A stretch of 64,000 bases of DNA, from the IMG/VR virus record IMGVR_UViG_3300042914_005059, positions 1-64,000 of that record. The stretch is one strand, 5' to 3'. Below the pieces are notes generated by a model. That model was not told the DNA's origin. It saw nothing but the letters and a program-made list of their open reading frames with translations, and did not search any database. The position numbers and the translations under genes are program-made. This document shows, piece by piece, positions 1-64,000 of this stretch (positions within the stretch are counted from its first letter, which is position 1; each line of letters starts with the position of its first letter). The stretch is from a virus.

Positions 1-1547
1 ATGTGATCTAAATTTTTGGCATCAATATTATCAAAATAATGATAAGTTTTTTTATTATTAACAACAAAAGGGATTAATAGTCTTGAATAATCTTCATATT
101 CTCTTCTGGCCTTTTTTTCATCTTTGTTTCTGGTTTGACTTTCATAGTGATAACAAACTGCATCACCACAAAAAATATTTTCTTTATTATGGTTTAAACA
201 TTGAATATTTAATTCGACATCTTCAAAACATTCTCTATAGTTCGTATTAAAGCCGCCAATTTTTAAAAATAATTCTTTGTTAATCATTAAAAACGCACCA
301 GTATTACCAAATATTTTTCTATTGTCACCATAGAAAGAATAATAACTTTTTAAACCTTTGTGTGTTAACATTATTCGATACATACCATTTGGTTCTTGAT
401 TTAAAAAAACTCTAATACCTGAATGTTGTACCGTATTGTCACCAAAATGTAAACGAGCACCAATAGTACCAACTGTTTTTTTGTTTTTAAGATAAGTACC
501 CACCATTAAGTTGATGGCATTGTTAACGACTTTGATATCATTATTGCAGAACAATAAAACTTCTGTATCTTTTTCAATATGGTTTTCTACCACATCATTG
601 TTAATAACTGCAAAATTATAAAAGTCGTATTCAACTATTTTAACCCAGTAATGTTGATCCGACTTAAACTGTAACCCATCTACATAATCTTTTAACTCAG
701 CTAATTCTTCAGGTGTTGAGCCAGTGTCAGCAATAATAGTTCTCATTGCCATACCAATATATCCACCTTGTTTATAAAGTGAGTCAACACATTGTTTAAC
801 TAAATCTATGTTACCTTTGGTTGGGATTATAATGGATAACTTAGGGTATTCTTTTAAAGCTTTAAATTTAGTTTCATACCTTAATTCAGGTTTAATTTTA
901 TAGGGAAGTTTACCCTTATATTTTTGGACAAACTGTTCACGGTTTTTTTCCCACTCTTCGTTGGTCATCCCAATTGATTTATGGGTTATCTTAATATCAA
1001 ACATAACCCCAACTTTAACACCATTTAAATGGTTATTAAACGTAAAATCAACATCATAAAGATGAAAACCTTTAAATGATTCATCAAATCTTTTTTTAAT
1101 TCTGTCTTTATGGGCAACAAAAAATAAACCATCAAGAATCACTGTTTCAATAATATCATCACCAAAATTTTCAGAATACCTATTTTCCCAGGTTTTTCCT
1201 TGGTGAGAATGAGAAACAATGCCAACCATTTTTGATTGATCTTCCCACCAACGACCTGTTTCTGCCATGTCGGTAGTTCCTGCCATCCCCAAAATACCAT
1301 AATCAGTATTTTGAAAATGTTTTATAATTTTTTTACCCCAACCTTCTTTTAAAAGAATATCATCGTGACAAAAAACAACAATGTTATTTTTGGTATTATC
1401 TAACCCTTCATTATAACATTGGGTTAAAGATTTTTGACCATTGTTAACAATTTCATAGATTTCAAAATCTTTTAAACCAATGGTTTTTTTAATGTACTCT
1501 TGAAACTCTTTATTGGGTTTCCTAGTTGAGTAAACAACACTTACCAT
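1..1547 (-). CDS. Two-domain GT2-like glycosyltransferase, C-terminus outside window
   Basis: An open frame of about 515 codons starts with ATG at 1547 and runs off base 1 without a stop. The first domain (about residues 1-220) resembles a family 2-like glycosyltransferase with a VFCHDDI acidic motif near residue 60. A second, clearer GT-A domain starts near residue 236 with LSIIIPTKG, has ADTGS after it and a CNND metal-site motif near residue 332. Such enzymes move a sugar from a nucleotide donor onto an acceptor. In phages they modify DNA bases, virion proteins or host surface glycans, and the acceptor cannot be read here. The start overlaps the stop of the upstream small gene (TAATG), so the two are translationally coupled. 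A second, GT-B type glycosyltransferase lies 2.5 kb away in the same direction. Confidence 0.8.
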   Translation of the reverse strand, partial: MVSVVYSTRKPNKEFQEYIKKTIGLKDFEIYEIVNNGQKSLTQCYNEGLDNTKNNIVVFCHDDILLKEGWGKKIIKHFQNTDYGILGMAGTTDMAETGRWWEDQSKMVGIVSHSHQGKTWENRYSENFGDDIIETVILDGLFFVAHKDRIKKRFDESFKGFHLYDVDFTFNNHLNGVKVGVMFDIKITHKSIGMTNEEWEKNREQFVQKYKGKLPYKIKPELRYETKFKALKEYPKLSIIIPTKGNIDLVKQCVDSLYKQGGYIGMAMRTIIADTGSTPEELAELKDYVDGLQFKSDQHYWVKIVEYDFYNFAVINNDVVENHIEKDTEVLLFCNNDIKVVNNAINLMVGTYLKNKKTVGTIGARLHFGDNTVQHSGIRVFLNQEPNGMYRIMLTHKGLKSYYSFYGDNRKIFGNTGAFLMINKELFLKIGGFNTNYRECFEDVELNIQCLNHNKENIFCGDAVCYHYESQTRNKDEKKARREYEDYSRLLIPFVVNNKKTYHYFDNIDAKNLDH

Positions 1548-1720
1548 TAAGATTCTACTTTTTCTACTTCTTTGATTTTTTTAATCAAATTATTAATATC
1601 TTCGTCACTATAAATTTTGGCTTCACCATTCAGATATTTTGAATTTTCGGTTCTTAAAAAAGCATTCCACTCTTTTGTGTAAGTGTTGTAGTGAAAATAA
1701 TAATCGTATAAATTTTCCAT
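1547..1720 (-). CDS. Small acidic protein upstream of the glycosyltransferase
   Basis: A 57-residue ORF begins MENLYDYYFHYN and ends EVEKVES. It fills the gap between the HslV-like gene and the glycosyltransferase, with its TAA overlapping the next ATG. An A/T-rich leader without a Shine-Dalgarno precedes it, as for most genes here. It has no signal peptide, cysteines or recognisable motif. The Tyr-rich N-terminus followed by a predicted helix (about residues 40-57) suggests a small soluble protein. I do not recognise it. The tight coupling makes it likely to be a real gene rather than chance. Confidence 0.55.
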   Translation of the reverse strand: MENLYDYYFHYNTYTKEWNAFLRTENSKYLNGEAKIYSDEDINNLIKKIKEVEKVES

Positions 1721-1732
1721 ATTTTTTATTTT

Positions 1733-2224
1733 TTAAATTTCAACAGTAATAATATTAACAGGTTCTTCACATAAAATTGATAAATGGCAAGCAGCTTTAA
1801 TCGCGTCTTTTACTGAGGAACCTAGATATAGAGCTGCAAGAGCAAAATCCATCCCAGCACCAATAGCCGCATAATCCGTAACTTCCTTAACGTAAAAACC
1901 TTCAATTAGAAAAACCTTTTTATTAAAAATAATAATGTAACTATTTTCTAATTTATCGGCATCAGTTTTTTCTCTTTTCCAGGAAAAAAAATCAAAAAGA
2001 TATTCTGTCACCGCTTCAACCGAAGCCTCTCTGGGTTTTCTTGTTTTTGAAAATATTTGAAAAAGAGCACCTTCTTGGGCCTCACCGACATCACCGCAAA
2101 TTAACCATTCATTTTGGAACAGTTTTGCCATTTTATCTTTTTCTTGTGTATAACCATTTATAAGCACTGAATCAGCACCAATTACAATTTTATTTTTTTC
2201 AACTTTTACTGCTACTACTGACAT
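1733..2224 (-). CDS. HslV/proteasome beta-like Ntn hydrolase with Ser nucleophile
   Basis: This 163-residue protein has the fold signature of HslV and proteasome beta subunits. It starts VVAVKVEKNKIVIGAD, and its C-terminal half has the AIGAGMDFALAAL segment and an SSVKDAIKAACHLS helix. If Met1 is removed, Ser is residue 1, Asp falls at 17 and Lys at 33. These are the positions of the catalytic Thr1/Asp17/Lys33 in the family, with Ser replacing Thr. That suggests an active hydrolase rather than a dead homologue. No HslU-like ATPase is seen in the window, so it may form a self-standing peptidase ring or use the host ATPase. It is about 10-15 residues shorter than bacterial HslV. It lies in a minus-strand run with a lipoprotein, a SET-domain protein and dut. 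Confidence 0.82.
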   Translation of the reverse strand: MSVVAVKVEKNKIVIGADSVLINGYTQEKDKMAKLFQNEWLICGDVGEAQEGALFQIFSKTRKPREASVEAVTEYLFDFFSWKREKTDADKLENSYIIIFNKKVFLIEGFYVKEVTDYAAIGAGMDFALAALYLGSSVKDAIKAACHLSILCEEPVNIITVEI

Positions 2225-2228
2225 AATT

Positions 2229-2465
2229 TTATCTTCTTCTAGGGTGTCTCCAGGCTCTGGGGTAAGTTCTATATTGCCAACCGTATTGGTCTAAATAGTA
2301 ATAGTTATTATTTGGCCAGTAAGGTGAGTACCAGTAAGGCGAATACCAATTTGGCCTATAATAATGGTAAGGATAAAGATTGTTCGTTGGCACATCCGTT
2401 AAAGAAAAACAAGATGTTAACAACAAAAAAAGTGAAAAAACAATAACAATTAATTTTATTTTCAT
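2229..2465 (-). CDS. Small Tyr/Trp/Pro-rich lipoprotein
   Basis: The 78-residue product begins with a lysine-containing n-region, a hydrophobic stretch (IVIVFSLFLLL) and a lipobox, LLTSC, with the lipidated Cys at residue 19. The mature part is rich in Tyr, Trp, Pro and Asn, with YSPYWYSPYW repeats and a basic end (RHPRRR). It is probably secreted by the host, lipidated and placed in the inner or outer membrane. Phage lipoproteins of this size often block superinfection, but nothing in the sequence proves that role here. It sits between the HslV-like gene and the SET-domain gene with 4-nt gaps, so it is probably co-transcribed with them. Confidence 0.7.
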   Translation of the reverse strand: MKIKLIVIVFSLFLLLTSCFSLTDVPTNNLYPYHYYRPNWYSPYWYSPYWPNNNYYYLDQYGWQYRTYPRAWRHPRRR

Positions 2466-2469
2466 ATTT

Positions 2470-2775
2470 TTATTCTTTTATTGGGTTATACAGTGTATAC
2501 TTTGAGGTTAGTTCTTCACCGGCTTTAATATTCTTAATTGTTTTTAATTTTATAAAATCATTATCATAAATAACTTCACAATTTGGTGTTTCTGAGTGGT
2601 TAAAAAAACCACCTAGTGGTGTTCTAATGTAGTGGTCTTCAAAACGACTGTCTAAAACATGTGTAATACCGATTACAAAATTAGCGTCGATATCTACATT
2701 AGTAAACAAACCAAGGCCATCTATTGTTGATGCTTTAATTGTTAAGTAATCGGGTAGTGGCCTATAATGTGACAT
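2470..2775 (-). CDS. SET-domain protein (lysine methyltransferase-like)
   Basis: From the ATG at 2775 the product is 101 residues. A longer frame reading starts at 2817 but would overlap dut, so I prefer the MSHYRPLP start. It shows a minimal SET domain: DGLGLFTNVDI near the N-terminus (S-adenosylmethionine side), GGFFNHSETPNCEV in the middle (the NHSxxPN motif), and IKAGEELTSKYTLY at the end (the GEELxxxY motif). SET proteins methylate lysines with S-adenosylmethionine. Small phage versions are known, but their substrates are mostly unknown. Nothing resembling pre- or post-SET zinc domains is present. Target proteins could be host or virion proteins, and I cannot tell which. Confidence 0.78.
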   Translation of the reverse strand: MSHYRPLPDYLTIKASTIDGLGLFTNVDIDANFVIGITHVLDSRFEDHYIRTPLGGFFNHSETPNCEVIYDNDFIKLKTIKNIKAGEELTSKYTLYNPIKE

Positions 2776-2779
2776 AATA

Positions 2780-3376
2780 TTAATTTTTACCAGTTGATCC
2801 AAAGCCACCTGAACCACGTTCAGTTTCTGAAAGTTGATTTAGCTCTTGTAATTTAATTAAGGCACCAAAATCGTCACTTATTCTATTTCTAACAATAGCT
2901 TGTGCAATTCTATCACCTTTTTTAAATTCAAAATTTTCATTACTAATATTAAATAATAGTACTTTTACTTCACCTCTGTAATTTTGGTCTATAGTACCAG
3001 TTAAAACACCTATACCATGTTTAAAAGCTAAACCACTTCTAGATTTTACTTCGATATCATATCCTTTAGGTATTTCAAAAAACAACCCAGTAGAAATTAA
3101 CATTCTTTCCAACGGTTTTAATATGCCACTTTCGTTAGCTCTTAAATCAAAACCAGAATCACCTTCTTTAGCCCAAATAGGATCAGGGTTGTCAGATAGA
3201 TTTACAAATTTTATTTGTAATTTACCCCAATCAACATTTTCAGATTTAAAAGATGATTCCATATTTTTTGTTACATTTAAGAGCCTGTCTAATTCCGTGA
3301 TTTCGTCATTTGAAATTAAACCTAATTTTTTTCTGTGAACTAATTCTTTAATATAATTTTCTAAATCACTTTTCAT
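2780..3376 (-). CDS. dut: dUTP diphosphatase (trimeric dUTPase) with N-terminal extension
   Basis: It hydrolyses dUTP to dUMP and pyrophosphate, keeping uracil out of phage DNA and feeding dTMP synthesis. All five motifs of trimeric dUTPases are visible: DSGFDLRA near residue 73, RSGLA, GTIDQNYRGEV (with the catalytic Asp and substrate Tyr), GDRIAQ, and the C-terminal arm RGSGGFGSTG. The protein has 198 residues. The first about 55 are an added helical segment (KSDLENYIKELVHRKKLG) not usual in dUTPases of about 145 residues. Its ATG overlaps the stop of the exonuclease gene upstream by 4 nt, so both nucleotide-metabolism genes form one unit. Confidence 0.95.
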   Translation of the reverse strand: MKSDLENYIKELVHRKKLGLISNDEITELDRLLNVTKNMESSFKSENVDWGKLQIKFVNLSDNPDPIWAKEGDSGFDLRANESGILKPLERMLISTGLFFEIPKGYDIEVKSRSGLAFKHGIGVLTGTIDQNYRGEVKVLLFNISNENFEFKKGDRIAQAIVRNRISDDFGALIKLQELNQLSETERGSGGFGSTGKN

Positions 3377-4080
3377 TTTAAATTATTAAATTTTGTTATA
3401 ATATCTACTAAAGCTTTAACGTCTTTTTGACAATAAGTTTTAATTTCTTCGTATTTACCTTCCCAAAAATTAGTAGTCACACTATCACCCTTAACTTCAC
3501 CGTTTTTAGGAGAATCAACTTTTAAAACACTACATATCAAATCCAAAGAACCAATGCTCTTACCGCCAAAATTCCAAACGTCTCTGGTATCGACAACTTT
3601 TAACTCCCAAGGTTTAGTGTTGTGGTTTGGAAACAACTTTGGTGGTTTTAACCCGTTAATAACGTATCTTTTCGCTAAAAATGGGATATCAAAATTTTTA
3701 ATATTTTGACCACAAAGTTCAAAACCTAAAGTTTCTACCTTGTCAAAAATTTTACGAGTGTTCATTAAGATTTCAACTTCATCTTGACCACAAAAAGATT
3801 CAAATTTAACTTTACCGTCTTTAGTTACAAAGGCCATAGAAATACAGGCGACCTTACCAAATTCAGGGAAGAATGCCGCAGTTTGTCTATAAACTTCTTG
3901 CTTAACTTCTTCTTCAGCCATTTTTTTAGTGATTCGATTTTCATCGGTCACTCTTTCTCTAAAGTTATCATAATAAGATAACCATTGTTTATAATCTTCT
4001 TCAGGCAAATCTTTAAGAAATTCGTATTGACTTACACTTTCGATGTCAAAAAATAGTAGTTTTTCGATGTTAAATTGCAT
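3373..4080 (-). CDS. DEDDy 3'-5' exonuclease (polymerase B exonuclease-like)
   Basis: The 235-residue protein carries the three exonuclease motifs of the DnaQ/RNase H fold: FFDIES at residues 10-15 (ExoI), GQNIKNFDIPFL (ExoII), and YCQKDVKALVDI near the C-terminus (ExoIII, DEDDy type). The layout matches the predicted 3'-5' exonuclease family related to the polymerase B proofreading domain. It would remove nucleotides from single-stranded 3' ends with two metal ions, in repair, recombination or host DNA breakdown. Its start overlaps the end of the glycosyltransferase gene, and its stop overlaps dut. The separate DNA polymerase at 8.4-11.2 kb has its own proofreading domain, so this is an extra nuclease. 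Confidence 0.85.
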   Translation of the reverse strand: MQFNIEKLLFFDIESVSQYEFLKDLPEEDYKQWLSYYDNFRERVTDENRITKKMAEEEVKQEVYRQTAAFFPEFGKVACISMAFVTKDGKVKFESFCGQDEVEILMNTRKIFDKVETLGFELCGQNIKNFDIPFLAKRYVINGLKPPKLFPNHNTKPWELKVVDTRDVWNFGGKSIGSLDLICSVLKVDSPKNGEVKGDSVTTNFWEGKYEEIKTYCQKDVKALVDIITKFNNLK

Positions 4081-5389
4081 TGCTTTCGGTTATTAGTTCT
4101 TGTGTTTCTTTTTGATTTCTTTTTACAATTTCGGAATAAAAATCTGACCTTGTTTTTGTGGTCACATCAATATGATATTTTTCCTTGACACAAAGATATA
4201 AATTTTCTCCCATTATTTCAATAAGCTGTGGGTTTCTGTGTAATAATTTAATTGCTTTTAACCAATCACTGTGATTTTTTCCAGAATCAATTAAAATTGC
4301 ATTACCTTTTTCGTTAATTTTGCCACCAAACTCCATAACATTTACCAAATCAATAGTATAAGGCCCGTAATTTTGAGCGATTAAAGCCTTTTTATGGAAT
4401 CCAGCCTCAATAACTTTTAATTGTGATTTTACTTTATTAAACATATGTTCTTTTAAAGGAGCTAAAGAAATCTCAAAAGAATTGTAATTAGAAGCATATG
4501 TTGTAATTGGTTTTGTCCAAACACGACGATAAGGTTCATTAATGTCTTTAAAATCATCTTCTTGTGAATATTTTAAAAGATGTTTTTTATACTCTGGACT
4601 CAATATTTTATAATCATCGGTAAAAAGTTCTTCATAACGAGCCCAAACACTTTCATGTGGTAAGATTTTTCTGGTTTTTTGTTCTCCAGTCTGCGGGTTA
4701 TTTTCGGTCATGCTACCACGAGTATCAAAACCACATAAAACCAATTGTGTATCTTTAGCTTCTTCAGACGCCATCCAAACATTTAAACCTTGTTTTATTA
4801 AACGCAAATCTTCTAAATGTGAACTACCACCTAACCAACCAATACGAAATTTTTTATCACTTGTGACCAATTTTTTTTGAAATTGTGGTTCCTCTGGGTT
4901 TATAGCATTTGGAATAACAATAACGTTTTTATTGTATTTTCTAATTTCATCTGCAAAAATTTTAGTTGTTGTTGTGACATAATCAACTAACGGAAAATTA
5001 CTTTTAATGAGTTCATCTAATTTTGCTTGTTTTAACATTACGTATGCAGGGTGATCAGGTGATGGCATCCAGTAATCATCAATATCCATAACTGAAATTA
5101 TGCCAAATTTTTTAAATTTATTAAAAATTCTTTTTGCATTTTCACCGTAAACTGGTTGTAATTGCCCATTAACATTGTCGGTTATTGTTCTATGAAAATG
5201 AACAATATGAAAACTCTTTAAATAGTTATCATCATCCCAGTTAATACTATCAATACCTGCTGTTATAATATCCACAAAAAAATCATCTGGATACATTTCT
5301 TGTAATCTTAAATGTGGATCTAACGACCTAAACTTTGCCACACCTGAACGGTCTGAACAAATAACTAATACTTTAATTTTATCTTTCAT
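4070..5389 (-). CDS. GT-B glycosyltransferase (GT4-like)
   Basis: From ATG at 5389 the product has 439 residues. I reject an upstream in-frame start because it would lie inside the hairpin terminator at 5423-5440. The N-terminal Rossmann half begins KIKVLVICSDRSG and contains FHIVHFHR. The C-terminal half has RIGWLGGSSHLED, a typical donor-side glycine turn, and the late helix LKVIEAGFHKKALIAQNYGP, where the Glu binds the nucleotide-sugar in GT4-type enzymes. It probably transfers a sugar to DNA, a virion protein or a glycan. The gene's end overlaps the exonuclease gene. Together with the GT2 enzyme at the window edge it suggests glycan modification in this phage. Confidence 0.8.
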   Translation of the reverse strand: MKDKIKVLVICSDRSGVAKFRSLDPHLRLQEMYPDDFFVDIITAGIDSINWDDDNYLKSFHIVHFHRTITDNVNGQLQPVYGENAKRIFNKFKKFGIISVMDIDDYWMPSPDHPAYVMLKQAKLDELIKSNFPLVDYVTTTTKIFADEIRKYNKNVIVIPNAINPEEPQFQKKLVTSDKKFRIGWLGGSSHLEDLRLIKQGLNVWMASEEAKDTQLVLCGFDTRGSMTENNPQTGEQKTRKILPHESVWARYEELFTDDYKILSPEYKKHLLKYSQEDDFKDINEPYRRVWTKPITTYASNYNSFEISLAPLKEHMFNKVKSQLKVIEAGFHKKALIAQNYGPYTIDLVNVMEFGGKINEKGNAILIDSGKNHSDWLKAIKLLHRNPQLIEIMGENLYLCVKEKYHIDVTTKTRSDFYSEIVKRNQKETQELITESNAI

Positions 5390-5416
5390 ATATATTTTAT
5401 TTAATTTTAATGCAAT

Positions 5417-5447
5417 AAAAAACCCCACATAATAGTGGGGTTTTTTT
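5417..5447. terminator. Bidirectional intrinsic terminator
   Basis: A perfect 6-bp stem (CCCCAC 5423-5428, GTGGGG 5435-5440) with a 6-nt ATAATA loop has an A-run before it and a T-run after it, so it can stop transcription on either strand. It separates the glycosyltransferase gene from the minus-strand genes upstream. Confidence 0.85.
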
Positions 5448-5461
5448 CTTTTTTGTAAAGG

Positions 5462-5521
5462 TTATTTTTTACCTTTTGGGGTTCCTTTGTTACCTTTGCA
5501 ACCACAGCCTTTTGTTGTCAT
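5462..5521 (-). CDS. Tiny Lys/Gly/Cys peptide
   Basis: A 19-residue ORF (MTTKGCGCKGNKGTPKGKK) lies just before the terminator at 5423-5440. It has a CGC pair in a strongly basic, glycine-rich context. The position between two genes, clean ATG and terminator behind it support a translated peptide, but length alone gives little statistical weight. I know of no defined function. It could bind nucleic acid or a metal. Confidence 0.4.
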   Translation of the reverse strand: MTTKGCGCKGNKGTPKGKK

Positions 5522-5537
5522 AGTTTCTTTTTTTTAT

Positions 5538-6176
5538 TTAATTGTTATTCCTTTTTTTTATATTAGGCATTGGCATAACATTTCCAGAAAAAATTGTATT
5601 GCCAGCTTTAAACTGAACATTTTCTTTAACCAACCTAGATTCAAAATAATTCTCAATTATTTTAGGTAAAGCTTTTGAAATTTCCGACGCAATTAATTTT
5701 CTTAAATGTGCTTCATCAACATTAACTGAACTTGTTTCAAAATTTTCAGTTACCATTTTTCTTTTTTTAATTTCTGGTTTTTTTGTTGGTTGTGCAAACA
5801 TATCAATTTCGTCGTCTTCACTGTAAACAGGTTTTCTAACCGATTCTTTAACTGGGGCAACGCCACGTAATTCTCTAATAGCTTCATCGTCAATATCACT
5901 CATTGGGTTTAATTGTGGTATTGGATTTTCTAACATCGCTTTTTGAATTGCTGCAGGTAATTTGGAACTTTGTACTTTTTCTCGGTACATTTCACTGCCT
6001 ACTTCAACGCTTTCGTTTATCGACGTGTTATAGTCGGAGTAACTTTCAGACATTACATTTCTATCATTTGTTAAACCAGGTGTTTGTGATCTTTTTACCG
6101 CACCGGTATCAAACTTTTCTGCGGCTTTATCAATTGCTTTTGCCTTCTTGAGAATTGCTAATAATTTAGGATCCAT
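5538..6176 (-). CDS. Unknown 212-residue protein, possibly virion-associated
   Basis: The protein starts MDPKLLAILKKAKAIDKAAEKF, a Lys/Ala amphipathic helix. It then has a long polar region and a C-terminal helix (DEAHLRKLIASEISKALPKIIENYFESRLV) followed by a short beta-rich tail ending MPMPNIKKRNNN. I recognise no catalytic motif. The middle is low in hydrophobic residues and is probably disordered. A run of four further unknown genes in the same direction (to 8017) follows upstream, and all read like small structural or assembly proteins of a myovirus head or neck. That assignment is an inference from size and position only. Confidence 0.6.
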   Translation of the reverse strand: MDPKLLAILKKAKAIDKAAEKFDTGAVKRSQTPGLTNDRNVMSESYSDYNTSINESVEVGSEMYREKVQSSKLPAAIQKAMLENPIPQLNPMSDIDDEAIRELRGVAPVKESVRKPVYSEDDEIDMFAQPTKKPEIKKRKMVTENFETSSVNVDEAHLRKLIASEISKALPKIIENYFESRLVKENVQFKAGNTIFSGNVMPMPNIKKRNNN

Positions 6177-6177
6177 T

Positions 6178-6558
6178 TTAAAATCTTGCTTGTTTATTTA
6201 TACTTATCATACTACGGTCACCAAAACGATTATATTTTGGTATCCCACTTATTCTATCTGAAATTGGGTTTGTAAATGGCCTTTCGTTCATTTCCTCCCA
6301 ATCCATTATTCTATCTAATCTAAATGTTTTCCAGCCTATTTCTGTGTTAGTGTCACCAGCGTATTGATATGCTCTTACAATTGGATTACCGGCTTTAGAA
6401 AGCCCTAAAACATAAGATTCCAAATAACGAGTACTATATCGACCATCTGGTTCCTCATATCTTATTTTAACCCTGTTGTGTTTAACAATAGCATCACTAA
6501 CCTCAGTATCTGAAGCTGCTTCTAAAATAAGTTCATTTAGAATAGAGTAAAGCTTCAT
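6178..6558 (-). CDS. Unknown protein with WYL-like look and capsid-targeting-like N-terminus
   Basis: I start this gene at ATG 6558 (MKLYSILNELILEAAS), because the longer start at 6567 overlaps the upstream stop. The 126-residue product begins with a short amphipathic helix ending LILE-A, matching the (L/I)-x-E cleavage site of T4-type prohead protease. The rest is beta-rich: IVKHNRVKIRYEEPDG, YVLGLSKAGNPIVRAYQYAGDT and WKTFRLDRIMDW resemble the small WYL-type fold, which binds ligands or nucleic acid in regulators. If both readings are right, it may be a packaged WYL-domain protein. The WYL call is moderate, because I see the pattern of residues rather than a scored match. Confidence 0.6.
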   Translation of the reverse strand: MKLYSILNELILEAASDTEVSDAIVKHNRVKIRYEEPDGRYSTRYLESYVLGLSKAGNPIVRAYQYAGDTNTEIGWKTFRLDRIMDWEEMNERPFTNPISDRISGIPKYNRFGDRSMISINKQARF

Positions 6559-6560
6559 TA

Positions 6561-6902
6561 TTACCAATATTGTTGTGGATAGTTAAAGTTGTTGTAACCC
6601 GCTCCTGGTTCGTATTTGTTACCAGAACTATATGTTAAAAATTGTTGCGTTTGAATATCAATAATGGTACCTACTTGGTTATTTGCGTCACCACGACCTT
6701 TTTCGTCGTTATCACTTAAAGCATTTGGGTGTGTCGACCCATATTGGTTACCCGCTAAATTTTTATATTCATTTATTGTGGTTAATGTTAATCTTTCAGC
6801 GTCTGCTGTTTGTTTTAAACCAGGTAATTGATTTAAAATACCACCAGGTCCAAAGCTTTGAACACTAGCTGCATCTGTTAGGATTGGTGCGATTTGTGGC
6901 AT
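6561..6902 (-). CDS. Unknown 113-residue protein, probably structural
   Basis: The protein begins MPQIAPILTDAASVQSFGPGGILNQL and ends NYPQQYW. It is rich in Gly, Asn, Gln and Thr, has no cysteines and no membrane segment, and is probably partly disordered. The stop is adjacent to the WYL-like gene and the start lies within the 3' end of the 178-residue gene upstream, so these are coupled. An AAATATTTTTAATAA phage-promoter-like stretch precedes the start. I do not recognise the family. Composition and neighbours suggest a small virion protein. Confidence 0.6.
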   Translation of the reverse strand: MPQIAPILTDAASVQSFGPGGILNQLPGLKQTADAERLTLTTINEYKNLAGNQYGSTHPNALSDNDEKGRGDANNQVGTIIDIQTQQFLTYSSGNKYEPGAGYNNFNYPQQYW

Positions 6903-7414
6903 AATTCTTTGTTTTTATTAAAAATATTTATGATGTTTTCCATCTTTTCTATCTCATAAATATGTTGAGATTCAGAAATACTTTTTTGGTGTGAGGTTTT
7001 AATTTTAACATCGTCGGTTTTTACCTTTGTGTTAAACGACATGTCATCATTTTTATAATGACTACCAACCATACCAGTATTTGTTTTTATTTTTTTGTTT
7101 GCGTTTATAGAACTTCTAGCGTTATTTAAGGTGCTATTTACCCAACTTTTCATTTTTAAACCACCATTTAAAATAAAAGGTGTTGTTTGTTTTTTATCAT
7201 CCATATAATCAGTATTATGTGGTTGTGTATCGAAAAAATTTTTAATTCTTTTTAATTCTTCATAACTGATTTTTGAATTTGAAATTAAATTTTTTAACCT
7301 TTGATATCCTTCTACGTTTTCCTCGCCTTTATAGGCTCGCATAATTCTTTTTAAATGATTTTGTAATTCTTCAGGTAAATCCCAATAATGCCCTTGTAAC
7401 TGTGAATTTGCCAT
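6878..7414 (-). CDS. Unknown 178-residue helical protein
   Basis: The N-terminal 65 residues are helical and charged (LPEELQNHLKRIMRAYKGEE, then ISYEELKRIKNFFDT). The remainder is polar with a C-terminal helix (IYEIEKMENIINIFNKNKEL). There is no catalytic motif or membrane segment. The gene is joined to the 200-residue gene before it with no gap and overlaps the next gene by 25 nt. I do not know its function. Confidence 0.6.
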   Translation of the reverse strand: MANSQLQGHYWDLPEELQNHLKRIMRAYKGEENVEGYQRLKNLISNSKISYEELKRIKNFFDTQPHNTDYMDDKKQTTPFILNGGLKMKSWVNSTLNNARSSINANKKIKTNTGMVGSHYKNDDMSFNTKVKTDDVKIKTSHQKSISESQHIYEIEKMENIINIFNKNKELCHKSHQS

Positions 7415-8017
7415 TTATTTTAATTTTTTTACAATTTCTTCTTTATATTCTACAGGAATATCAACAGTGCCGATGTTATTGATTAAAAAATTTAAAATAA
7501 CGCCTTTTTGTTCACCTGTCGCCTGGTTCAAATCAACAATATCAACTAAATTTTTTAATTTCCTAACTAAAATCGGGTTTTCTTCACTAACAACATCAAT
7601 ATCTGGAATGCCGTTTTTTCTAACATTTAAAATATCTTTCGCTATTTTTTTATTAACAATATCTTCAATCATATTGTCTATTTTATTTTTTGCGACTTCT
7701 TTAATTCTTCTTTTGGCTTTAAAGTTTTTTAATTTGTTTTTATTAAAATTCCTAATATTTTTCTCATCATCCATATAGGAAACCATTGTCGGATAACTAT
7801 CATCAGCTAAAGGTGTTTTAACGGCTGGCATCGGTACCAATGAATAATACCCTCGATACCCTTGTTGACGTTGTTGGGCTGTTGCATTTTTTAATTGTTC
7901 ACCATCTTCAGGGTTAAATATTGGATCTGTGGTGCTGTTAGAAGCCGATTTCACATCATCTCTATTGGGTATTCTTTTACCATCAAAATAAATGAATTCG
8001 TTTACAAAATTTATCAT
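7415..8017 (-). CDS. Unknown 200-residue protein
   Basis: It begins MINFVNEFIYFDGKRIPNRDD and has a polar middle (TAQQRQQGYRGYYSLVPMPAV). It ends in a strongly basic helical region with KLKNFKAKRRIKEVAKNKID and repeated Leu/Ile/Lys helices. The basic half could contact nucleic acid or a scaffold surface. A phage-type promoter motif (GATATTTATAAAG on the minus strand, 8029-8040) sits 12 nt upstream of the ATG, so this gene opens the transcription unit running down to the terminator at 5423-5440. No known family is recognised. Confidence 0.6.
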   Translation of the reverse strand: MINFVNEFIYFDGKRIPNRDDVKSASNSTTDPIFNPEDGEQLKNATAQQRQQGYRGYYSLVPMPAVKTPLADDSYPTMVSYMDDEKNIRNFNKNKLKNFKAKRRIKEVAKNKIDNMIEDIVNKKIAKDILNVRKNGIPDIDVVSEENPILVRKLKNLVDIVDLNQATGEQKGVILNFLINNIGTVDIPVEYKEEIVKKLK

Positions 8018-8028
8018 TTTTTCTTTTC

Positions 8029-8040
8029 TTTATAAATATC
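8029..8040 (-). promoter_or_regulatory. Phage-type promoter motif
   Basis: The minus strand reads GATATTTATAAA 12 nt before the ATG at 8017. The same motif in the same orientation precedes most transcription units in the window. Confidence 0.5.
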
Positions 8041-8058
8041 ATAGAAAAACGATTTATT

Positions 8059-8322
8059 TTATAATTTTTCACTTAATTCATTGACCGCTTTAATAATATA
8101 TTCTTTTGTTGGCTTAATTTTTAAACCAAAAACTATTGTTAACCAATCTAAAGTTTGTTTGTAATTAGGTGCCCAAATAGCTTCATTATGAATTCCGTTA
8201 TTAGAAAAGAAAACATGTTTGTTGTAGATGTTATAATAAGTAGTCAAAGGGGTTGAATACCCTAATTTTTTTAATTTTAAAGCTATATCGTAAGTAACAA
8301 ATTCTTGTAAATCTAACATCAT
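8059..8322 (-). CDS. Small conserved phage protein of unknown function
   Basis: The 87-residue protein starts MMLDLQEFVTYDIALKLKKLGY and contains EAIWAPNYKQTLDWL and a C-terminal helix. This pattern (LQEF, LKxLGY, APxYxQxxxWL) occurs in a widespread group of short phage and prophage proteins without an assigned role. It is the last gene before the DNA polymerase stop and has its own phage-type motif GGATATTTATAAA 2-3 nt upstream of the start. It is probably soluble. Confidence 0.65.
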   Translation of the reverse strand: MMLDLQEFVTYDIALKLKKLGYSTPLTTYYNIYNKHVFFSNNGIHNEAIWAPNYKQTLDWLTIVFGLKIKPTKEYIIKAVNELSEKL

Positions 8323-8324
8323 AA

Positions 8325-8336
8325 TTTATAAATATC
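8325..8336 (-). promoter_or_regulatory. Phage-type promoter motif
   Basis: GGATATTTATAAA on the minus strand lies 3 nt before the ATG at 8322, unusually close. The transcript would be nearly leaderless. Confidence 0.45.
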
Positions 8337-8357
8337 CATAAAAATTAATTTATATAA

Positions 8358-11225
8358 TTATATAATAATTTCTTTATTTTCTTGAAATCTATCTTTTATC
8401 ATATAAGTTTCGGAAACACCTTTTCTATTCCAAAAATTAACCTCACCTTCACTCATAGTCATCAATTCTTCTAAGGTATCTTGGTCTTCTGGGTTTGTTG
8501 CAATACCACCAATTAACTCTAATTCTTTAGAAGTGAAATATTGTTTGTCTTCTGGGTTCTCAATAATTAAAGATTCTCGAATATGTAAAGGAAACACTAC
8601 TAAAAGTGGCTCTACTTTTTTATTAAAAGCATCAATGTATTTTGGTACATTATATTCGCCAGTTAAATCAGGATTTTTCTTAATCTGGTCTTCGGTAATC
8701 AAATAACAATTAAATTTAAGAGTACCTTCTGGTGGGTCTTTTTTAGTTTTACTGGTTGTGATATCTGCGTGAGATTTTTTAGTTCCATTATTAATATAAT
8801 AAATGGTATCACCCAAGTTTATGTGAATACCATCACGAATAATTAACTCCATGTGAGCTTGTCTAGATAGTTCCCTACCGTTTTTGTCGGTACCTCTTTT
8901 TTTATAACTCTCAATGGTTTTTTTAACTTTTGATTTATTTGCGATATCTACCAAAGGTATTTGTTTGTTATAAATTTTTTCTAAATACTCATAATAAAAA
9001 TCAACAAACTCCTTACCTTTACCATCCAACAACAGTCTAATTGCTTTACTTAAAAACTTTTCAATATATTTAGGTATTGTTTTTCCCTTAATGGTATTAC
9101 CTGTTAATTTAACTTTTCCACCAGGTTTTAAAATTGCATAATTTTTTCTGGATAAATTAATTGTTGCATCCATAATATCATCAATATCAAGACCCATAAC
9201 ACCGTGCATAAACCTTTCGTTATATTCAGCAACATCGGCATCAATACCTTTATATACAACTCCTTTTTTAACAAAACGATGTAAACCATTACCAATATAT
9301 TCTCGGTTGTCAGCATCTTCAGGACAAGAAAAATTAACCCCATCAGTATCTAACACTAAAGGTGTGTATCCTCTTTCCATGAAAAAAGTAATCATAGTTC
9401 TTAGATATTGTCTACCTGTACAAGTAATCATCTCACCGATATCAATATCACCCCAAGGAAAAATGTATGGAGCGGAAATAGAACCAAAAGCGGAATTATT
9501 TAAACCCTTAATTGGTAATTGTTTTTTATCGTACATGGAAGCCGCTTTTACGTCACCCACCGCATTTGATTCATTCATCAAAGCTTTATACTTATTACGT
9601 GTTTCGGATAAGTACAATAACATAGCTCTTAGAGCACCCGTAATATCACAATCAGGAAAAACTTCGTGCGTTAATTGAATCGACGGATAAAGTGATGCGT
9701 AGTCAAATTTTGCAACTTTTTTACTATAACCCAAATGTAAAAGTCTGGAAAGACCACCAGTAAAATCTCTTTTTGGTAATGTATCGGGAATTGCTAGACC
9801 ATTTTCATACGACCACGCCATCATCAATAATTTCCAAAGTGTCGCGGTTCCCATTGTAATGCTTCTGCTAAAAGTTGTTGGTACCAGTGATGCTGTTAAA
9901 AACCCTGCTTGGGTGTAAATATCATCTACTTGTTCGGTTTCCAGTAAGTCATCCGTTAAGTATTCCGTAATTAAAAATCGACCATCAACAATATCCCACT
10001 TATCTTCATATCCGTCAATAACAACCATTTCACCTTTTTTATTTTCCACCATTTTTGGTTCTGGTTTATCTTCTTCTAAACCATGCCACTGACCGCTTGT
10101 AGGGTTATAATAATATTGTTTATTTTCATTCCAAATTCTACCTAATTGTAAACCATCAACATAAACACGATTTCCTCTTTCTACTTTTGCTTCTTTTGCA
10201 ATATATTTCAAACCCGCTTCTTTAATGTTTGAATTTAATGCTTGTGCTTGTCTAACACGATGTAAGGTGTCTAAAATATTATAACCCCACATGTTTGTTT
10301 GTTCATATTGCTCCAACTCTGCACCCAATTTAAGTGATGCAGTTTTACGTGTTAAAGGAATTCCAGGATGTTTAGTTTTAATAAAACCATCTGAAGTATA
10401 AGTTTTAGTTTTATCACCTCTGGGTGAAACTCTAACATATTCATTGACGATTCCTAATATTTTCATTCTACCTAAAATATAGTGCCAGTCAAAGTTTTCA
10501 GAATTATAACCAGTAATAATCGAAGCGTTAAGTTCAGAAATAGTTTCAAAAAACTTTATAATCATTTCTTTTTCAGCTTCAGTCGTCCATTCACCATTTT
10601 CATCGTAAGCACTTAAAATCTTTCTAAAACCACGATTATCCTTAATACCAATCAAAAATATATGACCTTCTTCTGGTTCTAAAGAAGTGGTCTCAATATC
10701 GAATACTACTTTATGAACTTCAGAATAATCATCAAAACCTTTAAACAATCTTTTACCGGTTTGAATCATATATTGTTCAATCGGTGGTAATATTTGTATA
10801 ACGTCTTTTCGTTTCCAGGGGTCTAAACCACCTTTTTTAAAAAAGTTAACCAAATCACGATAAGTACCAGTTGTTTTAACCAAATATTTAAAACCATCTT
10901 CTAAACGTTGATTATCATCGGTTCTTAATTTTTCGGTAGAAATTCCATGTCTTTTTGCCTCATACTTCATTCTTTCAACATCATCACCATAGAAACCAGT
11001 ATCTTTTAAAGATTTGGTCCATAAAAAAGGTATAAACTTTTGAGTTTTAATTTTTTTACCTTTTTCAGGGTCATCAATCATAAGATAAACACGATTAGAA
11101 TTATCAACCGACCAATCATCTGTTTGGTCTAATTCTATTCCTACAATATATTTTTCAGGGTCACGACCTTCTAAAAAGGTTTTAATGTCAGCGGGAGTCG
11201 CTTGGGAAATTTTTTCTTTGCTCAT
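8358..11225 (-). CDS. gp43: Family B DNA polymerase (T4 gp43-like)
   Basis: This is the replicative polymerase with proofreading, 955 residues, close to T4 gp43 (898). The exonuclease domain shows FDIETTSLE near residue 175 (ExoI) and GYNSENFDWHYI (ExoII). The YLTDDLLE segment is consistent with ExoIII. The palm has motif A, FDYASLYPSI near residue 506, fingers motif B, KGLNNSAFGS near 573, and motif C, LDTDGVNF near 626, so all catalytic Asp residues are present. The N-terminal 110 residues resemble the NTD of gp43. It has its own 87-nt leader (11226-11312), which contains no obvious Bacteroidota promoter. No intein or frameshift is visible. Confidence 0.96.
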   Translation of the reverse strand: MSKEKISQATPADIKTFLEGRDPEKYIVGIELDQTDDWSVDNSNRVYLMIDDPEKGKKIKTQKFIPFLWTKSLKDTGFYGDDVERMKYEAKRHGISTEKLRTDDNQRLEDGFKYLVKTTGTYRDLVNFFKKGGLDPWKRKDVIQILPPIEQYMIQTGKRLFKGFDDYSEVHKVVFDIETTSLEPEEGHIFLIGIKDNRGFRKILSAYDENGEWTTEAEKEMIIKFFETISELNASIITGYNSENFDWHYILGRMKILGIVNEYVRVSPRGDKTKTYTSDGFIKTKHPGIPLTRKTASLKLGAELEQYEQTNMWGYNILDTLHRVRQAQALNSNIKEAGLKYIAKEAKVERGNRVYVDGLQLGRIWNENKQYYYNPTSGQWHGLEEDKPEPKMVENKKGEMVVIDGYEDKWDIVDGRFLITEYLTDDLLETEQVDDIYTQAGFLTASLVPTTFSRSITMGTATLWKLLMMAWSYENGLAIPDTLPKRDFTGGLSRLLHLGYSKKVAKFDYASLYPSIQLTHEVFPDCDITGALRAMLLYLSETRNKYKALMNESNAVGDVKAASMYDKKQLPIKGLNNSAFGSISAPYIFPWGDIDIGEMITCTGRQYLRTMITFFMERGYTPLVLDTDGVNFSCPEDADNREYIGNGLHRFVKKGVVYKGIDADVAEYNERFMHGVMGLDIDDIMDATINLSRKNYAILKPGGKVKLTGNTIKGKTIPKYIEKFLSKAIRLLLDGKGKEFVDFYYEYLEKIYNKQIPLVDIANKSKVKKTIESYKKRGTDKNGRELSRQAHMELIIRDGIHINLGDTIYYINNGTKKSHADITTSKTKKDPPEGTLKFNCYLITEDQIKKNPDLTGEYNVPKYIDAFNKKVEPLLVVFPLHIRESLIIENPEDKQYFTSKELELIGGIATNPEDQDTLEELMTMSEGEVNFWNRKGVSETYMIKDRFQENKEIII

Positions 11226-11312
11226 AATATTTCATCTGTTTTGGACGGGTACAGTAAGACCAACTCGTTATTAATTTTTAATAAAGATAACGAAATATTT
11301 TGAGATAGTAAA

Positions 11313-11657
11313 TTACTTTTGTTTGATTATGAGTTCACCTAAAACTTCTATAAGACCAACTAATTTTTGAAATTCTACTTGTCCCATTTCAACGTTTTCA
11401 GATAAGTCACATAATTCATCTAGATATTTTTTAAATTCTTTTTTTGATTCTTCCAAATCAAATTTACCTTCCATTGCTTTTTTATAGTAAGGTAATTTAA
11501 CTCTAAAATGGTGATAGGTTAACATTGCTGGACCACCTTTTTCTTTTGCATTATTGGTGATTTTTTCCGCACCTTTAAATCTTTTTTCAGCAAAGTCTTC
11601 AAAACTCTTGCTGGTGGCGATTTCTTCTTTTAATATTTTTTTTATAAGATTTTTCAT
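11313..11657 (-). CDS. Small helical protein with capsid-targeting-like N-terminus
   Basis: The 114-residue protein begins MKNLIKKILKEEIATSKSF. Its first 12 residues are nearly identical to those of the array-linked family at 11721, 45865 and 46303, and ILKE-E fits the (L/I)-x-E prohead-protease site. The rest is helical and charged, with a helix-rich C-terminus (FQKLVGLIEVLGELIIKQK) and no catalytic motif. A phage-type promoter motif lies 2-3 nt before the ATG, and it follows directly on the degenerate last repeat of CRISPR-like array A. I infer an internal head protein. Its activity is unknown. Confidence 0.65.
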   Translation of the reverse strand: MKNLIKKILKEEIATSKSFEDFAEKRFKGAEKITNNAKEKGGPAMLTYHHFRVKLPYYKKAMEGKFDLEESKKEFKKYLDELCDLSENVEMGQVEFQKLVGLIEVLGELIIKQK

Positions 11658-11659
11658 AT

Positions 11660-11671
11660 TTTATAAATATC
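11660..11671 (-). promoter_or_regulatory. Phage-type promoter motif joined to array A
   Basis: Minus-strand GATATTTATAAA directly adjoins the last repeat of array A and precedes the ATG at 11657. The same repeat-promoter-ATG junction recurs at 46289-46303. Confidence 0.55.
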
Positions 11672-11772
11672 AGGTCAATACCTTTCGTTTATGGGTCATC
11701 TCCAGCTTTGTACGAAGGGTTTAGCCGATGAAGGCTGCTGTCAATACCTTTCGTTTATGGGTCATCTCCAGC
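11671..11772 (-). CRISPR. CRISPR-like array A: 2 repeats, 1 spacer
   Basis: On the minus strand, repeat 1 (11772-11737) and repeat 2 (11706-11671) are 36 nt and match from GCTGGAGATGACCC through ATAAACGAAAGG to TATTGAC. Repeat 1 ends CAGC, which pairs with the GCTG at its start. Repeat 2 ends CCTG, so its end is degenerate. The spacer 11736-11707 is exactly 30 nt. Repeat 1 is the in-frame 3' end of the gene at 11721-12095, and the stop codon lies in the spacer. No cas gene is nearby. The layout equals that of array B at 46188-46289. Confidence 0.75.
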
Positions 11773-12095
11773 ATACGCACGCATAAGTCTTTGGTTTCCT
11801 GATTGTTAAGACCAAATTTTTGACGTAATTTTAACCAAATTTCATCATAATCAACCCATAAATAAGGATCTTTTTTATCTCTATCCACACTATCCGCCAT
11901 TAAAGTAACCCCGCTTTTATCCTTATATAACATCCAACCTGGATTTTTTTCCGAAGGAACCGCCTTTAAATTGGACATAATTTCATACAAAAATTCTTCA
12001 GCGGGTGAAAATTGTTTGGTGTTACCAACCAATTCTTCTGCCCAATCAAAATCATCAAACTCTTCCCTTAATATTTTTCTTATAAGATTTTTCAT
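11721..12095 (-). CDS. Array-linked small protein, copy A
   Basis: From ATG 12095 the product has 124 residues. The N-terminus MKNLIRKILREEFDDFDW fits a capsid-targeting sequence, with the predicted cut after ILRE. The conserved domain follows: FLYEIMSNLKAVPS, then PGWMLYKDKSG, PYLWVDYDEIW, and a last helix with LCVRMLEMTHKRKVLTA. Near-identical paralogues lie at 45865 and 46303, and a fused version at 47883. The last codons are the first 36-nt repeat of array A, and translation stops inside the spacer (tail AAFIG). The family resembles short T4-type phage proteins of unknown function that end in a helix with LNYQEI. Its start follows the stop of the 129-residue gene at once. Confidence 0.75.
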   Translation of the reverse strand: MKNLIRKILREEFDDFDWAEELVGNTKQFSPAEEFLYEIMSNLKAVPSEKNPGWMLYKDKSGVTLMADSVDRDKKDPYLWVDYDEIWLKLRQKFGLNNQETKDLCVRMLEMTHKRKVLTAAFIG

Positions 12096-12096
12096 T

Positions 12097-12486
12097 TTAA
12101 CATACAATTTTAGCTTTTGTAAAACTATCTAATACATTTATATATAAGTCTTCCCTAATTGGAACAATTAAACTCTCACCATTGTCTAAAAAATCAACTC
12201 TAAATTCCGCTTTAAAAGAACCTGCCTGGTTTACATCTTTAATGTCAAATTGGTAACCTAGATAATATTCACCATCTTCTTTACATAGGGCCTTATCTAC
12301 GGGTAAAAGTAATCCTGCTTTATTAAAAACTTTATAATTACCTTTATCATCTATCATACTGAAGGTGATTGCAGCGTTTTCTAAACGGTCATATATTTGA
12401 CGATAGGTACTTCTACCGTCATTAGTTAATTTTAACTTAACTACCGGAAGTGTGCTGTTCTTACGAATGAAAAAATTTTGTGCCAT
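12097..12486 (-). CDS. Small beta-rich virion protein (likely tail/fibre-associated)
   Basis: The 129-residue product begins AQNFFIRKNSTLPVVKLKL and alternates short beta strands (AITFSMIDDKGNYKVF, EYYLGYQFDI, SFKAEFRVDFL, IVPIREDLYINVL). This looks like an immunoglobulin-like or jelly-roll accessory domain of tail fibres and baseplates. It directly precedes the LamG-type fibre gene in transcription order's downstream direction and has its own phage-type motif upstream. There is no enzyme motif. The virion role is inferred from fold pattern and neighbours. Confidence 0.6.
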   Translation of the reverse strand: MAQNFFIRKNSTLPVVKLKLTNDGRSTYRQIYDRLENAAITFSMIDDKGNYKVFNKAGLLLPVDKALCKEDGEYYLGYQFDIKDVNQAGSFKAEFRVDFLDNGESLIVPIREDLYINVLDSFTKAKIVC

Positions 12487-12492
12487 CTTAGT

Positions 12493-12503
12493 TAATAAAT
12501 ATC
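12493..12503 (-). promoter_or_regulatory. Phage-type promoter motif
   Basis: Minus-strand GATATTTATTA lies just upstream of the ATG at 12486, in the gap after the fibre gene. Confidence 0.45.
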
Positions 12504-12504
12504 A

Positions 12505-14283
12505 TCAACATGGTATTATGATATAAGGTGGTAGTGGACTTTTACAACTACCACAGTTATTGTTTCCTGGTTGTACAATTTGTGCACCGCCAAAAGTATT
12601 GTCTTTACAATATCTTCGACAATCAACAAAAAAGTTATTTCTAATTTCTAAAACATTTAAAGCCTTTTCATAAAAACGTAATTGTGATAACTCACCTTCA
12701 AAAGTTCCTGCAAAGTATTTTTCAATATCTAAATTTTTATCAGCTGGGTCTGGACCACCAAATGTTTGACTTTCTGTTAGACCTTGTGTACCACCACCCC
12801 AACTCATATTAAAAGGTACACCTATTTGTTTATCACTCCATTCGTTTAAAGCACGTAATTGTAAGCCAATAAAATCATAAACTTTATATTTTGCCAAACC
12901 ATCAACCCAAAAAGTTAAAGTACCTGCCGGCAAACCATATTTAGAACCACCCTCAATATAAGTCACTACAACATGCGTCCATGTGTTTCCTGTTGGCATA
13001 ATATTTGCGTCAGAATAACCTTCTTCCATAACGGTTCCAGTTATTAAAAATTTATTATTATAACAATCACCCGTAACTGTCATCTTACGGTAACCAATTC
13101 GACCATCATTTGTAATTCTAAAACCTAAAGCGTTTTCTGATAACTGGTCACAATAATTATAACTATAACCAGTAACTACCGAATTTAATACTGGCGTGTT
13201 ACAAACGCTACAACAAGTTGCTATTTGACTACTGCCCTGAGAAAACCAGTTTTGACCACCTGAAATATAACTTGGGTCAACATACCCTGTGGTAACAGTA
13301 CCACAAACATCACAAGTAACCTGACAACCACAACTACAACTAGTATTTCTGGTAAACCAACTAACGCCACTATTTGGTTCTACTACTTTTTCCTCGTATT
13401 CTAAAGAAGCGGTTCTTTGTAATGGAATACCAGTGGTAGTCGTATATCCTGTTTCACCTGAAAAATCATTCCAAAATTTATTTTCTGCTCGTGTACCAAT
13501 ATAAAAAAAGAAATTAGTGTTTCCTGTGAAATTATCATTTAAAGTAAGACCTGATGTATTCCCTGAAGAACAATAAGAGTTATCCCATTTAATCCAAGTC
13601 TCCATTGACCAGCCATTTGGAAATTCTGTTGGCATTACTTGCCATTTTGTATATCCAGAAGTTGAAGTTAAGGTATATCCACTTTGACAACAAGGATCAA
13701 CACTTAATTCGTTAATTGGTGATGGCTTGTCGTTATCTAATTTAAAAAACCCTTGGTAAAAACCACCGTTTAAACAAACAGTATCACCAACGGGACAACC
13801 ACCTAAAGCTTCTACATTATAATGAGTTTCATATGGATAGGTATAAATTCCAGGGCCAACTGTACAACCAGATTCTGAATTATATGTAATACTATAACCA
13901 GTAACAGCGTATAAAACTAATCTAGTATCTGCTGATGTTATAGTTAAAGTTTTTCCTGATAAACAATCAGTTCTACCGTTATCAACCCCCGTTAACCCCC
14001 AATCATTTAAGGTAAAACCACTAGAAGGTGTCAAGGTATAACCTGACCATTCTACTAAAGAAGTCAAACTATAACTTGACGTTGTGGTACCACTGTTGTT
14101 AATATCAAACCATGCAACCAAACCATCCGTTATAATCACATGACCACAACTATCTTTACAATTAATGGCATAAGGAATAAAATCACCAGTTTTGTCGTTC
14201 GCAAGATTAAAATCCCAATATTCATTGTAAACCAAATTTATGGTTTCAAAATTTTTAAAATAATAGTTGTTTTTTATGTCCAT
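12505..14283 (-). CDS. LamG-domain tail fibre or receptor-binding protein
   Basis: The 592-residue protein has many cysteines, including a CSCGCQVTCDVCGTV cluster. Its C-terminal part reads as a concanavalin/LamG jelly-roll: GWSMETWIKWDNSYC, then NDGRIGYRKM, NTWTHVVVTYIEGG, GTLTFWVDGLAKYKV, and FAGTFEGELSQLRFYEKAL followed by EIRNNFF. LamG domains in phage fibres bind cell-surface glycans. The N-terminal half (INCKDSCGHVIITDGLVAWFDINN) recurs in Bacteroidota phage fibres as another LamG-like part. Its ATG shares the stop region of the fibre gene before it, so the fibre genes are coupled. I infer host recognition. Confidence 0.75.
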   Translation of the reverse strand: MDIKNNYYFKNFETINLVYNEYWDFNLANDKTGDFIPYAINCKDSCGHVIITDGLVAWFDINNSGTTTSSYSLTSLVEWSGYTLTPSSGFTLNDWGLTGVDNGRTDCLSGKTLTITSADTRLVLYAVTGYSITYNSESGCTVGPGIYTYPYETHYNVEALGGCPVGDTVCLNGGFYQGFFKLDNDKPSPINELSVDPCCQSGYTLTSTSGYTKWQVMPTEFPNGWSMETWIKWDNSYCSSGNTSGLTLNDNFTGNTNFFFYIGTRAENKFWNDFSGETGYTTTTGIPLQRTASLEYEEKVVEPNSGVSWFTRNTSCSCGCQVTCDVCGTVTTGYVDPSYISGGQNWFSQGSSQIATCCSVCNTPVLNSVVTGYSYNYCDQLSENALGFRITNDGRIGYRKMTVTGDCYNNKFLITGTVMEEGYSDANIMPTGNTWTHVVVTYIEGGSKYGLPAGTLTFWVDGLAKYKVYDFIGLQLRALNEWSDKQIGVPFNMSWGGGTQGLTESQTFGGPDPADKNLDIEKYFAGTFEGELSQLRFYEKALNVLEIRNNFFVDCRRYCKDNTFGGAQIVQPGNNNCGSCKSPLPPYIIIPC

Positions 14284-16316
14284 TAATACACTTTTGTTAT
14301 TGAAAACCTGATGCCATCACTACTAGTGTAAACTGTACCGTTATAACTTCTATTAGTCCAATTTAAATGTTTTAGAGAGACAAAATCATTTATACCGTCA
14401 GCATATATTAAAGTACTTACTGTTACATCAATTTCTGATTGTACATTAGGTAATACTGCCATATAATTTCCTGCATAAATATCAGTATCATTTGCCGGGT
14501 GAATACCTAAACCAAAAGTACCTGCCGAAACTGATTGCCAATAAACAGAAGAATCATTATCCGATTTAAGATGTATCGATCCTTCAATAAGATAAAGACC
14601 TGCTTGTGTTATACTAAAAACTCCACTATTATTATTAAAAGTACCGAAACTACAACTTGGTGGTGATGTCACATAATTACCTACTCCCGTTGAATTAGAG
14701 ACAACACCATTTGATACTATCTGTGTAAAACCAGTAATTCTTTTACCTCTATCAGCGATACCACCATTAGCTATTGTTACCGACGGTATAATACCTGCAG
14801 GTGGTTGACTACTAGAATTTATAAATAAAGCACAATAATAAACATTTCCAATATTTTTAACTTCAACATTACCTGTAACACTGTCTCTAACCAAAACTTG
14901 CGAAGTTGTACCTGTATGTGTGTTTGGTTGGTAATTAATATTTAAATTCGGAACATAAACAGTATTACTTGATGAACCCGTGATGTTTTGACCGCCCAAT
15001 AAAACCGAATTTGTTGCACCACTAGTTAAGATAGAATCAGTTGAGTGTATGAAGGAAGTGAACCCATAAGCTTTTGAATTACTTCCTGACGCAAATGAAT
15101 AGGTACCAATAGCCTCTGTTAAAATACCTTGTGAATGTGAACTATTACCTAAAGCTTTAGTTGCAATACCTTCTGCGTGTGAATAAGATCCATTGGCAAC
15201 TGTTCTTGTAAATATTGTACCACCTCCTGGGGATGAAAAAGATTGAAGCCCTCCTTCCGCATGTGAATAGTCACCACGTGCTATTGCGCCTTGACCTTCC
15301 GCATGTGAATAATAACCGCCTAATATTTGGTCGGCCGATTCAGCTTGTGGATTTTCCATTGGTGCTATTATCGTTTCTCCACCATCAGTTTCATTTATAT
15401 ATACTATTGTATTAGTACCATCAAAAGTCGGTGTCCCACTTATTGTACCATACATCCCTGAAGCGTTAGTCATAACATAAGTCATACCGGTAAACTGTGA
15501 CACAACATTACCATAGGTAGAATCTAACGTGATTACACCGTTTGTTGTGTTTGTGACTGTATAACCATATACACCAGTATAAGACCCAGATCCTTCTGCG
15601 TGTGACCACCAACCAAGTGACCGCGTATCACGACCTTCCGCGTGTGATCTTTCACCGGTTGCTATCGTATTTTCACCTTCTGCATGTGAATAATCACCTT
15701 CTGTTTTAGTACCCCTACCCTCTGCGTGAGAATAAGCACCAGTGGTTAGTGTTGTCGATCCTTCCGCATGTGAATAATCACCAGTTGCTGTTGTAGTAAA
15801 ACCTTCCGCGTGTGAAGATATGCCATTCGATGTTGTACCTTCACCTTCCGCGTGTGAATAATTACCAATAGCTTCTGTGCTATTGCCTTCTGTATGAGAA
15901 CCATAACCAATTGCTGTTGTACTTACACCTTCCGCGTGTGAAGAATTACCACTTGCTATTGTAGTCTCACCAATTGCAAAAGAAAAATCACCACTAGCTG
16001 TATTATCATCATCACCAAAAGCAAAACTACGAAAACCATTTGCGAAAGAACCAACACTTTGAATAGAATCATGAATTGTTATTGGTGAACATCCGTGAAT
16101 GTTACTAACATATAAATCATTTATACAAGAAGCTGAAGTGTTTCCTGTAAAAGAAGGTATATTAAAACTAAAACTTGTACCATTTTGTTTATTTAAAAAA
16201 ACCGTATTTCCAGATACAGTTGTCCCAGTAATATCTCTACCAAAAAGAAAAGTAAAATTACTATCTAATTGTGGTTGTGTTAAAGGGGTTCCTGAACTTC
16301 TTAAATTTAATGACAT
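14283..16316 (-). CDS. YadA-head-like tail fibre with C1q-like tip (677 aa)
   Basis: The protein starts SLNLRSSGTPLTQPQLDSNF and holds about a dozen YadA-type head repeats between about residues 85 and 410, each around SHAEG with ATG or YSHAEG spacing. Such repeats form a trimeric left-handed beta roll in adhesins. An insertion with strands (TVTNTTNGVITLDSTYG) interrupts the roll. The C-terminal about 140 residues (GTFNNNSGVFSITQAGLYLIEG to DGIRFSITKVY) resemble a C1q/TNF-like jelly-roll tip. It is related to the fibre at 16332-18629 and to part of the 1816-residue fibre on the other strand. Its role is probably receptor binding. Confidence 0.85.
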   Translation of the reverse strand: MSLNLRSSGTPLTQPQLDSNFTFLFGRDITGTTVSGNTVFLNKQNGTSFSFNIPSFTGNTSASCINDLYVSNIHGCSPITIHDSIQSVGSFANGFRSFAFGDDDNTASGDFSFAIGETTIASGNSSHAEGVSTTAIGYGSHTEGNSTEAIGNYSHAEGEGTTSNGISSHAEGFTTTATGDYSHAEGSTTLTTGAYSHAEGRGTKTEGDYSHAEGENTIATGERSHAEGRDTRSLGWWSHAEGSGSYTGVYGYTVTNTTNGVITLDSTYGNVVSQFTGMTYVMTNASGMYGTISGTPTFDGTNTIVYINETDGGETIIAPMENPQAESADQILGGYYSHAEGQGAIARGDYSHAEGGLQSFSSPGGGTIFTRTVANGSYSHAEGIATKALGNSSHSQGILTEAIGTYSFASGSNSKAYGFTSFIHSTDSILTSGATNSVLLGGQNITGSSSNTVYVPNLNINYQPNTHTGTTSQVLVRDSVTGNVEVKNIGNVYYCALFINSSSQPPAGIIPSVTIANGGIADRGKRITGFTQIVSNGVVSNSTGVGNYVTSPPSCSFGTFNNNSGVFSITQAGLYLIEGSIHLKSDNDSSVYWQSVSAGTFGLGIHPANDTDIYAGNYMAVLPNVQSEIDVTVSTLIYADGINDFVSLKHLNWTNRSYNGTVYTSSDGIRFSITKVY

Positions 16317-16331
16317 TTTATATTATATTTT

Positions 16332-18629
16332 TTACATTATTCTTGTTATTGAAAATCTGATACCGTCACCTTGAACACCAGTATAATTTCTATCAGTTTT
16401 ATTTAAAACTTTAACTCTAAAACTAGAATTAGAAGCTGCGTAAATTACAGTGCTAATACTGATATCTATTTGATTTGTTCTTGGTGCGTTTGCTCCATAC
16501 AATTCATAAACATATTGTGCCGTATCAGGGTCAGGGATTATTGTTTGATAATCACCAACATAAATATCAGTTGCGTTATTAGGACAAATACCAATACCAA
16601 ATTCACCAGTCCCCGAAAGTGACCACGCGGTTGATGTGCTAGTGTCTGGTTTTAAATGTATATATGCGTTTAACATTAAAGTCGCATTCACATTTGTCGT
16701 AAATAAACCTGTTGTATTATCATATGTACCAAAGTTAGTGTTTACTGTTGGTCCGGATTGGGAAACATTGTTACTATATATAGTGGTATAACCCGTAATA
16801 ACTTGGCCTTGTGGTATGCCTTTAATCGAATCGAAACTTGGCCCAACGCCTGCTATTGGTATGGTTGAAGCTGAAGTTACAAGAATAATACTTTCCAAAC
16901 CAAATGGTCGACTTTCAACAACACCAGTTGTTGTATTTCTAACTAAAGCTTGGGTGCTAGTACTTGCAGTTACCGCCATTGTGGTTAATGTTAAGGTATC
17001 TGCGGATAAACCGTTTGTAACAGTTAATCCAGTTAATCTGTTAATATTAACCGTTAAATCAGGTTGACTCCCGTTTCTACTTATTGTTAACCTGTTTGCA
17101 TTGTTATAAGTAAAACCGGTTACAAAAGTATCAGTATAAGCGGTTAATAAAGATAGATTAGTATATTCAATATTACCGGTACTAGAATTTCTTGATAAAA
17201 TTTGAGCATTTGAATCATTATTTGTTGGTGTTGTGTTAATGTTTAAACTTGGGACATAAACAAAATCATTTGATGTTCCGTTTATTCCAAAACCACCTAA
17301 AACAACTGACCTATTACCAGAAACCGTTGATCCAACTGAATGGATAAAAGAATTTGCTCCCGATGCGGTTGAACCTGAACCTGATGCAAAAGTTCCTTCT
17401 GTTGTTGCGTTTGTAAATAACCCTTGTGCGTGTGAATAGTTTCCTGATGCAACAGTCCCTCTACCTTCAGCATGTGCATATTGACCTGATGATGTTGTTG
17501 ATAACCCCTCTGCGTGAGAACCTAACCCACTAGCGGTTGTATTAGCACCTTCTGCATGAGCATATGTTCCACCAGCAGTTGATGTTCCATTACCTTGAGC
17601 CATGGAAAAGTTACCTGTCGCAGCAACATTGTTACCGAAAGCAAAAGCTGATGTTCCTGCCGCGGTAGAGCCACCTGCAGAACTTTTAAGTGAACTCCCT
17701 ATTGTTATAGGATTACTACAACCATATAAATTTTGAACGTATATATCAGTAATACAAGTACCTAAAGTGTTGCCTGTAAAACTTAAACCAGAAACTGAAA
17801 GAGAACCGTTTTGCCTGTTTAATGTTAAAGTTCCGGTACTATAATTATAAGTACCACCAGTTACAAAATTATCAGTAAAACCGGTAAAACCTGCAATCGT
17901 GACAGAACCGTTTTGGCGATTTAAAGTTAAAACATTACCACCAAAAGTACCACCAGTCACGTAGTAGTCAGGAATACCTGTTAAATTAGAACCATCACCA
18001 TAATAAGTTGTCGCACTTACTGAACCGTTAATAGAAGTATTACCAGTAACATTTAAATTACCAATTACAGAAGTATTACCAACAATTCTTGTGTTACCAC
18101 TAACGGTTAAATTGCCATTAATAGTTAATCCTGTCATTGTGTTAATGGTTGCAGTAAAAATACTACCATCGTTTAAGGTTAAGGTTAAGTTGTTATTGTT
18201 ATAACTTAAAGAACTTATAGAAGTACCTGTTTGACCAACTTTAACATAACCATTACTATCTATAACTAAAAGACGGTCACCAGCGGTACCACCTGATAAT
18301 GTTGGGTTTAATTGTAAAGCCCCGTTAACCGTTAAGATTCCAGATTGTACCACAATGGTACCAGCTGATGACGGACATGCAACAATATTATTAACGTATA
18401 AGGGTGAGGTGCAAGCTGATATCGACCAACTTAAACCACTAACTGGGCCCCAAACAACGGTACCATCAAAATCTAAAGATGTTGCAACTAAACCTGGTGC
18501 CGCACCTTGGTTAATTTTTAAATACCCAGGGTTTGCGATTGCCGTAGTTCCTGATAAATTAATTACCATTGAACTGTATTGTACCATGGTTCTATCTTCT
18601 ATGTTTGGGCGAGTAAAAAATTGTGCCAT
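16332..18629 (-). CDS. YadA-head-like tail fibre with C1q-like tip (765 aa)
   Basis: The N-terminus (AQFFTRPNIEDRTMVQYSS) is followed by beta-solenoid repeats such as NRQNGSVTIAGF and NRQNGSLSVSGL. A NLTVSGNTRIVGNTSVIGNL stretch and a YadA-head region with YAHAEG, SHAEG and YSHAQG at about residues 336-416 come next. The C-terminal part (YDNTTGLFTTNVNATLMLNA to DGIRFSITRIM) is a C1q-like tip parallel to that of the neighbouring fibre. The module around TSFVHS/VVLGG and YVPSLNIN is shared with the fibres at 14283 and 23268. It is likely part of a fibre network with exchangeable modules. Confidence 0.85.
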   Translation of the reverse strand: MAQFFTRPNIEDRTMVQYSSMVINLSGTTAIANPGYLKINQGAAPGLVATSLDFDGTVVWGPVSGLSWSISACTSPLYVNNIVACPSSAGTIVVQSGILTVNGALQLNPTLSGGTAGDRLLVIDSNGYVKVGQTGTSISSLSYNNNNLTLTLNDGSIFTATINTMTGLTINGNLTVSGNTRIVGNTSVIGNLNVTGNTSINGSVSATTYYGDGSNLTGIPDYYVTGGTFGGNVLTLNRQNGSVTIAGFTGFTDNFVTGGTYNYSTGTLTLNRQNGSLSVSGLSFTGNTLGTCITDIYVQNLYGCSNPITIGSSLKSSAGGSTAAGTSAFAFGNNVAATGNFSMAQGNGTSTAGGTYAHAEGANTTASGLGSHAEGLSTTSSGQYAHAEGRGTVASGNYSHAQGLFTNATTEGTFASGSGSTASGANSFIHSVGSTVSGNRSVVLGGFGINGTSNDFVYVPSLNINTTPTNNDSNAQILSRNSSTGNIEYTNLSLLTAYTDTFVTGFTYNNANRLTISRNGSQPDLTVNINRLTGLTVTNGLSADTLTLTTMAVTASTSTQALVRNTTTGVVESRPFGLESIILVTSASTIPIAGVGPSFDSIKGIPQGQVITGYTTIYSNNVSQSGPTVNTNFGTYDNTTGLFTTNVNATLMLNAYIHLKPDTSTSTAWSLSGTGEFGIGICPNNATDIYVGDYQTIIPDPDTAQYVYELYGANAPRTNQIDISISTVIYAASNSSFRVKVLNKTDRNYTGVQGDGIRFSITRIM

Positions 18630-18630
18630 T

Positions 18631-19776
18631 TTATATAACTGTAAAACCTAAAGGTCTGTATTGTAACATTTTATTTAATTGTTCAGCCTCTGTTGCCTTT
18701 CTGGTCAACATGTTATCCGGACGTAATCTTTCTAGTCTTTCATTAAGACGTGTCATCAACTTCTCCTTATCTTCCTTGGATTCTGACAATAAAGATTCAT
18801 AATCCATTGTAACCTCAGCGTCAGCAACACCCAAAACACCACCAAATTTTCCACGAACCCTACCTAAAGTTTCTTTACATAAGGCAGTAAAATAATCTCT
18901 GACCCATTGTTTTGATGGTGTGTTTAATTCTGTAAAATTAACAACATCAATCGGAACGTCAGAAGGTAATTTTACAATATCTTTATTTGCGTTTAAACAA
19001 CGTAAACGATCTTCAGCCGTCGTTGTTTCGTAATACCAATACCAAACTCGACTACCGGCAACATTGATGGAATTACCTCCGGCAAAACCACCACGTCCAA
19101 AAGCTAAACGACTACCTGGAGGTGGTGCTAAATGTAAAAATTTAGTACCGTTAGGGCCTGCCGTAATCCAATAGATTAATTCTGAACTAACTAATCTTTG
19201 TTTTAAATTATAATCTGAGTTTCTTAATACAATATCAAAAGCTGGTGCCAAATAAAAACCACCGTATCCAAAACCACCACCAGCAGCACCATAAGGTAAT
19301 TGAGCAACACCACCACCAAAACCATAATCACCAAAACCATAATTAGAATATAAAGCGTAATCTACAGTTGGCGGTTGGAAATAAAGTACTTCACTTACCT
19401 CACGACCAGCTGGTATTTGATACACTTGTTGGTGGTCATTTAAAACCACATAATCTTGTTTTAGCTCCCAAGGGCCTCTAGCTTGTAAACCAACAATTTT
19501 AGAATACGCATAAGTAAAACTATCCTCATAATCCTGACCTCTGGTTGTTAATGCCTTGGTTAAATCTGTTGTGTTTAAATTTATATTATCTAAAGAAGAC
19601 CATTGTGCCTCTATCAACCATTCATTTATGTAGGCCGAATGATCTTCGATAGCAATTTCCAATAAAGTACAAAGTTGTTCATCGGATAATTCTATTTTTC
19701 TAAGTGGAGCACCTAACCTATGTCTGATTTGACGGAAAACTTTTTCCTTTTCGATATCATCTATTACTAAAGTCAT
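18631..19776 (-). CDS. Virion structural protein, possibly neck/connector
   Basis: The 381-residue protein begins TLVIDDIEKEKVFRQIRHRLGAPLRKIEL and continues with a helix around LCTLLEIAIEDHSAYINEWLIEAQW. It has a glycine/tyrosine-rich loop (YGFGDYGFGGGVAQLPYGAAG) and a charged C-terminal helical section (LLSESKEDKEKLMTRLNERLERL). The helix-beta-helix layout and the position next to fibre and replication genes fit a head-to-tail connector or neck protein of T4-like phages. I cannot assign it to gp13 or another named protein from sequence alone. Its start has a phage-type promoter motif 15-25 nt upstream, and the stop is 1 nt from the fibre gene start region. Confidence 0.6.
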   Translation of the reverse strand: MTLVIDDIEKEKVFRQIRHRLGAPLRKIELSDEQLCTLLEIAIEDHSAYINEWLIEAQWSSLDNINLNTTDLTKALTTRGQDYEDSFTYAYSKIVGLQARGPWELKQDYVVLNDHQQVYQIPAGREVSEVLYFQPPTVDYALYSNYGFGDYGFGGGVAQLPYGAAGGGFGYGGFYLAPAFDIVLRNSDYNLKQRLVSSELIYWITAGPNGTKFLHLAPPPGSRLAFGRGGFAGGNSINVAGSRVWYWYYETTTAEDRLRCLNANKDIVKLPSDVPIDVVNFTELNTPSKQWVRDYFTALCKETLGRVRGKFGGVLGVADAEVTMDYESLLSESKEDKEKLMTRLNERLERLRPDNMLTRKATEAEQLNKMLQYRPLGFTVI

Positions 19777-19790
19777 TTAGGTTTTTTAAT

Positions 19791-19802
19791 AGATAAATAT
19801 CC
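19791..19802 (-). promoter_or_regulatory. Phage-type promoter motif
   Basis: Minus-strand GGATATTTATCT lies 15 nt before the ATG at 19776. It heads the structural run 19776 down to 12505. Confidence 0.5.
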
Positions 19803-19809
19803 ATTACTT

Positions 19810-21627
19810 TTATATTTTAAATAAAGTTGAAATAAAATCTTCAGCAATATCTATGTGATCAACTTTTTCACCCATAACTTTAGATATTATTTCTTTTTTC
19901 TTTTGTAGAATTTCGTAAATTTTTTCTTCTATGCTATTTTCAAATATGGGGTAATATATGTTAACCGTTTTGTCTTGGCCGATACGGTAGGATCTATCCT
20001 CAGCTTGTTGGTGGTTTGCAGGAACAAAATCGATATCATGAAACAAAGTTGTATCTGACGCAGTTAATGTGATTGCGGAACCAGCTGAAACAATATTACC
20101 AATAAAAACCCTAACTTTTGGATCGTTTTGGAATTTATCAATACTTTTTTGTTTTTCCTTATCCGACATTTCACCGTTGTGACAAACCGCAATGTCACCA
20201 AGTTCGTCTTTTAATTTTTTTAAACTTTCAGTGAAAACAGTAAATATAATAACTTTTTTGGTTTCTGATTGTTCTAAAAAGTTTTGCACCATGTCAATAG
20301 TGTGTGGAATTTTTTCCTGTGAAATAAATTTTCGTAAAACCACCATTTCCACCATTTGTCTTGCTGGTCCTAATCTTCTACCTTCTAATTTTAACCAAGT
20401 AACGTATTCTTCAAAAGCACTTTCGTAACCTTTTCTATTTTCTAACTCTAAATAAAAAGGTGAAATAATTTTAGGTGGTAAATCTAAATGGTCTTCTTTT
20501 TTTCTACGAAGAATATAATTTTTAGTTTTTTGATGTAGCTCTTCTAAATTAGAAGCACCATCGGTCAACCAAATTCTTTTAATTTTACCTGATGCTAATT
20601 TTTTATTAAATGATTTCGCAGCACAATAACGATATGCGAAATGTTGAAAATTATCAGTTACTGGAACTTTACAAATCTTTAATAGATTGTAGTAATCCAT
20701 TGGTCTATTTGATATCGGCGTTCCTGTTAATAACCAAACTTTAGGAATATTTTCAGTGATTTGTGCAACAATCTTACCACGAATGCTATCTTTATTTTTT
20801 ATCATATGAGCCTCGTCAACAATCATTAAATCAAATTTTTCTTCATTAATGTAACTTTTGGTCTCTTCTTTTTTTCTTTTATCTTGAATTTCGTGAAAAC
20901 GATTTAAAATATCGTAATTAATAATGGTAAAAACTTTTGGTTGCCAATATCCACTTTTAACTATGGTGACCATTTCTTCATCCAAATATTCAGTAATTTC
21001 ACGAAACCAGTTAATTTTTGCGTTTGCAGGGCAAACAACTAATATTTTTTCAGCACCAGATAACAAAGCTGCAGCGATTGCCGATTTCGTTTTTCCCAAA
21101 CCCATATCGTCAGATAAAATAGATTTGTCTCTTTTTAATAAAAATTTTATTGCAGTTTCTTGGTGTGGAAATAAGTTTCTATTTTTTTTATTTACTTTAT
21201 TAACAGATTCAAAATCAACTTCTAAATCTTCATATGATTCAAAAAATAAATCTGTTAGTAATTGTGTTTTTGGTATATGATAATATACACTTTCTTTTTG
21301 GTTTTTATAAAGTTTGCCTTTGACGTGATAAGATTTTTCACCATCACTTAAAAGTTTTTCAATAAAAACTTTTTCAGGTACGTTTTTTAAAGCAAATTTT
21401 TCTTTTAATTGTTCACCAAAATAAGCGGTTATCTCAACAATTTTATTGAATTCTATGGGTGAAAAATTATAATTTTCTTCTATGTAAGATATTTGACTTG
21501 GTGTTAAAATGAAAAAACCTTCATTTTCGAATTTTTTTTTCATTTTTAAAATGTGTTCATTTTCACCTACATAGTTTTTTAACTTTTCTAATGTTGTTTT
21601 ACTTTTTAATCTAGTTAAATCTACCAT
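19810..21627 (-). CDS. SNF2-family DNA helicase/translocase
   Basis: The 605-residue protein has the SNF2 (superfamily 2) motifs: LFPHQETAIKFLL (Q-like), LSDDMGLGKTKS near residue 170 (motif I), ILVVCPANAKINW (Ia), IVDEAHMIKN near 268 (motif II, DEAH), WLLTGTPISNRP (III), and SAGSAITLTAS plus QAEDRSYRIGQ (V and VI). The RSYRIGQ ending is typical of SNF2 and SMARCAL1-like remodellers that rewind or migrate DNA. The N-terminal 150 residues are a phage-specific region. In T4 the comparable role, fork regression and branch migration, belongs to UvsW, which is a different subgroup. It is divergently arranged from the structural genes at 21709. Confidence 0.92.
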   Translation of the reverse strand: MVDLTRLKSKTTLEKLKNYVGENEHILKMKKKFENEGFFILTPSQISYIEENYNFSPIEFNKIVEITAYFGEQLKEKFALKNVPEKVFIEKLLSDGEKSYHVKGKLYKNQKESVYYHIPKTQLLTDLFFESYEDLEVDFESVNKVNKKNRNLFPHQETAIKFLLKRDKSILSDDMGLGKTKSAIAAALLSGAEKILVVCPANAKINWFREITEYLDEEMVTIVKSGYWQPKVFTIINYDILNRFHEIQDKRKKEETKSYINEEKFDLMIVDEAHMIKNKDSIRGKIVAQITENIPKVWLLTGTPISNRPMDYYNLLKICKVPVTDNFQHFAYRYCAAKSFNKKLASGKIKRIWLTDGASNLEELHQKTKNYILRRKKEDHLDLPPKIISPFYLELENRKGYESAFEEYVTWLKLEGRRLGPARQMVEMVVLRKFISQEKIPHTIDMVQNFLEQSETKKVIIFTVFTESLKKLKDELGDIAVCHNGEMSDKEKQKSIDKFQNDPKVRVFIGNIVSAGSAITLTASDTTLFHDIDFVPANHQQAEDRSYRIGQDKTVNIYYPIFENSIEEKIYEILQKKKEIISKVMGEKVDHIDIAEDFISTLFKI

Positions 21628-21632
21628 AAAGT

Positions 21633-21646
21633 AGAATAAATATAAT
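21633..21646 (-). promoter_or_regulatory. Phage-type promoter motif for the SNF2 helicase
   Basis: Minus-strand GATTATATTTATTC lies just before the ATG at 21627. A mirrored motif for the opposite gene lies at 21685-21698, making a divergent promoter region of 81 nt. Confidence 0.5.
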
Positions 21647-21684
21647 CAACAATTTATAAAAAATAAATAAAATAGGTGTTTACT

Positions 21685-21698
21685 AAATATTTATAAAA
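21685..21698 (+). promoter_or_regulatory. Phage-type promoter motif
   Basis: AAATATTTATAAAA lies 10 nt before the ATG at 21709. It is a clean example of the motif. Confidence 0.6.
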
Positions 21699-21708
21699 AA
21701 AGTTGATT

Positions 21709-22224
21709 ATGGCTAAACGCAGACCTATACAAAGACTTGGGAAATTCTATGATAGTATAGACTTCGGAATTGAGAACGAAATGGCCCGCGAACATCTAGA
21801 AGGTGATTTAAACTTTGTAGTTGTTCTTTTTGAGGTTGATAGAACTCAAACAGAAGTTGATGCGGTTTATGGTGAAGCAAAATCAAATGAAATTAGGTTT
21901 AAATCACCAAAAGAACTTAGGGTTCGTTTTGTTTTAGACCAAAGTGAAAATAAAGCATATTCTGGTGGTATGAACCGATATTTAGAATATGGTAAATTAA
22001 CTTTTCATATTTTTCAAGAACAGTTAGACGAATTAGATTGTGATATTTCCTATGGTGATTACATTGGTTATGTCGATAAAGAAGATAATATAAAATATTT
22101 TACCGTTGCAAATGATGGTAAAATATTCTCAGATAACAAACATACAAGGCTTGGTTATAAAGGTTATTACAGAACAATAAACTGCGTTAATGCAGATAGT
22201 AATGAGTTTTTGCCAAAATTTTAA
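21709..22224 (+). CDS. Virion structural protein (171 aa)
   Basis: I start at ATG 21709 (MAKRRPIQRLGKFYDSIDFG). A TTG six bases upstream is less likely. The protein is beta-rich with charged loops (LNFVVVLFEVDRTQ, RFKSPKELRVRFVL, YGKLTFHIFQEQLDELDCDI, YGDYIGYVDKEDNIKYF). It has no enzyme motif. It opens the plus-strand structural run, with the 346-residue protein 3 nt behind it. I infer a connector, neck or baseplate part. It could be the counterpart of a T4 neck protein, but the sequence does not settle that. Confidence 0.6.
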   Translation: MAKRRPIQRLGKFYDSIDFGIENEMAREHLEGDLNFVVVLFEVDRTQTEVDAVYGEAKSNEIRFKSPKELRVRFVLDQSENKAYSGGMNRYLEYGKLTFHIFQEQLDELDCDISYGDYIGYVDKEDNIKYFTVANDGKIFSDNKHTRLGYKGYYRTINCVNADSNEFLPKF

Positions 22225-22227
22225 TAA

Positions 22228-23268
22228 ATGGGACTACCTAAAAAAATAAAAAAAGATTTAGATTTACAACCTGGTTTACAACAAAGTAACCCAAGACAGT
22301 ATTTGGAAAATTTTATTGACCAAAAAAATACGCCTTTGCCAAGAGGTATTGATTTTACTGATTTAGATGGTGGTTTTGTTGATTGGGTAAATACTGAACT
22401 AGAGTTGGTTATTGATGGTGAAAAAATTCCTGTTACGTTTTTAACGGCTCAAAGGTGGACAGAGTTTACCAAAACCTGGCAAAGTTCTGATAAATATAAA
22501 AATATAAAAATACCTTTTATTTCTGTTGTTAGAAAACCAGAAGGCCAACCAGGTACTAACCCAAGTGATTTTAAAATTCCTGTTAGAAAAACTTTTCCAT
22601 ATATGGTGGTTCCAACTTGGGACGGCAATCGTAAAGGTGCGGATGTTTATATGGCACCACAGCCAGTTGGTGTTGATTTAACGTATACTATTAGATTTTT
22701 TACCTATCGTATGGCAGAATTAAATGTTTTAAATCAAAAAGTATTAAAAACTTTTAGTTCATCACAGTCTTACGTTAACATAAAAGGCAATTATTTCCCT
22801 ATCATACTGGAGAGTGTTGGTGACGAATCCACGATTGATAATATTGATGAAAAAAGATATTACGTTCAAACGTATGAGTTAAAAATGATGGCTTATACAT
22901 TAGATAAAGATGAATTTAAAATAGTACCAGCGGTTAATAGAACAGTTTTAACTTATGATTTAACCGATAAAAGGCCAAAAAATGTTGCAAAATTTATTAA
23001 AGATCAAAGTCAAAATGATAAAAGTTTAAACTTAATAGTTCAGTTTTTAGTTAGTGCACCGACTTATTTAAATTTTCAATCCGACTCTGATGCAAATTTT
23101 ACTTCTTTAGAAACTGAAAATATAACTGCGGTTACAATTCGTGTTAATGGTAATGTTGTGACAGTGCCTTTTACGGTACATAACGGTGATTTAGTTAGTA
23201 TCAATATTGTTAGAATGGATGCTACACAAATATCTGAAATAATATTAAGAGGAACAATACCACTATAA
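22228..23268 (+). CDS. Virion structural protein (346 aa)
   Basis: The protein begins GLPKKIKKDLDLQPGLQQSNP and has beta-rich sections (FVDWVNTELELVIDGEKIPV, GADVYMAPQPVGVDLTYTI, YYVQTYELKMMAYTLDKDEF). It ends in an immunoglobulin-like domain (residues about 275-346, ITAVTIRVNGNVVTVPFTVH). The last A of the stop is the first A of the next gene's ATG (TAATG), coupling it to the giant fibre. A role near the fibre attachment site or neck is an inference. The family is not recognised by name. Confidence 0.6.
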   Translation: MGLPKKIKKDLDLQPGLQQSNPRQYLENFIDQKNTPLPRGIDFTDLDGGFVDWVNTELELVIDGEKIPVTFLTAQRWTEFTKTWQSSDKYKNIKIPFISVVRKPEGQPGTNPSDFKIPVRKTFPYMVVPTWDGNRKGADVYMAPQPVGVDLTYTIRFFTYRMAELNVLNQKVLKTFSSSQSYVNIKGNYFPIILESVGDESTIDNIDEKRYYVQTYELKMMAYTLDKDEFKIVPAVNRTVLTYDLTDKRPKNVAKFIKDQSQNDKSLNLIVQFLVSAPTYLNFQSDSDANFTSLETENITAVTIRVNGNVVTVPFTVHNGDLVSINIVRMDATQISEIILRGTIPL

Positions 23269-26200
23269 TGAGTAATTTTTGTCAACAAGGGGATATAACT
23301 AAAATTTTTATCGTAGATACAGGTAACACCGGTTCAACTGGCACTGATATCTATGTTACAGGTGGTACCTATTCTAGTGGTACTTTAACTTTAGGTCGAA
23401 ATGATGGTGTTAGTTTATTGATATCTGGATTCTTAACCGGAACTACTGATACTTTTATTACGGGCGGTACTTATTCCGAAGGTGTTTTAATTTTAAACAG
23501 AAATGACGGCGTTAACATTTCAATTTCTGGATTTTCAACGACTGCAATTTTTACTGGTAATACTTCAGCAAGTTGTGTAAGTAATTTATATATTTCAAAC
23601 CTGCATGGTTGTTCACCAATAACCGTTTGGGATCCAATAAACTCTTTATCGTATATATCAGCAACAACCTACTATGGTGATGGTTCAAACTTAACTGGTA
23701 TTCCTGATTATTATGTTACAGGCGGCACCTATTCAAACGGAACTTTAACATTAAATAGACAAAATGGTTCAGTAAGTGTATCTGGTTTTTTAACTGGAAC
23801 AACAGATACTTTCACAACGGGTTTCACATATTCTAATAATAATTTAACAATAAATAGAAACCAGGGTTTAACACCTTTAACGGTTTCAATAAATAATTTT
23901 ACAGGTTTAACTATCAATGGTAGTTTATCCGCATCTACATATTTAGGTCTACCTATAGACCCAGATAATTTTGTCACAGGTGGTACTTTTTCTAGTGGTA
24001 CATTAACTCTTAATAGGCAAAATGGTTCTGTTACTATAACAGGTATTACAGATAATTTTGTTACGGGTGGTACCTATTCTAATGGTACATTAACACTTAA
24101 CAGACAAAATGGTTTAGTAACTATAACAGGATTTTTAACTGGTACTACAGATACAGATAATTTTGTTACAGGTGGTACCTACTCCAATGGTGTTTTAACA
24201 CTAAACCGTCAAAATGGCTCAGTTTCAATAAGTGGTTTATTAAGTGCGGATACTTTTGTCACTGGTTTTACATTTAATACAGGCACTTACGATTTAACTA
24301 TTTTCCAAAATAATGGTGTTGCACCTTTAACTCAAAATTTAGGTATTTTAGCGGGTGACATTACTGTTACGGGCGGTACCTACAACCCTAGTAATGGTGT
24401 TGCAACATTTTTTAATAATGTAGGTGGTTCGTTTCAAGTTTCTGGGTTTTTAACAGGATTTACCGACATTTATTTAAGTAGCGGTAATTATAATCCAAAT
24501 ACTGGTAATTTAACTTTAACCAGAACTGATAATGTTAATGTTGTTGTTACAGGGTTTACCGATTATTATGTAACAGGTGGTACTTATTCTAATGGTACAT
24601 TAACACTCAATAGACAAAATGGTTCGGTTACAATCCCGGGATTTTTAACTGGTGGTACAGTAACAGGAATTGATACATACGTTACAGGTTTTACCTATAA
24701 TGATGCAAATAAATTAACCATATCTCAAAATCAAGGTCAAGCACCGTTAAATGTTTTTATTAATACTTTTACTGGACTAACTGTTAACGGTTCCATAAGT
24801 GCAACAACTTTAAGTGCTGTAGCTTTATCACCAGTAAATTATATTGATTTTAATATTAACCCTACAATACCTTCAATAACTGGTGGTACACTATATTTTG
24901 ATTATAATGAAAATGCTTTATCTTATAAACCGATAACTAGTGGTAATGATGTTACTGTTAATATCGGTCAAGAATCTTTAATTAGAATTTATAATCAAAC
25001 CGGGGTTCAAATTAATAACGGACAAGTTCTCCATATTACAGGAGCGACTGGAGGTATACCTACAGTTGCATTAGCTAACGCATCTAAATTAGGTCTTACT
25101 TTTACCGATAGTTTAGCACAAAGTTCAGGTGTAGCAACTCATAATATACCAAACGGCGGGTTTGGTTTTATGACCAATTTTGGTATTGTTAGGGATTTAA
25201 ACACAAGTGGGTTTACTGTGGGTCAAGAATTATTTTTATCTGATACTATTGATGGTGGTATAACAAATAACCCGAATTCAATTGCATTAACCTCAAGAAT
25301 TTCAACCATTGGGTGGTGCTTAAGTTCCGACCCAGTAAACGGTAAAATTTACGTTAAAATTGAAAATGAAAATCCGTTACAAAGTTTAACACAACAAGAG
25401 GTTAATGTGTTATTAGGTAATGTCATATCGACAGGTACTTATTATTATACAGGTGCAACAACTGCGTCAACAACAACTATAAATGTATCCCAAATGAGGG
25501 GTTGGATTGTATATAACACTTATGAGTATTCAACAAACCCTTTGGTGTTAAACATTTATTATAGTGGTGGTACGAATATCTCGTTACCTAACCTTACATC
25601 AGCAGACGCAACTTATTTATTAGTTAATAGTGGGGGTACTCTATATCAACAAACTTCATTCCCAACCCCACAACAAAGAAGGGAAAATATATTTTTAGGT
25701 AAGGTAGTTCACCCAAATAGAACAACAATACTTAATGTGAATAACACGGTTGATTATGATGTATCACCGATGTCATCGTTACGCGATTTATGGTCACCAA
25801 TAAAATTAATAAATGAAGGTGTTTTAGTGTCACCAAATGGTTCTAATTTAAATATTAACATTTCATCAGGAACTCTTTGGGGTAATGGAATTGGTTGGGT
25901 TACAAATGAATTAAACCCAAATAGTGTAGGTATATCAGCAAAAGTACCTGCATCATTTTTTTATAGAACACAAACAGGTGGTACAAGTTCGTCAGTATCG
26001 GTAATCGACCCAACAAAATATGACGTTAACGGTGCTATAACTAGCATGGGTGCTGCTAATAGTGATAACGCTAGTAATCAAAGAGTGTATTTATACCCAA
26101 CAGGTGTTTTAAACATTCTTTATGGTCAAACAAATTATGGTAGTCTAACGGAGGCGGTAGCTGGTATACAAACCGAATCATTCGTTGTTTACCCAAATGC

Positions 26201-28718
26201 CAAAAATACTGGCATCTTAATCGGTATTATTTCAGTGAGAAATGATATTGTTGCAGACGGTCAACCGTTAACAAATAGTAGTTATGCAGTATTTACCCCG
26301 GTATCTAAATTTGGTGAACTTTTAGGGGGTACTGGTGGCCTATCAACAACAACACTTCAACAAGCGTATAATAATTCAACAAACCCAGAAATTGTAACAA
26401 ACTCTACTTTAGATGGTGTTCAGTTTAGAGGTGGTACTGGTAGTGATACGGATAAAAATATTATTATAGAAAATAATGCAGGAACACAGACAGCGTGGTT
26501 AAATGCAGACGGTAGTTCTTTATTCACCACATTAACAGCAACAACAAAAATTATAACCACTAACTTCCAGATGACTTCTGGGGCAACCAATGGTTATGTT
26601 TTAACTTCTGATGCTTCTGGTAATGCAAGATGGGCTGTATCAACAGGTGGTTCTGGCAGTACAGGAACTGATTATTATGTGACTGGCGGTACGTATAATA
26701 ACACAACGGGTATATTAACTCTTAATCGTCAAAACGGTTCCCTATCAATACCAGGGTTTACAACTTCTTTAAGTGGATACGCTTTAAATTATTACGGAAG
26801 TTTTTCAAATACAGGAAACATTCCAGTTACTGCAGCAAATACATCAACAGTTTGGACTTATAACCAAACGGAATTAAGTAACGGTATTACCATAGTCGAT
26901 AACAGTAAAATTAAAGTTTTTAATAAAGGTGTTTATGAAATTGGTTATTCTCCTCAAATAGAAAAAACTCAGGGAACCGATGCTTTGGTCACTATTTGGG
27001 CGGAAGTAAACGGAAATCCTGTAACTAGAAGTTCTTCAACTTTAGGATTAGTCTCTAATAGTACTTATCAATTACCCTTTGTTTCTCTTATATTTGAACT
27101 AGAGGCAAATGATTATGTTCAATTTTATTTTTCATCAAATAGTCAATATGTTCAATTAACCGCTTTAAGTGGGTTGACGACACCAACAAGACCCGATTCA
27201 CCATCACTTATTGTTATTGCAAAACAAATTGGTGCGTCAGTACCTTCATCTTATGTTTTCACAGGTAATACTTCTGCAAATTGTATTTCAGATATCTATG
27301 TTTCAAATTTACACGGATGTTCTCCTATAACAATTCACGATTCAATTCAAAATTTTGGTTCCAGTGCAACAGGAATAACCAGTTTTGCTTTTGGTAATAC
27401 TACGGTTGCTGCTGGTGATTATTCACATGCTGAAGGAAATCTATCAATAGCATCAGGAATTGCATCTCATGCTGAAGGAAATCTTGCTCAAGCAAAAGGA
27501 GAGTACTCACATGCTGAAGGAGATAACACTCGAGCAATAGGAGATTATTCACACGCTGAAGGTCAAGAAGCAATATCATCAGGATCTTATTCACACGCTG
27601 AGGGATATGCTACACTAGTATCAGGTTCATGGTCACACGCAGAAGGTAGAGGCAGTAAAACAGCTGGTAATTATTCACACGCAGAAGGTGATGGTTCACA
27701 CGCAGTTGGTGAGAGATCACACGCGGAAGGGTTGACAACTTCGTCACTTGGTTATGGTTCACACTCAGAAGGTTTAAGTACGGCAACAGGAATATATGCG
27801 TACACCTTAGATTCTGTTTTAGCTGGTGTTTTAACTTTAAATACTAGTTATGGGGACGTTACTACAGAATTCTCAAATACGGTTATCTTATTAGATGGTG
27901 TGACTTTAAGTTATCTTAATATTAGTTCCGTTAATTGGAATGGCACTAACACCATAATAACATTACAAGATGCACTTATTAATTCGGGTACTCTTGTGGG
28001 TGTCCCTTCAAATGTACTGCCAACTGGTGCTGACCAAATTATATCTAACAGTCATTCACACACCGAAGGTGAAGTAACCAAAGCTTTAGGTATTGGTTCA
28101 CACGCTGAAGGTCTCAATACGCTAAGTATGGGTGATTATTCACACTCACAAGGTATTAACACCATAGCATTGGGTTACGGTTCATTTGCTTCAGGTTCAG
28201 GTAGTACTGTATCAGGTATAGCTTCTTTTATACACTCCACAAATTCCACGGTTACAGGTGATCGTTCAGTTGTTTTAGGTGGCCAAGGTATTTCCGGAAC
28301 ATCCAGTGATTTTGTATATGTTTCAAGTTTAAACATAAATTCAACCCCAGCAAATAATGATGCATTAACACAAATATTGGTCAGAGATTCAAGTAGTGGT
28401 GAAGTTAAATACCGAGATTCATCTACCCTAGGTGGTGGTAGTTCTTATTCAATAGTGAAACCATTAAATAATTATATTAGTAGTGCAACCACTGGTGAGC
28501 AAATAATATTGTGTAACACAAGTGGTGGCACCTTTAATGTTACCTTACCAAATAACGGTAATGCTAAAGTAACTATTAAAAAAATAGGCGGAGCCCCTAA
28601 TTTGATTGTAAACACATCTGGTGGACAAACTATAGATGGTACATCTACGGCAACCGTAACAGTTGTGAACGCATCGATAACATTTATTACCGATGGATCA
28701 AATTGGTTTATAATATAA
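23268..28718 (+). CDS. Giant modular tail fibre/adhesin (1816 aa)
   Basis: The largest gene of the window. Residues 1-500 are a repeated beta module, about ten times YVTGGTYSNGTLTLNRQNG with SVTI-GF endings. A central part has GQELFLSDTIDGG, common in phage fibres. Near residues 1190-1320 there is a C1q-like jelly roll (VYEIGYSPQIEK to NDYVQFYFSS). Residues about 1375-1640 are a YadA-type head with more than ten SHAEG repeats. The C-terminal domain (GGTFNVTLPNNGNAKVTIKK to ITDGSNWFII) looks like a trimer-capping beta structure. The FTGNTSAxCxxxxYVSNLHGC module links it to the two minus-strand fibres. It is likely a host-binding long fibre. Confidence 0.88.
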   Translation: MSNFCQQGDITKIFIVDTGNTGSTGTDIYVTGGTYSSGTLTLGRNDGVSLLISGFLTGTTDTFITGGTYSEGVLILNRNDGVNISISGFSTTAIFTGNTSASCVSNLYISNLHGCSPITVWDPINSLSYISATTYYGDGSNLTGIPDYYVTGGTYSNGTLTLNRQNGSVSVSGFLTGTTDTFTTGFTYSNNNLTINRNQGLTPLTVSINNFTGLTINGSLSASTYLGLPIDPDNFVTGGTFSSGTLTLNRQNGSVTITGITDNFVTGGTYSNGTLTLNRQNGLVTITGFLTGTTDTDNFVTGGTYSNGVLTLNRQNGSVSISGLLSADTFVTGFTFNTGTYDLTIFQNNGVAPLTQNLGILAGDITVTGGTYNPSNGVATFFNNVGGSFQVSGFLTGFTDIYLSSGNYNPNTGNLTLTRTDNVNVVVTGFTDYYVTGGTYSNGTLTLNRQNGSVTIPGFLTGGTVTGIDTYVTGFTYNDANKLTISQNQGQAPLNVFINTFTGLTVNGSISATTLSAVALSPVNYIDFNINPTIPSITGGTLYFDYNENALSYKPITSGNDVTVNIGQESLIRIYNQTGVQINNGQVLHITGATGGIPTVALANASKLGLTFTDSLAQSSGVATHNIPNGGFGFMTNFGIVRDLNTSGFTVGQELFLSDTIDGGITNNPNSIALTSRISTIGWCLSSDPVNGKIYVKIENENPLQSLTQQEVNVLLGNVISTGTYYYTGATTASTTTINVSQMRGWIVYNTYEYSTNPLVLNIYYSGGTNISLPNLTSADATYLLVNSGGTLYQQTSFPTPQQRRENIFLGKVVHPNRTTILNVNNTVDYDVSPMSSLRDLWSPIKLINEGVLVSPNGSNLNINISSGTLWGNGIGWVTNELNPNSVGISAKVPASFFYRTQTGGTSSSVSVIDPTKYDVNGAITSMGAANSDNASNQRVYLYPTGVLNILYGQTNYGSLTEAVAGIQTESFVVYPNAKNTGILIGIISVRNDIVADGQPLTNSSYAVFTPVSKFGELLGGTGGLSTTTLQQAYNNSTNPEIVTNSTLDGVQFRGGTGSDTDKNIIIENNAGTQTAWLNADGSSLFTTLTATTKIITTNFQMTSGATNGYVLTSDASGNARWAVSTGGSGSTGTDYYVTGGTYNNTTGILTLNRQNGSLSIPGFTTSLSGYALNYYGSFSNTGNIPVTAANTSTVWTYNQTELSNGITIVDNSKIKVFNKGVYEIGYSPQIEKTQGTDALVTIWAEVNGNPVTRSSSTLGLVSNSTYQLPFVSLIFELEANDYVQFYFSSNSQYVQLTALSGLTTPTRPDSPSLIVIAKQIGASVPSSYVFTGNTSANCISDIYVSNLHGCSPITIHDSIQNFGSSATGITSFAFGNTTVAAGDYSHAEGNLSIASGIASHAEGNLAQAKGEYSHAEGDNTRAIGDYSHAEGQEAISSGSYSHAEGYATLVSGSWSHAEGRGSKTAGNYSHAEGDGSHAVGERSHAEGLTTSSLGYGSHSEGLSTATGIYAYTLDSVLAGVLTLNTSYGDVTTEFSNTVILLDGVTLSYLNISSVNWNGTNTIITLQDALINSGTLVGVPSNVLPTGADQIISNSHSHTEGEVTKALGIGSHAEGLNTLSMGDYSHSQGINTIALGYGSFASGSGSTVSGIASFIHSTNSTVTGDRSVVLGGQGISGTSSDFVYVSSLNINSTPANNDALTQILVRDSSSGEVKYRDSSTLGGGSSYSIVKPLNNYISSATTGEQIILCNTSGGTFNVTLPNNGNAKVTIKKIGGAPNLIVNTSGGQTIDGTSTATVTVVNASITFITDGSNWFII

Positions 28719-28729
28719 TAATGTGTTAA

Positions 28730-28746
28730 GATATTTATTAATAAAA
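28730..28746 (+). promoter_or_regulatory. Phage-type promoter motif
   Basis: GATATTTATTAATAAAA lies 10 nt before the ATG at 28757. Confidence 0.55.
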
Positions 28747-28756
28747 AAAGAAAAGT

Positions 28757-29152
28757 ATGAGTTATAACCCACAAAACCCAAATGGTCAGGCACCGATGTC
28801 GGCTTCAACACCTGTTGTTGTAGCCAGTAATCAAAGTAGTATATCAGTTGACGCAAGTGAAGGTGAATTGATAGAGGCTTTGGAAGCTTTAAGAATGGCC
28901 GTTGTTTCTTTAACAAGATCTAACGGTTTAATGACAGTTGATACCACTGGTAGAATTAGAATTTTATTAGACGCTATAACAGCTAACTTAACACTAGCCA
29001 CCGTAACGTCGGTAGGTACTGTAAGTACTGTAACCACCGTATCTACGTTAACAAACCAATCTCAAATAGGTACTTTTGCTACACAGGACCAAATACCGGC
29101 TTTAATGAGTATGAACGCACAAGGATTACGTGCAAATATAAATGTAACATAA
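28757..29152 (+). CDS. Small virion protein (131 aa)
   Basis: The product begins SYNPQNPNGQAPMSASTPVVVASNQSSI, a pattern found at the start of many phage virion proteins (VVxASxQxxI). It continues with a helix, EGELIEALEALRMAVVSL, and a Thr/Val-rich beta end (TVTSVGTVSTVTTVSTLT). It is probably a structural or fibre-attachment protein. It lies between the giant fibre and the propeller-like fibre in the same direction, with its own phage-type promoter motif. Confidence 0.65.
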   Translation: MSYNPQNPNGQAPMSASTPVVVASNQSSISVDASEGELIEALEALRMAVVSLTRSNGLMTVDTTGRIRILLDAITANLTLATVTSVGTVSTVTTVSTLTNQSQIGTFATQDQIPALMSMNAQGLRANINVT

Positions 29153-29170
29153 ATTAAAAAAAAAAACAAT

Positions 29171-30604
29171 ATGCCAACAACAAACGGAAACAGAAAAATA
29201 TTAGACCCAAAAAGATGGGAATTTATGACACCAGCACCAAGTGCATCAGTGGCTGGTTCTTCTATTACGTCATCAAGACATTATAGACAACAACAGTTAT
29301 ATATTAACGGAACAACCACAGCTTGGCTTTATAACCCAAATGAGGATGGCTGGGTACAAATCCCTTCTCCTGCTCTCGCCGGTACTTTAGCTGCAGGTGC
29401 CGCAGGTACTTCAGTAGCTTTTAGTAGTGGTTCAAGTACTGGTTCTACATTAACAGCGTCAGGTGGTACTACAAGTACGATATTAACAAATCAAACTTTT
29501 ACTAGGGATTTAAGGGGTTACTATATAAATATCATATCTGGACCAAACGCTGGTTCAACTCTTGAGATTCGTAGTAATACTATTGGCTCTAATTCTGTTA
29601 TTACAGTTGATACACAAGTAAGTGCCTTTACAAATACAAACGTTTATAGATTGGTAACACCTGTTTGGTATGTTGTTGGTTCTGGTACATTAGCTGCCGG
29701 TTCTTTTAGAAAATACGATTTTGCAACAAACACTTGGACTACTCTATCCCAAACAAACTTACCTGCTTCAATAGGTACTGACGGTAAATTGATAGCAACG
29801 CCATCTTGGGTGGATAGTAATTATGCGTCTTTTGCTACAGGCACAACAACTTCTGGGGGTGTTAATACATTGACAAATTCAACAAAAAACTGGACTACAA
29901 ATCAATGGACAAATTATCAAATCAGAATTACAACTGGTACCGGTGCAGGCCAGATTAGAACTATAGCTTCAAACACTGCAACCATTATAACAGTCTCAAC
30001 TAACTGGGCAACACAACCAGATAGTACCTCTAATTACTCTATAGAAGGCAACGATGATTTTCTTTACTATATGGGTAATAATGCCGTTACTTTATTTCGT
30101 TATAGTATTACAACAAACACTTGGACTACTTTGTCACCAAGTGTTGCTAGAGCTGCCGCCCCAGGTGCAGGTATGTCTGGACATTGGGTATGGGACACTT
30201 CTGCTAGTGATTGGACCAACGAAAACGCCATATTAAACGGTAGAAGAATTTATTCTTTTAGAGGTAACGGTGGGGCTACTTTAGATTATTATGATATCCC
30301 TGGTAATACTTGGGTTAACGCTTTAAGTTACGCTCCGGCGACTGAAACATTTACAACAGGAACAAAATGGGTTTATAGTAATAATTTTATTTATGGACAA
30401 AAAGATGCAACAGGTCGTTGGTTCAGGTATAACATTACAACAGGTGATCAAGATGGTTGGAACACTTTTTTATACCCTAACTCTACCGCTATTGTTGGTG
30501 ATACGGCTTTTGATGTTGTTTACAAAGACGGTACTACAGAAATAGTTTACGTTTATATATTATTAAACACATCTACAGTATTACTAAGACAGATGGTTAT
30601 TTAA
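29171..30604 (+). CDS. Kelch/propeller-like tail fibre protein (477 aa)
   Basis: The protein shows repeated strand patterns with the WTTLS and AWLYNP signatures (TTAWLYNPNEDGWVQIP, FRKYDFATNTWTTLSQ, LFRYSITTNTWTTLSP, DYYDIPGNTWVNAL, WFRYNITTGDQDGWN), about 70-90 residues apart. These are blades of a Kelch-type beta propeller. Two intervening segments (GYYINIISGPNAGS and NYQIRITTGTGAGQ) are related to each other. Such proteins occur in T4-like Bacteroidota phages as fibres or fibre-associated virion proteins. Its 3' end is convergent with the small DNA-binding protein on the minus strand, 4 nt overlapping. Confidence 0.75.
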   Translation: MPTTNGNRKILDPKRWEFMTPAPSASVAGSSITSSRHYRQQQLYINGTTTAWLYNPNEDGWVQIPSPALAGTLAAGAAGTSVAFSSGSSTGSTLTASGGTTSTILTNQTFTRDLRGYYINIISGPNAGSTLEIRSNTIGSNSVITVDTQVSAFTNTNVYRLVTPVWYVVGSGTLAAGSFRKYDFATNTWTTLSQTNLPASIGTDGKLIATPSWVDSNYASFATGTTTSGGVNTLTNSTKNWTTNQWTNYQIRITTGTGAGQIRTIASNTATIITVSTNWATQPDSTSNYSIEGNDDFLYYMGNNAVTLFRYSITTNTWTTLSPSVARAAAPGAGMSGHWVWDTSASDWTNENAILNGRRIYSFRGNGGATLDYYDIPGNTWVNALSYAPATETFTTGTKWVYSNNFIYGQKDATGRWFRYNITTGDQDGWNTFLYPNSTAIVGDTAFDVVYKDGTTEIVYVYILLNTSTVLLRQMVI

Positions 30605-30768
30605 CCTTCACCGTAAATATCTTTCTTAGGCAAAACTATTTTTGTTTGGCATTTTTCCCTTATTAGCTTTTCAACAAATGAAAACATTTTAAGGCCGTTT
30701 TCTTCACAATATTTTTTTAACAACTCATGTGTTGTGGGTGTTATTTTAATATTCTTATCTCTTTTCAT
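30601..30768 (-). CDS. Ribbon-helix-helix-like small DNA-binding protein
   Basis: I prefer ATG 30768 (MKRDKNIKITPTTHELL), giving 55 residues. A longer reading to 30822 has a poor N-terminus. The pattern NIKITPTTHELLKKYCEENGLKMFSFVEKLIRE, that is a basic strand then two helices, matches Arc/MetJ-type ribbon-helix-helix repressors, which bind operators as dimers. It may regulate neighbouring late genes. The only minus-strand gene in this stretch, it lies between fibre and sheath genes, in a position typical of inserted regulators. A GATATTTAT motif lies about 33 nt upstream. Confidence 0.6.
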   Translation of the reverse strand: MKRDKNIKITPTTHELLKKYCEENGLKMFSFVEKLIREKCQTKIVLPKKDIYGEG

Positions 30769-30861
30769 TTGCTTTTTTTTTAAAGTATGATACTTTTCAT
30801 ACATAAATATCACAGAAATCATACTATTTTATTTTTAAAAAAAAACTTTGTTAAAAAAGTC

Positions 30862-30877
30862 AATATTTATTATAAAA
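30862..30877 (+). promoter_or_regulatory. Phage-type promoter motif for tail sheath
   Basis: AATATTTATTATAAAA lies 34 nt before the ATG at 30912. The long A-rich leader without a Shine-Dalgarno is typical of strongly expressed Bacteroidota-phage genes. Confidence 0.6.
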
Positions 30878-30911
30878 GAAATAACTAATAACCAAAAAAA
30901 AATAAAATTAA

Positions 30912-33671
30912 ATGGCAGCAGAAAAAATTTTAGTATCTCCAGGTATTTTTACATCAGAAAAAGATTTGACATTTATCGCTCAACAAGTTGGTGTAACTAC
31001 ATTGGGTTTGGCCGGTGAGACCCTTAAAGGTCCCGCTTTTGAGCCAATATTCATCAGAAATTATGATGAATTTTTAACTATTTTTGGTGGTCAAAATCCC
31101 ACTAAATTTAGTAATAACGTACCGAAATACGAATTACCTTATATTGCAAAAAGTTACCTAACGGAATCAAATCAGTTATTCGTAACTAGAGTTTTAGGTT
31201 TAACAGGTTATGACGCAGGAAGTGCTTGGGTTATAACTTCTAGAGCAAACTATAATCCGTCAACAATTGTAACAGGTGCAACTACAAACTTTACGGCGAA
31301 CTTTACTGGCACAACTTATAGTAATTTTACTGGGGTTGGGTCACCACAAGCACAATATTTGTATGATTTAGGTTTATTCCCTAATGGAGCTACTTTAACA
31401 ACCGCAAACGTACCAAACGATACTACTGTGTATCCAGAAGGAATTGTTTTTGATAGAACTACAGGAATTTCTTTTAGTGGGGTTTCAGCAACCTTACAAC
31501 AACTTACTTTAACAGGAACTTCAGGTACAGTTTCAGGTACTGTAACAACTTATACCGCAAGTGCTTATACTGAATATGATAACATGGTATTAGCAGTACT
31601 AAGACCAAGAGCGGTATACAACACGGATACTTTAGTTTGGTCAACCTTAGAAACAAGTAATGGTGTTAATGGTAACTTTACAAATGCACAAACAAATTCG
31701 TTAGCTCAATTTACATTATCAGCAACTTCATCAGCAAACACATCCATTTATCAAGTTTCATTAGACAGAACTTCTCAAAATTATATTGCAGGTGTTTTAG
31801 GAACAGATTGTCAAGATAGAAATACTAAAATCTATGTTGAACAAATTTACCCTAACATGTTACAAGATTTAATTGATAACAATTACATTTTAGGCCTTAA
31901 CAGCTCTTTAACTTATCTTACTACTTTAGATAATTACAGACAACAATATCAAACACCAGAAACCCCTTGGATTGTTTCGGAACTTCGTGGTAATCAAGTG
32001 TTTAAATTATTTAAATTTGTTTCCATCTCTGATGGTTCTGCAGCTAACCAAGAAATTAAAATTTCTATTAGAAACGTAAATTTTGATACTAAAGAATTTG
32101 ACGTTATTGTTAGAACTTGGGGTGATACCGATGCAAACCCTTCAATATTGGAAACATTCCCAAAATGTGTTATGGATCCTTCTTCTAATAACTACATCGC
32201 AAGAGCGATTGGTACTGCTGATGGTGAATTTGTTTTAAATTCTAAATTCATTATGGCAGTTGTTAATGAAGAGGCACCGATTGATGCTTTCGCAGCGGGT
32301 TTTGAAGGTTATCGTGTCGCGACTTATGGGTCAGCATTGGCACCATTCATCCACTATAAAACTTCTTATGATTTAGAAAATGAAAGAGTAAGAAAAGTTT
32401 ACTTAGGTATTTCTGATACTGTAGGTATTGATCAAAACATGTTTAACTGGAAAGGTTTAACTACTAGTGATACTTACTGGACGGCAACAACAAAAGGTTT
32501 CCACATGGATTCTGGAGCAACAGTCGCAGGCAATTTCTATGTCGGTGAATCACAATTCCAAAATAGTACAGATGCTGAAGGTACTGACTATGAAAGCACA
32601 ACCGCAAGGAAATTTACCTTGGTACCTTATTGGGGATTTGATGGTTGGGATTGTTATCGTACTTCTAGAACAAACACTGATAGATATCGTGTTGGTAGAG
32701 CTGGATTTACTGCAGGTTTAGCAAGTGGTCAATTCCAACAACTAGGGCCACAAGATGGTACTTCAGATTTATACGCATATTGGAACGCTATTAGAACTTT
32801 CGCAAATCCTGAGGCAGTTAACATTAACGTTTTAGCAACCCCAGGTATCGATTGGTCAAACAATAACTACATTGTACAAGAAACCATTGATATGGTGGAA
32901 CAAGAAAGAGCAGATTCTGTTTATATTGTAACCGCACCAGATAATGTTGTTTACGATGATACAGATGTTACTTCCGCTTTTGGTTTTAATCAAGCAACTG
33001 TTGATTCTGCTGACGCTTTAATTTCATTGTTAGACGCCGCAGATATTGATTCTAACTACACCGCCACTTATTGGCCATGGGTTCAAGAACGAGATACTGA
33101 AAATACTGTTAACGTTTGGTTGCCGCCAACATTGGAAGTTGTTAGAAACATTGCATTAACAGATAATATTACCTTCCCTTGGTACGCAGTTGCTGGTTAT
33201 AACAGAGGTTTAACCAACGCGATTAAAGCAAGAACCAAATTAACTGAGGCCGATAGAGACGTTCTTTACGAAGGTCGTGTTAACCCTATGGCGACTTATT
33301 CTGATGTTGGTGTTGTTATTTGGGGTAATAAAAATATGCAAGTTAAAGATTCCGTTCTTAACAGGCTTAACATTAGAAGATTGTTGTTACAAGCTCGTAG
33401 ATTAATTACCGCGGTTGGTATTAGATTGTTGTTTGAACCTAACGATCAAATTGTTAGAAACCAATTCTTAAATTCTGTAAATCCTATTTTGGATAACATT
33501 AGAAAAGAAAGAGGTTTGGCCGATTTTAGAGTTCAATTATCTAACGACCCTGAAGAAATCGATAGAAATGAGTTACGTGGTAAGATTTTCTTAAAACCAG
33601 TACCAACACTTGAATACATTTACATTGAATTTAATGTAACACCGACAGGAGCTTCCTTCGATGACATTTAA
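30912..33671 (+). CDS. gp18: Tail sheath protein (T4 gp18-like)
   Basis: The 919-residue protein is the contractile tail sheath. The N-terminus EKILVSPGIFTSEKDLT followed by GVTTLGLAGETLKGPAFEP and ELPYIAKSYLTESNQLFVTRVLG is the sheath signature, and the C-terminal domain (RGLTNAIKARTKLTEADRDVLY to RLLLQARRLITAVGIRLLFEP, ending EYIYIEFNVTP) is the conserved sheath core. T4 gp18 has 659 residues. The extra about 260 lie mostly in surface-exposed inserted regions rich in Thr/Ser (residues 120-250 and 480-600). A strong terminator follows at 33699. Confidence 0.97.
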   Translation: MAAEKILVSPGIFTSEKDLTFIAQQVGVTTLGLAGETLKGPAFEPIFIRNYDEFLTIFGGQNPTKFSNNVPKYELPYIAKSYLTESNQLFVTRVLGLTGYDAGSAWVITSRANYNPSTIVTGATTNFTANFTGTTYSNFTGVGSPQAQYLYDLGLFPNGATLTTANVPNDTTVYPEGIVFDRTTGISFSGVSATLQQLTLTGTSGTVSGTVTTYTASAYTEYDNMVLAVLRPRAVYNTDTLVWSTLETSNGVNGNFTNAQTNSLAQFTLSATSSANTSIYQVSLDRTSQNYIAGVLGTDCQDRNTKIYVEQIYPNMLQDLIDNNYILGLNSSLTYLTTLDNYRQQYQTPETPWIVSELRGNQVFKLFKFVSISDGSAANQEIKISIRNVNFDTKEFDVIVRTWGDTDANPSILETFPKCVMDPSSNNYIARAIGTADGEFVLNSKFIMAVVNEEAPIDAFAAGFEGYRVATYGSALAPFIHYKTSYDLENERVRKVYLGISDTVGIDQNMFNWKGLTTSDTYWTATTKGFHMDSGATVAGNFYVGESQFQNSTDAEGTDYESTTARKFTLVPYWGFDGWDCYRTSRTNTDRYRVGRAGFTAGLASGQFQQLGPQDGTSDLYAYWNAIRTFANPEAVNINVLATPGIDWSNNNYIVQETIDMVEQERADSVYIVTAPDNVVYDDTDVTSAFGFNQATVDSADALISLLDAADIDSNYTATYWPWVQERDTENTVNVWLPPTLEVVRNIALTDNITFPWYAVAGYNRGLTNAIKARTKLTEADRDVLYEGRVNPMATYSDVGVVIWGNKNMQVKDSVLNRLNIRRLLLQARRLITAVGIRLLFEPNDQIVRNQFLNSVNPILDNIRKERGLADFRVQLSNDPEEIDRNELRGKIFLKPVPTLEYIYIEFNVTPTGASFDDI

Positions 33672-33692
33672 TCTAAGTATTATTTTTTCAAT

Positions 33693-33722
33693 AAAAAAGC
33701 CCACAAATTGTGGGCTTTTTTT
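33693..33722 (+). terminator. Intrinsic terminator after tail sheath
   Basis: Stem GCCCACA (33699-33705) with TGTGGGC (33709-33715), 3-nt loop, preceded by A and followed by seven T. Confidence 0.9.
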
Positions 33723-33732
33723 ATATTTGTAA

Positions 33733-33744
33733 GATATTTATATA
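33733..33744 (+). promoter_or_regulatory. Phage-type promoter motif
   Basis: GATATTTATATA lies about 30 nt before the ATG of the homing endonuclease at 33775. Confidence 0.45.
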
Positions 33745-33774
33745 TGTAGTAATACGTATTAAAAATATTTTACC

Positions 33775-35259
33775 ATGAAAATAGAATTAACCTGCCAACA
33801 TTGTAATCAAAATTTTGAAACTGAATATAAATTTAGGGATAAAAAATTTTGTTCCAGAAATTGCTATTTTGAAAATGCTCGTCAAGGAAAGATAAAAATA
33901 GGCAGAAGTAAAGATAAAACCATAAGAGAAGAAAGAGAATGTAAAGTTTGTGGTACTAAGTTTGAAACTAAAAAAAATCATTTTAAACAATTATGTTCTG
34001 ATGAATGCCGTTTAGTTTGGGGAGAAAGAAAAGATGTTAAAGAAAAAAGATTACAAAACATAAAAAATACCGTAAAAGAAAAATACGGCGTTGACCATGT
34101 ATGGCAAGTAAAAAAAATTCACCAAAAAACAATAGATAACACTAACAAAGAATTATCGGTTAATAAACAAAAAGAAACTGTTCGTCAAAAAACTTTAAAA
34201 AATTTATTACCAAAGTTAGAATCTAATGGTTTAAAATTACTTTCTAATTATACGGCCAACAAAAATGGTAATACATCATTACCGTATGAATTTGAATGTT
34301 TAGCTTGTAATCATAAATTTACTAGTACTTTATTGGGTTGTGGAATAATACCAAGATGTGGTAAGTGCCATCCATCACAGAAAGATTCTAGGCCACAATT
34401 ATTTATACAAGAATTTTTAAATAATAACAACATTAAATATATTCAAAACAATAGAAAAATTATATATCCGTTTGAAATCGATTTTTATTTACCAGACCAT
34501 AATTTAGGTATTGAAATAAATGGTCTTTATTATCATGGTGAGCTTCTTGGTAAGGATAAAAATTATCATTTGAATAAATCAAAAATGACGGAAAAAATAA
34601 ATGTAAAATTAATCCATATTTTTGAGGATGAAATTGTTAATCAAAAAAATATTGTTTTATCTAAACTCTCCCATGAGTTAAAACTTTCAAATATTATTAA
34701 AATAGATGCTAGAAAGTGTGAAATAAAAAAGATATCAAATGAAGTTAAAATTAAATTTCTAGAAGAAAATCATTTACAAGGTGATGCAAAAGATAAAATA
34801 AGGTATGGTTTATTTTATAAAAACGAATTAGTTTCAATAATGACTTTTGGTAAAAGAAAAATAACAAAATCAAAAGAGTCTAATTGGGAATTGATTAGAT
34901 TTTGTAATAAAAGCTATCATTCAGTAAGAGGTGGGTTCAATAAACTACTAAATTATGTTTTAAAAAATGAGGGCATTAAAACTTTTATGACTTATTCTGA
35001 TTGTAGGTGGTCAGGGTTAAACCATGAAAAAACCGTTTACCATAAATGTGACATGAAATTTTTAGGCCTATCAAACCCCAATTATTGGTATTTTAAACCA
35101 TCTTCACAATTAAAAAGGCATCACCGTTTTAATTTTAGAAAAGCAAAATTAATATCAGAAGGTTTTGGTTCTAATAAAACTGAATGGCAAATTATGCAAG
35201 AAAGAGGCTTTGATAGAATCTGGGATTGTGGTAATATGAAATTTATTTATAAAAAATAA
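33775..35259 (+). CDS. EDxHD-like homing endonuclease with GNAT-like C-terminal domain, copy 1
   Basis: The 494-residue protein starts with two zinc-finger-like units (CQHCNQNFETEY...CSRNC and CKVCGTKF...CSDEC). A KEKYGVDHVWQV repeat of the kind seen in phage homing nucleases and a CLACNHKF/CGKC zinc ribbon follow. The nuclease core is FEIDFYLPDHNLGIEINGLYYHGE, then KNYHLNKSK and LIHIFEDE, typical of Vsr-fold EDxHD homing endonucleases. The last about 200 residues (GLFYKNELVSIMTFG, WELIRFCNKS, GGFNKLLNYVL, TYSDCRWSG) look like a GNAT fold. It sits directly behind the sheath gene, so it probably cuts sheath-region alleles that lack it. Confidence 0.85.
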   Translation: MKIELTCQHCNQNFETEYKFRDKKFCSRNCYFENARQGKIKIGRSKDKTIREERECKVCGTKFETKKNHFKQLCSDECRLVWGERKDVKEKRLQNIKNTVKEKYGVDHVWQVKKIHQKTIDNTNKELSVNKQKETVRQKTLKNLLPKLESNGLKLLSNYTANKNGNTSLPYEFECLACNHKFTSTLLGCGIIPRCGKCHPSQKDSRPQLFIQEFLNNNNIKYIQNNRKIIYPFEIDFYLPDHNLGIEINGLYYHGELLGKDKNYHLNKSKMTEKINVKLIHIFEDEIVNQKNIVLSKLSHELKLSNIIKIDARKCEIKKISNEVKIKFLEENHLQGDAKDKIRYGLFYKNELVSIMTFGKRKITKSKESNWELIRFCNKSYHSVRGGFNKLLNYVLKNEGIKTFMTYSDCRWSGLNHEKTVYHKCDMKFLGLSNPNYWYFKPSSQLKRHHRFNFRKAKLISEGFGSNKTEWQIMQERGFDRIWDCGNMKFIYKK

Positions 35260-35276
35260 ATTTTTATCAAAAATGA

Positions 35277-35295
35277 ATATATTTATATAATAAAA
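35277..35295 (+). promoter_or_regulatory. Phage-type promoter motif
   Basis: ATATATTTATATAATAAAA lies 6-25 nt before the ATG at 35302. Confidence 0.5.
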
Positions 35296-35301
35296 AATAC
35301 T

Positions 35302-35400
35302 ATGTCAAAAATTGTAAAAAAGAAAATGATTGATGTACTTATTGAAAGTACTTTAAAACAAGCCGGTATATCTAAAAATCCTAAAAAACCTTTGGTATAA
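35302..35400 (+). CDS. Small basic peptide with capsid-targeting-like start
   Basis: A 32-residue ORF (MSKIVKKKMIDVLIESTLKQ and 12 more residues ending KKPLV) lies between the endonuclease and the 145-residue gene, with a phage-type promoter motif before it. It is a Lys-rich amphipathic helix with VLIE-S, which fits the (L/I)-x-E site seen in the other proposed internal proteins. It is short, so support is modest. Confidence 0.45.
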   Translation: MSKIVKKKMIDVLIESTLKQAGISKNPKKPLV

Positions 35401-35418
35401 GGATCAAGAGAAGATTAT

Positions 35419-35856
35419 ATGGGACTTTTTAATTGTTATGGGGGTAAATGTGAAGGTGGTGACGATCAACAAATCGCTGATAAAATTTTAACCATTATAA
35501 CGAATAATCCAGAAAAAATTAAGGATTTAAAATCTTCTGCCGTGGGTAATGTAAATATGCCAGATTTTTTGCAAATAAGTTACAATTTCACTATAGGTAA
35601 AAGCCAACAGATAATCTCTAAAAAAAGAGGAAAAGGAAAGTATGATTTATTTGTTGGTGACCATTATATAAAATGTGATTCGAATACATCTAAAAATATT
35701 TTTAAATCTTTAGAAAAAAATGATCCTAATTCTAGAGTAAATACGTTATCATCCTTTGATGAATCCAAAAACTCTAGAAAACCTTTAATCAATGAAGATA
35801 TTCAAAAAGAACTAAGTAACTTCAATAAATTAGTAAATTACACACCTAAAAAATAA
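35419..35856 (+). CDS. Unknown 145-residue protein
   Basis: It begins GLFNCYGGKCEGGDDQQIADKILTII and has basic middle segments (IGKSQQIISKKRGKGKYDLFVGDHYIKCD) and a charged helical end. The N-terminal CYGGKC could hold a metal or a disulphide. It follows the small peptide by 18 nt and leads into the 170-residue protein, so it is part of the small internal-protein group behind the endonuclease. Function is unknown. Confidence 0.6.
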   Translation: MGLFNCYGGKCEGGDDQQIADKILTIITNNPEKIKDLKSSAVGNVNMPDFLQISYNFTIGKSQQIISKKRGKGKYDLFVGDHYIKCDSNTSKNIFKSLEKNDPNSRVNTLSSFDESKNSRKPLINEDIQKELSNFNKLVNYTPKK

Positions 35857-35864
35857 AAATAAAA

Positions 35865-36377
35865 ATGGGAAACACAAGATACAAAATCACTAAAGAACAA
35901 CTTGAAATGGTTGTTGAAAATTTCGTAATGGAATCAACAGAAAATAACGGTAAAACTCCAGTTAAAAATATGATTCCTAAACAAGGGCCTGAGGCTAAAA
36001 AATATGTTAAAAATAAAATTTCAGGTAAAATCGTAGACCAATCTGAAGGTATGCCTTCTGTATCACCAATGAAGAAAAAATTATCTCAAGCTCCTGAGGC
36101 TAAAAAACATATGGCAAAAGGAAAGGGAAAAACTTCTTATATGAGTAAACCAAAAATGGTGAAAGAGGCTCTAGGTGAATTTGCCACAGGTGGAGCTGTA
36201 CCACTTGCACAATTTTTAGCCGGTGCTGGTCTCGCTATTGGTGCGGCTGTAGCGGCCTGGAAGAGCACTTTTGGTTCTGACGTTCCAGCACCAAAAGATG
36301 TTAAATCAATGGAAAAAGAATTGGTTACAAAATCTCCACAAGAGAAAAAATCTTTTTTTAGAAACCTTTTTAAATAA
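35865..36377 (+). CDS. Small basic protein with a glycine/alanine-rich membrane segment
   Basis: The 170-residue product starts GNTRYKITKEQLEMVVENFV and has two related repeats (GPEAKKYVKNKISGKIV and APEAKKHMAKGKGKTS). It then has a hydrophobic stretch, GGAVPLAQFLAGAGLAIGAA, of about 24 residues that could insert in a membrane. The end is Lys-rich. The only hydrophobic segment lies C-terminal to a long basic region, as in phage proteins ejected through the host envelope. It ends just before a terminator. An ejection or pore role is an inference. Confidence 0.55.
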   Translation: MGNTRYKITKEQLEMVVENFVMESTENNGKTPVKNMIPKQGPEAKKYVKNKISGKIVDQSEGMPSVSPMKKKLSQAPEAKKHMAKGKGKTSYMSKPKMVKEALGEFATGGAVPLAQFLAGAGLAIGAAVAAWKSTFGSDVPAPKDVKSMEKELVTKSPQEKKSFFRNLFK

Positions 36378-36396
36378 TTTTTTAAAATTAATCAAT

Positions 36397-36425
36397 AAAA
36401 AACCCCTCAGTGAGGGGTTTTTTTT
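36397..36425 (+). terminator. Intrinsic terminator
   Basis: Stem CCCCTC (36403-36408) with GAGGGG (36412-36417), loop AGT, A-run before and T-run after. It can serve the plus gene ending at 36377 and the minus gene ending at 36428. Confidence 0.88.
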
Positions 36426-36427
36426 AT

Positions 36428-36679
36428 TTAAGGTAAATTAAAATAATCGTCTTTCATTGTTGGGTTTTTATAAATGTCCGCCCAAAATTCGCGTTCAAAA
36501 ACTGCGACAACAGATTTATAACCAAAAAAGATAACGTTTAAAAAATTTAAAAAATAAATAACAGTAGAGGAATCACCAATTTTGATTGCGAATAAATTAA
36601 TTAAAAGAATCAATAAATAGATAACAGACCATTTTGACCACTGATTAATTTGATTTTTGATTTTTGGTTTTGTTTCCAT
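36428..36679 (-). CDS. Small two-helix membrane protein
   Basis: The 83-residue protein has two likely membrane helices (WSVIYLLILLINLFAI and VIYFLNFLNVIFFGY) and charged ends (METKPKIKNQINQW, and REFWADIYKNPTMKDD). It is on the opposite strand to its neighbours and has a full Bacteroidota-type promoter, so it can be expressed by the host polymerase, independently of the phage late programme. Small host-promoter-driven membrane proteins in phages often act in superinfection exclusion or lysis control. The function is not visible here. Confidence 0.6.
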   Translation of the reverse strand: METKPKIKNQINQWSKWSVIYLLILLINLFAIKIGDSSTVIYFLNFLNVIFFGYKSVVAVFEREFWADIYKNPTMKDDYFNLP

Positions 36680-36698
36680 TGTTGTTAATTTGGTTTTA

Positions 36699-36729
36699 CA
36701 AAGATAAATATAAAAAGATTATTTACAAA
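36699..36729 (-). promoter_or_regulatory. Bacteroidota-type promoter for the membrane protein
   Basis: On the minus strand TTTG (36729-36726), then 19 nt, then TATCTTTG (36706-36699). This is the TTTG-N19-TAnnTTTG housekeeping promoter of Bacteroidota. The ATG is about 20 nt downstream. Confidence 0.82.
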
Positions 36730-36749
36730 ATAATTTTATTTAAAAAGCA

Positions 36750-36765
36750 AATATTTATATAAAAA
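36750..36765 (+). promoter_or_regulatory. Phage-type promoter motif
   Basis: AATATTTATATAAAAA lies 14 nt before the ATG at 36780. Confidence 0.55.
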
Positions 36766-36779
36766 TAAATATACAAAAA

Positions 36780-39257
36780 ATGAAATTAACTAAAGAAGAT
36801 TTAAACAAATCATTGGAAATACAATTTCAAAAAGATTTAAAAGATCTTTTGGAAGTCGTTGATTTATATAATAAAAGCAACAAAATGTTGTTTGAAAATA
36901 GATTGTCCAAAGAAGAGTATGAAACATTAAATGAAGGTCTTTGGGAAAAGGTAAAATACGGTTTATCTAAATTGGGTAGATATAAAGCAGGTGGTAAAAT
37001 TTTAGGTAAAGGTAAAATAGACCAAGAAGCGGCTGCTAAAATTCAAACTATTATCGATAAAAAAGGTAATGAAATGATTAAAGCTCTTAATAGTAGTATA
37101 AAAGAAAAAAATCCTGAATTTCCTAACAATAAAAAAGGTCAAGATTTTTTAAATACTGTTTTAGAAATTTCTGCAGTTTATGATTCTGTTGTTGTGGCAA
37201 CCAAAAAAGATCCCAAAGAAGAGGGGTTTTTACCTATTGATGCTGCAAACACCATTATTGAGGATTTGGGAGAATATGTTAAAAAGTTCTTGGACGTTGA
37301 TTTATCTGCAGCATATTCTGTAATGGATTCTGAAAAAGAAAAAGTTGATAAAGATACAGAACTTTTAACTGATGAAGTAGAAGATATTAACGAAGATGAA
37401 GCGGAAGATGTAAGAACAAAATTACAAGCGAAAAAAGGTGATGCAGCTGATAGAGATAGTGAAAGAATGAAAACCTTAAAATCTAATAATTTACCTTTAA
37501 TATTAACCGCAGTTGGTGGTTCTTTAGGTACTTTGGGTTGGTTAGCACAAACTGATTGGTTAAAAACTTTATTAGAATCGTGGCTTAATAAAAAAGGTAT
37601 CCCTGGAGAAGACGCTATTTATCAAACTTTTACAGGTGGACGTGGTGGTGATCCTAAAGGATTTCTTCATTGGGCAAATCAAATAGACCCTAGTAACCCA
37701 ATGAAAACTGGGGCTGACGTATCTAATTTTGTTAACAAAATGGGTGCTGAAAATGTTAGTCACATGTTCGATGGTAACGGTGCCGGTGATTCAATGGATC
37801 AGGTAAGTAAACTACAGCAATTAGTTGGTGGTGATAACGCTAATAAAAGTGTTGGGGAGTTGTTCCAAGGTGACACTTATGGTGACATGAAGCAGGGTAG
37901 AAACTTGTTTGGTATTAGTAAAGCTGCTTCTTTTACTGCAAAAGTATTAATTAAACAAGCCGTAAAAGGTGTTGCTGGTAGTACTGCGGGTACTGTTTTG
38001 GCGACAAAAATTGCCTCGGTTGGTTCTGTTTTAGCCCCTCTAGGTATTGCTGTTTTAGCTACTGGAGCGTTGGTTAAATTGATGAGAATGAAAGGTCAGA
38101 AACAATCAAGAGCTAAAACTTTACAAGACCTTTTAAATTCTATTCAACCGATTAAAGGTACTGAACAAAATCAACCAGTTTTACCTGAACAACCAAAAGA
38201 GGATGATAATAAAAAAGAAGAAAAAGGTGGTGAAGGGAAAAATAATAAAGAAGGTCTTTTTAATGATTTAGCAGGATTCTTTAAGTTTACATACAACAAT
38301 AGAAAAATGGCATCACCTGAATTGTTTGGTGATAAAAAAGAAGATTTAAAAGAAAATCCTTGTTCTAAATTTACTAAAGGTCAAAAAGTAAAAACAAAAG
38401 CCGGAAAAGCGGTTGAAGTTATTGCCAATAGCACGGAAGACGATTCAATTAAAAAAGGTGAAGTTAAAGTTAAAAGAGAAGATGGAGGAACTTATTCTGT
38501 AGGGTGTACTCAACTTTCTGAATCTATGATTAAAAATAATAAATTAATAAACGAAATGTCAAACAACAATTTAATTTCTGAAGGTAAATTTATAAAAGAC
38601 CCAGAAGTAATAAAAATTTTAAAACAAAAATCTGGTATCGACCAAAATAAACTTAAATTTTTTGAAAGTTTTATGACCCGTGTTGAAATCATCAGAAACA
38701 AAATTAAAAAAATGGACAATACAGGTGATAAGGTAATTGATAAATTTGTCCAAAAACTTAAAGCTAACCCAATAATGAGTAAGGATTTTACTAAAACATT
38801 TAACGTAGATCCAGGTAACCCTCAAAATGTTGAGGCAATGGGTAACTTTATTAATGAGTTAATAGAAATAGTGTATAAAGGTAAATTCAGGGGTATGACT
38901 TTTAAAGATGCCGGTGGTATGGTTGGTAAAATGGGTACCCTTGGTGGTGGGAATATTAATAAAGTTTCTATGGGTGAATCTTACTTAGTTGAAAGAAAAG
39001 GTAAGAAAGCTAAAGCTAAAAGTGATCTAAAAAACAACATGATTAGTTTTATTACCGAACTTATGAATATGTTCCAATATATGTATAAGCTTAAAAGACA
39101 GGGTAAATTAAGTAGTAGCTCTGATACTAAAATTGGTGGAACCAAAAAACCCACCAAAACAAAACCTGAACCTAAACAAGAATCAGTTAAAAAAGTAAAT
39201 CCACTTTTAACCGAAGAAATTAATAAAATAAAAAATTTAATGTTTAAAATTTCTTAA
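36780..39257 (+). CDS. Large internal-protein-like gene with hydrophobic segments (825 aa)
   Basis: The protein starts MKLTKEDLNKSLEIQFQKDL with helices, then has an ETLNE-G site at about residue 50 of the (L/I)-x-E type. Charged helical regions follow, then two hydrophobic stretches: LILTAVGGSLGTLGWLAQ near 240 and VLAPLGIAVLATGALVKLM near 420. Near residue 487 is the KNNKEGLFNDLAGFFKF motif shared with the protein at 53706. The C-terminal end is VNPLLTEEINKIKNLMFKIS. It may be a packaged ejection protein that crosses the envelope, by analogy to large internal proteins. No enzyme motif is visible. Confidence 0.6.
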   Translation: MKLTKEDLNKSLEIQFQKDLKDLLEVVDLYNKSNKMLFENRLSKEEYETLNEGLWEKVKYGLSKLGRYKAGGKILGKGKIDQEAAAKIQTIIDKKGNEMIKALNSSIKEKNPEFPNNKKGQDFLNTVLEISAVYDSVVVATKKDPKEEGFLPIDAANTIIEDLGEYVKKFLDVDLSAAYSVMDSEKEKVDKDTELLTDEVEDINEDEAEDVRTKLQAKKGDAADRDSERMKTLKSNNLPLILTAVGGSLGTLGWLAQTDWLKTLLESWLNKKGIPGEDAIYQTFTGGRGGDPKGFLHWANQIDPSNPMKTGADVSNFVNKMGAENVSHMFDGNGAGDSMDQVSKLQQLVGGDNANKSVGELFQGDTYGDMKQGRNLFGISKAASFTAKVLIKQAVKGVAGSTAGTVLATKIASVGSVLAPLGIAVLATGALVKLMRMKGQKQSRAKTLQDLLNSIQPIKGTEQNQPVLPEQPKEDDNKKEEKGGEGKNNKEGLFNDLAGFFKFTYNNRKMASPELFGDKKEDLKENPCSKFTKGQKVKTKAGKAVEVIANSTEDDSIKKGEVKVKREDGGTYSVGCTQLSESMIKNNKLINEMSNNNLISEGKFIKDPEVIKILKQKSGIDQNKLKFFESFMTRVEIIRNKIKKMDNTGDKVIDKFVQKLKANPIMSKDFTKTFNVDPGNPQNVEAMGNFINELIEIVYKGKFRGMTFKDAGGMVGKMGTLGGGNINKVSMGESYLVERKGKKAKAKSDLKNNMISFITELMNMFQYMYKLKRQGKLSSSSDTKIGGTKKPTKTKPEPKQESVKKVNPLLTEEINKIKNLMFKIS

Positions 39258-39270
39258 CAAAAATAAATTT

Positions 39271-40884
39271 TTATAGAAGATGGGTTTGGGGTTTCCAAAC
39301 CCATTTTTTATTGCCACAATCGTATATTCTGGGTATACCCCTTTCTTCCATTATTTGGTGTTCGGTTTTATTTTTGTCGTAACCTTCAGCAACTAAAACA
39401 TCTTTTCTAAAGTTATATCTATGGTACCTAATTCCGTTTATAACATAAAAATAAGACGGTTTCGAATACCCCTCATACTCAAACCCTAATACTTTATACA
39501 TATTACCATTAAAAAGCCTATTATCAGAAAAAGATAATATTTTTTTAGGGTCATACGTTTTTATAAAAGATTTAAATAACCTAGAAGCCCCACCTAAAAC
39601 ATTGTAATTTAACTTATTACAGAATCTTATCAACTCCCATTCACCTTCAACGTGTTTAGAACCTAAAGATTTTCTAAGCCTACCAAATGTCATCAATGAC
39701 ACTAATTCATCCTTATAATATAAACCTAACTTAACTGAAGAATTAACTTTTCCTTGAATATGGTTTTTATTTAAAAAATCATTATGTTCTTTATTGTCCA
39801 CCAATTTTATCTCACACTTTCTCGCATATATTACATTTTTACCATTAATCCCCAACCTATTTTTTATTAAAGAAGTTACAATGTCTTTTTTAACCTCCCA
39901 TTCATCTTGAAAGATTTGTATTAGATCAACATTTTTAGATTTACAATTTAAATACTTTTTTAAATGGTAATCTTTCTCAACAAAAAATTCATTATGCCAA
40001 TAAACACCATTATATTCTATTGCGATGTTTTTATTAGGAATAAAAACATCCAATTCTTTGGGGGATATTAAGGTTCTATCATTAAGCAAACAATTCCCAT
40101 CGGTTATCTCTGTTATTAATTTTTGTAATTCTTTTTCTTGAATAGAAACTGATTCATTTATTGGGTTACACAACGTACAAGGATTAACACCTACTAAAAC
40201 ACGATATCTAAAACTATTACGATGAATATCATAGTTTTTATTACATGTTTGGCAAAGAATATTTAAAGTATCACCAGTATGTGTTATAAAATTAAATTTA
40301 TCATATTTTTCAATAAAGTATTTTCTTCTAGTATCATGTGTTTTACCCAATACTTCTGGTGTTGATAGGATTGTTGTCTTTCCATATTTTTCCATGTTAG
40401 TTAACTTTTTTCTCTCAGTGACACCTTCAACTTTTGATACATGATCAACACCGTGATTTTTTATAAAGCCATTTTTTACTAATTCTAAATTTTGATATGT
40501 ATTTTCTACACCATACCTTTCTTTATTTGTTTTTTTGATTTTTTTTTGTGTTTCTTCAAATTTACCTAACCAAGTTTTTTTAGATTTTTCAATATGTTCT
40601 TTATTTTTATTAGTACAACTTAAAGAACAATATTTTCCGTATCCTTCTTTTAAACTTCTTTTAAAAATTAATTCTTTATTACATTCTGCACATTTTGGTA
40701 TTTCTGTATATTTATTAATAAAGTGCCAAACTTGTTGTTGAAAAGGTAAATAGTTTAAAGAATTATTTTCAATAAATTTTTTAACTTCTTCATAAATTTT
40801 TGGTTCTTTTTTGGATAATTTTTTTTCGTTGGTTTTCCAACCAGATTTATTATCCATAAAAAATAAAAAATATTCGTTTATCAT
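39271..40884 (-). CDS. EDxHD-like homing endonuclease with GNAT-like C-terminal domain, copy 2
   Basis: From ATG 40884 (MINEYFLFFMDNKSGWKTN) the product has 537 residues. There is a Cys cluster (CAECNKEL...CSLSC), several KYG-type DNA-contact repeats (ERYGVENTYQN, NHGVDHVSKV, KYGKTTILSTPE) and a zinc ribbon (CQTCNKNY...CTLC). The nuclease core is ELDVFIPNKNIAIEYNGVYWHN with LIQIFQDEW. The C-terminal GNAT-like domain runs GLYYKDELVSLMTFG, WELIRFCNKL, GASRLFKSFI, SFSDNRLFNG. It lies immediately before the tail tube gene on the opposite strand. Its last codons overlap the terminator hairpin of the converging gene. Confidence 0.85.
   Translation of the reverse strand: MINEYFLFFMDNKSGWKTNEKKLSKKEPKIYEEVKKFIENNSLNYLPFQQQVWHFINKYTEIPKCAECNKELIFKRSLKEGYGKYCSLSCTNKNKEHIEKSKKTWLGKFEETQKKIKKTNKERYGVENTYQNLELVKNGFIKNHGVDHVSKVEGVTERKKLTNMEKYGKTTILSTPEVLGKTHDTRRKYFIEKYDKFNFITHTGDTLNILCQTCNKNYDIHRNSFRYRVLVGVNPCTLCNPINESVSIQEKELQKLITEITDGNCLLNDRTLISPKELDVFIPNKNIAIEYNGVYWHNEFFVEKDYHLKKYLNCKSKNVDLIQIFQDEWEVKKDIVTSLIKNRLGINGKNVIYARKCEIKLVDNKEHNDFLNKNHIQGKVNSSVKLGLYYKDELVSLMTFGRLRKSLGSKHVEGEWELIRFCNKLNYNVLGGASRLFKSFIKTYDPKKILSFSDNRLFNGNMYKVLGFEYEGYSKPSYFYVINGIRYHRYNFRKDVLVAEGYDKNKTEHQIMEERGIPRIYDCGNKKWVWKPQTHLL
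39280..39309 (+). terminator. Terminator inside the 3' end of homing endonuclease copy 2
   Basis: A 10-bp stem (ATGGGTTTGG 39280-39289, CCAAACCCAT 39295-39304) with a 5-nt loop and T-run ends transcripts of the plus-strand gene at 36780-39257. It lies in the last codons of the convergent endonuclease gene. Confidence 0.85.
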
Positions 40885-40938
40885 ATATTTATAAGTATGA
40901 AACAAATATAATAATAATAAACTAAAAAACAATAAAAC

Positions 40939-41427
40939 ATGGCAGATTTATTAATGAGGATGCCCATTCCTTACGAACCAAAAAAACAGAATCGATTTAT
41001 TTTAAGATTCCCTTCTCCGCTTGGCATCCAGGAGTGGTATGTTAAATCAGCTTCTAGACCGAAATATACGGCACAAGAAACTGAAATCCAATTTCTTAAT
41101 ACTTCAACTTTTGTTACAGGTAGATTTAACTGGGAAACTATTAGTGTAACTTTTCGTGACCCGATTGGCCCTTCTGCGACTCAAGCTCTTATGGAATGGG
41201 TACGTTTACATTCGGAATCAGTAACAGGTAGACAAGGTTACGCTGCTGGATACAAGAAAGATGTTGAATTGGAAATGTTAGACCCAACCGGTGTTATCGT
41301 AGAAAAATGGATTCTTCAAGGAACCATGTTAAACGATGTTGATTTCGGTTCTTTAGCTTATGATTCCAACGATATTGCTGAAATAACAGCAACACTTCGT
41401 TTTGATCGTGCTATAAGCGTATTTTGA
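40939..41427 (+). CDS. gp19: Tail tube protein (T4 gp19-like)
   Basis: The 162-residue protein (T4 gp19 has 163) forms the inner tail tube around which the sheath packs. It begins ADLLMRMPIPYEPKKQNRFIL and has RFNWETISVTFRDPIGPSATQ and a C-terminal TATLRFDRAISVF. These are the beta strands of the tube fold, with the conserved YxxKxQNRF and WxxxxVTFRDPIGP patterns. Its partner sheath gene is 7 kb upstream, an unusual distance because sheath and tube are normally adjacent in T4-like phages. Two endonucleases and the internal-protein group have been inserted between them. Confidence 0.95.
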   Translation: MADLLMRMPIPYEPKKQNRFILRFPSPLGIQEWYVKSASRPKYTAQETEIQFLNTSTFVTGRFNWETISVTFRDPIGPSATQALMEWVRLHSESVTGRQGYAAGYKKDVELEMLDPTGVIVEKWILQGTMLNDVDFGSLAYDSNDIAEITATLRFDRAISVF

Positions 41428-41460
41428 TCCTCTATCAAATACAAACTTCGTCTTCTCTGT

Positions 41461-41489
41461 ATGTATTTATTTTTGTTAAATAAGTACAT
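41461..41489 (+). other. Long hairpin after tail tube gene
   Basis: A 12-bp stem with one G-U pair (ATGTATTTATTT 41461-41472, AAATAAGTACAT 41478-41489) and a 5-nt loop lies 33 nt after the tube gene. It lacks a T-run, so it may be a weak terminator or mRNA-stabilising structure rather than a canonical terminator. Confidence 0.55.
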
Positions 41490-41512
41490 ACTTGACAACC
41501 AACAAAAAGTCC

Positions 41513-41529
41513 GTATATTTATTAATAAA
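41513..41529 (+). promoter_or_regulatory. Phage-type promoter motif
   Basis: GTATATTTATTAATAAA lies 8 nt before the ATG at 41537. Confidence 0.5.
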
Positions 41530-41536
41530 TAAATGT

Positions 41537-43120
41537 ATGGACTTTTCTTTTTTTACAACAGATAATAAATCTGGTCACAAAACCAAAGAGGTGTGGTTTG
41601 CAAAAAATCACCCCCAAGAGTATGTTGATATAACATCTTATTGTCAACAACATTTAAAATCGGAATCTTCTTTTAAAGAAAAAATATGGTTCTATTTCAA
41701 GAATCTAACACAAAAACCAAAATGCCAATCTTGTAATACCGAAGTTAAATTTTCAGAAAGATTTGACAGAGGATATAATCAATTTTGTTCATTAGAATGT
41801 GCAAACAATAGTGGTTTATTAATTAATAAAATCAAAGAATCCAACTTAAAAAACCATGGTGTTGAGTTTTATACCCAACATAAAGACTTTATCAAAAAAC
41901 GTGATAAAACCAAAATCGAAACTTATGGTAATAAAAACTATAACAACACTGAAAAAATGTTACAAACAAAATCGAAGTTGTACGGAAATAAAAAATATAA
42001 CAATTTTGAAAAGTATAAAGAAACCTGTAATATAAAATATGGGGTTGATAACTTTGTTAAATCGGATGATTATAGAAATTTATTAAGTAATAAGGTTATT
42101 GAACGGTATCCAGAGTTAGAAATTAAAAAAATATCGACTGATTTATCTATGCTTCACATTAAATGTCATAAATGTGATGATGTATATTCTATAACACAAA
42201 ATTTATTACGAGAAAGAAAAAAACATAATTACGTTTTATGTACAAAATGTAATCCAATTGGCATGAGTTTTTCATCATCTTATGAAGATTCATTATGTTC
42301 TATATTAGATGATTGGGGTGTAGAATATGAAAGACATAATAAAATACCTAATTCTTCTCTTGAAATTGATATTTATATTCCATCTATAAAAACTGCCATT
42401 GAATTTGATGGAATTTATTGGCATAATGAATTATATCTTACCAATGATTACCATTTGGTAAAAACTAATTTATGTAAAAAATCTAACATCGAATTAATTC
42501 ATATTTTCGAAGATGAATGGTTGTTTAAACAAGAAACTGTTTTATCTATATTAAAAAATAAACTCAAGTTAATTTCAAACAAAATATATTCTAGAAATTG
42601 TGAAATAAAAAAGGTTACGTCAAACGAAAGTAACCTTTTTTTATCCGAAAACCATATACAAGGAAATGTCTCTTCTACGGTTAAAATTGGGTTATATTAT
42701 AAAGACGAATTAGTTTCTTTAATGACTTTTGGTAAAAGAAATGGTGTTGGTAATAACACTGATTGGGAATTAATTAGATTTTGTAATAAGAAAAATACGA
42801 TTGTGGTGGGAGCGGCCTCCAAACTATTTAATTTTTTTATTAAAAATTTTAAAGTTAAAAAAATCATATCTTACTCAGACAATCGTTGGTTTACTGGTGG
42901 TGTTTACACAAAACTAGGGTTTAATAATTGTGGGTCGACAAAACCAAATTATTGGTATGTACATAACGGTATTAGATATCATAGATTAAATTTTAAAAAA
43001 TCTGTGTTGGTTAAACAGGGTTTTGATAGAAATAAAACAGAAAAAGAAATAATGTTTAATCGTAAAATATATCGTATTTACGATTGTGGTAACATAAGAT
43101 GGGAGTTTTCTAATCAGTAA
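41537..43120 (+). CDS. EDxHD-like homing endonuclease with GNAT-like C-terminal domain, copy 3
   Basis: I start at ATG 41537 (MDFSFFTTDNKSGHKTKE), because the longer frame crosses the promoter motif. The 527-residue protein has a CQSCNTEV...CSLEC zinc unit and NHGVEFYTQHKD and KYGVDNFVKS repeats. A CHKCDDVY/CTKC ribbon and the core LEIDIYIPSIKTAIEFDGIY-WHNE with ELIHIFEDEW follow. The GNAT-like end has GLYYKDELVSLMTFG, WELIRFCNKK, GAASKLFNFFI and SYSDNRWFTGGVY. It is directly behind the tail tube gene. Core residues are intact, so it is probably active. Confidence 0.87.
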   Translation: MDFSFFTTDNKSGHKTKEVWFAKNHPQEYVDITSYCQQHLKSESSFKEKIWFYFKNLTQKPKCQSCNTEVKFSERFDRGYNQFCSLECANNSGLLINKIKESNLKNHGVEFYTQHKDFIKKRDKTKIETYGNKNYNNTEKMLQTKSKLYGNKKYNNFEKYKETCNIKYGVDNFVKSDDYRNLLSNKVIERYPELEIKKISTDLSMLHIKCHKCDDVYSITQNLLRERKKHNYVLCTKCNPIGMSFSSSYEDSLCSILDDWGVEYERHNKIPNSSLEIDIYIPSIKTAIEFDGIYWHNELYLTNDYHLVKTNLCKKSNIELIHIFEDEWLFKQETVLSILKNKLKLISNKIYSRNCEIKKVTSNESNLFLSENHIQGNVSSTVKIGLYYKDELVSLMTFGKRNGVGNNTDWELIRFCNKKNTIVVGAASKLFNFFIKNFKVKKIISYSDNRWFTGGVYTKLGFNNCGSTKPNYWYVHNGIRYHRLNFKKSVLVKQGFDRNKTEKEIMFNRKIYRIYDCGNIRWEFSNQ

Positions 43121-43133
43121 GATATTTATTATT
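43121..43133 (+). promoter_or_regulatory. Phage-type promoter motif
   Basis: GATATTTATTATT directly adjoins the ATG at 43134, making a nearly leaderless start. Confidence 0.5.
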
Positions 43134-43532
43134 ATGATTAGAAATATTATCAAAGAACAATTACTTTTAGAAAGAAAAATTGCACAATTAAAAGCAAATA
43201 TTTTTATTAATTTTAATTTACGTCACGACCCAAGTGAACATTCCAAAAAAAGACAATGGCGTCACGTTGCAGAAAAAGGTCAGGTTATTCATGATGTCGA
43301 TATTCTTAATTTGATACAAAAAGTTTTAGACGATATAACATTCAAAATTGTAGTTAATGAGATTCAAAATAAAGTTAGATTTATTGTTTCTGACACTAAT
43401 TATCCTTTTTTAAATGTTGTTATCGAACCTGAAATGGTTGACCCTTATCAATGGATCTTAAATGTTATCACCGTAATGAATAAAAAAGATTTTGAAATTG
43501 GTCGTGGTCAGTTACAATTATTTGGGAAATAA
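43134..43532 (+). CDS. Small protein with capsid-targeting-like N-terminus
   Basis: The 132-residue protein starts MIRNIIKEQLLLERKIAQL, an amphipathic helix with IIKE-Q and LLLE-R sites. The body has basic residues (RHDPSEHSKKRQWRHVAEKG) and a beta-alpha pattern (VDILNLIQKVLDDITFKIVVNEI, VRFIVSDTNYPFLNVVIEP, DPYQWILNVITVMNKKDF). No catalytic motif is evident. The fold-like pattern may be a small alpha/beta domain. It precedes the candidate ncRNA on the other strand and the operon at 43757. I infer a packaged internal protein of unknown activity. Confidence 0.6.
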   Translation: MIRNIIKEQLLLERKIAQLKANIFINFNLRHDPSEHSKKRQWRHVAEKGQVIHDVDILNLIQKVLDDITFKIVVNEIQNKVRFIVSDTNYPFLNVVIEPEMVDPYQWILNVITVMNKKDFEIGRGQLQLFGK

Positions 43533-43566
43533 AAAAACCCACCAGTATTCTGACCGATGGGCTTCT
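43531..43566. terminator. Bidirectional terminator
   Basis: A 9-bp stem with two G-U pairs (CCCACCAGT 43538-43546, ACCGATGGG 43553-43561). On the minus strand it ends in seven T, and on the plus strand in a T-rich stretch. It ends the plus gene at 43532 and probably the minus-strand ncRNA. Confidence 0.75.
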
Positions 43567-43677
43567 TATTTTTCATCTTTAATATCTGTTAAAGATTGCG
43601 GATTTTCACCGTGTTGTTTCGTCACATTACGTCGATTAAGCTTAAGGGATTAACCGATTCAACCCTGTGTTTTTATT
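43538..43677 (-). ncRNA. Candidate small ncRNA with Bacteroidota promoter and terminator
   Basis: A 224-nt gap without an ORF (43533-43756) holds, on the minus strand, a full host-type promoter (43712-43685) and a terminator at 43561-43538. The predicted transcript is about 140 nt. It can form a 7-bp stem (CGGTTAA with TTAATCG, 10-nt loop), a CGG/CCG hairpin and a CGT/ACG hairpin. It has no ORF of useful length. Its sequence shows no extended complementarity to the CRISPR-like repeats. It resembles no RNA family that I recognise. Confidence 0.6.
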
Positions 43678-43684
43678 TCTTTAA

Positions 43685-43715
43685 CAAAGATACATATAAA
43701 TATTCATTTTACAAA
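43685..43715 (-). promoter_or_regulatory. Bacteroidota-type promoter for the candidate ncRNA
   Basis: On the minus strand TTTG (43715-43712), 19 nt, then TATCTTTG (43692-43685), exactly the host housekeeping spacing. Confidence 0.82.
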
Positions 43716-43733
43716 ATATTTTTAAAATTTATT

Positions 43734-43749
43734 GATATTTATTATAAAA
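43734..43749 (+). promoter_or_regulatory. Phage-type promoter motif
   Basis: GATATTTATTATAAAA lies 7 nt before the ATG at 43757 and heads the operon with caspase-like and Dps-like genes. Confidence 0.55.
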
Positions 43750-43756
43750 TGTTTGA

Positions 43757-44383
43757 ATGAAAAAAATAATCAAATTAACCGAAAAAGATATTCATAAATT
43801 GGTTCAAAAAATTATTAAAGAAGATGACTCCGATGATTATGAATGGGTTCCTAATTTAGATATTAATAGAGCTGAAAAAATTATAAAAAAAAATTGGTTT
43901 CGTTCCGAACATGAATATGGTGTTGATATTGATGATCTTTTTGAATTAATCACTGATAACGGTATTCTTAAAAAGTCTGTTTTGGATGATATTGGAGATG
44001 AATTGTATAACCAATTTGATAGAGCTTATGAGGAAGGTAAAGAATATGCTCGTGATAACTATTGTACTTGTGATGGTTGTTGTGATGATTTCATTTATTA
44101 TGATGATCATAGACAAGAAATTAGAGAAGCACGTGATGAAGCTTATGAAGAAGGACGTAGCAGTGGTTTTGATGACGGTTATGAGGAAGGTAAAGATTCT
44201 AGAGATGACGAGGTTGAAGGTTTAGAATCTAAAATAGAAGAATTAGAAGAAAGAATTACGGACTTAGAATCTGAATTAGAAGATTCTAACTCTGAGGATC
44301 TTGAGGTTGATGAACTGGAATCAAGAATAAAAAAACTACAAGATATATTAAAAATTAAAAAAAATATAAACAATGAATCTTAA
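43757..44383 (+). CDS. Acidic coiled-coil protein with Cys cluster and capsid-targeting-like start
   Basis: The 208-residue protein begins MKKIIKLTEKDIHKLVQKII and then KEDD, with IIKE-D as possible cleavage site. The middle holds YCTCDGCCDDF (four Cys near residue 100) in a very acidic, Glu/Asp/Tyr-rich region (EEGRSSGFDDGYEEGKDSRDD). The C-terminal 60 residues are a coiled coil of leucine heptads (LESKIEELEERITDLESELE). Its stop overlaps the start of the caspase-like gene by 11 nt. It could be a packaged scaffold or partner of the caspase-like protein, but that is inference from position. Confidence 0.65.
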   Translation: MKKIIKLTEKDIHKLVQKIIKEDDSDDYEWVPNLDINRAEKIIKKNWFRSEHEYGVDIDDLFELITDNGILKKSVLDDIGDELYNQFDRAYEEGKEYARDNYCTCDGCCDDFIYYDDHRQEIREARDEAYEEGRSSGFDDGYEEGKDSRDDEVEGLESKIEELEERITDLESELEDSNSEDLEVDELESRIKKLQDILKIKKNINNES

Positions 44384-45497
44384 ACATATTATTTTAGAAA
44401 CAATATTAAATGAAGGTCGTTTACAGGACATTATAAAAAAATATTCTAAATATAATGTCCCAGAAGTTGCTATAAGAGATTTATCAATGGCAGATCCTTC
44501 CGGTAGTAATAAATATTTGGAATGGATGGTTACAGAAGCTTATGAATTAGGTAGTTTTGATGTTGATGTCTTGGAAGCGGTTATTGCGGCAGCCGAATGT
44601 TTCCATAAAAACTTTAACCTTATTAATGGTCGTGTTGCTCAAAAAGCATTAGAATATACCAACATACCTAATGACTTGTATAATAAAATTTTGGCATCAC
44701 CTAGGGATATTAAATTATACACTTTAGAGGCCGTTGAGGATTTATGTTTTTATATTAAATTTTTTATCGATAAAAAAACAGATAAAAGCCGTAAATCAGA
44801 TGTTTTAGGTGGTTATGGTAATTATGGTAATTATGGTAGTTACTTTAAAAATGATAACATAATAGACACTAAATCTTATACACCAGAACAGTTAGAGAAA
44901 CTGTTGACTAGAAACGTTAAAAAAGGTGATACATTAATTATACATCCAGACGATAGAACAACTGATTTTTTAAAACCGTCTTATGCTGGTTTAAATGCGA
45001 CAGTTTTAACAACTAAAGATGATATGTATAATTTAAAAGAAACCATGAAAAATCACAGAAGAATTATATTGATGGGTCATGGATCACCAAGTGGTTTAAT
45101 GTTAAGTATGATTGGGGGTGTTGAAGGTGTGGAATTAAATAGTAGCGGTCAATATGTTAAATATAAACACTACTCCGTTGGTTATGACTTTTTAAATATT
45201 TTAAAAACAAAACCAATTGTTGCTGTTTGGTGTAATGCCGATAGATTTGTGGTCCCGTATGATTTACATGGGTTTTATACTGGTATGGTAATATCGGAAT
45301 TATGTGAGGCAAATTATTGCCAAGTGCACGGTTGTGATGACGCACAATTACAATATTCAAACACTTTATTCACTAAAGCTTTAAAAGCAGCACTACCTAT
45401 AGAATCACCAGAATCGGTTGATATTTTTAAAAGTATTTACGATGCTGATAGAAACCCTATTATTGATTATAACAAACAAAGAATATACTACAGATAA
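44373..45497 (+). CDS. Caspase-like (clan CD) cysteine protease candidate
   Basis: The 374-residue protein starts MNLKHIILETILNEGRLQDI with an ILNE-G site. Residues 40-150 are helical. The C-terminal half has the caspase/CHAT layout: a strand with RRIILMGHGSPSGLML, giving His236, and about 50 residues later KPIVAVWCNADRFV, giving Cys287. This is the His-Gly and Cys dyad of clan CD peptidases. The His-Cys spacing fits. An alternative is another alpha/beta enzyme, but H-G after a strand and Cys after the next strand fit this class best. It is coupled by overlaps to the acidic coiled-coil gene and to the Dps-like gene. Confidence 0.62.
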   Translation: MNLKHIILETILNEGRLQDIIKKYSKYNVPEVAIRDLSMADPSGSNKYLEWMVTEAYELGSFDVDVLEAVIAAAECFHKNFNLINGRVAQKALEYTNIPNDLYNKILASPRDIKLYTLEAVEDLCFYIKFFIDKKTDKSRKSDVLGGYGNYGNYGSYFKNDNIIDTKSYTPEQLEKLLTRNVKKGDTLIIHPDDRTTDFLKPSYAGLNATVLTTKDDMYNLKETMKNHRRIILMGHGSPSGLMLSMIGGVEGVELNSSGQYVKYKHYSVGYDFLNILKTKPIVAVWCNADRFVVPYDLHGFYTGMVISELCEANYCQVHGCDDAQLQYSNTLFTKALKAALPIESPESVDIFKSIYDADRNPIIDYNKQRIYYR

Positions 45498-45868
45498 TGA
45501 AAGGGCAATTATTAATTAATTTTATAACCCTACAAGAACAATTTAGGGTTTTACACTGGCAAACAAAATCTTTTGCCAGACATAAAGCTTACGGTGAAAT
45601 CTATGGTGCTTTTAATGAACTTATCGATGACTTTGTTGAAGTTTACATGGGGAAATATGGTCGTGTTGAATTCACTTCAGGTGAAGGTACCATTGTTTTA
45701 AAAAATACCAATGATTTAGGTTTAAATGAATTTTTAAATCAAAATTTAGAATTCTTAATGTCTTTAAGTAATTCTTTGGATCCACAAAAAGATTCTGATT
45801 TGTTAAACATCAGAGATGAAATGATGAGTCAGATAAATAAATTAAAATATCTTTTAACTTTAAAATGA
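45497..45868 (+). CDS. Dps/ferritin-like small protein
   Basis: The 123-residue protein starts MKGQLLINFITLQEQFRVLHWQT and continues KSFARHKAYGEIYGAFNELIDDFVE. The pattern of His20, His29, Asp44/Asp45 and Glu48 follows the Dps-type ferroxidase site with its HWxT helix. In phages, short Dps-like proteins of this kind occur without a defined role. They may bind iron or DNA and protect against oxidation. Helices follow in the C-terminal half. The gene starts at the last base of the caspase-like gene and its stop overlaps the next ATG by 4 nt. Confidence 0.72.
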   Translation: MKGQLLINFITLQEQFRVLHWQTKSFARHKAYGEIYGAFNELIDDFVEVYMGKYGRVEFTSGEGTIVLKNTNDLGLNEFLNQNLEFLMSLSNSLDPQKDSDLLNIRDEMMSQINKLKYLLTLK

Positions 45869-46242
45869 AAAACCTTATAAGAAAAATATTAAAAGAAGAA
45901 TTTGATGATTTTGGTTGGGCAGAAGAATTGGTTGGTAACACCAAACAATTTTCACCCGCTGAAGAATTTTTGTATGAAATCATGTCAAACTTAAAGGCGG
46001 TTCCTTCAAAAAATTATCCAGGTTTAATGTTATATAAGGATAAAAGCGGGCTTACTTTAATGGCGGATAGTGTGGATAGTGATGAAAAAAATCCTTATTT
46101 ATGGGTTGATTATCGTCAAATTTGGTTAAAATTACGTCAAGAATTTGGCCTTAATGGACAAGAAATCAGTAATTTATGCGTGCGTATGCTGGAAATGACC
46201 CATAAACGAAAGGTATTGACAGCTCAATCGGACTTTGATTGA
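45865..46242 (+). CDS. Array-linked small protein, copy B
   Basis: The 125-residue product begins MKNLIRKILKEEFDDFGW (CTS-like helix, ILKE-E) and has the conserved domain FLYEIMSNLKAVPS, MLYKDKSGLTL, PYLWVDYRQIW and a last helix ending LCVRMLEMTHKRKVLTA. It is over 80% identical to copies A and C by eye. The 36-nt repeat at 46188 encodes its end and translation stops inside spacer 1 with AQSDFD. It is the last gene of the operon starting at 43757. The start overlaps the Dps-like gene by 4 nt. The function of the domain is unknown. Confidence 0.75.
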   Translation: MKNLIRKILKEEFDDFGWAEELVGNTKQFSPAEEFLYEIMSNLKAVPSKNYPGLMLYKDKSGLTLMADSVDSDEKNPYLWVDYRQIWLKLRQEFGLNGQEISNLCVRMLEMTHKRKVLTAQSDFD

Positions 46243-46289
46243 AGTTGATTTGAGCTGGAGATGACCCATAAACGAAAAATGTTAACCTG
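46188..46289 (+). CRISPR. CRISPR-like array B: 2 repeats, 1 spacer
   Basis: Repeat 1 at 46188-46223 (36 nt, GCTGGAAATGACCC start, CAGC end) overlaps the end of the gene. The spacer 46224-46253 is 30 nt and contains a 6-bp inverted repeat (TCAATC with GATTGA). Repeat 2 at 46254-46289 keeps the first 24 nt but its 3' third is changed (AATGTTAACCTG). The phage-type promoter of the next gene begins at 46289. The plan is identical to array A on the other strand. Confidence 0.75.
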
Positions 46290-46301
46290 ATATTTATAAA
46301 A
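46289..46301 (+). promoter_or_regulatory. Phage-type promoter motif joined to array B
   Basis: GATATTTATAAAA directly follows the last repeat of array B and precedes the ATG at 46303. It is the same junction as at 11660-11671. Confidence 0.55.
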
Positions 46302-46302
46302 T

Positions 46303-46674
46303 ATGAAAAACCTTATAAGAAAAATATTAAAAGAAGAATTTGATGATTTTGATTGGGCTGAAGAATTGGTTGGTAATACTAAACAATTTTCCCCCGCTGA
46401 AGAATTTCTTTATGAAATTATGTCCAATTTAAAGGTGGTTCCTTCGGAAAATAATCCAGGTTTAATGTTATATAAGGATAAAAGCGGGGTTACTTTAATG
46501 GTGGATGATGCGGATAGAGATAAAAAAAAACCTTATTTATTAGTTGATTATGATAAAATTTGGAGAAAATTAAATCAAGAATTTCGTCTTAATGAACAAG
46601 AAATCAAAGACTTATGCGTGCGTATGCTGGAGATGACCCATAAACGAAAGGTATTTACAACAGAAACAACGTAA
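46303..46674 (+). CDS. Array-linked small protein, copy C
   Basis: The 123-residue product is a close paralogue of copies A and B: MKNLIRKILKEEFDDFDW, FLYEIMSNLKVVPS, MLYKDKSGVTL, PYLLVDYDKIW and LCVRMLEMTHKRKVFTT. The first repeat of array C (46626-46661) is its 3' end, and the stop TAA lies in the first spacer with tail ETT. Differences from copy B are scattered and often silent, consistent with a recent tandem duplication. The V-F-T-T coding change in the repeat is also present in the non-coding repeats that follow. Confidence 0.75.
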   Translation: MKNLIRKILKEEFDDFDWAEELVGNTKQFSPAEEFLYEIMSNLKVVPSENNPGLMLYKDKSGVTLMVDDADRDKKKPYLLVDYDKIWRKLNQEFRLNEQEIKDLCVRMLEMTHKRKVFTTETT

Positions 46675-46859
46675 CATTCGTGAATAAAGCGGCTGGAGAT
46701 GACCCATAAACGAAAGGTATTTACAACTAGAGATAACCTCAATGGTTAATTGTTTGTGCTGGAGATGACCCATAAACGAAAGGTATTTACAACGGAGATG
46801 CTAGATAACTTAATCCAGCGGTAGCTGGAGATGACCCATAAACGAAAGGATTGAAATTT
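46626..46859 (+). CRISPR. CRISPR-like array C: 4 repeats, 3 spacers
   Basis: Repeats at 46626, 46692 and 46758 are 36 nt, identical to each other, and end TTTACAAC, the 3' end of type VI-B repeats. A fourth at 46824 keeps its first 26 nt and then diverges. Spacers 46662-46691, 46728-46757 and 46794-46823 are each exactly 30 nt and differ from each other. Repeat 1 is the 3' coding end of the gene at 46303. A terminator follows at 46908. There is no other gene in 46675-46928, so this stretch is the array. Confidence 0.82.
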
Positions 46860-46900
46860 TTATCTTAAAAATTAAATTGTTATATTTTTTTTTATAACAC

Positions 46901-46930
46901 AAAAAAAGGGACCTAAAAGTCCCTTTTTTT
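46901..46930. terminator. Intrinsic terminator after array C
   Basis: Stem GGGAC (46908-46912) with GTCCC (46919-46923), loop CTAAAA, A7 before and T7 after, so it works in both directions. It closes the array-C transcript and the converging M20 peptidase gene. Confidence 0.88.
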
Positions 46931-47789
46931 AATCTTCATATCCGTAATCAATTCTTTTTCTGTTATATTGACTACCATATCCATCATTCAGAAGATAACT
47001 ACGTTCTTCTTTTTTGTTTGAGTATTTATTTTCTCCTAAAACCTCAACAAGTTTTAACCCCAATTGATATCCGTTTTCAACATCATCAACAACAACATAT
47101 TCGTTTGCTGTATGATATTGGTAATACCCTGCAGCCAAATTTAAACAAGCTATATCAAATTTTTCAACAATTTGCCAAGCATCGGTATATGGATGATACG
47201 CCCAATTACTAATTCCGTGTTCTTTTATCAAACCAGTTACTTTATCAGCGAATTCTGATTTTTGATTGAACAAATATCTACCCATAAGTGTTAAACTCAT
47301 AGAGTTACCTTCCGGGGAGTCATACTGAATTGCGTAACCAACGTTCTTAAAAAATTCAGGGTCTGCGTGTTGGCTGCCTCTACAACCAATTTCTTCAGAA
47401 ACAAAAAAGGCAACTTTAACATTTGGTAAGGTGCCCAACATTTCTAAAGCCAAAAAAACACCACACTTATCATCACCACCAATTCCCGTTGGTTTTCCGG
47501 TAACACAATCAACACCTTTAAGAACGGTTTCACCTTTTTGGTACCCTTCAACTACGGTTAAATTTAAATTAACTTTATGAACCGTGTCGGTGTGAGCAAT
47601 AAAACAAGGATAATTTTGGCTTTCACCTTTGGTGGCATAAATATTACCATGTTCATCGGTGTAATGTTGATATCCTTTTTCGGTTAAAACTTTTTGGAGG
47701 TATTCAATCATTAACTTTTCATCTTGTGAATATGTTGGTATCGATAATACTTCTTTTAATCGGTTAAATTTTTCTTCTGTCATTTTCAT
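46929..47789 (-). CDS. M20-family metallopeptidase (lid-less, peptidase T-like)
   Basis: I start at ATG 47789 (MKMTEEKFNRLKEV), just downstream of the host-type promoter. The 286-residue protein has the M20 zinc-site pattern: FIAHTDTVHKVN (His-x-Asp), GIGGDDKCGVF (bridging Asp), FFVSEEIGCRGS (Glu-Glu pair) and YYQYHTANEYV near the end (His). It is about 100 residues shorter than typical M20 peptidases and lacks room for the dimerising lid domain. Such enzymes remove amino acids from peptides or similar amides. Its host promoter points to early or constitutive expression. The gene converges on array C. Confidence 0.82.
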   Translation of the reverse strand: MKMTEEKFNRLKEVLSIPTYSQDEKLMIEYLQKVLTEKGYQHYTDEHGNIYATKGESQNYPCFIAHTDTVHKVNLNLTVVEGYQKGETVLKGVDCVTGKPTGIGGDDKCGVFLALEMLGTLPNVKVAFFVSEEIGCRGSQHADPEFFKNVGYAIQYDSPEGNSMSLTLMGRYLFNQKSEFADKVTGLIKEHGISNWAYHPYTDAWQIVEKFDIACLNLAAGYYQYHTANEYVVVDDVENGYQLGLKLVEVLGENKYSNKKEERSYLLNDGYGSQYNRKRIDYGYED

Positions 47790-47809
47790 TTTGTGCACAT
47801 TTTAATATA

Positions 47810-47840
47810 CAAATATAACGATAAAAAATGATTTGGCAAA
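47810..47840 (-). promoter_or_regulatory. Bacteroidota-type promoter for the M20 peptidase
   Basis: On the minus strand TTTG (47840-47837), 19 nt, TATATTTG (47817-47810). It is a full host housekeeping promoter. The coding start is about 20 nt downstream. Confidence 0.82.
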
Positions 47841-47857
47841 ATTTTTTTAAAAATTAT

Positions 47858-47873
47858 AAATATTTATTTAATA
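47858..47873 (+). promoter_or_regulatory. Phage-type promoter motif
   Basis: AAATATTTATTTAATA lies 9 nt before the ATG at 47883, back to back with the M20 host-type promoter. Confidence 0.5.
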
Positions 47874-47882
47874 TTAAATAAA

Positions 47883-49157
47883 ATGAAAAAATTAATTCAT
47901 AAAATTCTGTTACAAGAGGCTTTAAAACCATCCCAATTTAGAAATTACGTTAAAAACTTTAATCGTGAAAGATATGTAGATATTTTTAAAAAATTAGGTG
48001 ATGAATTTGAACACGATAGAAATTATTATCGTATTTACATACCATTAGGAAAAAAAGAAAAATCTGGCCCTGTTTCTAACGTTGAAAAAGAAGTTACCGA
48101 TTTTTTAACTAAAAATGGTTATCAAGTTTTAGACTACATCAAAGGTATTACTAAATTTGGTGATGCCAAAAATACAACCTCTATCGGTAAAGTGTTAACA
48201 AGATTAAAAGCCGATGATTTAATGAAAAAATTTGTTTCCGATGAAGCAAGAAAAGCTTTAACCTCTGATATCGATAATTTAATGGTTGTTATTTCTCGCC
48301 ATCCTTATGATATTGCAGGTTCTGATACCGATAGAAATTGGACTAATTGTATGACAATAGGTCACGCTAGTTCCAAGCGGGTTGAGACGTTACATAACCA
48401 GTTGAACTCCTTAAATGATAAATTAAGTTCTTTACAAAAAGAAGACCCAAATTATGTTAATATTTTAAAAAAAATAAAAAATTTAAAATCTGAAATTGAG
48501 GACAGAAAAGAAGAAGGTCAAAACGTTAAATATTTAATCCATGAAGTTAAAGAAGGTTCTTTAATTTCTTATTTAATCAATAAAAATGATAAAAATATCA
48601 ATAACCCTTTAGCTGTATTAAATATTAAACCATATATAAACGAAAAAAATCCTGATGATTTTGTTTTGGTGTCTAGTAATGAAATGTATGGAAATGGTAG
48701 GCCTGAATTTAAATCTACAGTCAATTCTATTTTAGAAAAAATTAACGGGGATGTTACTGGTCTTTATTGTATAAACCCAAAAACATATAAAGATTCAGAT
48801 TCAGAAAAAATCTATGTACCCACCAAGGAAGAAAAAGAATTAAGATACAAATTTTTGTATGAAATCATGTCCAATTTAAAGGCGGTTCCTTCAAAAAAAT
48901 ACCCAGGTTGGATGGAGTATAAGGATGAAAGTGGGGTTATTTTAATGGCGGATAATGTGGATAGAGATGAAAAAAAACCTTATTTATGGGTTGATTATGA
49001 TGAAATTTGGTTAAAATTAAATCAAAAATTTGGTCTTAACTATCAAGAAATCGAAGCCTTATGCGTGCGTATACTGGAAATGGTTCATAAACGAAAGGTG
49101 CTGACAGCAGGTCTCTCTCGACGAGGATTTTCTTCGAACACTGGAAATGGTTCATAA
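47883..49157 (+). CDS. Chimeric array-linked protein, copy D
   Basis: The 424-residue protein begins MKKLIHKILLQEALKPSQF (CTS-like, ILLQE-A). Residues about 50-320 form a separate domain with ISRHPYDIAGSDTDRNWTNC near residue 138 and LIHEVKEGSLISYLI, a pattern I have seen in T4-like phage proteins of unknown function. From residue 324 the chain is the array-linked domain (FLYEIMSNLKAVPS, MEYKDESGVIL, PYLWVDYDEIW, LCVRILEMVHKRKVLTA). The last part continues through repeat 1, a spacer and into repeat 2 before stopping (tail SSNTGNGS). It is a fusion of a large protein with the small family. Confidence 0.7.
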   Translation: MKKLIHKILLQEALKPSQFRNYVKNFNRERYVDIFKKLGDEFEHDRNYYRIYIPLGKKEKSGPVSNVEKEVTDFLTKNGYQVLDYIKGITKFGDAKNTTSIGKVLTRLKADDLMKKFVSDEARKALTSDIDNLMVVISRHPYDIAGSDTDRNWTNCMTIGHASSKRVETLHNQLNSLNDKLSSLQKEDPNYVNILKKIKNLKSEIEDRKEEGQNVKYLIHEVKEGSLISYLINKNDKNINNPLAVLNIKPYINEKNPDDFVLVSSNEMYGNGRPEFKSTVNSILEKINGDVTGLYCINPKTYKDSDSEKIYVPTKEEKELRYKFLYEIMSNLKAVPSKKYPGWMEYKDESGVILMADNVDRDEKKPYLWVDYDEIWLKLNQKFGLNYQEIEALCVRILEMVHKRKVLTAGLSRRGFSSNTGNGS

Positions 49158-49308
49158 ACGAAAGGTGCTGACAGCCTGGTTTAAATTTATCTGATCTGAT
49201 GTAGAACTGGAAATGGTTCATAAACGAAAGGTGCTGACAGCGTGGCCTCTTAAGAACTTTTTATATTATTGAGCTGGAAATGGTTCATAAACGACATCTT
49301 TTGAGAAA
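49073..49308 (+). CRISPR. CRISPR-like array D: 4 repeats, 3 spacers
   Basis: Repeats 49073-49108, 49140-49175 and 49206-49241 are 36 nt and identical. Compared with arrays A and B they share the changes ATGGTT for ATGACC and GTGCTG for GTATTG, and the first base A for G. The fourth at 49273 starts GCTGG, keeps 22 nt and then degenerates. Spacers are 31, 30 and 31 nt, with different sequences. The array overlaps the end of the chimeric gene. 49309-49363 holds only AT-rich sequence before the convergent helicase gene. Confidence 0.78.
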
Positions 49309-49363
49309 TTTGGTTGGTCCAGACTAATTTTTTTAGGTCATAGACTTTTGTAATAAATTAAAA

Positions 49364-50734
49364 TTATTTATTTAATTCTGAAACAATCCAAACTTTATCT
49401 GATGCCCTGGTTATTGCTGTATATAATGATTGTGATTTTTCAACCTCATTTATCATTGAAACTGATAAAATATCATCTTCAACAATAATAACGTACTTAT
49501 ATGTTGACCCTTGACTTTTATGTGATGTAATTGCGTAACCAAAATCTAAGTTAGCAAATCTTCTTTTAATGTCCCAAGCCTTTTTTAATTGCCTGTTTCT
49601 TTCTTTTCCAAAAGGTAATGTTTTTGCAACTTTAAAAAGGTCTGAAACATGTTTGTTAAAAGATTCTAAACTACTTTTTGCCAAAACATCGACAGTCCAA
49701 AAACTTTCGTTATCAGTAACATCTAATTTATAACCATCCCATTTTCCGTTAAACTTTTCTGGTTTTATATTAACAACACTAACTTCGGTCGCATTTTCTA
49801 CCATAATTTCGTCACCATCACTGTAGTTGTCGTTAAAAATAAGAACATCCCCAATTTCATATTCTTTGGGGTTTCCATATATAACATTCCTAATATACCA
49901 ATTAATTGCTTCTCTTGTTTTGTTTTTATAAACAATAACTTTAATTAGTTCTTGATTTTTAACATCTTTTAATTTTAAAAAATGTTCTTTATTATCGTTA
50001 ATTGTTTTTTCTAAACTGGTGGCGAATACAATTTCAGAAGTATTTTTTCTAATATCCAAAGGAATTGGGTCTTCTTCTGGTTCTGGGTTTAATACAGAAT
50101 TATTCCAATAATAATCAGAATAAGGTAAGATAGAACTATTTTCTGTTTGTCGAACTCTTTTGTTTAGTTTAAATTTATTTTTAGTGTTAAATGTTGGGCT
50201 AGATTGTCCTGATTTTTCATCCCCAACTTCTCTTATTGGTGGTAATTGTCCAATATCCCCTAAAAAGATAACTTTTGCTGATTTCTTTTTTTCCGACATA
50301 ATTAATGACAGTCCTTCTTCATTAATCATAGAAGCCTCATCAACAACAATGATATCTACAATTTTAATAGTTGGTTTTTTCTTGCCATAAATTTTAACGA
50401 ATTTTCCTGTTTCCAAATCAAATGTCATTCCTAACATTGATGCAACACTTGATGAATATAACCCCCTAAGATCTCCATCATCAAAGTTATCTTTGATTTT
50501 ATTTACTATAACTTTTTTTGCTTTATGTGATAGAGCGGATAAAATAATTCTTTTTTTCGAAAGAAATGTTTTTAAACATTCAGTAACAACTGTTGTTTTT
50601 CCGACACCAGCCTTTCCTTCCAACATAAACCATTCTCCAGAATTACCTTTTTTTATAAATTCCGTTATTTGATTGACGGCTAATTGTTGTTCTTCATTTA
50701 AAACTATTTTACTTTTTACTATTTCGGTTTCCAT
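49364..50734 (-). CDS. dda: Dda-like DNA helicase (SF1B)
   Basis: The 456-residue protein (T4 Dda has 439) has superfamily 1 motifs: QQLAVNQI (Q-like), EGKAGVGKTTVVTE near residue 42 (Walker A), IIVVDEASMINEE (Walker B), FLGDIGQLPPIREVG (motif III), KLNKRVRQTENS (motif IV), and YAITSHKSQGSTY plus LYTAITRASDKVWIVS at the end (V, VI). It unwinds DNA 5'-3', and in T4 it helps origin firing, recombination and passing bound proteins. The gene is transcribed opposite to the array genes. An RNA-rich AT stretch without genes lies on both sides (49309-49363 and 50735-50782). Confidence 0.92.
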   Translation of the reverse strand: METEIVKSKIVLNEEQQLAVNQITEFIKKGNSGEWFMLEGKAGVGKTTVVTECLKTFLSKKRIILSALSHKAKKVIVNKIKDNFDDGDLRGLYSSSVASMLGMTFDLETGKFVKIYGKKKPTIKIVDIIVVDEASMINEEGLSLIMSEKKKSAKVIFLGDIGQLPPIREVGDEKSGQSSPTFNTKNKFKLNKRVRQTENSSILPYSDYYWNNSVLNPEPEEDPIPLDIRKNTSEIVFATSLEKTINDNKEHFLKLKDVKNQELIKVIVYKNKTREAINWYIRNVIYGNPKEYEIGDVLIFNDNYSDGDEIMVENATEVSVVNIKPEKFNGKWDGYKLDVTDNESFWTVDVLAKSSLESFNKHVSDLFKVAKTLPFGKERNRQLKKAWDIKRRFANLDFGYAITSHKSQGSTYKYVIIVEDDILSVSMINEVEKSQSLYTAITRASDKVWIVSELNK

Positions 50735-50782
50735 TAAACTTTTTTTTAAATATATTAAAAAAAATTAAAAAATAAAAATTTT

Positions 50783-52576
50783 TTATAAAAAAACCCATTT
50801 TTTATTACCACAATCATATATCCTATATATTTTTCTTTCTAACATGATTTGGTGTTCTGTTTTATTCGAATCATAACCCTCTTTAACTAAAATATCTTTA
50901 CGATATTTAAACCTATGTTCTCTATTTAATTTTTTAACATAAAAATAGTTTGGTTCTGTATTTGAAACAAATTTAAATCCTAGTTTTTCATACAAATCTC
51001 CATTGAAATATCTTCTATCTGAATAAGATATAACTTCTTTTGGTTGGTAATTATTTAAAAAAAATTTAAATAATTTATTTGCACCACCTATAACATTAGT
51101 ATTCAGTTTATTACAAAACCTTAACATTTCATATGTACCATTTTTTTCTTTAAAACCTAAAGATTTCCTTAACCCACCAAAGGACATTATAGAAACTAAT
51201 TCTTCACCACGGAATAATCCTAATTTAATTTTGGCATTAACATAACCCTGTATGTGATTTTTAATACAAAAATCTTTATATTCTTCTAGTGAAATATTTC
51301 TAACTTCACATTTTCTTGCGTATATTTTATTTGGTGTTAAATTTAACTTGTTTTTTATTATTGACAGTACTATTTCTTTTTTAAACAACCATTCATCTTC
51401 AAATATGTGAATAAGTTCAACACCTTCTTTTTCACACAATTTAGTTTTATTTAAGTGATATTTTTTATCACAATGTAATTCATTATGCCAATATATTCCG
51501 TTAAACTCTATAGCAAGATTGTTATCAGGAAATAATAAATCTAATTCTAAACCTTTTAATAGTTTTCTATTGTTTTTTTCAATATTAATATTTTCTTTTT
51601 CTAATATGTTAAACAAATCCATTTCTGGTGAACTATAAAACGTTCCGTAGGGGTTACAGTTGGTACAAATTATTTTATCATCATTACCTCTCATCACCAT
51701 AAAATGTCTGTTAATGTTAGTTTCTTTTTCACATTTTTTACAAAAAATATTACAAAAATCCCCTTCAATTTTATTTACAATAATATCACTACCGTATTTA
51801 TATTTAGATAAACAATTTTCTAATTTTTTTCTGGATATTTTTATCCTAATATCAGGACTTTTTAAAATATTATCAACACCGTATCTATCTAAACTAGTTT
51901 GTTTGTATTTTTCAATATTATTGTAATTTTCGTCATCATAACGATTTAATTTTGTTTTTTTGGTTTTTAATAAAGTGACATCCCAGTTATTATTTTTAAT
52001 TAAATTATCAATAGTTTTTTTATGTATAACGCTTGATTGTAACCCATGTTCAACTCCATGACGTTCTATCATTGTTTTTTTAGTTTTGTCCTGAATCTTT
52101 TTTGAGTTTAAAGGCCTTTTAACACCGTATTTATCTAAATTAGTTTTTTCGATTTTTTCTTTAACAATATTTGAACTAAGGGCATGTTCTGTGCCATATT
52201 TTTCCAAATTAGTTTTTTTAGTTTTTTCTTTTATTAAACTATTAGTCATTGGGTGCCCTCCGTATTTTTTTTCAAAAGTCTCTTTAGTTTTTTTTTTAAT
52301 ATCTGGATCTGATGACTTGCACTCTAAAGAACAATAGGTTCGATAACCTTTTTTTATATTTTCAAATTTAGTTTCGTTACCACATATTTTACAGTTTTTA
52401 CATTCTGATTTGTTTATATAAGACCAAACTTTTTCTTTAAAAGGTTTATTTATGTTTTTTTCTGTGGCATAAGTAATTATTTCATTATATAACTTTTGAT
52501 TTACATTTTTTAATGTTTTTTCTTTTAATAAAGAACCGTTTTTACTAGATAAAAAATAATTTAATAAATTTTCCAT
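50783..52576 (-). CDS. EDxHD-like homing endonuclease with GNAT-like C-terminal domain, copy 4
   Basis: The largest of the four, 597 residues. After the N-terminal helix and a CKICGNET...CSLEC unit it has at least six tandem DNA-contact repeats: KYGGHPMTNS, KYGTEHALSS, KYGVKRPLNS, RHGVEHGLQS, RYDDENYNNI and RYGVDNILKS. They are about 20-30 residues apart and each is preceded by a Lys-Thr-rich helix. A zinc ribbon (CKKCEKET...CTNC) and the nuclease core LELDLLFPDNNLAIEFNGIY-WHNE with LIHIFEDEW follow. The GNAT-like part has GLFRGEELVSIMSFG, GGANKLFKFFL and SYSDRRYFNGDLYEKLGF. It lies before the gp26-like gene on the opposite strand. Confidence 0.87.
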   Translation of the reverse strand: MENLLNYFLSSKNGSLLKEKTLKNVNQKLYNEIITYATEKNINKPFKEKVWSYINKSECKNCKICGNETKFENIKKGYRTYCSLECKSSDPDIKKKTKETFEKKYGGHPMTNSLIKEKTKKTNLEKYGTEHALSSNIVKEKIEKTNLDKYGVKRPLNSKKIQDKTKKTMIERHGVEHGLQSSVIHKKTIDNLIKNNNWDVTLLKTKKTKLNRYDDENYNNIEKYKQTSLDRYGVDNILKSPDIRIKISRKKLENCLSKYKYGSDIIVNKIEGDFCNIFCKKCEKETNINRHFMVMRGNDDKIICTNCNPYGTFYSSPEMDLFNILEKENINIEKNNRKLLKGLELDLLFPDNNLAIEFNGIYWHNELHCDKKYHLNKTKLCEKEGVELIHIFEDEWLFKKEIVLSIIKNKLNLTPNKIYARKCEVRNISLEEYKDFCIKNHIQGYVNAKIKLGLFRGEELVSIMSFGGLRKSLGFKEKNGTYEMLRFCNKLNTNVIGGANKLFKFFLNNYQPKEVISYSDRRYFNGDLYEKLGFKFVSNTEPNYFYVKKLNREHRFKYRKDILVKEGYDSNKTEHQIMLERKIYRIYDCGNKKWVFL

Positions 52577-52599
52577 AGGTATTTTTAACGTATATTCAT

Positions 52600-52611
52600 C
52601 TATAAATATAG
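52600..52611 (-). promoter_or_regulatory. Phage-type promoter motif
   Basis: Minus-strand CTATATTTATAGA lies about 25 nt before the ATG at 52576. Confidence 0.4.
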
Positions 52612-52637
52612 AATTTTTATTAAAAAAAAATATAACT

Positions 52638-52653
52638 AATATTTATTTTAAAA
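52638..52653 (+). promoter_or_regulatory. Phage-type promoter motif
   Basis: AATATTTATTTTAAAA lies 46 nt before the ATG at 52700. Confidence 0.45.
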
Positions 52654-52699
52654 ACAATAGTTTTATAATTACTTAATAATATGTTTTAAAATAAAAAAA

Positions 52700-53470
52700 A
52701 TGTCAAAACAACAACCACAAGAATTTCAAATTCAAGCTCCATTCGATGTCATTCCATTGCCCTCAAAAGGTCTTTTCTATCCAGGTCAAAACGGTATGGT
52801 AAAAGTTGAATACCTTACAGCCATGGACGAAAACATCTTAACTTCTCAAAACTTAATTAAAAGTGGAAAGGTTTTGGAATACCTTTTAGAAAGAAAAATT
52901 AAAGAATCACCAGTTCCTGTTGATGACCTTTTGGTTGGTGATAGAAACGCAATTATGATTTGGTTACGTGCAACTGGTTATGGTGAAATGTATCCAGTTA
53001 AACTAACAGACCCAGGAAGTGGTGTCGAATTTGATTATGAAATTAATCTAAGTGAACTACAAAATAAAGAACTACCTGATGGCGTTGAACCAGATGAAAG
53101 AGGTGAGTTTTCTTTTGAATTACCAAAAAGTAAGAAAAAAATTAAGTTTAAATTATTAACTGTTGGTGATGAAAAGTCTATTTTAAATCGTGCAGAAAAA
53201 TACGAGAAAGCAACTAAATCACAAATTTCAAATGTTTTAACTTATAGATTACAAGCACAAATTAAAGAAATTGATGGTAACCGTGATATTAATTATATCC
53301 AACAATTTGTTAATATGATGCCAGCTTTTGATTCTCTTAAATTTAGAGAATATTCCGATTCTATTGAACCAGGTATAAATATGTCGGTCGAGGTGGAGGG
53401 ACCGACAGGTACCTTTCAAGCTCCAGTTACCATCGGACTCAACTTTTTTTGGCCTAACGTTAGAGTATAG
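52700..53470 (+). CDS. gp26: gp26-like baseplate/tail-assembly protein
   Basis: The 256-residue protein resembles the T4 baseplate gp26 family: it starts with FDVIPLPSKGLFYPG, has YLTAMDENILTSQNLIKSGK, LLVGDRNAIMIWLRATGYG, and MPAFDSLKFREYSDSIEPG. Proteins of this group act in assembly of the central baseplate hub or as tail assembly chaperones. The 3' end contains a T7 run (53444-53450), after which the +1 frame stays open through the small ORF at 53499. A programmed frameshift could therefore make a longer form. The normal frame ends FFWPNVRV. Confidence 0.85.
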   Translation: MSKQQPQEFQIQAPFDVIPLPSKGLFYPGQNGMVKVEYLTAMDENILTSQNLIKSGKVLEYLLERKIKESPVPVDDLLVGDRNAIMIWLRATGYGEMYPVKLTDPGSGVEFDYEINLSELQNKELPDGVEPDERGEFSFELPKSKKKIKFKLLTVGDEKSILNRAEKYEKATKSQISNVLTYRLQAQIKEIDGNRDINYIQQFVNMMPAFDSLKFREYSDSIEPGINMSVEVEGPTGTFQAPVTIGLNFFWPNVRV

Positions 53471-53498
53471 TATCGCCCTTAGGAGGGAGATTTATTAT
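53444..53498 (+). other. Candidate +1/-2 programmed frameshift region
   Basis: In the zero frame, codons AAC-TTT-TTT-TGG precede the stop at 53468. Shifting +1 (or -2) at the seven-T run gives an open frame with 16 stop-free codons (GLTLEYSIALRREIYY) that joins the 47-residue ORF at 53499 in phase. The -1 frame meets a stop at once (GCC-TAA). AGGAGG at 53481-53486 is the only strong Shine-Dalgarno-like sequence seen in the window and may help internal start or pausing. Confidence 0.5.
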
Positions 53499-53642
53499 AT
53501 GGTTAAACATATGAGATTTTCTTACGAAGCGGTTTTGTCAATACCAATTTGGGAACGTCGTGTTTATCTTGATTTATGGCAAAAAGAACTAGAGGAACAA
53601 AAACAGGAATACGATAAAATAAAATCAAAAAGTAAAAGATAA
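53499..53642 (+). CDS. Small tail-assembly ORF (gp51-like or frameshift extension)
   Basis: The 47-residue ORF MVKHMRFSYEAVLSIPIWER is followed by RVYLDLWQKELEEQKQEYD and a basic tail. The pattern FSYEAVLxxPxWERRVYxxLW occurs in short proteins next to tail assembly chaperone genes. AGGAGG lies 12 nt upstream of the ATG, exceptional in a genome that mostly lacks Shine-Dalgarno sites. It may be translated alone or as a +1 frameshift extension of the gp26-like gene. Gene order (26 then a small gene, then tape measure) fits T4 26-51. It precedes a terminator. Confidence 0.65.
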   Translation: MVKHMRFSYEAVLSIPIWERRVYLDLWQKELEEQKQEYDKIKSKSKR

Positions 53643-53672
53643 AAAAATGGGGGTTAACGACTCCCATTTTTC
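53641..53672 (+). terminator. Intrinsic terminator
   Basis: An 8-bp stem (ATGGGGGT 53647-53654 with ACTCCCAT 53660-53667, one G-U pair), loop TAACG, followed by T-rich sequence. Confidence 0.8.
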
Positions 53673-53680
53673 TTTTTTGG

Positions 53681-53697
53681 GATATTTATAAAAAAAA
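53681..53697 (+). promoter_or_regulatory. Phage-type promoter motif
   Basis: GATATTTATAAAAAAAA lies 9 nt before the ATG at 53706, directly after the terminator. Confidence 0.6.
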
Positions 53698-53705
53698 CCA
53701 TTTTC

Positions 53706-54926
53706 ATGGATATAAAAAAAATCATAAAACAAGAATTAAAAGAGGCCACTGTTGTTAATACTAAGGGTAAAGTTACTGGTGATGCTGGTGCTACTAATAT
53801 TGCGGCAGGTGAAGACGCTCTAGGAAGGGTTGAAAAAAGATTACAAAAATTAGGTGTTTACGATGTTCCATCTTTAGACGGCATAATGACAGTAGAACAA
53901 CTATCAATTGAACCTTTTGAATTTGATTTTGTGTTACAAGTTCCAGAAGTACAACAAGAACTTAGTTTACCAAAACCACCAAGATTTAGTACTCTAGCTA
54001 GAGTTGTTAATGGTTCTCCTTTTATATTAGAAGTAAAAGAAGATGGTAAAGAAGAAACTTTTACCATTCAGTTTGATAACAACGAAATGGTAACTAATTT
54101 ACCAGGTACCAAAAAAGGTATTATTGCACTAAAAACTGAAAGTAGGAGTGGTAAAGGTAAATTTTATAACGTTATATTAAGTAAAGATTTTTTAAAGGTG
54201 GCTACTAATAATAAAGGTGGTGGTGAAGAAGAAGTTGGTGGTAAAGATGGTAAAAAGGGTGGTGACGGTAAAGGTGACGGTAAAAATAATAAAGAAGGCC
54301 TTTTTAAAGATTTAAGTGGTTTTTTTAAATTTGTTGTTAATAATAAAAAATTCTTATCATCGAAACCAAATTCCGGTGAACCACAAACACAAGAAAGTAT
54401 TTTTGATGATATAGAAAAACTACTTTTAGAAGCCGATGTTAATCCTTCGGAAGAAAAACCAGAAAATACCAAAAATTATAAAGGTAGAATATACATTAAA
54501 GACATTACTCTAGGACCAAAAGCTGAAAAAAGGAGAGCTGGGGACGTTCAAAATTATGCCAACACAACAGGTGGGAATAAAAAATGGGATGGTTTAGTAA
54601 ATAGTTTACCAGAAAAAGGTTTAAAAGAAAATATTTCACTTACATTAAGTGATGAATCTGGTTTAAATGATGAACAAAAAACTGTGTTTAAAGAGATAAG
54701 AAGCGAATTACAAAATACAAGTTATAAAGGTCAAGCTACTATTAGAAGAAGTAAAAAAATAACAGACAATACTGTTTTTGTTATAGAATTCGACAATAAA
54801 GCTTTAGTTTGTAAAGTTGGACAAGGTGAAATTTTGAGAAAAGAAACATCGATAGAAATTGGCCCCAGAGCGGGTGGTGAAGATATTTTTGATAAATCAA
54901 CAAAAGCCAAAATTCAAATTGGTTGA
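53706..54926 (+). CDS. Internal-protein-like gene with shared KNNKEGLF motif (406 aa)
   Basis: It begins MDIKKIIKQELKEATVVNTK, with ELKE-A as possible (L/I)-x-E site. A beta-rich domain (residues 60-165) follows. A glycine/lysine/aspartate linker (GGEEEVGGKDGKKGGDGKG) leads to KNNKEGLFKDLSGFFKF near residue 192, which is nearly identical at protein and DNA level to the motif in the 825-residue protein at 36780. The C-terminal half repeats the pattern of an alpha/beta domain (LKENISLTLSDESGL, YKGQATIRRSKKITDNTVF). It lies between the gp26-like gene and the tape measure. A packaged or tail-associated protein is inferred. Confidence 0.55.
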   Translation: MDIKKIIKQELKEATVVNTKGKVTGDAGATNIAAGEDALGRVEKRLQKLGVYDVPSLDGIMTVEQLSIEPFEFDFVLQVPEVQQELSLPKPPRFSTLARVVNGSPFILEVKEDGKEETFTIQFDNNEMVTNLPGTKKGIIALKTESRSGKGKFYNVILSKDFLKVATNNKGGGEEEVGGKDGKKGGDGKGDGKNNKEGLFKDLSGFFKFVVNNKKFLSSKPNSGEPQTQESIFDDIEKLLLEADVNPSEEKPENTKNYKGRIYIKDITLGPKAEKRRAGDVQNYANTTGGNKKWDGLVNSLPEKGLKENISLTLSDESGLNDEQKTVFKEIRSELQNTSYKGQATIRRSKKITDNTVFVIEFDNKALVCKVGQGEILRKETSIEIGPRAGGEDIFDKSTKAKIQIG

Positions 54927-54946
54927 AAAAAATAAAACATTAAGAA

Positions 54947-57637
54947 ATGGCAGATAATTTCGAATCCAATTTAGACGACCAAAGGGAACGCCTCAAGGTA
55001 CAAAAACAAATTAATGAGGCTATTAAGGAAAACGTTAATAGCTTTGGTGATCTAGGTAAGTATAGTAAAACCATTGTTGATAATTTTAAAGATTTACAAG
55101 AAGCTAATGTTAGAATTAAAGAAAATCAAAAAAGAATTTTAGAACTTCAAAAAGAAAATACCACTCAGTCTTTACAACAAGCAGCTTATTTAGAACAGGA
55201 AAATTTACAATTAAGTAAAAAAAGAAAACAACTTCAAGAAATAAATAAAGAATTAGCTAAGAAAGCGCCGTTAGCGGCAGGTAAAGCTCTTCTTGGGTTT
55301 CTTGGTGATTCCCTTACAAAATATTTAGAATTTGATCAAAAAGCACGTGACGTTGCCGCACAAATAGGTCTTGGTGGTCAAAGAATGCAAATCATGCGAG
55401 ATAACGTTATTTCTGCAGGTATTGAAATGCAGAAATACGGTGTTTCCACAACGGAAGCTTTGGAGGCACAACAAGCATATTCTGATGAATTAGGACGTGC
55501 GGTTATTTTAAGTAGTGAAGCATTGACCAATATGGCCAGAATCGGAAAAGCAACTGGTCTAGGGATGCAAGGTATGGCAGCTTTAACCGCCGAGATGGAA
55601 GCTTTTGGTTTGGGCGCGGAACAAGCAACAGAATTTATTTTTGAAATGCAGTCCTCTTCGGCTCAAATGGGTCTTAATTCTGCAAAAGTTATTAAAAGTT
55701 TTCAAAGTAATTTAGGTCTTTTAAATAAATTAAATTTTAAAGCTGGAGTTAAAGGTCTGGAACAAATGGCGAAATACTCCGAAAAGTTTAAACTTAGTAT
55801 GCAATCTGTTGCCGCGGTGGCAGATAAAGTATTCAGACCTGAAGGTGCTATTGAAGCTGCGGCACAATTACAAGTTTTAGGTGGAAGTTTGGCCGCATTG
55901 GGTGACCCTTTTCAGTTATTGTATAAAGCTAGAAATGCACCTGAAGAATTAACAAAACAATTAGCGGAAGCGGCTGCCGCAACTGCAACTTTTAACGCTA
56001 AAACTGGTGAGTTTGAAGTTAGTGCATACGAATTAGATAGATTAAAAGAGGCCGCAAACGCTCTTGGATTGAGTTATGATGAATTAGCTCAATCTGCCAA
56101 ACAAACCGCAAAAATATCTCGTTTTGAAAATATGTTAAGTGGTAAAGGTTTGGACCCAGAACAAAAAGAGGCTCTTGCCATGATGGCCCAGGTAAGTAAA
56201 GACGGAAAGGCTCAAATACAAATGGGTTTCACTCCCGATGGTAAAGCTAACATGAAAGACCTTAAATCTTTATCGGGGACACAATTGTTAGAAGCTTTGG
56301 AACAGAAAAAACAAGCAGAAGAGGCGGCACAACAAGCAACTGGTGTTAAAGAACAATGGGAAAACTTATTTAATCAATTTGTTTTAGCAACCTATCCGTT
56401 ATTAGAAGATTTGATGAAAGTTTTTAAACCAGCTGCTGACGGAATTTCTACCAAAATGACGGAATTTATTACAGGTATATCTGATTTTGTTAAAGGTGTT
56501 GCACCGTTTTTTGTGTGGTTAGGGAAATTTGTTGCCTCAGCTCCAGAACTTACTTTAGGTTTAATTGCTTTTGCTAAAAGTGGATTGGCGAGTGCTGTTT
56601 TTTGGGCAGTAAAGTCACTTTTTTTAGGAAAAGTAATAACATCAGCTATGACCACTGGAGGTCAAATTGCTGCCGGAGAAATTGCTGCAGCAATGGCAGG
56701 AAAAGGTGTGGTCGGTGGTATTCCTGGTGGGGGAGCTCCCGGTGGTACACCACCTCCTGCCGGTGGTCAATCAGGGGGGGTGTTAAGCCAGTTGTCACAA
56801 ATAAAACCAACACAAATTTTAGCAACTGCAGTAGCTTTAGTTGCCATAGGTGCCGCTATATGGTTAGTTGCTGACGGTATGTCACATTTAACTTTAGCCT
56901 TTAAAGAACTTAATGGTCCACAAGCTTTAGGTGCTGTCGCAGGAATAGCTGTGATTATGGGTGGTTTTGTAGCTATGTTATATGCCATGGCTGGGGCTAC
57001 AGGTGTTTTAGCTATGGTCGCTAGTGCTGGTTCCGGTCCGTTAATAGCTTTTGGTTTTTCAATGTTAATGATTGGTGGGGCTATTGCAATAGCCGCATTA
57101 GGGTTTTCAGTACTAGTAGATTCTTTCACTAAGATGTTTGCAGTAATCGGACCAAACGGTGACAGTATTATGAAAGCTGGTGCTGGTTTTTTTATGATGG
57201 CAGCTGGTTTAGGTGTCTTAGCTTTCGCTCTAGTTGCTTTGTCTGCTTCTGCCTTATTAGCAGTTGTTGGTCTTGGGGTTATTTTAGGTTTAACCACCGC
57301 AATAGTTTCTGCAACAACTTCTTTAAGTAATGTTGGTGGAGCGGAAGGTATTGTTAAAGTAGTAAATGCAATTAACTCTCTTGATACTGAAAAATTAGAC
57401 GCAATACAATCACTATCAAATTGGATGGCATTATTAGGTGGGACAACAACTATTAAATTTGATGAGAGTTTGGAAATAGATGGAGAAATTGTTATTAAAG
57501 GTGAATCAGGCGGTAGAAAAAATACCGACTGGATCAATGACCCCGATTTTATCTCAAATCTAAAAGATAAAATTATTGGAAAAAGTTACGCAGATAGAAA
57601 TGGTGGAAAAATTGGTGCTTATAATAAATTTGCTTAA
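54947..57637 (+). CDS. Tape measure protein
   Basis: The 896-residue protein sets tail length and is carried inside the tube. The first about 110 residues are coiled coil (QRERLKVQKQINEAIKEN, LQEINKELAKKAP). The long helical middle has TGLGMQGMAALTAEMEAF and AAQLQVLGGSLAALGDP. The C-terminal third has several hydrophobic helices (LSQIKPTQILATAVALVAIGAA, LGAVAGIAVIMGGFVAMLYAM, FFMMAAGLGVLAFALVALSA) that may cross the host membrane on injection. A Gly/Pro-rich linker (GGAPGGTPPPAGGQ) separates the two parts. Length and place, between tail-assembly and baseplate genes, fit T4 gp29-like proteins. Confidence 0.85.
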   Translation: MADNFESNLDDQRERLKVQKQINEAIKENVNSFGDLGKYSKTIVDNFKDLQEANVRIKENQKRILELQKENTTQSLQQAAYLEQENLQLSKKRKQLQEINKELAKKAPLAAGKALLGFLGDSLTKYLEFDQKARDVAAQIGLGGQRMQIMRDNVISAGIEMQKYGVSTTEALEAQQAYSDELGRAVILSSEALTNMARIGKATGLGMQGMAALTAEMEAFGLGAEQATEFIFEMQSSSAQMGLNSAKVIKSFQSNLGLLNKLNFKAGVKGLEQMAKYSEKFKLSMQSVAAVADKVFRPEGAIEAAAQLQVLGGSLAALGDPFQLLYKARNAPEELTKQLAEAAAATATFNAKTGEFEVSAYELDRLKEAANALGLSYDELAQSAKQTAKISRFENMLSGKGLDPEQKEALAMMAQVSKDGKAQIQMGFTPDGKANMKDLKSLSGTQLLEALEQKKQAEEAAQQATGVKEQWENLFNQFVLATYPLLEDLMKVFKPAADGISTKMTEFITGISDFVKGVAPFFVWLGKFVASAPELTLGLIAFAKSGLASAVFWAVKSLFLGKVITSAMTTGGQIAAGEIAAAMAGKGVVGGIPGGGAPGGTPPPAGGQSGGVLSQLSQIKPTQILATAVALVAIGAAIWLVADGMSHLTLAFKELNGPQALGAVAGIAVIMGGFVAMLYAMAGATGVLAMVASAGSGPLIAFGFSMLMIGGAIAIAALGFSVLVDSFTKMFAVIGPNGDSIMKAGAGFFMMAAGLGVLAFALVALSASALLAVVGLGVILGLTTAIVSATTSLSNVGGAEGIVKVVNAINSLDTEKLDAIQSLSNWMALLGGTTTIKFDESLEIDGEIVIKGESGGRKNTDWINDPDFISNLKDKIIGKSYADRNGGKIGAYNKFA

Positions 57638-57726
57638 AAAAAACAAAGCAATATTAATTAAATAATATTAAAGCATTTATTAAAGCTAGCATCTGCATTA
57701 ATATTAATAATAAATTTTTTAAAAGT

Positions 57727-57743
57727 AAATATTTATTAGAAAA
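57727..57743 (+). promoter_or_regulatory. Phage-type promoter motif
   Basis: AAATATTTATTAGAAAA lies 10 nt before the ATG at 57754. The 116-nt gap after the tape measure (57638-57753) is otherwise AT-rich with short inverted repeats and no gene. Confidence 0.5.
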
Positions 57744-57753
57744 GATTTTTTAA

Positions 57754-60700
57754 ATGCCAATTAACCCGTTTAATTATAATATAGATTATTTTGATAGTGT
57801 TCCTTTTGGGCCTATTACTGATAGTAATTTTTTAAATTATTTATTTACACATAATTTACAAAATTTAGACCCTTCCATTAGCAATGTTCTAGGAATCACA
57901 ACACCAATACAAGGTGGTCGTGGGCAAGAATATGATGTCGCACAATCAACTTTTACAACCGTTGATGTCCCAGATTTATTAGAAGTTTCAAATACGTCTT
58001 CAGAGTACAATAATTTTACCAATCCATTGGACGATAATTTGGCCAAAAACCCTTCTTTTAATGAGTTGGCGACTTGGTATCCAGATTATGCTTTGATTTA
58101 TTTAAACGAAACTGATACTTATAAAACGCTATACGGTGTACCAACGACATTGCAGTTAGGTTTTGTTGGTAACGTTGAAACTTATATCCAAAACGGTGTA
58201 ACCACAAATGTTTCAACTGAGTTAATAGAAAATAGTAAAAAAGAAAACAAATACGGGCCAAACGCTTTGGTTGCTTATGACACAATATCTGATGAAATTT
58301 TAATAAGGCCAGATACTGGTTTAATACAGTACAATACAGGAATACAAGGTGATTTTAGAGATGAGATTTTTAATCGTACATTAGGTGTTGGTATTATACC
58401 TTTTAGTACCATAGGTTCAGGTATTAATTACAAACCTGACGGTCAAAACATATCTGAATTAGATAGGATTGCGAGAGAAAGACGTGGTTTTGAAGCTAGG
58501 GAAAGGGTTAGAATAAATTTTATCGATGACACTGTTGGTACGTTAAATTTGGATCCACTTAATTTATTAGCTGGTGGTCCGTTAATACAAAGAGATTTCA
58601 CGATAACCAGACCTGCAAATTTTATTGGGAGAGCGGCAGAATTTTTGGCAGGTCTAAACGGATTTAGTATTCCAACAAGTATTCTACAGGATTTTGATTT
58701 TAATCTAAGTATTTTCAATAAAGACGGTAGTTTAAGTAATCAAGCTGACCCAAAAAATATTAATGAGATAGATGTTAAATCTAGTTTACTAAATAGAACA
58801 GGGCAAGCAACCAGAGAGATTTTATTTGATAATATTAAAAACAATAAATATGGGCCTAATTTTGAAGGAGATTATGAAACTAAAAATAAAGACACTTATT
58901 TAAATTCATCGGAAGAAAAAATTTTAGAAAGTAAAGAACAAGATATATATGGTGGTTTTTATGGTAGATTTGAACTATATAATGCTGTAGGTAAAACACT
59001 CACATCGGATTTTAACGGTAATGTACCATTTTACGATGATAAAGATAAAAATTTAACCACATATAATGGTACATCTGTTGAACAAGACAGAGATATAACA
59101 ATTAGCGTTACAGACGAAAGGTTTGATTGGAGAGCAAGAGAAGATAAAATTAACACATTTAATAGAGGCCTTTTAAAATATACACAAAATTTAGTTAATA
59201 AATCTAAATTAGGTGACGCAGCCGGATTTATTGGTTATTTTGATTCAGAAGGTAATAATGATACAGGTCCTTTAGCTTTAAAAAACGGAACACATCAAAC
59301 GGGAGTTTCAGCACCATACAGTAAACCAGAGAGGCCTTCAAAAGGAAATGTTACCAGAAATTATGATTTCACAAATAATAGTGGAGGTGATTATTATTGT
59401 CGTTCTTGGTCTTCTCGTAGAAAATATCACACTAGAGATAATTTAATAAGAAAAAGTGGCAATTGGTGGCGAGGTCAAGAAAAAAATAAAAATATGACAA
59501 TGAATTGGGGTGACAACCCTATCGGTTCCCCAAAAATTGCATTTGAAAAAGAAGATAAAGAAGATATTATATCATTAGATAGAAATAATAAAAACCTTAA
59601 AGGAGCAGCAATTCCTTATATGTTTTCAATAGAGAATTTGGCGTGGAAGGATGCACCACAATTTTATGAATTACCAGAATGTGAAATAGGCCCTAACGGT
59701 GGTAGGATTATGTGGTTCCCACCTTATAATATCAATTTTAGTGAAAGCAATAGTGTTAATTGGGAAGGAACTTCTTTTATTGGTCGTGGTGAAAACATAT
59801 ACACATACAATAATACCGAAAGAGGTGGTAGTTTGGATTTCACGATAATAGTTGATCATCCTACTGTTTTAAACCAACTTAGAAAGAGTTTTAGTGATAG
59901 ATTAAGTGACGAATCTCTGCATTCATTTTTTGCTGGATGTGATTTAGATACGTTAAGAAGTTTATTAAATTCTAACGGTAGTCAACAGATACGAACAGAA
60001 GCACAACCAGGTAATGAATCAAAAACAACACCTTGTGATGTTACACCACCACCTTATAATGAGATAAAAATATATTTTGAAAACTCTAGAAACGCAAGCT
60101 CCGATATTGGTAGAGTAGTGGATTTAACAACATACGAAGTTACATCACCAAACATTGCTCCAGAAGGTATTAACCAAAGTGAATGGGCTTCTAACGGTTC
60201 CTTATATCCTTGTGGTCCGGCATCGGCAAATACATATAACTATTTAAATAAAGGTATTGAAAATATTTTAACAGGGTTAACAGAGTTTTTGGTTACCGAA
60301 GATGGTAAAAATTATAAAATAAAAATTATAGGATACACATCACCAGACAACCCAACAAGTACTTACAATAAAGATTTGGCTGAAGCTAGAGCCACAAACA
60401 CAAAAAATTATTTATTACAAAAATTAGTCACAAAGGAAAAGGAATTGGGCGGCCCATTCCCTTTATATGGGAACTCAAATTATCCGTCTTATCCTTCAGA
60501 AGAAAGTTTAGTAAATAGTACTGACCGTTGGGAAGTTAGAGGAGAACCAAATCCCGATTCTCAAAATTTAACCGGAAACATAATATACGGTAATCCTTGT
60601 GATGTTTTAGATCCAAATGACCCAAATTCAAAAACATCAAAAGAACAAAGATACGTTTTAATAACACTGGAAGAAAATAAAGCATTACAAAATAATCTAT

Positions 60701-61884
60701 TACAAGTAATTACAAAAGATAACAAAAAAGTTGCTATTGACAATGTACAAAATGAAAGAGGTGCTTTAATAAATCAGTTTGCACAAGAATATATTACTGA
60801 ATGTGAATATTTTGAGGCCATAAAAAGAGACGCTCCTTTTATTTATACTTCATTACAAGATAAAATTAAAAACTTTCATCCTGCTTTTCACTCTATGACA
60901 CCAGAGGGTCTTAATAGTAGGTTAACATTTTTAAATCAATGTACTAGACAGGGGCCTCAAATAATAAATGAAAAAATATCACAAAACATGGTATTTGGTA
61001 GACCCCCTATTTGTGTTTTAAGAATTGGTGATTTTTATAATACTAAAATCGTTATAGATTCTATTAATATTAATTATGAACCATTACAATGGGATCTAAA
61101 TCCTGAAGGTATTGGGGTCCAACCAATGATAGCAAAGGTTACCATGAGTTTTAAGTTTGTTGGTGGTTCTTCATTAGGTGGCCCAATAAAACAATTACAA
61201 AACGCTGTTTCTTATAATTTTTACGCAAATACAGGTGTTTATCAACCTTGGAAATATACCGAAAAATTGCTTGATTACAAAAATAAATTTATTTATGGAG
61301 CTTTCATGACACCAAAAGATGCAGAAACCGCATATGGAAATATAAATACAAATTTAGGTACCACAGAAACTAAAGCCACAGAACAAAACTTACAAAGTGT
61401 TAATACAACGGCTAATGGGACAAATGCTGGAGCTTCGTCAGATGTTACTTCTGCAACACAAGCAGGAATGCCAACTAGTACTAATAATGCAACACCCATA
61501 ACAACTTCAGATCCTTCAGATGACATTTTAGCAATTATAATTGATGAGGAGAATAATTTTTCCGCCAATTTAACACCAGATGGTGATGATAATTGGTCTA
61601 TATCTAAATTTACTATAGAAACAACGTTAAAAAATGGCCCATTTATTATTGATAGAACTATCACAGAATTAAATTCTAATATTACAGGTTATGAAATATC
61701 AAATATTGAGTTGAATCAAATAATTGTAACTGAAATTATAAATAGAAAATTAACTTACGTTAATAATGAAAAACTTAGTCTTACTTATAATGTTGTTATA
61801 ACAAATAAAACAACTACTAGTGCTAATAAATCATATATTAAAAACGGTGAAATAATTTTACAACCAAAAACATTAAACGTATAA
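57754..61884 (+). CDS. Large baseplate/tail protein with OmpA-like domain (1376 aa)
   Basis: It follows the tape measure and is followed by a gp53-like gene, so it is a baseplate or tail-hub component. Around residues 830-930 it has an OmpA-like peptidoglycan-binding signature: KIKIIGYTSPDNPTSTYNKD, then LAEARATNTKNYLL. The C-terminal section near residues 1070-1170 (RIGDFYNTKIVIDSININYE, VQPMIAKVTMSFKFVGGSSLGG, LQNAVSYNFYANTGVYQP) resembles proteins linking tube and baseplate. The last 200 residues are Thr/Asn-rich. The OmpA-like part may bind host cell wall during penetration. That is inference. Confidence 0.65.
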   Translation: MPINPFNYNIDYFDSVPFGPITDSNFLNYLFTHNLQNLDPSISNVLGITTPIQGGRGQEYDVAQSTFTTVDVPDLLEVSNTSSEYNNFTNPLDDNLAKNPSFNELATWYPDYALIYLNETDTYKTLYGVPTTLQLGFVGNVETYIQNGVTTNVSTELIENSKKENKYGPNALVAYDTISDEILIRPDTGLIQYNTGIQGDFRDEIFNRTLGVGIIPFSTIGSGINYKPDGQNISELDRIARERRGFEARERVRINFIDDTVGTLNLDPLNLLAGGPLIQRDFTITRPANFIGRAAEFLAGLNGFSIPTSILQDFDFNLSIFNKDGSLSNQADPKNINEIDVKSSLLNRTGQATREILFDNIKNNKYGPNFEGDYETKNKDTYLNSSEEKILESKEQDIYGGFYGRFELYNAVGKTLTSDFNGNVPFYDDKDKNLTTYNGTSVEQDRDITISVTDERFDWRAREDKINTFNRGLLKYTQNLVNKSKLGDAAGFIGYFDSEGNNDTGPLALKNGTHQTGVSAPYSKPERPSKGNVTRNYDFTNNSGGDYYCRSWSSRRKYHTRDNLIRKSGNWWRGQEKNKNMTMNWGDNPIGSPKIAFEKEDKEDIISLDRNNKNLKGAAIPYMFSIENLAWKDAPQFYELPECEIGPNGGRIMWFPPYNINFSESNSVNWEGTSFIGRGENIYTYNNTERGGSLDFTIIVDHPTVLNQLRKSFSDRLSDESLHSFFAGCDLDTLRSLLNSNGSQQIRTEAQPGNESKTTPCDVTPPPYNEIKIYFENSRNASSDIGRVVDLTTYEVTSPNIAPEGINQSEWASNGSLYPCGPASANTYNYLNKGIENILTGLTEFLVTEDGKNYKIKIIGYTSPDNPTSTYNKDLAEARATNTKNYLLQKLVTKEKELGGPFPLYGNSNYPSYPSEESLVNSTDRWEVRGEPNPDSQNLTGNIIYGNPCDVLDPNDPNSKTSKEQRYVLITLEENKALQNNLLQVITKDNKKVAIDNVQNERGALINQFAQEYITECEYFEAIKRDAPFIYTSLQDKIKNFHPAFHSMTPEGLNSRLTFLNQCTRQGPQIINEKISQNMVFGRPPICVLRIGDFYNTKIVIDSININYEPLQWDLNPEGIGVQPMIAKVTMSFKFVGGSSLGGPIKQLQNAVSYNFYANTGVYQPWKYTEKLLDYKNKFIYGAFMTPKDAETAYGNINTNLGTTETKATEQNLQSVNTTANGTNAGASSDVTSATQAGMPTSTNNATPITTSDPSDDILAIIIDEENNFSANLTPDGDDNWSISKFTIETTLKNGPFIIDRTITELNSNITGYEISNIELNQIIVTEIINRKLTYVNNEKLSLTYNVVITNKTTTSANKSYIKNGEIILQPKTLNV

Positions 61885-61890
61885 TAAAAA

Positions 61891-62217
61891 ATGGCAAAAC
61901 AATATTACGATAGATATCAACAGTTTAGGTTTAATAACCAAGTTAGGGTGCTACCTTTTATAAAAATACCAGCAGCTGATGGTGATATTTTTATTGAATA
62001 TACCAACAGAACTAGACTTGACATTGTATCAAATAGATACTATGGTTCACCTTATTATGGTTGGTTAATTATGCAAGCAAATCCACAATACGGCGGTTTA
62101 GAATTTGACATTCCAGAAGGTAGTACTATTAGAGTACCATTTCCTTTGATTAGTGCTTTACAAAGTTACCAACAAGAAGTTAAAAATTATAATGTTTTAT
62201 ATAATATCAATAGTTAA
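61891..62217 (+). CDS. gp53-like baseplate wedge protein (LysM-like)
   Basis: The 108-residue protein (YDRYQQFRFNNQVRVLPFIK, then RTRLDIVSNRYYGSPYYGWL and EFDIPEGSTIRVPFPL) has the LysM-like fold pattern of T4 gp53 and tail protein X. The element LDxxSxRYYGxxxYxWLIxxANP and an IPxGxxIRVP ending are typical. T4 gp53 is longer (196). It is coupled by TAATG to the next gene. The role is to join wedges around the hub, as in T4. Confidence 0.78.
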   Translation: MAKQYYDRYQQFRFNNQVRVLPFIKIPAADGDIFIEYTNRTRLDIVSNRYYGSPYYGWLIMQANPQYGGLEFDIPEGSTIRVPFPLISALQSYQQEVKNYNVLYNINS

Positions 62218-64000
62218 TGGGATATACAGAGAGTCAATTTAATCCACAACTAATTAAAAGAGAAACATCGACAACAGTAAATGGTGGTCAAACTATCCCT
62301 AAACAACCATATACCTTAATCGATCCAAATCCAGGGCAAGAAATAGTGCCACTTGAGGATTTGTTTATTTATGCTGATTTAAAAGTTAACGCAAGACCTA
62401 AAACTTTATTAACACAAGATAAGGAAGATAAATATACAATATCAAACTTAAACGGTAATTCTCTTAGTATTTCAGTACCACAAGAATCAACGGCAGTAGA
62501 CGGTAAAACTTTATTTAAAAATAAAACCAATTTAACAACTGATTGGACTGAAATTGGTGGTTTTAAAACTTTATTTAGTGAAACAGGCAGAGATTATGAA
62601 GGTTTTGGTATTACAAATATAGATATTCAAATTAAAAGTCAGGTCGCACCAACAGTTGTTATTGATTTTGTGGATGTTCGTGGTGCAACACTTTTTGAAC
62701 AAGGATCTTGTTCACCGTATGGTTTCTTTTTTCAATTACCGTATCCTGTTTTTGAACTAACGGTTAAAGGGTACTACGGTAAGGCAGCAACTTACTATTT
62801 AAATTTGGTAAAGTTTAACACCAAATTTAATTCTGAAACCGGCAACATGGAATCTCGTGCAGAATTTATTGGTTATTCTTTTGCCTTTTTATCTGATGTT
62901 TTAATTGGATATGTTATGGCTGCTGCTTTATTACCAGATAGTTATGGTTTTAGAGAAAATTTAAATAATATCTATCAAAAAACAGTTGCCGATTACGATG
63001 GAGGCGTAAATAGTTTTTGTAGTGACCCTTCAGGTTGTATAACTATTTTAGATTTACTGAAAAAATTAAATGATTTTGAAAAAGAAGATAAAGAAGATAT
63101 TGTTGCGACATCAGAATATTTAAAAGTAACACAATTAAAAGACTTATTAAATAAATATAAAACTTATAGAGAAACCATAATTGCGTTTTTAAACGATACC
63201 AGTCTTAAAAATAACAAACAAAAAACAAATAGTGGTACTTCTGCAAGTAATTATCGAATTTCTTGGGGTAATAATACAACATCTTTGAATTCGGTAAAAA
63301 CATTATTAGCCTCTGGTGGCCTTTTAGCGACATATTTTAATAATAAAAGTGGCCTTTTACTTAATAATATAAAAGATATTATGACATCTCCGGTTGGTGG
63401 TGGATTTCCGTATCAGCTACCAGAACCAGAGCCAGTAAAATGCTTATTAAAAACACCAAACCAATTTGAAAATACTAATAATAATACTAATACTAATAGT
63501 TCGTATCAGATATATGATAGTGAAACAATAAAAAATAAACAATGGTTCGGGCCTAGTACTTTTTGGACACCAAATACACCAACTGACGGAAGTGAAGCAC
63601 CAACATATGGTTATGAATTAAATGTATCTCAAAGTGATAATGAGTATTTTATTGATTTTGGTTATATTTTAGAAAACGTAGACGCTGAAATTAAAAATAT
63701 AGATGAGATTCTAAAAAAAGAACAAGATAGTTTAACGGCTGAAATTGACAAAATTGTAACAGATAGATTTGGATTTAATCCAACTATAAGAAATGTTTTT
63801 ACTATTTTATTGTCTAATACTGAAGCTTTCATGGGTGTTTTAAAAAAGGTTTCAGTTGCTGCAGAAGAATATCACAAAACGGAAGAATTAAATGCTTTCA
63901 CAAAAACAAACGGGCCTAGCGGTGTTGAAAATACAAAAATAAATTCTTCTGAGTCTGAAAATGTAACGGTTTTTTCTTGGCCAACATATTTTGAAAAAGA
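62217..64000 (+). CDS. Baseplate-like structural protein, C-terminus outside window
   Basis: A frame of at least 594 codons starts at ATG 62217 (MGYTESQFNPQLIKRETSTT) and is open to the window end. It has beta-rich sections (LSISVPQESTAVDGKTLF, TDWTEIGGFKTLFSE, APTVVIDFVDVRGATLFEQG, FFFQLPYPVFELTVKGYYGK) and later helical regions. The strand pattern and coupling to the gp53-like gene fit a baseplate wedge protein. No enzyme motif is seen in the visible part. Which T4 baseplate gene it corresponds to is not clear. Confidence 0.65.
   Translation, partial: MGYTESQFNPQLIKRETSTTVNGGQTIPKQPYTLIDPNPGQEIVPLEDLFIYADLKVNARPKTLLTQDKEDKYTISNLNGNSLSISVPQESTAVDGKTLFKNKTNLTTDWTEIGGFKTLFSETGRDYEGFGITNIDIQIKSQVAPTVVIDFVDVRGATLFEQGSCSPYGFFFQLPYPVFELTVKGYYGKAATYYLNLVKFNTKFNSETGNMESRAEFIGYSFAFLSDVLIGYVMAAALLPDSYGFRENLNNIYQKTVADYDGGVNSFCSDPSGCITILDLLKKLNDFEKEDKEDIVATSEYLKVTQLKDLLNKYKTYRETIIAFLNDTSLKNNKQKTNSGTSASNYRISWGNNTTSLNSVKTLLASGGLLATYFNNKSGLLLNNIKDIMTSPVGGGFPYQLPEPEPVKCLLKTPNQFENTNNNTNTNSSYQIYDSETIKNKQWFGPSTFWTPNTPTDGSEAPTYGYELNVSQSDNEYFIDFGYILENVDAEIKNIDEILKKEQDSLTAEIDKIVTDRFGFNPTIRNVFTILLSNTEAFMGVLKKVSVAAEEYHKTEELNAFTKTNGPSGVENTKINSSESENVTVFSWPTYFEK

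Follow-up and report, generated by a model that had tools for sequence, protein, structure and literature searches.

Viral mini-arrays are already known, and among the closest described cases are the mini-CRISPR arrays of the Sulfolobales viruses SPV1 and SPV2, which the arrays reported here resemble in being short and in lying in a virus genome without cas genes (PMC6858448). As that report presents them, the SPV1 and SPV2 arrays are intergenic and have host-like leaders and repeats, several of their spacers match related viruses, and related viruses carry differing spacers at the same place, from which its authors conclude active turnover (PMC6858448). The mini-arrays it describes stand behind non-coding leaders or are leaderless, and recombination with host arrays was suggested as the source of the leaderless phage ones (PMC6858448). 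RNA anti-CRISPRs, or solitary repeat units, likewise bring CRISPR-repeat-like sequence into phages, and their repeat RNA could load a host effector; these units are solitary, unlike the arrays described below (PMC10651486). Since the published search for solitary units, as reported, concentrated on intergenic sequence and excluded arrays, gene-embedded arrays would probably have gone unreported (PMC10651486). Interspaced guide arrays in phages, as here, are also found in TIGR-Tas (PMC12045711), while repeats of 36 nt, again as here, are used by the type II-C and VI-B systems of Flavobacterium and other Bacteroidota (PMC8092290, PMC8209922).

Here, we analysed a window of 64,000 nucleotides that forms part of a T4-like phage record in IMG/VR and contains four arrays with 12 repeats and eight spacers, each unit consisting of a 36-nt repeat and a spacer of 30 or 31 nt. 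The TIGR-Tas unit is dual-spacer, unlike the 36+30 units found here, each of which has one spacer. In contrast to SPV1 and SPV2, a coding gene takes the place of the leader, repeat 1 is protein code, and neither a host repeat nor a target was found in the collections searched. The arrays and their genes are as follows.

11671..11772, minus strand: array C; coding repeat 1 at 11772-11737, spacer at 11736-11707, terminal repeat at 11706-11671
11721..12107, minus strand: gene C; 128 aa if started at TTG, 124 aa if started at MKNL (12095)
45865..46242, plus strand: gene A; member of the array-bearing family, 125 aa, with its stop codon inside spacer 1
46188..46289, plus strand: array A; coding repeat 1 at 46188-46223, spacer at 46224-46253, terminal repeat at 46254-46289
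46303..46674, plus strand: gene B; 123 aa, paralogue
46626..46859, plus strand: array B; four repeats (first coding, last degenerate) and three spacers of 30 nt
46626, 46692, 46758 and 46824, plus strand: repeat starts of array B
46902..46930, plus strand: terminator-like G+C hairpin and T-run 3' of array B, recognised by eye
47883..49157, plus strand: gene D; 424 aa, family domain (48852-49109) preceded by a different, fused N-terminal part
49073..49308, plus strand: array D; four repeats (first coding, last degenerate) and spacers of 31, 30 and 31 nt
49073, 49140, 49206 and 49273, plus strand: repeat starts of array D

With up to three mismatches allowed, the 21-nt core of the repeat matches 12 times in the window, compared to 0.01 matches expected from shuffles, and 22 times in the related contig G002. 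In the window's record and related contigs, 11 records in total, arrays follow 27 of 31 copies of the family domain; as several of these records are near-duplicates, we use the 20 distinct arrays alongside the 27. Each of the 27 holds two to five repeats, which sets them apart from solitary RNA anti-CRISPR units, and near-identical direct repeats alternate with unique spacers of nearly constant length, as is characteristic of CRISPR arrays. The same applies to the degenerate repeat at the leader-distal end: compared with the first repeat, the terminal one is altered in its last six bases in each of the 20 distinct arrays, in some by no more than one base. In array A, the degenerate 3' end of this repeat merges into the upstream element of gene B. 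An assembly chimaera is unlikely, because G000 and G001 have two identical arrays in common and others recur, with clean flanks, in contigs of several metagenomes.

A sequence-only reading of this DNA had taken the first repeat of arrays A, B, C and D as the in-frame coding C-terminus of one gene family, with the stop codon in spacer 1 of A, B and C and in repeat 2 of D, and inspection of the reading frame ends bears this out, also for array C (11671..11772), which lies outside the coordinates attached to that reading (46188-49308). All 27 arrays of the window's record and related contigs have an in-frame first repeat, and in each of them the gene occupies the position of a CRISPR leader, as had been proposed. 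The reading frame stops in spacer 1 in ten of the 20 distinct arrays, in repeat 2 in six and later in four; a stop in spacer 1 is thus not a rule, and selection for an in-frame stop at this position was rejected with only 10 of 20 arrays showing it. The expectation that homologues are followed by the same repeats held for 27 of the 31 domain copies and failed for four, namely G002:83026 and the gene D orthologues in G007, G008 and G009, the latter two being called array-less by pattern only. The family domain can hence occur without an array, and the proposed array anatomy stands with this qualifier. Repeats in unrelated places, which would have spoken for chance, were nearly absent: across 15 records, core matches outside arrays comprised just the array-less D sites of G007, G008 and G009 and a lone site in G013 and another in G014, and besides these the repeat matches outside arrays reached at most 14 nt among the best 15 listed. 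The 21-nt repeat-like site in G013 and G014, single and without the family domain, was ascribed to chance. Other arrays with a period of 45-90 nt were not seen in the records examined. Given arrays on 27 of 31 copies and so few stray core matches, the association of domain and array is not due to chance. We call the system undescribed only with regard to the literature searched.

The coding repeat and the positions just before it contain codons that are rare in phage codon counts, i.e. CTG (74 of 6543 Leu), CGA (150 of 2647 Arg), AAG (622 of 6762 Lys), GTG (346 of 4789 Val) and TGC (88 of 904 Cys), which points to a nucleotide sequence that was selected or copied. Codon rarity is the better test in this regard; synonymous-site conservation is not decisive, because the MTHKRK block and another domain block both show zero synonymous differences.

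What, then, could fill such arrays? We consider it probable that they are virus-borne mini-CRISPR arrays, in which the 3' end of a protein-coding gene serves as leader and first repeat and which are filled by the host Cas1-Cas2 in trans. We infer that a CRISPR integrase, most likely that of the bacterial host, would put foreign DNA pieces of about 30 nt beside the coding repeat and duplicate the 36-nt repeat with each insertion, so that the gene would always retain repeat 1 and the newest spacer would provide the protein with a new C-terminal tail that it can do without. As the 3' untranslated region of the gene, the array would be co-transcribed and then processed, and the repeat-spacer RNA would engage an effector of the host, whether to guide it against rival elements or to serve as a decoy. 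Under adaptation in trans, a host CRISPR leader would be expected to resemble TTATGCGTGCGTAT adjoining the repeat. More tentatively, and with the balance of probability against it, the phage itself might acquire memory, its gene ends acting as landing sites of the host integrase, such that the phage lineage keeps records of foreign DNA in as many as seven genes on a single contig, each acquisition adds a random new protein tail, and the records are deployed via the host effector. If this held true, protein-coding sequence could act as a working CRISPR leader and repeat.

The spacers comprise 37 unique strings, or 35 when two pairs differing by one base are merged, with lengths of 28 nt (one), 29 nt (six), 30 nt (26), 31 nt (three) and 32 nt (one). 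Their G+C content of 0.417 exceeds that of random pieces of the same contigs (0.302; maximum of 10,000 random means, 0.364), and the spacers thus look foreign. Of the spacer reading frames, 62% are open compared to 57% (sd 2.7) in shuffles, a weak hint at coding snippets that we did not use. Against the fetched records outside arrays, the best-scoring spacer match covered just 15 exact bases (E 0.009). No protospacers were found in IMG/VR for 19-25-nt pieces of five of the 37 spacers, in the phage collection for 19 of 37 queried within natural array stretches, or in plasmids for eight of 37. Phage-collection matches inside spacers occurred only at E 3 or worse; in a phage BLAST of one region with five spacers, with 47 of 47 records listed, the spacer-touching matches had E values of 3 to 9. 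Spacer s22 has a 19-nt match in two contigs, which extends over no more than 20-21 of 30 bases and was read as chance, and the scan with s20 missed even its own contig, as the stored stretch probably ends inside s20. The missing protospacers for the spacers tested count against the host-filled mini-array explanation.

They would suit RNA decoys, for which repeats mimicking those of the host are transcribed to jam the host Cas effector and spacers are non-guiding by-products of host adaptation, and so would the abundance of repeats in a genome (12 copies in the window, 22 core matches in G002). We nevertheless regard decoys as unlikely: the published cases are solitary units sought in intergenic regions, whereas the arrays here hold multiple, differing spacers, and no host repeat of such sequence was found with two exact repeat patterns, which gave zero matches in 84,980 species genomes, although the host may be unsampled.

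Since the repeats of published viral mini-arrays do match those of their hosts, the zero matches in the species genomes also count against the mini-array explanation. The hairpin of the repeat has a z-score of -2.99 in the commonest first-repeat variant, +0.12 and +1.17 in the variants of B and D, and -0.42 to -1.83 in four others; 94% of cells pair, with pairing as good in 155 of 500 shuffles and covariation as good in 113 of 500. The hairpin is not clearly conserved and lacks covariation support, which likewise counts against a mini-CRISPR reading. In layout, the short crRNA of type VI-B, 66 nt with one 36-nt repeat, equals the period found here, and the repeat of array B starts on the opposite strand with GTTGT, with the gene at the other end, just as GTTGT is leader-distal in F. 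columnare (PMC8092290, PMC8209922); the likeness to types II-C and VI-B is one of layout and does not establish a sequence relationship, and neither a Cas1, Cas2 or Cas9-REC match nor a tracrRNA or a host came to light here.

Spacer content differs between loci with near-identical flanks. Locus C in G000 and G001 shares no spacer with that of G003 (flanks 98.4% and 99.8% identical), nor does G001:72471 with G003:48316 (100% and 99.2%). For s32/s37, compared at one locus between G004-G006 and G010 (flanks 99.7-99.9%), the longer array has the shared spacer away from the gene and the additional ones towards it; s9 in G001 and G002 follows the same order at a locus that is not clearly orthologous. 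This order appears to fit insertion at the leader end, as would be expected. The third shared spacer, s34, shows no clean polarity. At the loci compared, genes differ together with their arrays, hence whole-cassette recombination contributes to turnover. This joint difference, the tyrosine recombinases present in G001 and G002 and the published proposal of host-array recombination for leaderless phage mini-arrays (PMC6858448) would also agree with a mere recombination by-product, in which duplicated gene ends serve as homology arms for cassette shuffling or units are copied from host arrays, devoid of guide function. We deem this very improbable, as duplication alone yields no unique spacers of about 30 nt and foreign composition between 36-nt repeats, and copying requires a host array with this repeat, which the search of the 84,980 species genomes with two exact patterns did not reveal.

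In G007, the orthologue of gene D, identical at 1042 of 1181 aligned bases, contains a single repeat-like site and no array, and reads on past this site into its own C-terminus. Judged from this alignment, the locus is an empty orthologous site, and its existence makes the system a natural case for the birth of new CRISPR arrays. New compared to the published viral mini-arrays considered here is that the arrays start inside genes, recur in many paralogues and differ between near-identical flanks. Returning to the host-filled mini-arrays, our results suggest that these phages may gather guide sequences within genes of their own. If true, coding sequence can become a lasting site of insertion for a CRISPR integrase, phages can put up with such insertions into their genes or make use of them, and scans with an intergenic focus, as in the published search, could overlook gene-embedded arrays (PMC10651486).

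Proteins A and C, both array-bearing, gave no Pfam match at E up to 1, and a model of protein A matches no solved structure at E up to 0.001; the N-terminal part of gene D resembles phrog_17056 (function unknown; E 4.5e-8). Matches of phrog_6047 to protein A (E 0.15) and of DruC to protein D (E 0.016) were too weak to use. Cas1 and Cas2 gave no match in the 11 phage records, which are fragments, and Cas9-REC (Cas9_REC) none in the same 11 fragments with a weak control; this absence from fragmentary records counts against the best explanation. A guide RNA overlaps the end of the tnpB gene, and a comparable layout underlies the idea of a phage-specific, Cas-independent system, in which the protein binds repeat RNA overlapping its own 3' end and the spacers are guides or regulators. 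In its favour, domain and repeat are strictly linked in all 27 arrays, also when the domain is fused to different N-terminal parts (D, G002:69357); the lack of Pfam and structure matches and the four of 31 domain copies without array speak against it, and it gives no source of foreign spacers of near-constant length, making it rather improbable to us.

As a minor observation, TATAAATA, which lies on the opposite strand after arrays A and C, had been considered as an antisense late promoter. Among 156 upstream regions, its complement TATTTATA occurs in 28, ATATTTAT in 47 and TATAAATA in just nine; since TATTTATA is part of the sense element of the gene that follows, the idea was dropped.

The window's parent virus record comprises 69,806 bases and encodes T4-type tail genes, including a sheath protein (identity to its matches below 60%), a baseplate match to T4 (E 5e-11) and a tube match that falls short of the curated cut-off. 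Four arrays of a 36-nt repeat with 30/31-nt spacers, named A to D together with their genes, were located in the window:

46188-46289, + strand: array A
46626-46859, + strand: array B
49073-49308, + strand: array D
11772-11671, - strand: array C

The sequence-only reading had claimed that the gene-side repeat (repeat 1) of each array is the coding C-terminus of one protein family, and we found it in frame at all four. The terminal repeats are changed near their 3' ends. Those of A and C continue into the next gene's upstream element, that of B into a stretch preceding a hairpin that resembles a terminator, and that of D into the former tail of the gene.

By protein search and DNA search of IMG/VR we gathered 14 further records. 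Within these and the window's own record, 31 full domain copies (leaving out three short extra matches) are present in 11 of 15 records, and the same 11 carry 27 arrays of at least two repeats; because several records nearly duplicate others, the distinct arrays number 20. Repeat 1 lies in the frame of a family gene in all 27. The expectation that homologues are likewise followed by an array was borne out by these 27 arrays, but not throughout, since 4 of the 31 domain copies are array-free: the one at position 83026 of record G002 and the counterparts of gene D in G007, G008 and G009. An alignment-based search built on 16 copies yielded no further family members, nor did tblastn of protein A against the phage collection. 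The family thus appears narrow in distribution.

Gene D and its G007 orthologue are identical at 1042 of 1181 aligned bases. The orthologue contains a single repeat-like stretch without an array, its reading frame runs on into its own C-terminus, and its downstream flank realigns past the terminal repeat of array D. The G007 site is about 25 bases longer than the terminal repeat and tail of D and is therefore not simply a collapsed copy of array D. At this locus, the coding role of the repeat probably predates the array. The coding repeat and the codons directly before it contain codons rare for these phages, namely CTG (1.1% of Leu), CGA (5.7% of Arg), AAG (9.2% of Lys), GTG (7.2% of Val) and TGC (9.7% of Cys), as counted in 191 ORFs (200 aa or longer) taken from parts of G000-G003, some of them near-duplicates. 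Such usage is consistent with the DNA sequence itself being selected or copied. The array-free D site has TGC, GTG and CTG in common with the coding repeat, but not CGA and AAG; neither synonymous diversity nor repeat structure gave clear added support for constraint.

Among 37 unique spacers, 26 are exactly 30 nt long. Their mean G+C is 0.417, compared to 0.302 in random pieces of the carrier contigs (highest mean among 10,000 random draws, 0.364). No convincing spacer copy was found elsewhere in the fetched records, the best having 15 exact bases. Two loci whose flanks are 98-100% identical have no spacer in common, and their family genes differ as well, indicating that cassettes move as units. 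Two comparisons place the additional spacers of the longer array on the gene side, one at a single locus (s32 in G004-G006 versus s36 and s37 in G010), the other between places without clear orthology (s9 in G001 versus s20, s21 and s9 in G002); for a third shared spacer, s34, the order is ambiguous. Spacer s12 (G001 81226, L051) contains an inverted repeat, GGGGC...GCCCC, seen by eye.

To our knowledge, CRISPR adaptation is the only process that places foreign pieces of near-constant length between duplicates of one repeat, and our interpretation is therefore that these are mini-CRISPR arrays whose leader is coding sequence. Host Cas1-Cas2 would fill them, and new spacers would go in beside the gene, so that repeat 1 would stay coding every time. 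The spacers may be used as guides or as decoys. Protein tails beyond repeat 1 span 3 to 49 residues, some crossing two or three repeats; judged from these sequences, the family protein is tolerant of varied tails.

Cas1 and Cas2 profiles had no match in 11 records, all fragments, and the same applies to Cas9-REC, for which the control was weak. No second repeat copy stands out as suited to a tracrRNA, and two exact repeat patterns had no match in 84,980 species genomes. Inspection by eye showed a site resembling TAnnTTTG, a Bacteroidota promoter motif, upstream of the gene at 47798; this hints at a host among the Bacteroidota. Two array-carrying records encode a tyrosine recombinase (G001 105145-105945, L072, Phage_integrase E 2e-39; G002 107956-108762, L078, E 6e-36).

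Sulfolobales virus mini-arrays are described, in the portion of the source covered, as intergenic and behind host-like leaders, with several spacers targeting related viruses (PMC6858448). A survey of RNA anti-CRISPRs focuses, in the part covered, on solitary, intergenic repeats (PMC10651486), and the portion covered of a review on CRISPR in mobile elements treats mini-arrays and single repeats and mentions none within genes (PMC11656645). The literature searches, which covered titles and abstract openings of journal articles, gave no array that starts inside a coding sequence.

No Pfam family matched protein A or protein C at E up to 1. Structure prediction for A (mean pLDDT 82) gave two low-confidence N-terminal helices, then one helix, four strands and a further two helices; the repeat starts within the last of these. 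A Foldseek search with this model retrieved four uncharacterised proteins with the same fold, all from uncultured phages (7-16% identity; E <0.001 for the best only), and no PDB entry at E below 0.001. The N-terminus, MKNLIRKILKEE, resembles a T4 capsid-targeting tag, which ends in (L/I)xE. The motif occurs at residues 7-17 in 50 of 171 ORFs in G000 and G002, versus 11.8% of internal windows; the family proteins may therefore be packaged and injected. Short N-terminal stretches ending in (L/I)xE were noticed in many proteins (window 43134-49157, 53706 and 11313-12107; also G002) and, by analogy, suggest a large injected set.

Four window ORFs of about 490-600 aa (33775-35259, 39271-40932, 41492-43120 and 50783-52576) have C-terminal halves that look alike by eye (…IHIFEDE… or similar) and are possibly a homing-endonuclease-like family inserted among structural genes. 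Finally, among 156 60-mers taken upstream of ORFs from G000 and G002, 47 contain ATATTTAT; the motif often sits at -13 or -22 to -28 relative to the start codon and may be a phage promoter or a start element.

Follow-up and report, generated by a model that had tools for sequence, protein, structure and literature searches.

The tail gene region of a T4-related myovirus carries a tail assembly chaperone locus that, judged from sequence conservation among its relatives, is very probably expressed by programmed +1 ribosomal frameshifting, with one gene yielding both a short and a long form of the protein. The window, meaning the whole stretch of 64,000 nucleotides that we analyzed, comes from an IMG/VR record of 69.8 kb (IMGVR_UViG_3300042914_005059) with a G+C content of 32%. 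The features relevant to the argument are as follows.

30912–33671: tail sheath gene
40939–41427, + strand: tail tube protein gene (phrog_4542, E = 8e-25)
52700–53470, + strand: short form, gp26-like tail assembly chaperone (TAC-N), 256 aa, PF12322 (T4_baseplate)
53444–53450, + strand: predicted slip site TTT TTT T(GG), with zero-frame codons TTT (53444–53446) and TTT (53447–53449) and A-site codon TGG
53451–53642, + strand: T extension in the +1 frame, from GGC at 53451 to the stop codon TAA at 53640–53642 (open frame, T-profile match)
53468–53470, + strand: short-form stop codon TAG, read from the sequence, which the frameshift would bypass
53481–53501, + strand: AGGAGGG plus ATG seen in the sequence, a possible extra, unconserved start for the T domain by itself
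54947–57637, + strand: probable tape measure gene, 896 aa, assigned by position and length only

The gp26-like gene and its surroundings

The protein encoded at 52700–53470 matches PF12322 (E = 5.3e-11; 43.1 bits against a cut-off of 24.5) and phrog_150, labeled baseplate hub (E = 3e-13). Its AlphaFold2 model has a pLDDT of 89, and the viral structures matched by this fold include gp26-type proteins. The two best PDB matches are to the HK97 chaperone 2OB9, with E values of 1.9 and 2.8 that are not significant, and a sequence search of the PDB found no relative. We infer by analogy that the gp26-like protein would serve as a chaperone.

The locus lies between the tail tube gene upstream and the probable tape measure gene downstream, with other genes intervening. 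In the isolates Immuto, LIS04, and SP-15, the corresponding locus sits directly between the tail tube and tape measure genes. Family searches with the protein from 54947–57637 gave no match; the gene that follows the chaperone locus is annotated as tape measure in Immuto and LIS04.

HNH/homing endonuclease genes and genes for DUF7487 proteins, one of which has a Mom-like domain, are interspersed among the tail genes of the window (33775–35259, 41492–43120, and, on the − strand, 39271–40932 and 50783–52576), and such genes separate the tail tube gene from the chaperone locus. Farther downstream, 57754–61884 encodes a 1376-aa tail/baseplate-region protein with an OmpA-like domain near residue 850 that scores just under the Pfam cut-off. 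A shared N-terminal stretch (MKNLIRKILKEEF and variants) recurs in short ORFs at 11313–11657 and 11721–12095 (both − strand), 45865–46242, 46303–46674, and 47883–49157; three of these ORFs closely duplicate one another, and a portion of one is found again in the C-terminal part of the 424-aa ORF at 47883. This stretch is perhaps a targeting signal for the particle. A search for tRNA genes in the window found none.

At the junction of interest, the gp26-like frame reads CTC AAC TTT TTT TGG CCT. The initial annotation had pointed to a run of seven Ts near the end of the gene followed by a +1 frame that enters a 47-aa ORF in phase, and direct reading agrees: the run occupies 53444–53450, and no stop interrupts the +1 frame between 53451 and its TAA at 53640–53642, the ATG at 53499 being passed in phase. 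The −1 frame closes at once (TTG GCC TAA), as had also been noted, and thus the −1 mode of lambda and cyanophage-type loci does not occur here. Based on nucleotide composition, an open stretch of this kind is expected by chance at about 6% of loci, and therefore a single locus means little.

Conservation of the phase and of the site

Relatives were collected by searching viral contigs with the upstream protein and nothing else, a procedure blind to the phase of the second domain. The first scan gave 29 loci with a readable junction, and the downstream domain was in the +1 phase in all of them. An alignment-based scan returned at least 597 relatives, of which the best 80 were fetched, and scans with four distant members added brought the collection to 303 loci carrying the upstream gene. 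Among these loci, which do not count as independent events because their genomes are related, the T domain is in the +1 phase in 201 (199 by profile; L034 and L122 by eye) and in the −1 phase in 92 by profile plus L118 (Atu_ph07) by eye. The −1 set takes in three loci (L213, L219, and L123) whose T ORF begins at or just after the stop codon with its own start, and we treated these as separate genes.

At a clustering threshold of 90% identity, the +1 loci collapsed into 132 representatives, in which both phase and site are conserved. The site is TTT TTT in 118, TTT CTT in six, TTC TTT in five, and CTT TTT, TTT CTA, or TTT TTC in one each. A T or C follows TTT TTT in 117 of the 118. The site of L096 reads TTT TTT CGT, the pattern of its neighbors. 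Nearly all members have TGG, TAC, or CGN in the A site. The +1 frame is open in every one of the 118 TTT TTT representatives, compared with 23 and none for the other two frames, and the isolates Immuto, Mel-JY01, SP-15, and LIS04 share the phase. The comparison of phase and slippery run in homologues suggested by the initial annotation is therefore strongly positive. A stop codon between the run and the small ORF in the +1 frame, which had been named as contrary evidence, is seen in no +1-phase relative, and relatives that lack the +1 phase use another mode, either a −1 slip site or a start codon belonging to the small ORF.

The nucleotides just ahead of the run are also biased. Among the 118 representatives, the base preceding T6 is C in 58, G in 41, A in 18, and T in one. 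For the codon before T6 the NNC:NNT ratio is 58:1, compared with 2249:10036 elsewhere in the same genes (Fisher p = 1.5e-41 with kinship ignored, to be read as a strong bias and not as a probability). A T at this position would create the −1 heptamer U UUU UUU. Because the position precedes the slip, the bias does not arise from coding of the extension.

Whether the +1 frame is entered by a +1 or a −2 slip had been left undecided by the initial annotation. Relatives with TTC TTT N or TTT CTN at the site tip our results toward a forward slip. At 132 of 132 sites, tRNA-Phe in the P site on one of the two codons can move one base ahead and pair with UUU or UUC. A programmed −2 frameshift, as in Mu, would reach the same frame with one extra Phe in the product, and at the sites of 120 of the 132 representatives, among them that of the window, T6–T7 lets tRNA-Phe shift back by two bases and pair again. 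The T7 of the window permits both movements, so for this locus it is the relatives that favor +1 over −2. In 12 of the 132, however, re-pairing of tRNA-Phe two bases back is impossible, the firmest cases being the five TTC TTT sites, at which the tRNA would meet UCU, and the Mu-type mode thus fails to hold across members; for the TTT CTT members a −2 slip of tRNA-Leu is conceivable. Taken together, a −2 slip appears improbable.

A T domain translated as a separate gene from the ATG at 53499, behind AGGAGGG and without any frameshift, is less probable still. The window does have the Shine–Dalgarno (SD) sequence and the ATG, and the T ORFs of L213 and L219 do have their own ATG. However, a relative 86% identical to the window (L004) has TTA in place of this ATG, another (L003) lacks the AGGAGGG, 65 of the 118 representatives have no ATG, GTG, or TTG within the first 20 codons of the T extension, and only seven of the 118 have a start codon preceded by an SD core. 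Moreover, homology reaches past the ATG as far back as the slip site. When the clade of the window is left out of the T profile, the +1 frame of the window matches it with E = 2e-17 from the first residue supplied (position 53454), so homology of the T domain starts right after the T-run. Note that the claim of homology upstream of the ATG draws on the alignment of the whole domain, because the 15 residues ahead of the ATG score only 5.9 bits by themselves. Independent translation would also leave unexplained the conserved T6 and the avoidance of a preceding T. Therefore, the 47-aa ORF (53499–53642), which the initial annotation named as a small ORF, is not a separate small gene but part of the T extension that contains it, given a conserved domain that begins straight after the slip site and an unconserved ATG. 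The start at 53499 may nevertheless add a short product in the window.

Other searches concerned the T domain. The T extension of the window matches phrog_634, labeled baseplate hub assembly catalyst (E = 8.5e-5), as do six of 12 T domains examined (best E = 6.1e-8). A tblastn search of phages with the 47-aa ORF alone gave no match, and its relatives emerged only via the upstream protein. Between the stop codon and the ATG, substitutions in the window clade number 7, 6, and 10 at the three codon positions, too few to decide. The T domain (53454–53639) also resembles Pfam DUF6760 below the cut-off (2.7e-4 here, 2.1e-5 for the best relative), a resemblance by which the members of DUF6760 may include C-terminal domains of tail chaperones.

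Transcriptional slippage on the T-run, in which mixed mRNAs would give the long form, draws on the fact that the site is a T6–T7 homopolymer in most members. At least 12 representatives without T6 (TTTCTTTGG, TTCTTTTGG, TTCTTTCGT, and TTTCTATTC) keep the phase, which argues against it, and a −1 sub-clade has A AAU UUC, a tandem-tRNA site with no run. We regard this alternative as very unlikely, about as much so as the separate gene. Finally, a sequencing or assembly error in the homopolymer, the first of which the initial annotation had raised as giving the same picture, is refuted, its probability being negligible, because 132 representatives, many of them from diverged contigs, and isolate genomes share the phase, including at sites without a long run.

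Backward slips, separate starts, and the T4 arrangement

Programmed +1 frameshifting at this site, our preferred reading, would resemble that of the bacterial prfB gene (RF2) in that a P-site tRNA slips +1 onto an overlapping U-rich codon. It differs in having no A-site stop codon, no consistent SD sequence 3 nt upstream, and UUU rather than CUU in most members, and PMC5009743 reports that, in the prfB context, UUU_U supports +1 slipping less well than CUU_U does. Our search for stimulators of the slip yielded no stop codon, consistent SD sequence, or strong conserved structure. RNA structure just downstream of the site is too weak to count (mean z of −0.9, versus about −0.3 to −0.6 elsewhere), an Rfam search returned sub-threshold chance matches only, and no prfB-like upstream SD is consistent among the relatives. 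A Gly codon GGG at −12 is enriched (37 of 70 vs 92 of 1309), with a spacing that departs from the 3-nt rule and an occurrence far from universal.

Among the relatives, site and phase change together. Cyanophage-type loci (e.g., Synechococcus phage S-CAM22) share the gene order, the two domains, and a T6 slip site in the same place, but their T domain is in the −1 phase behind nnT TTT TTC, the canonical U UUU UUC. Upstream, GAGGG occurs at a fixed distance in 59 of 79 such −1 loci, close to the spacing of about 10 nt known for −1 stimulation (PMC5009743). In a second group, the L090 sub-clade, the T domain is also in the −1 phase, and A AAT TTC is present in 7 of 7 distinct junctions. This sub-clade is nested within the +1 clade with a support of 99 in a quick tree with SH-aLRT values only, in which the distant long branches are unsure. 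If an Asn codon stands before the Phe pair, the +1 representatives always have AAC (30 of 30) and the sub-clade always has AAT (7 of 7). In L213 and L219, sisters of the Immuto lineage, the T ORF has its own ATG just past the stop codon and the TTT codons are lost. The −1 heptamers of the −1 relatives and this loss establish the covariation.

Two gp26-type genes of jumbo phages, L035 (LR756511.1) and L118 (Agrobacterium phage Atu_ph07), have a T6C site followed by an open −1 frame, and their extensions are annotated as separate hypothetical proteins or left unannotated. From their sequences, these are further candidates for −1 frameshifting.

The two domains are equivalent to those of T4 gp26 and gp51. 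PF12322 spans gp26 nearly end to end and covers residues 1–201 of the 249 residues of gp51, and a search of 76 ORFs with either the cyanophage or the combined T profile gives the C terminus of gp51 as the best match (E = 1.6e-5 and 3.6e-5, respectively); T profiles built from +1 loci only do not clearly find it. By these profiles gp26 corresponds to the short form and gp51 to the short form plus a C-terminal T domain, so T4 carries both forms as two genes. The difference is that T4 has separate, divergently oriented genes, whereas here there is one gene plus a predicted frameshift. A search for a second PF12322 gene with a T domain found the single short-form match in the 69.8-kb record, which is a fragment and in which a distant copy could be missed.

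Lambda G/GT and P2 E/E′ likewise produce short and long chaperones from one gene adjoining the tape measure gene, but do so by a −1 slip and with a protein family unrelated by sequence. The +1 frame is also reached in the tail chaperone genes of the myoviruses Mu (by −2) and HSTV-2 (very likely by +1) (PMC5009743), which we liken to this locus by description and not by sequence; Mu differs in using −2.

Proposed expression and its meaning

That ribosomes slip at this site, at a rate that would favor the short form, and by +1 rather than −2 in this phage, we infer from the comparison of genomes. Most ribosomes would make the 256-aa gp26-like form. In a minority, peptidyl-tRNA-Phe positioned on either UUU within UUU UUU U(GG) would shift forward by one base and re-pair with UUU (UUC in many relatives); these ribosomes would bypass the TAG and produce a long form of about 313 aa carrying the T domain. 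If the division of labor in lambda G/GT (PMC5009743) applies here as well, attachment to the tape measure protein would fall to the short form and recruitment of tube subunits to the T domain; the tape measure protein would then carry a coat of many short copies and few long ones that would bring in the tube subunits.

A broader interpretation, toward which we lean slightly, is that stop-independent +1 frameshifting is widespread in T4-like phages at UUU_UUU_Y, that synonymous codon choice around one and the same Phe-Phe pair determines which way the ribosome slips, that the direction has switched at least once in the family, and that the one-gene frameshift and the T4 two-gene layout are alternative solutions. 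Under this rule AAC TTT TTT would direct a +1 slip, and AAT TTC TTC (A AAU UUC) and nnT TTT TTC would direct −1 slips.

Frameshifting in tail genes is already known in phages. A passage of PMC12846349 that cites Vladimirov et al. (2022) describes poly-T −1 signals in T4-like TAC genes, and one in PMC10274946 citing the same work (Vladimirov, Gautam, and Davidson 2022) describes some T4-like phages with separate short and long genes. The literature we searched, which comprised sources other than Vladimirov et al. (2022) itself, contains no account of a +1 slip in the T4-like group. The +1 class is therefore probably new for this group, for which the forward direction and the sequence rule look new.

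One consequence concerns annotation, as the T domain is labeled a separate hypothetical protein in Immuto, Mel-JY01, and SP-15 and is unannotated in LIS04. The family also offers a natural experiment: the apparent direction of slipping is opposite at sites whose differences are largely synonymous, which makes the rules governing +1 versus −1 movement directly testable. PMC5009743 describes tail-chaperone frameshifting as conserved, with T4 as the exception, and +1 and −1 frameshifting at the same place in many T4-like relatives would bridge this exception and the rule.
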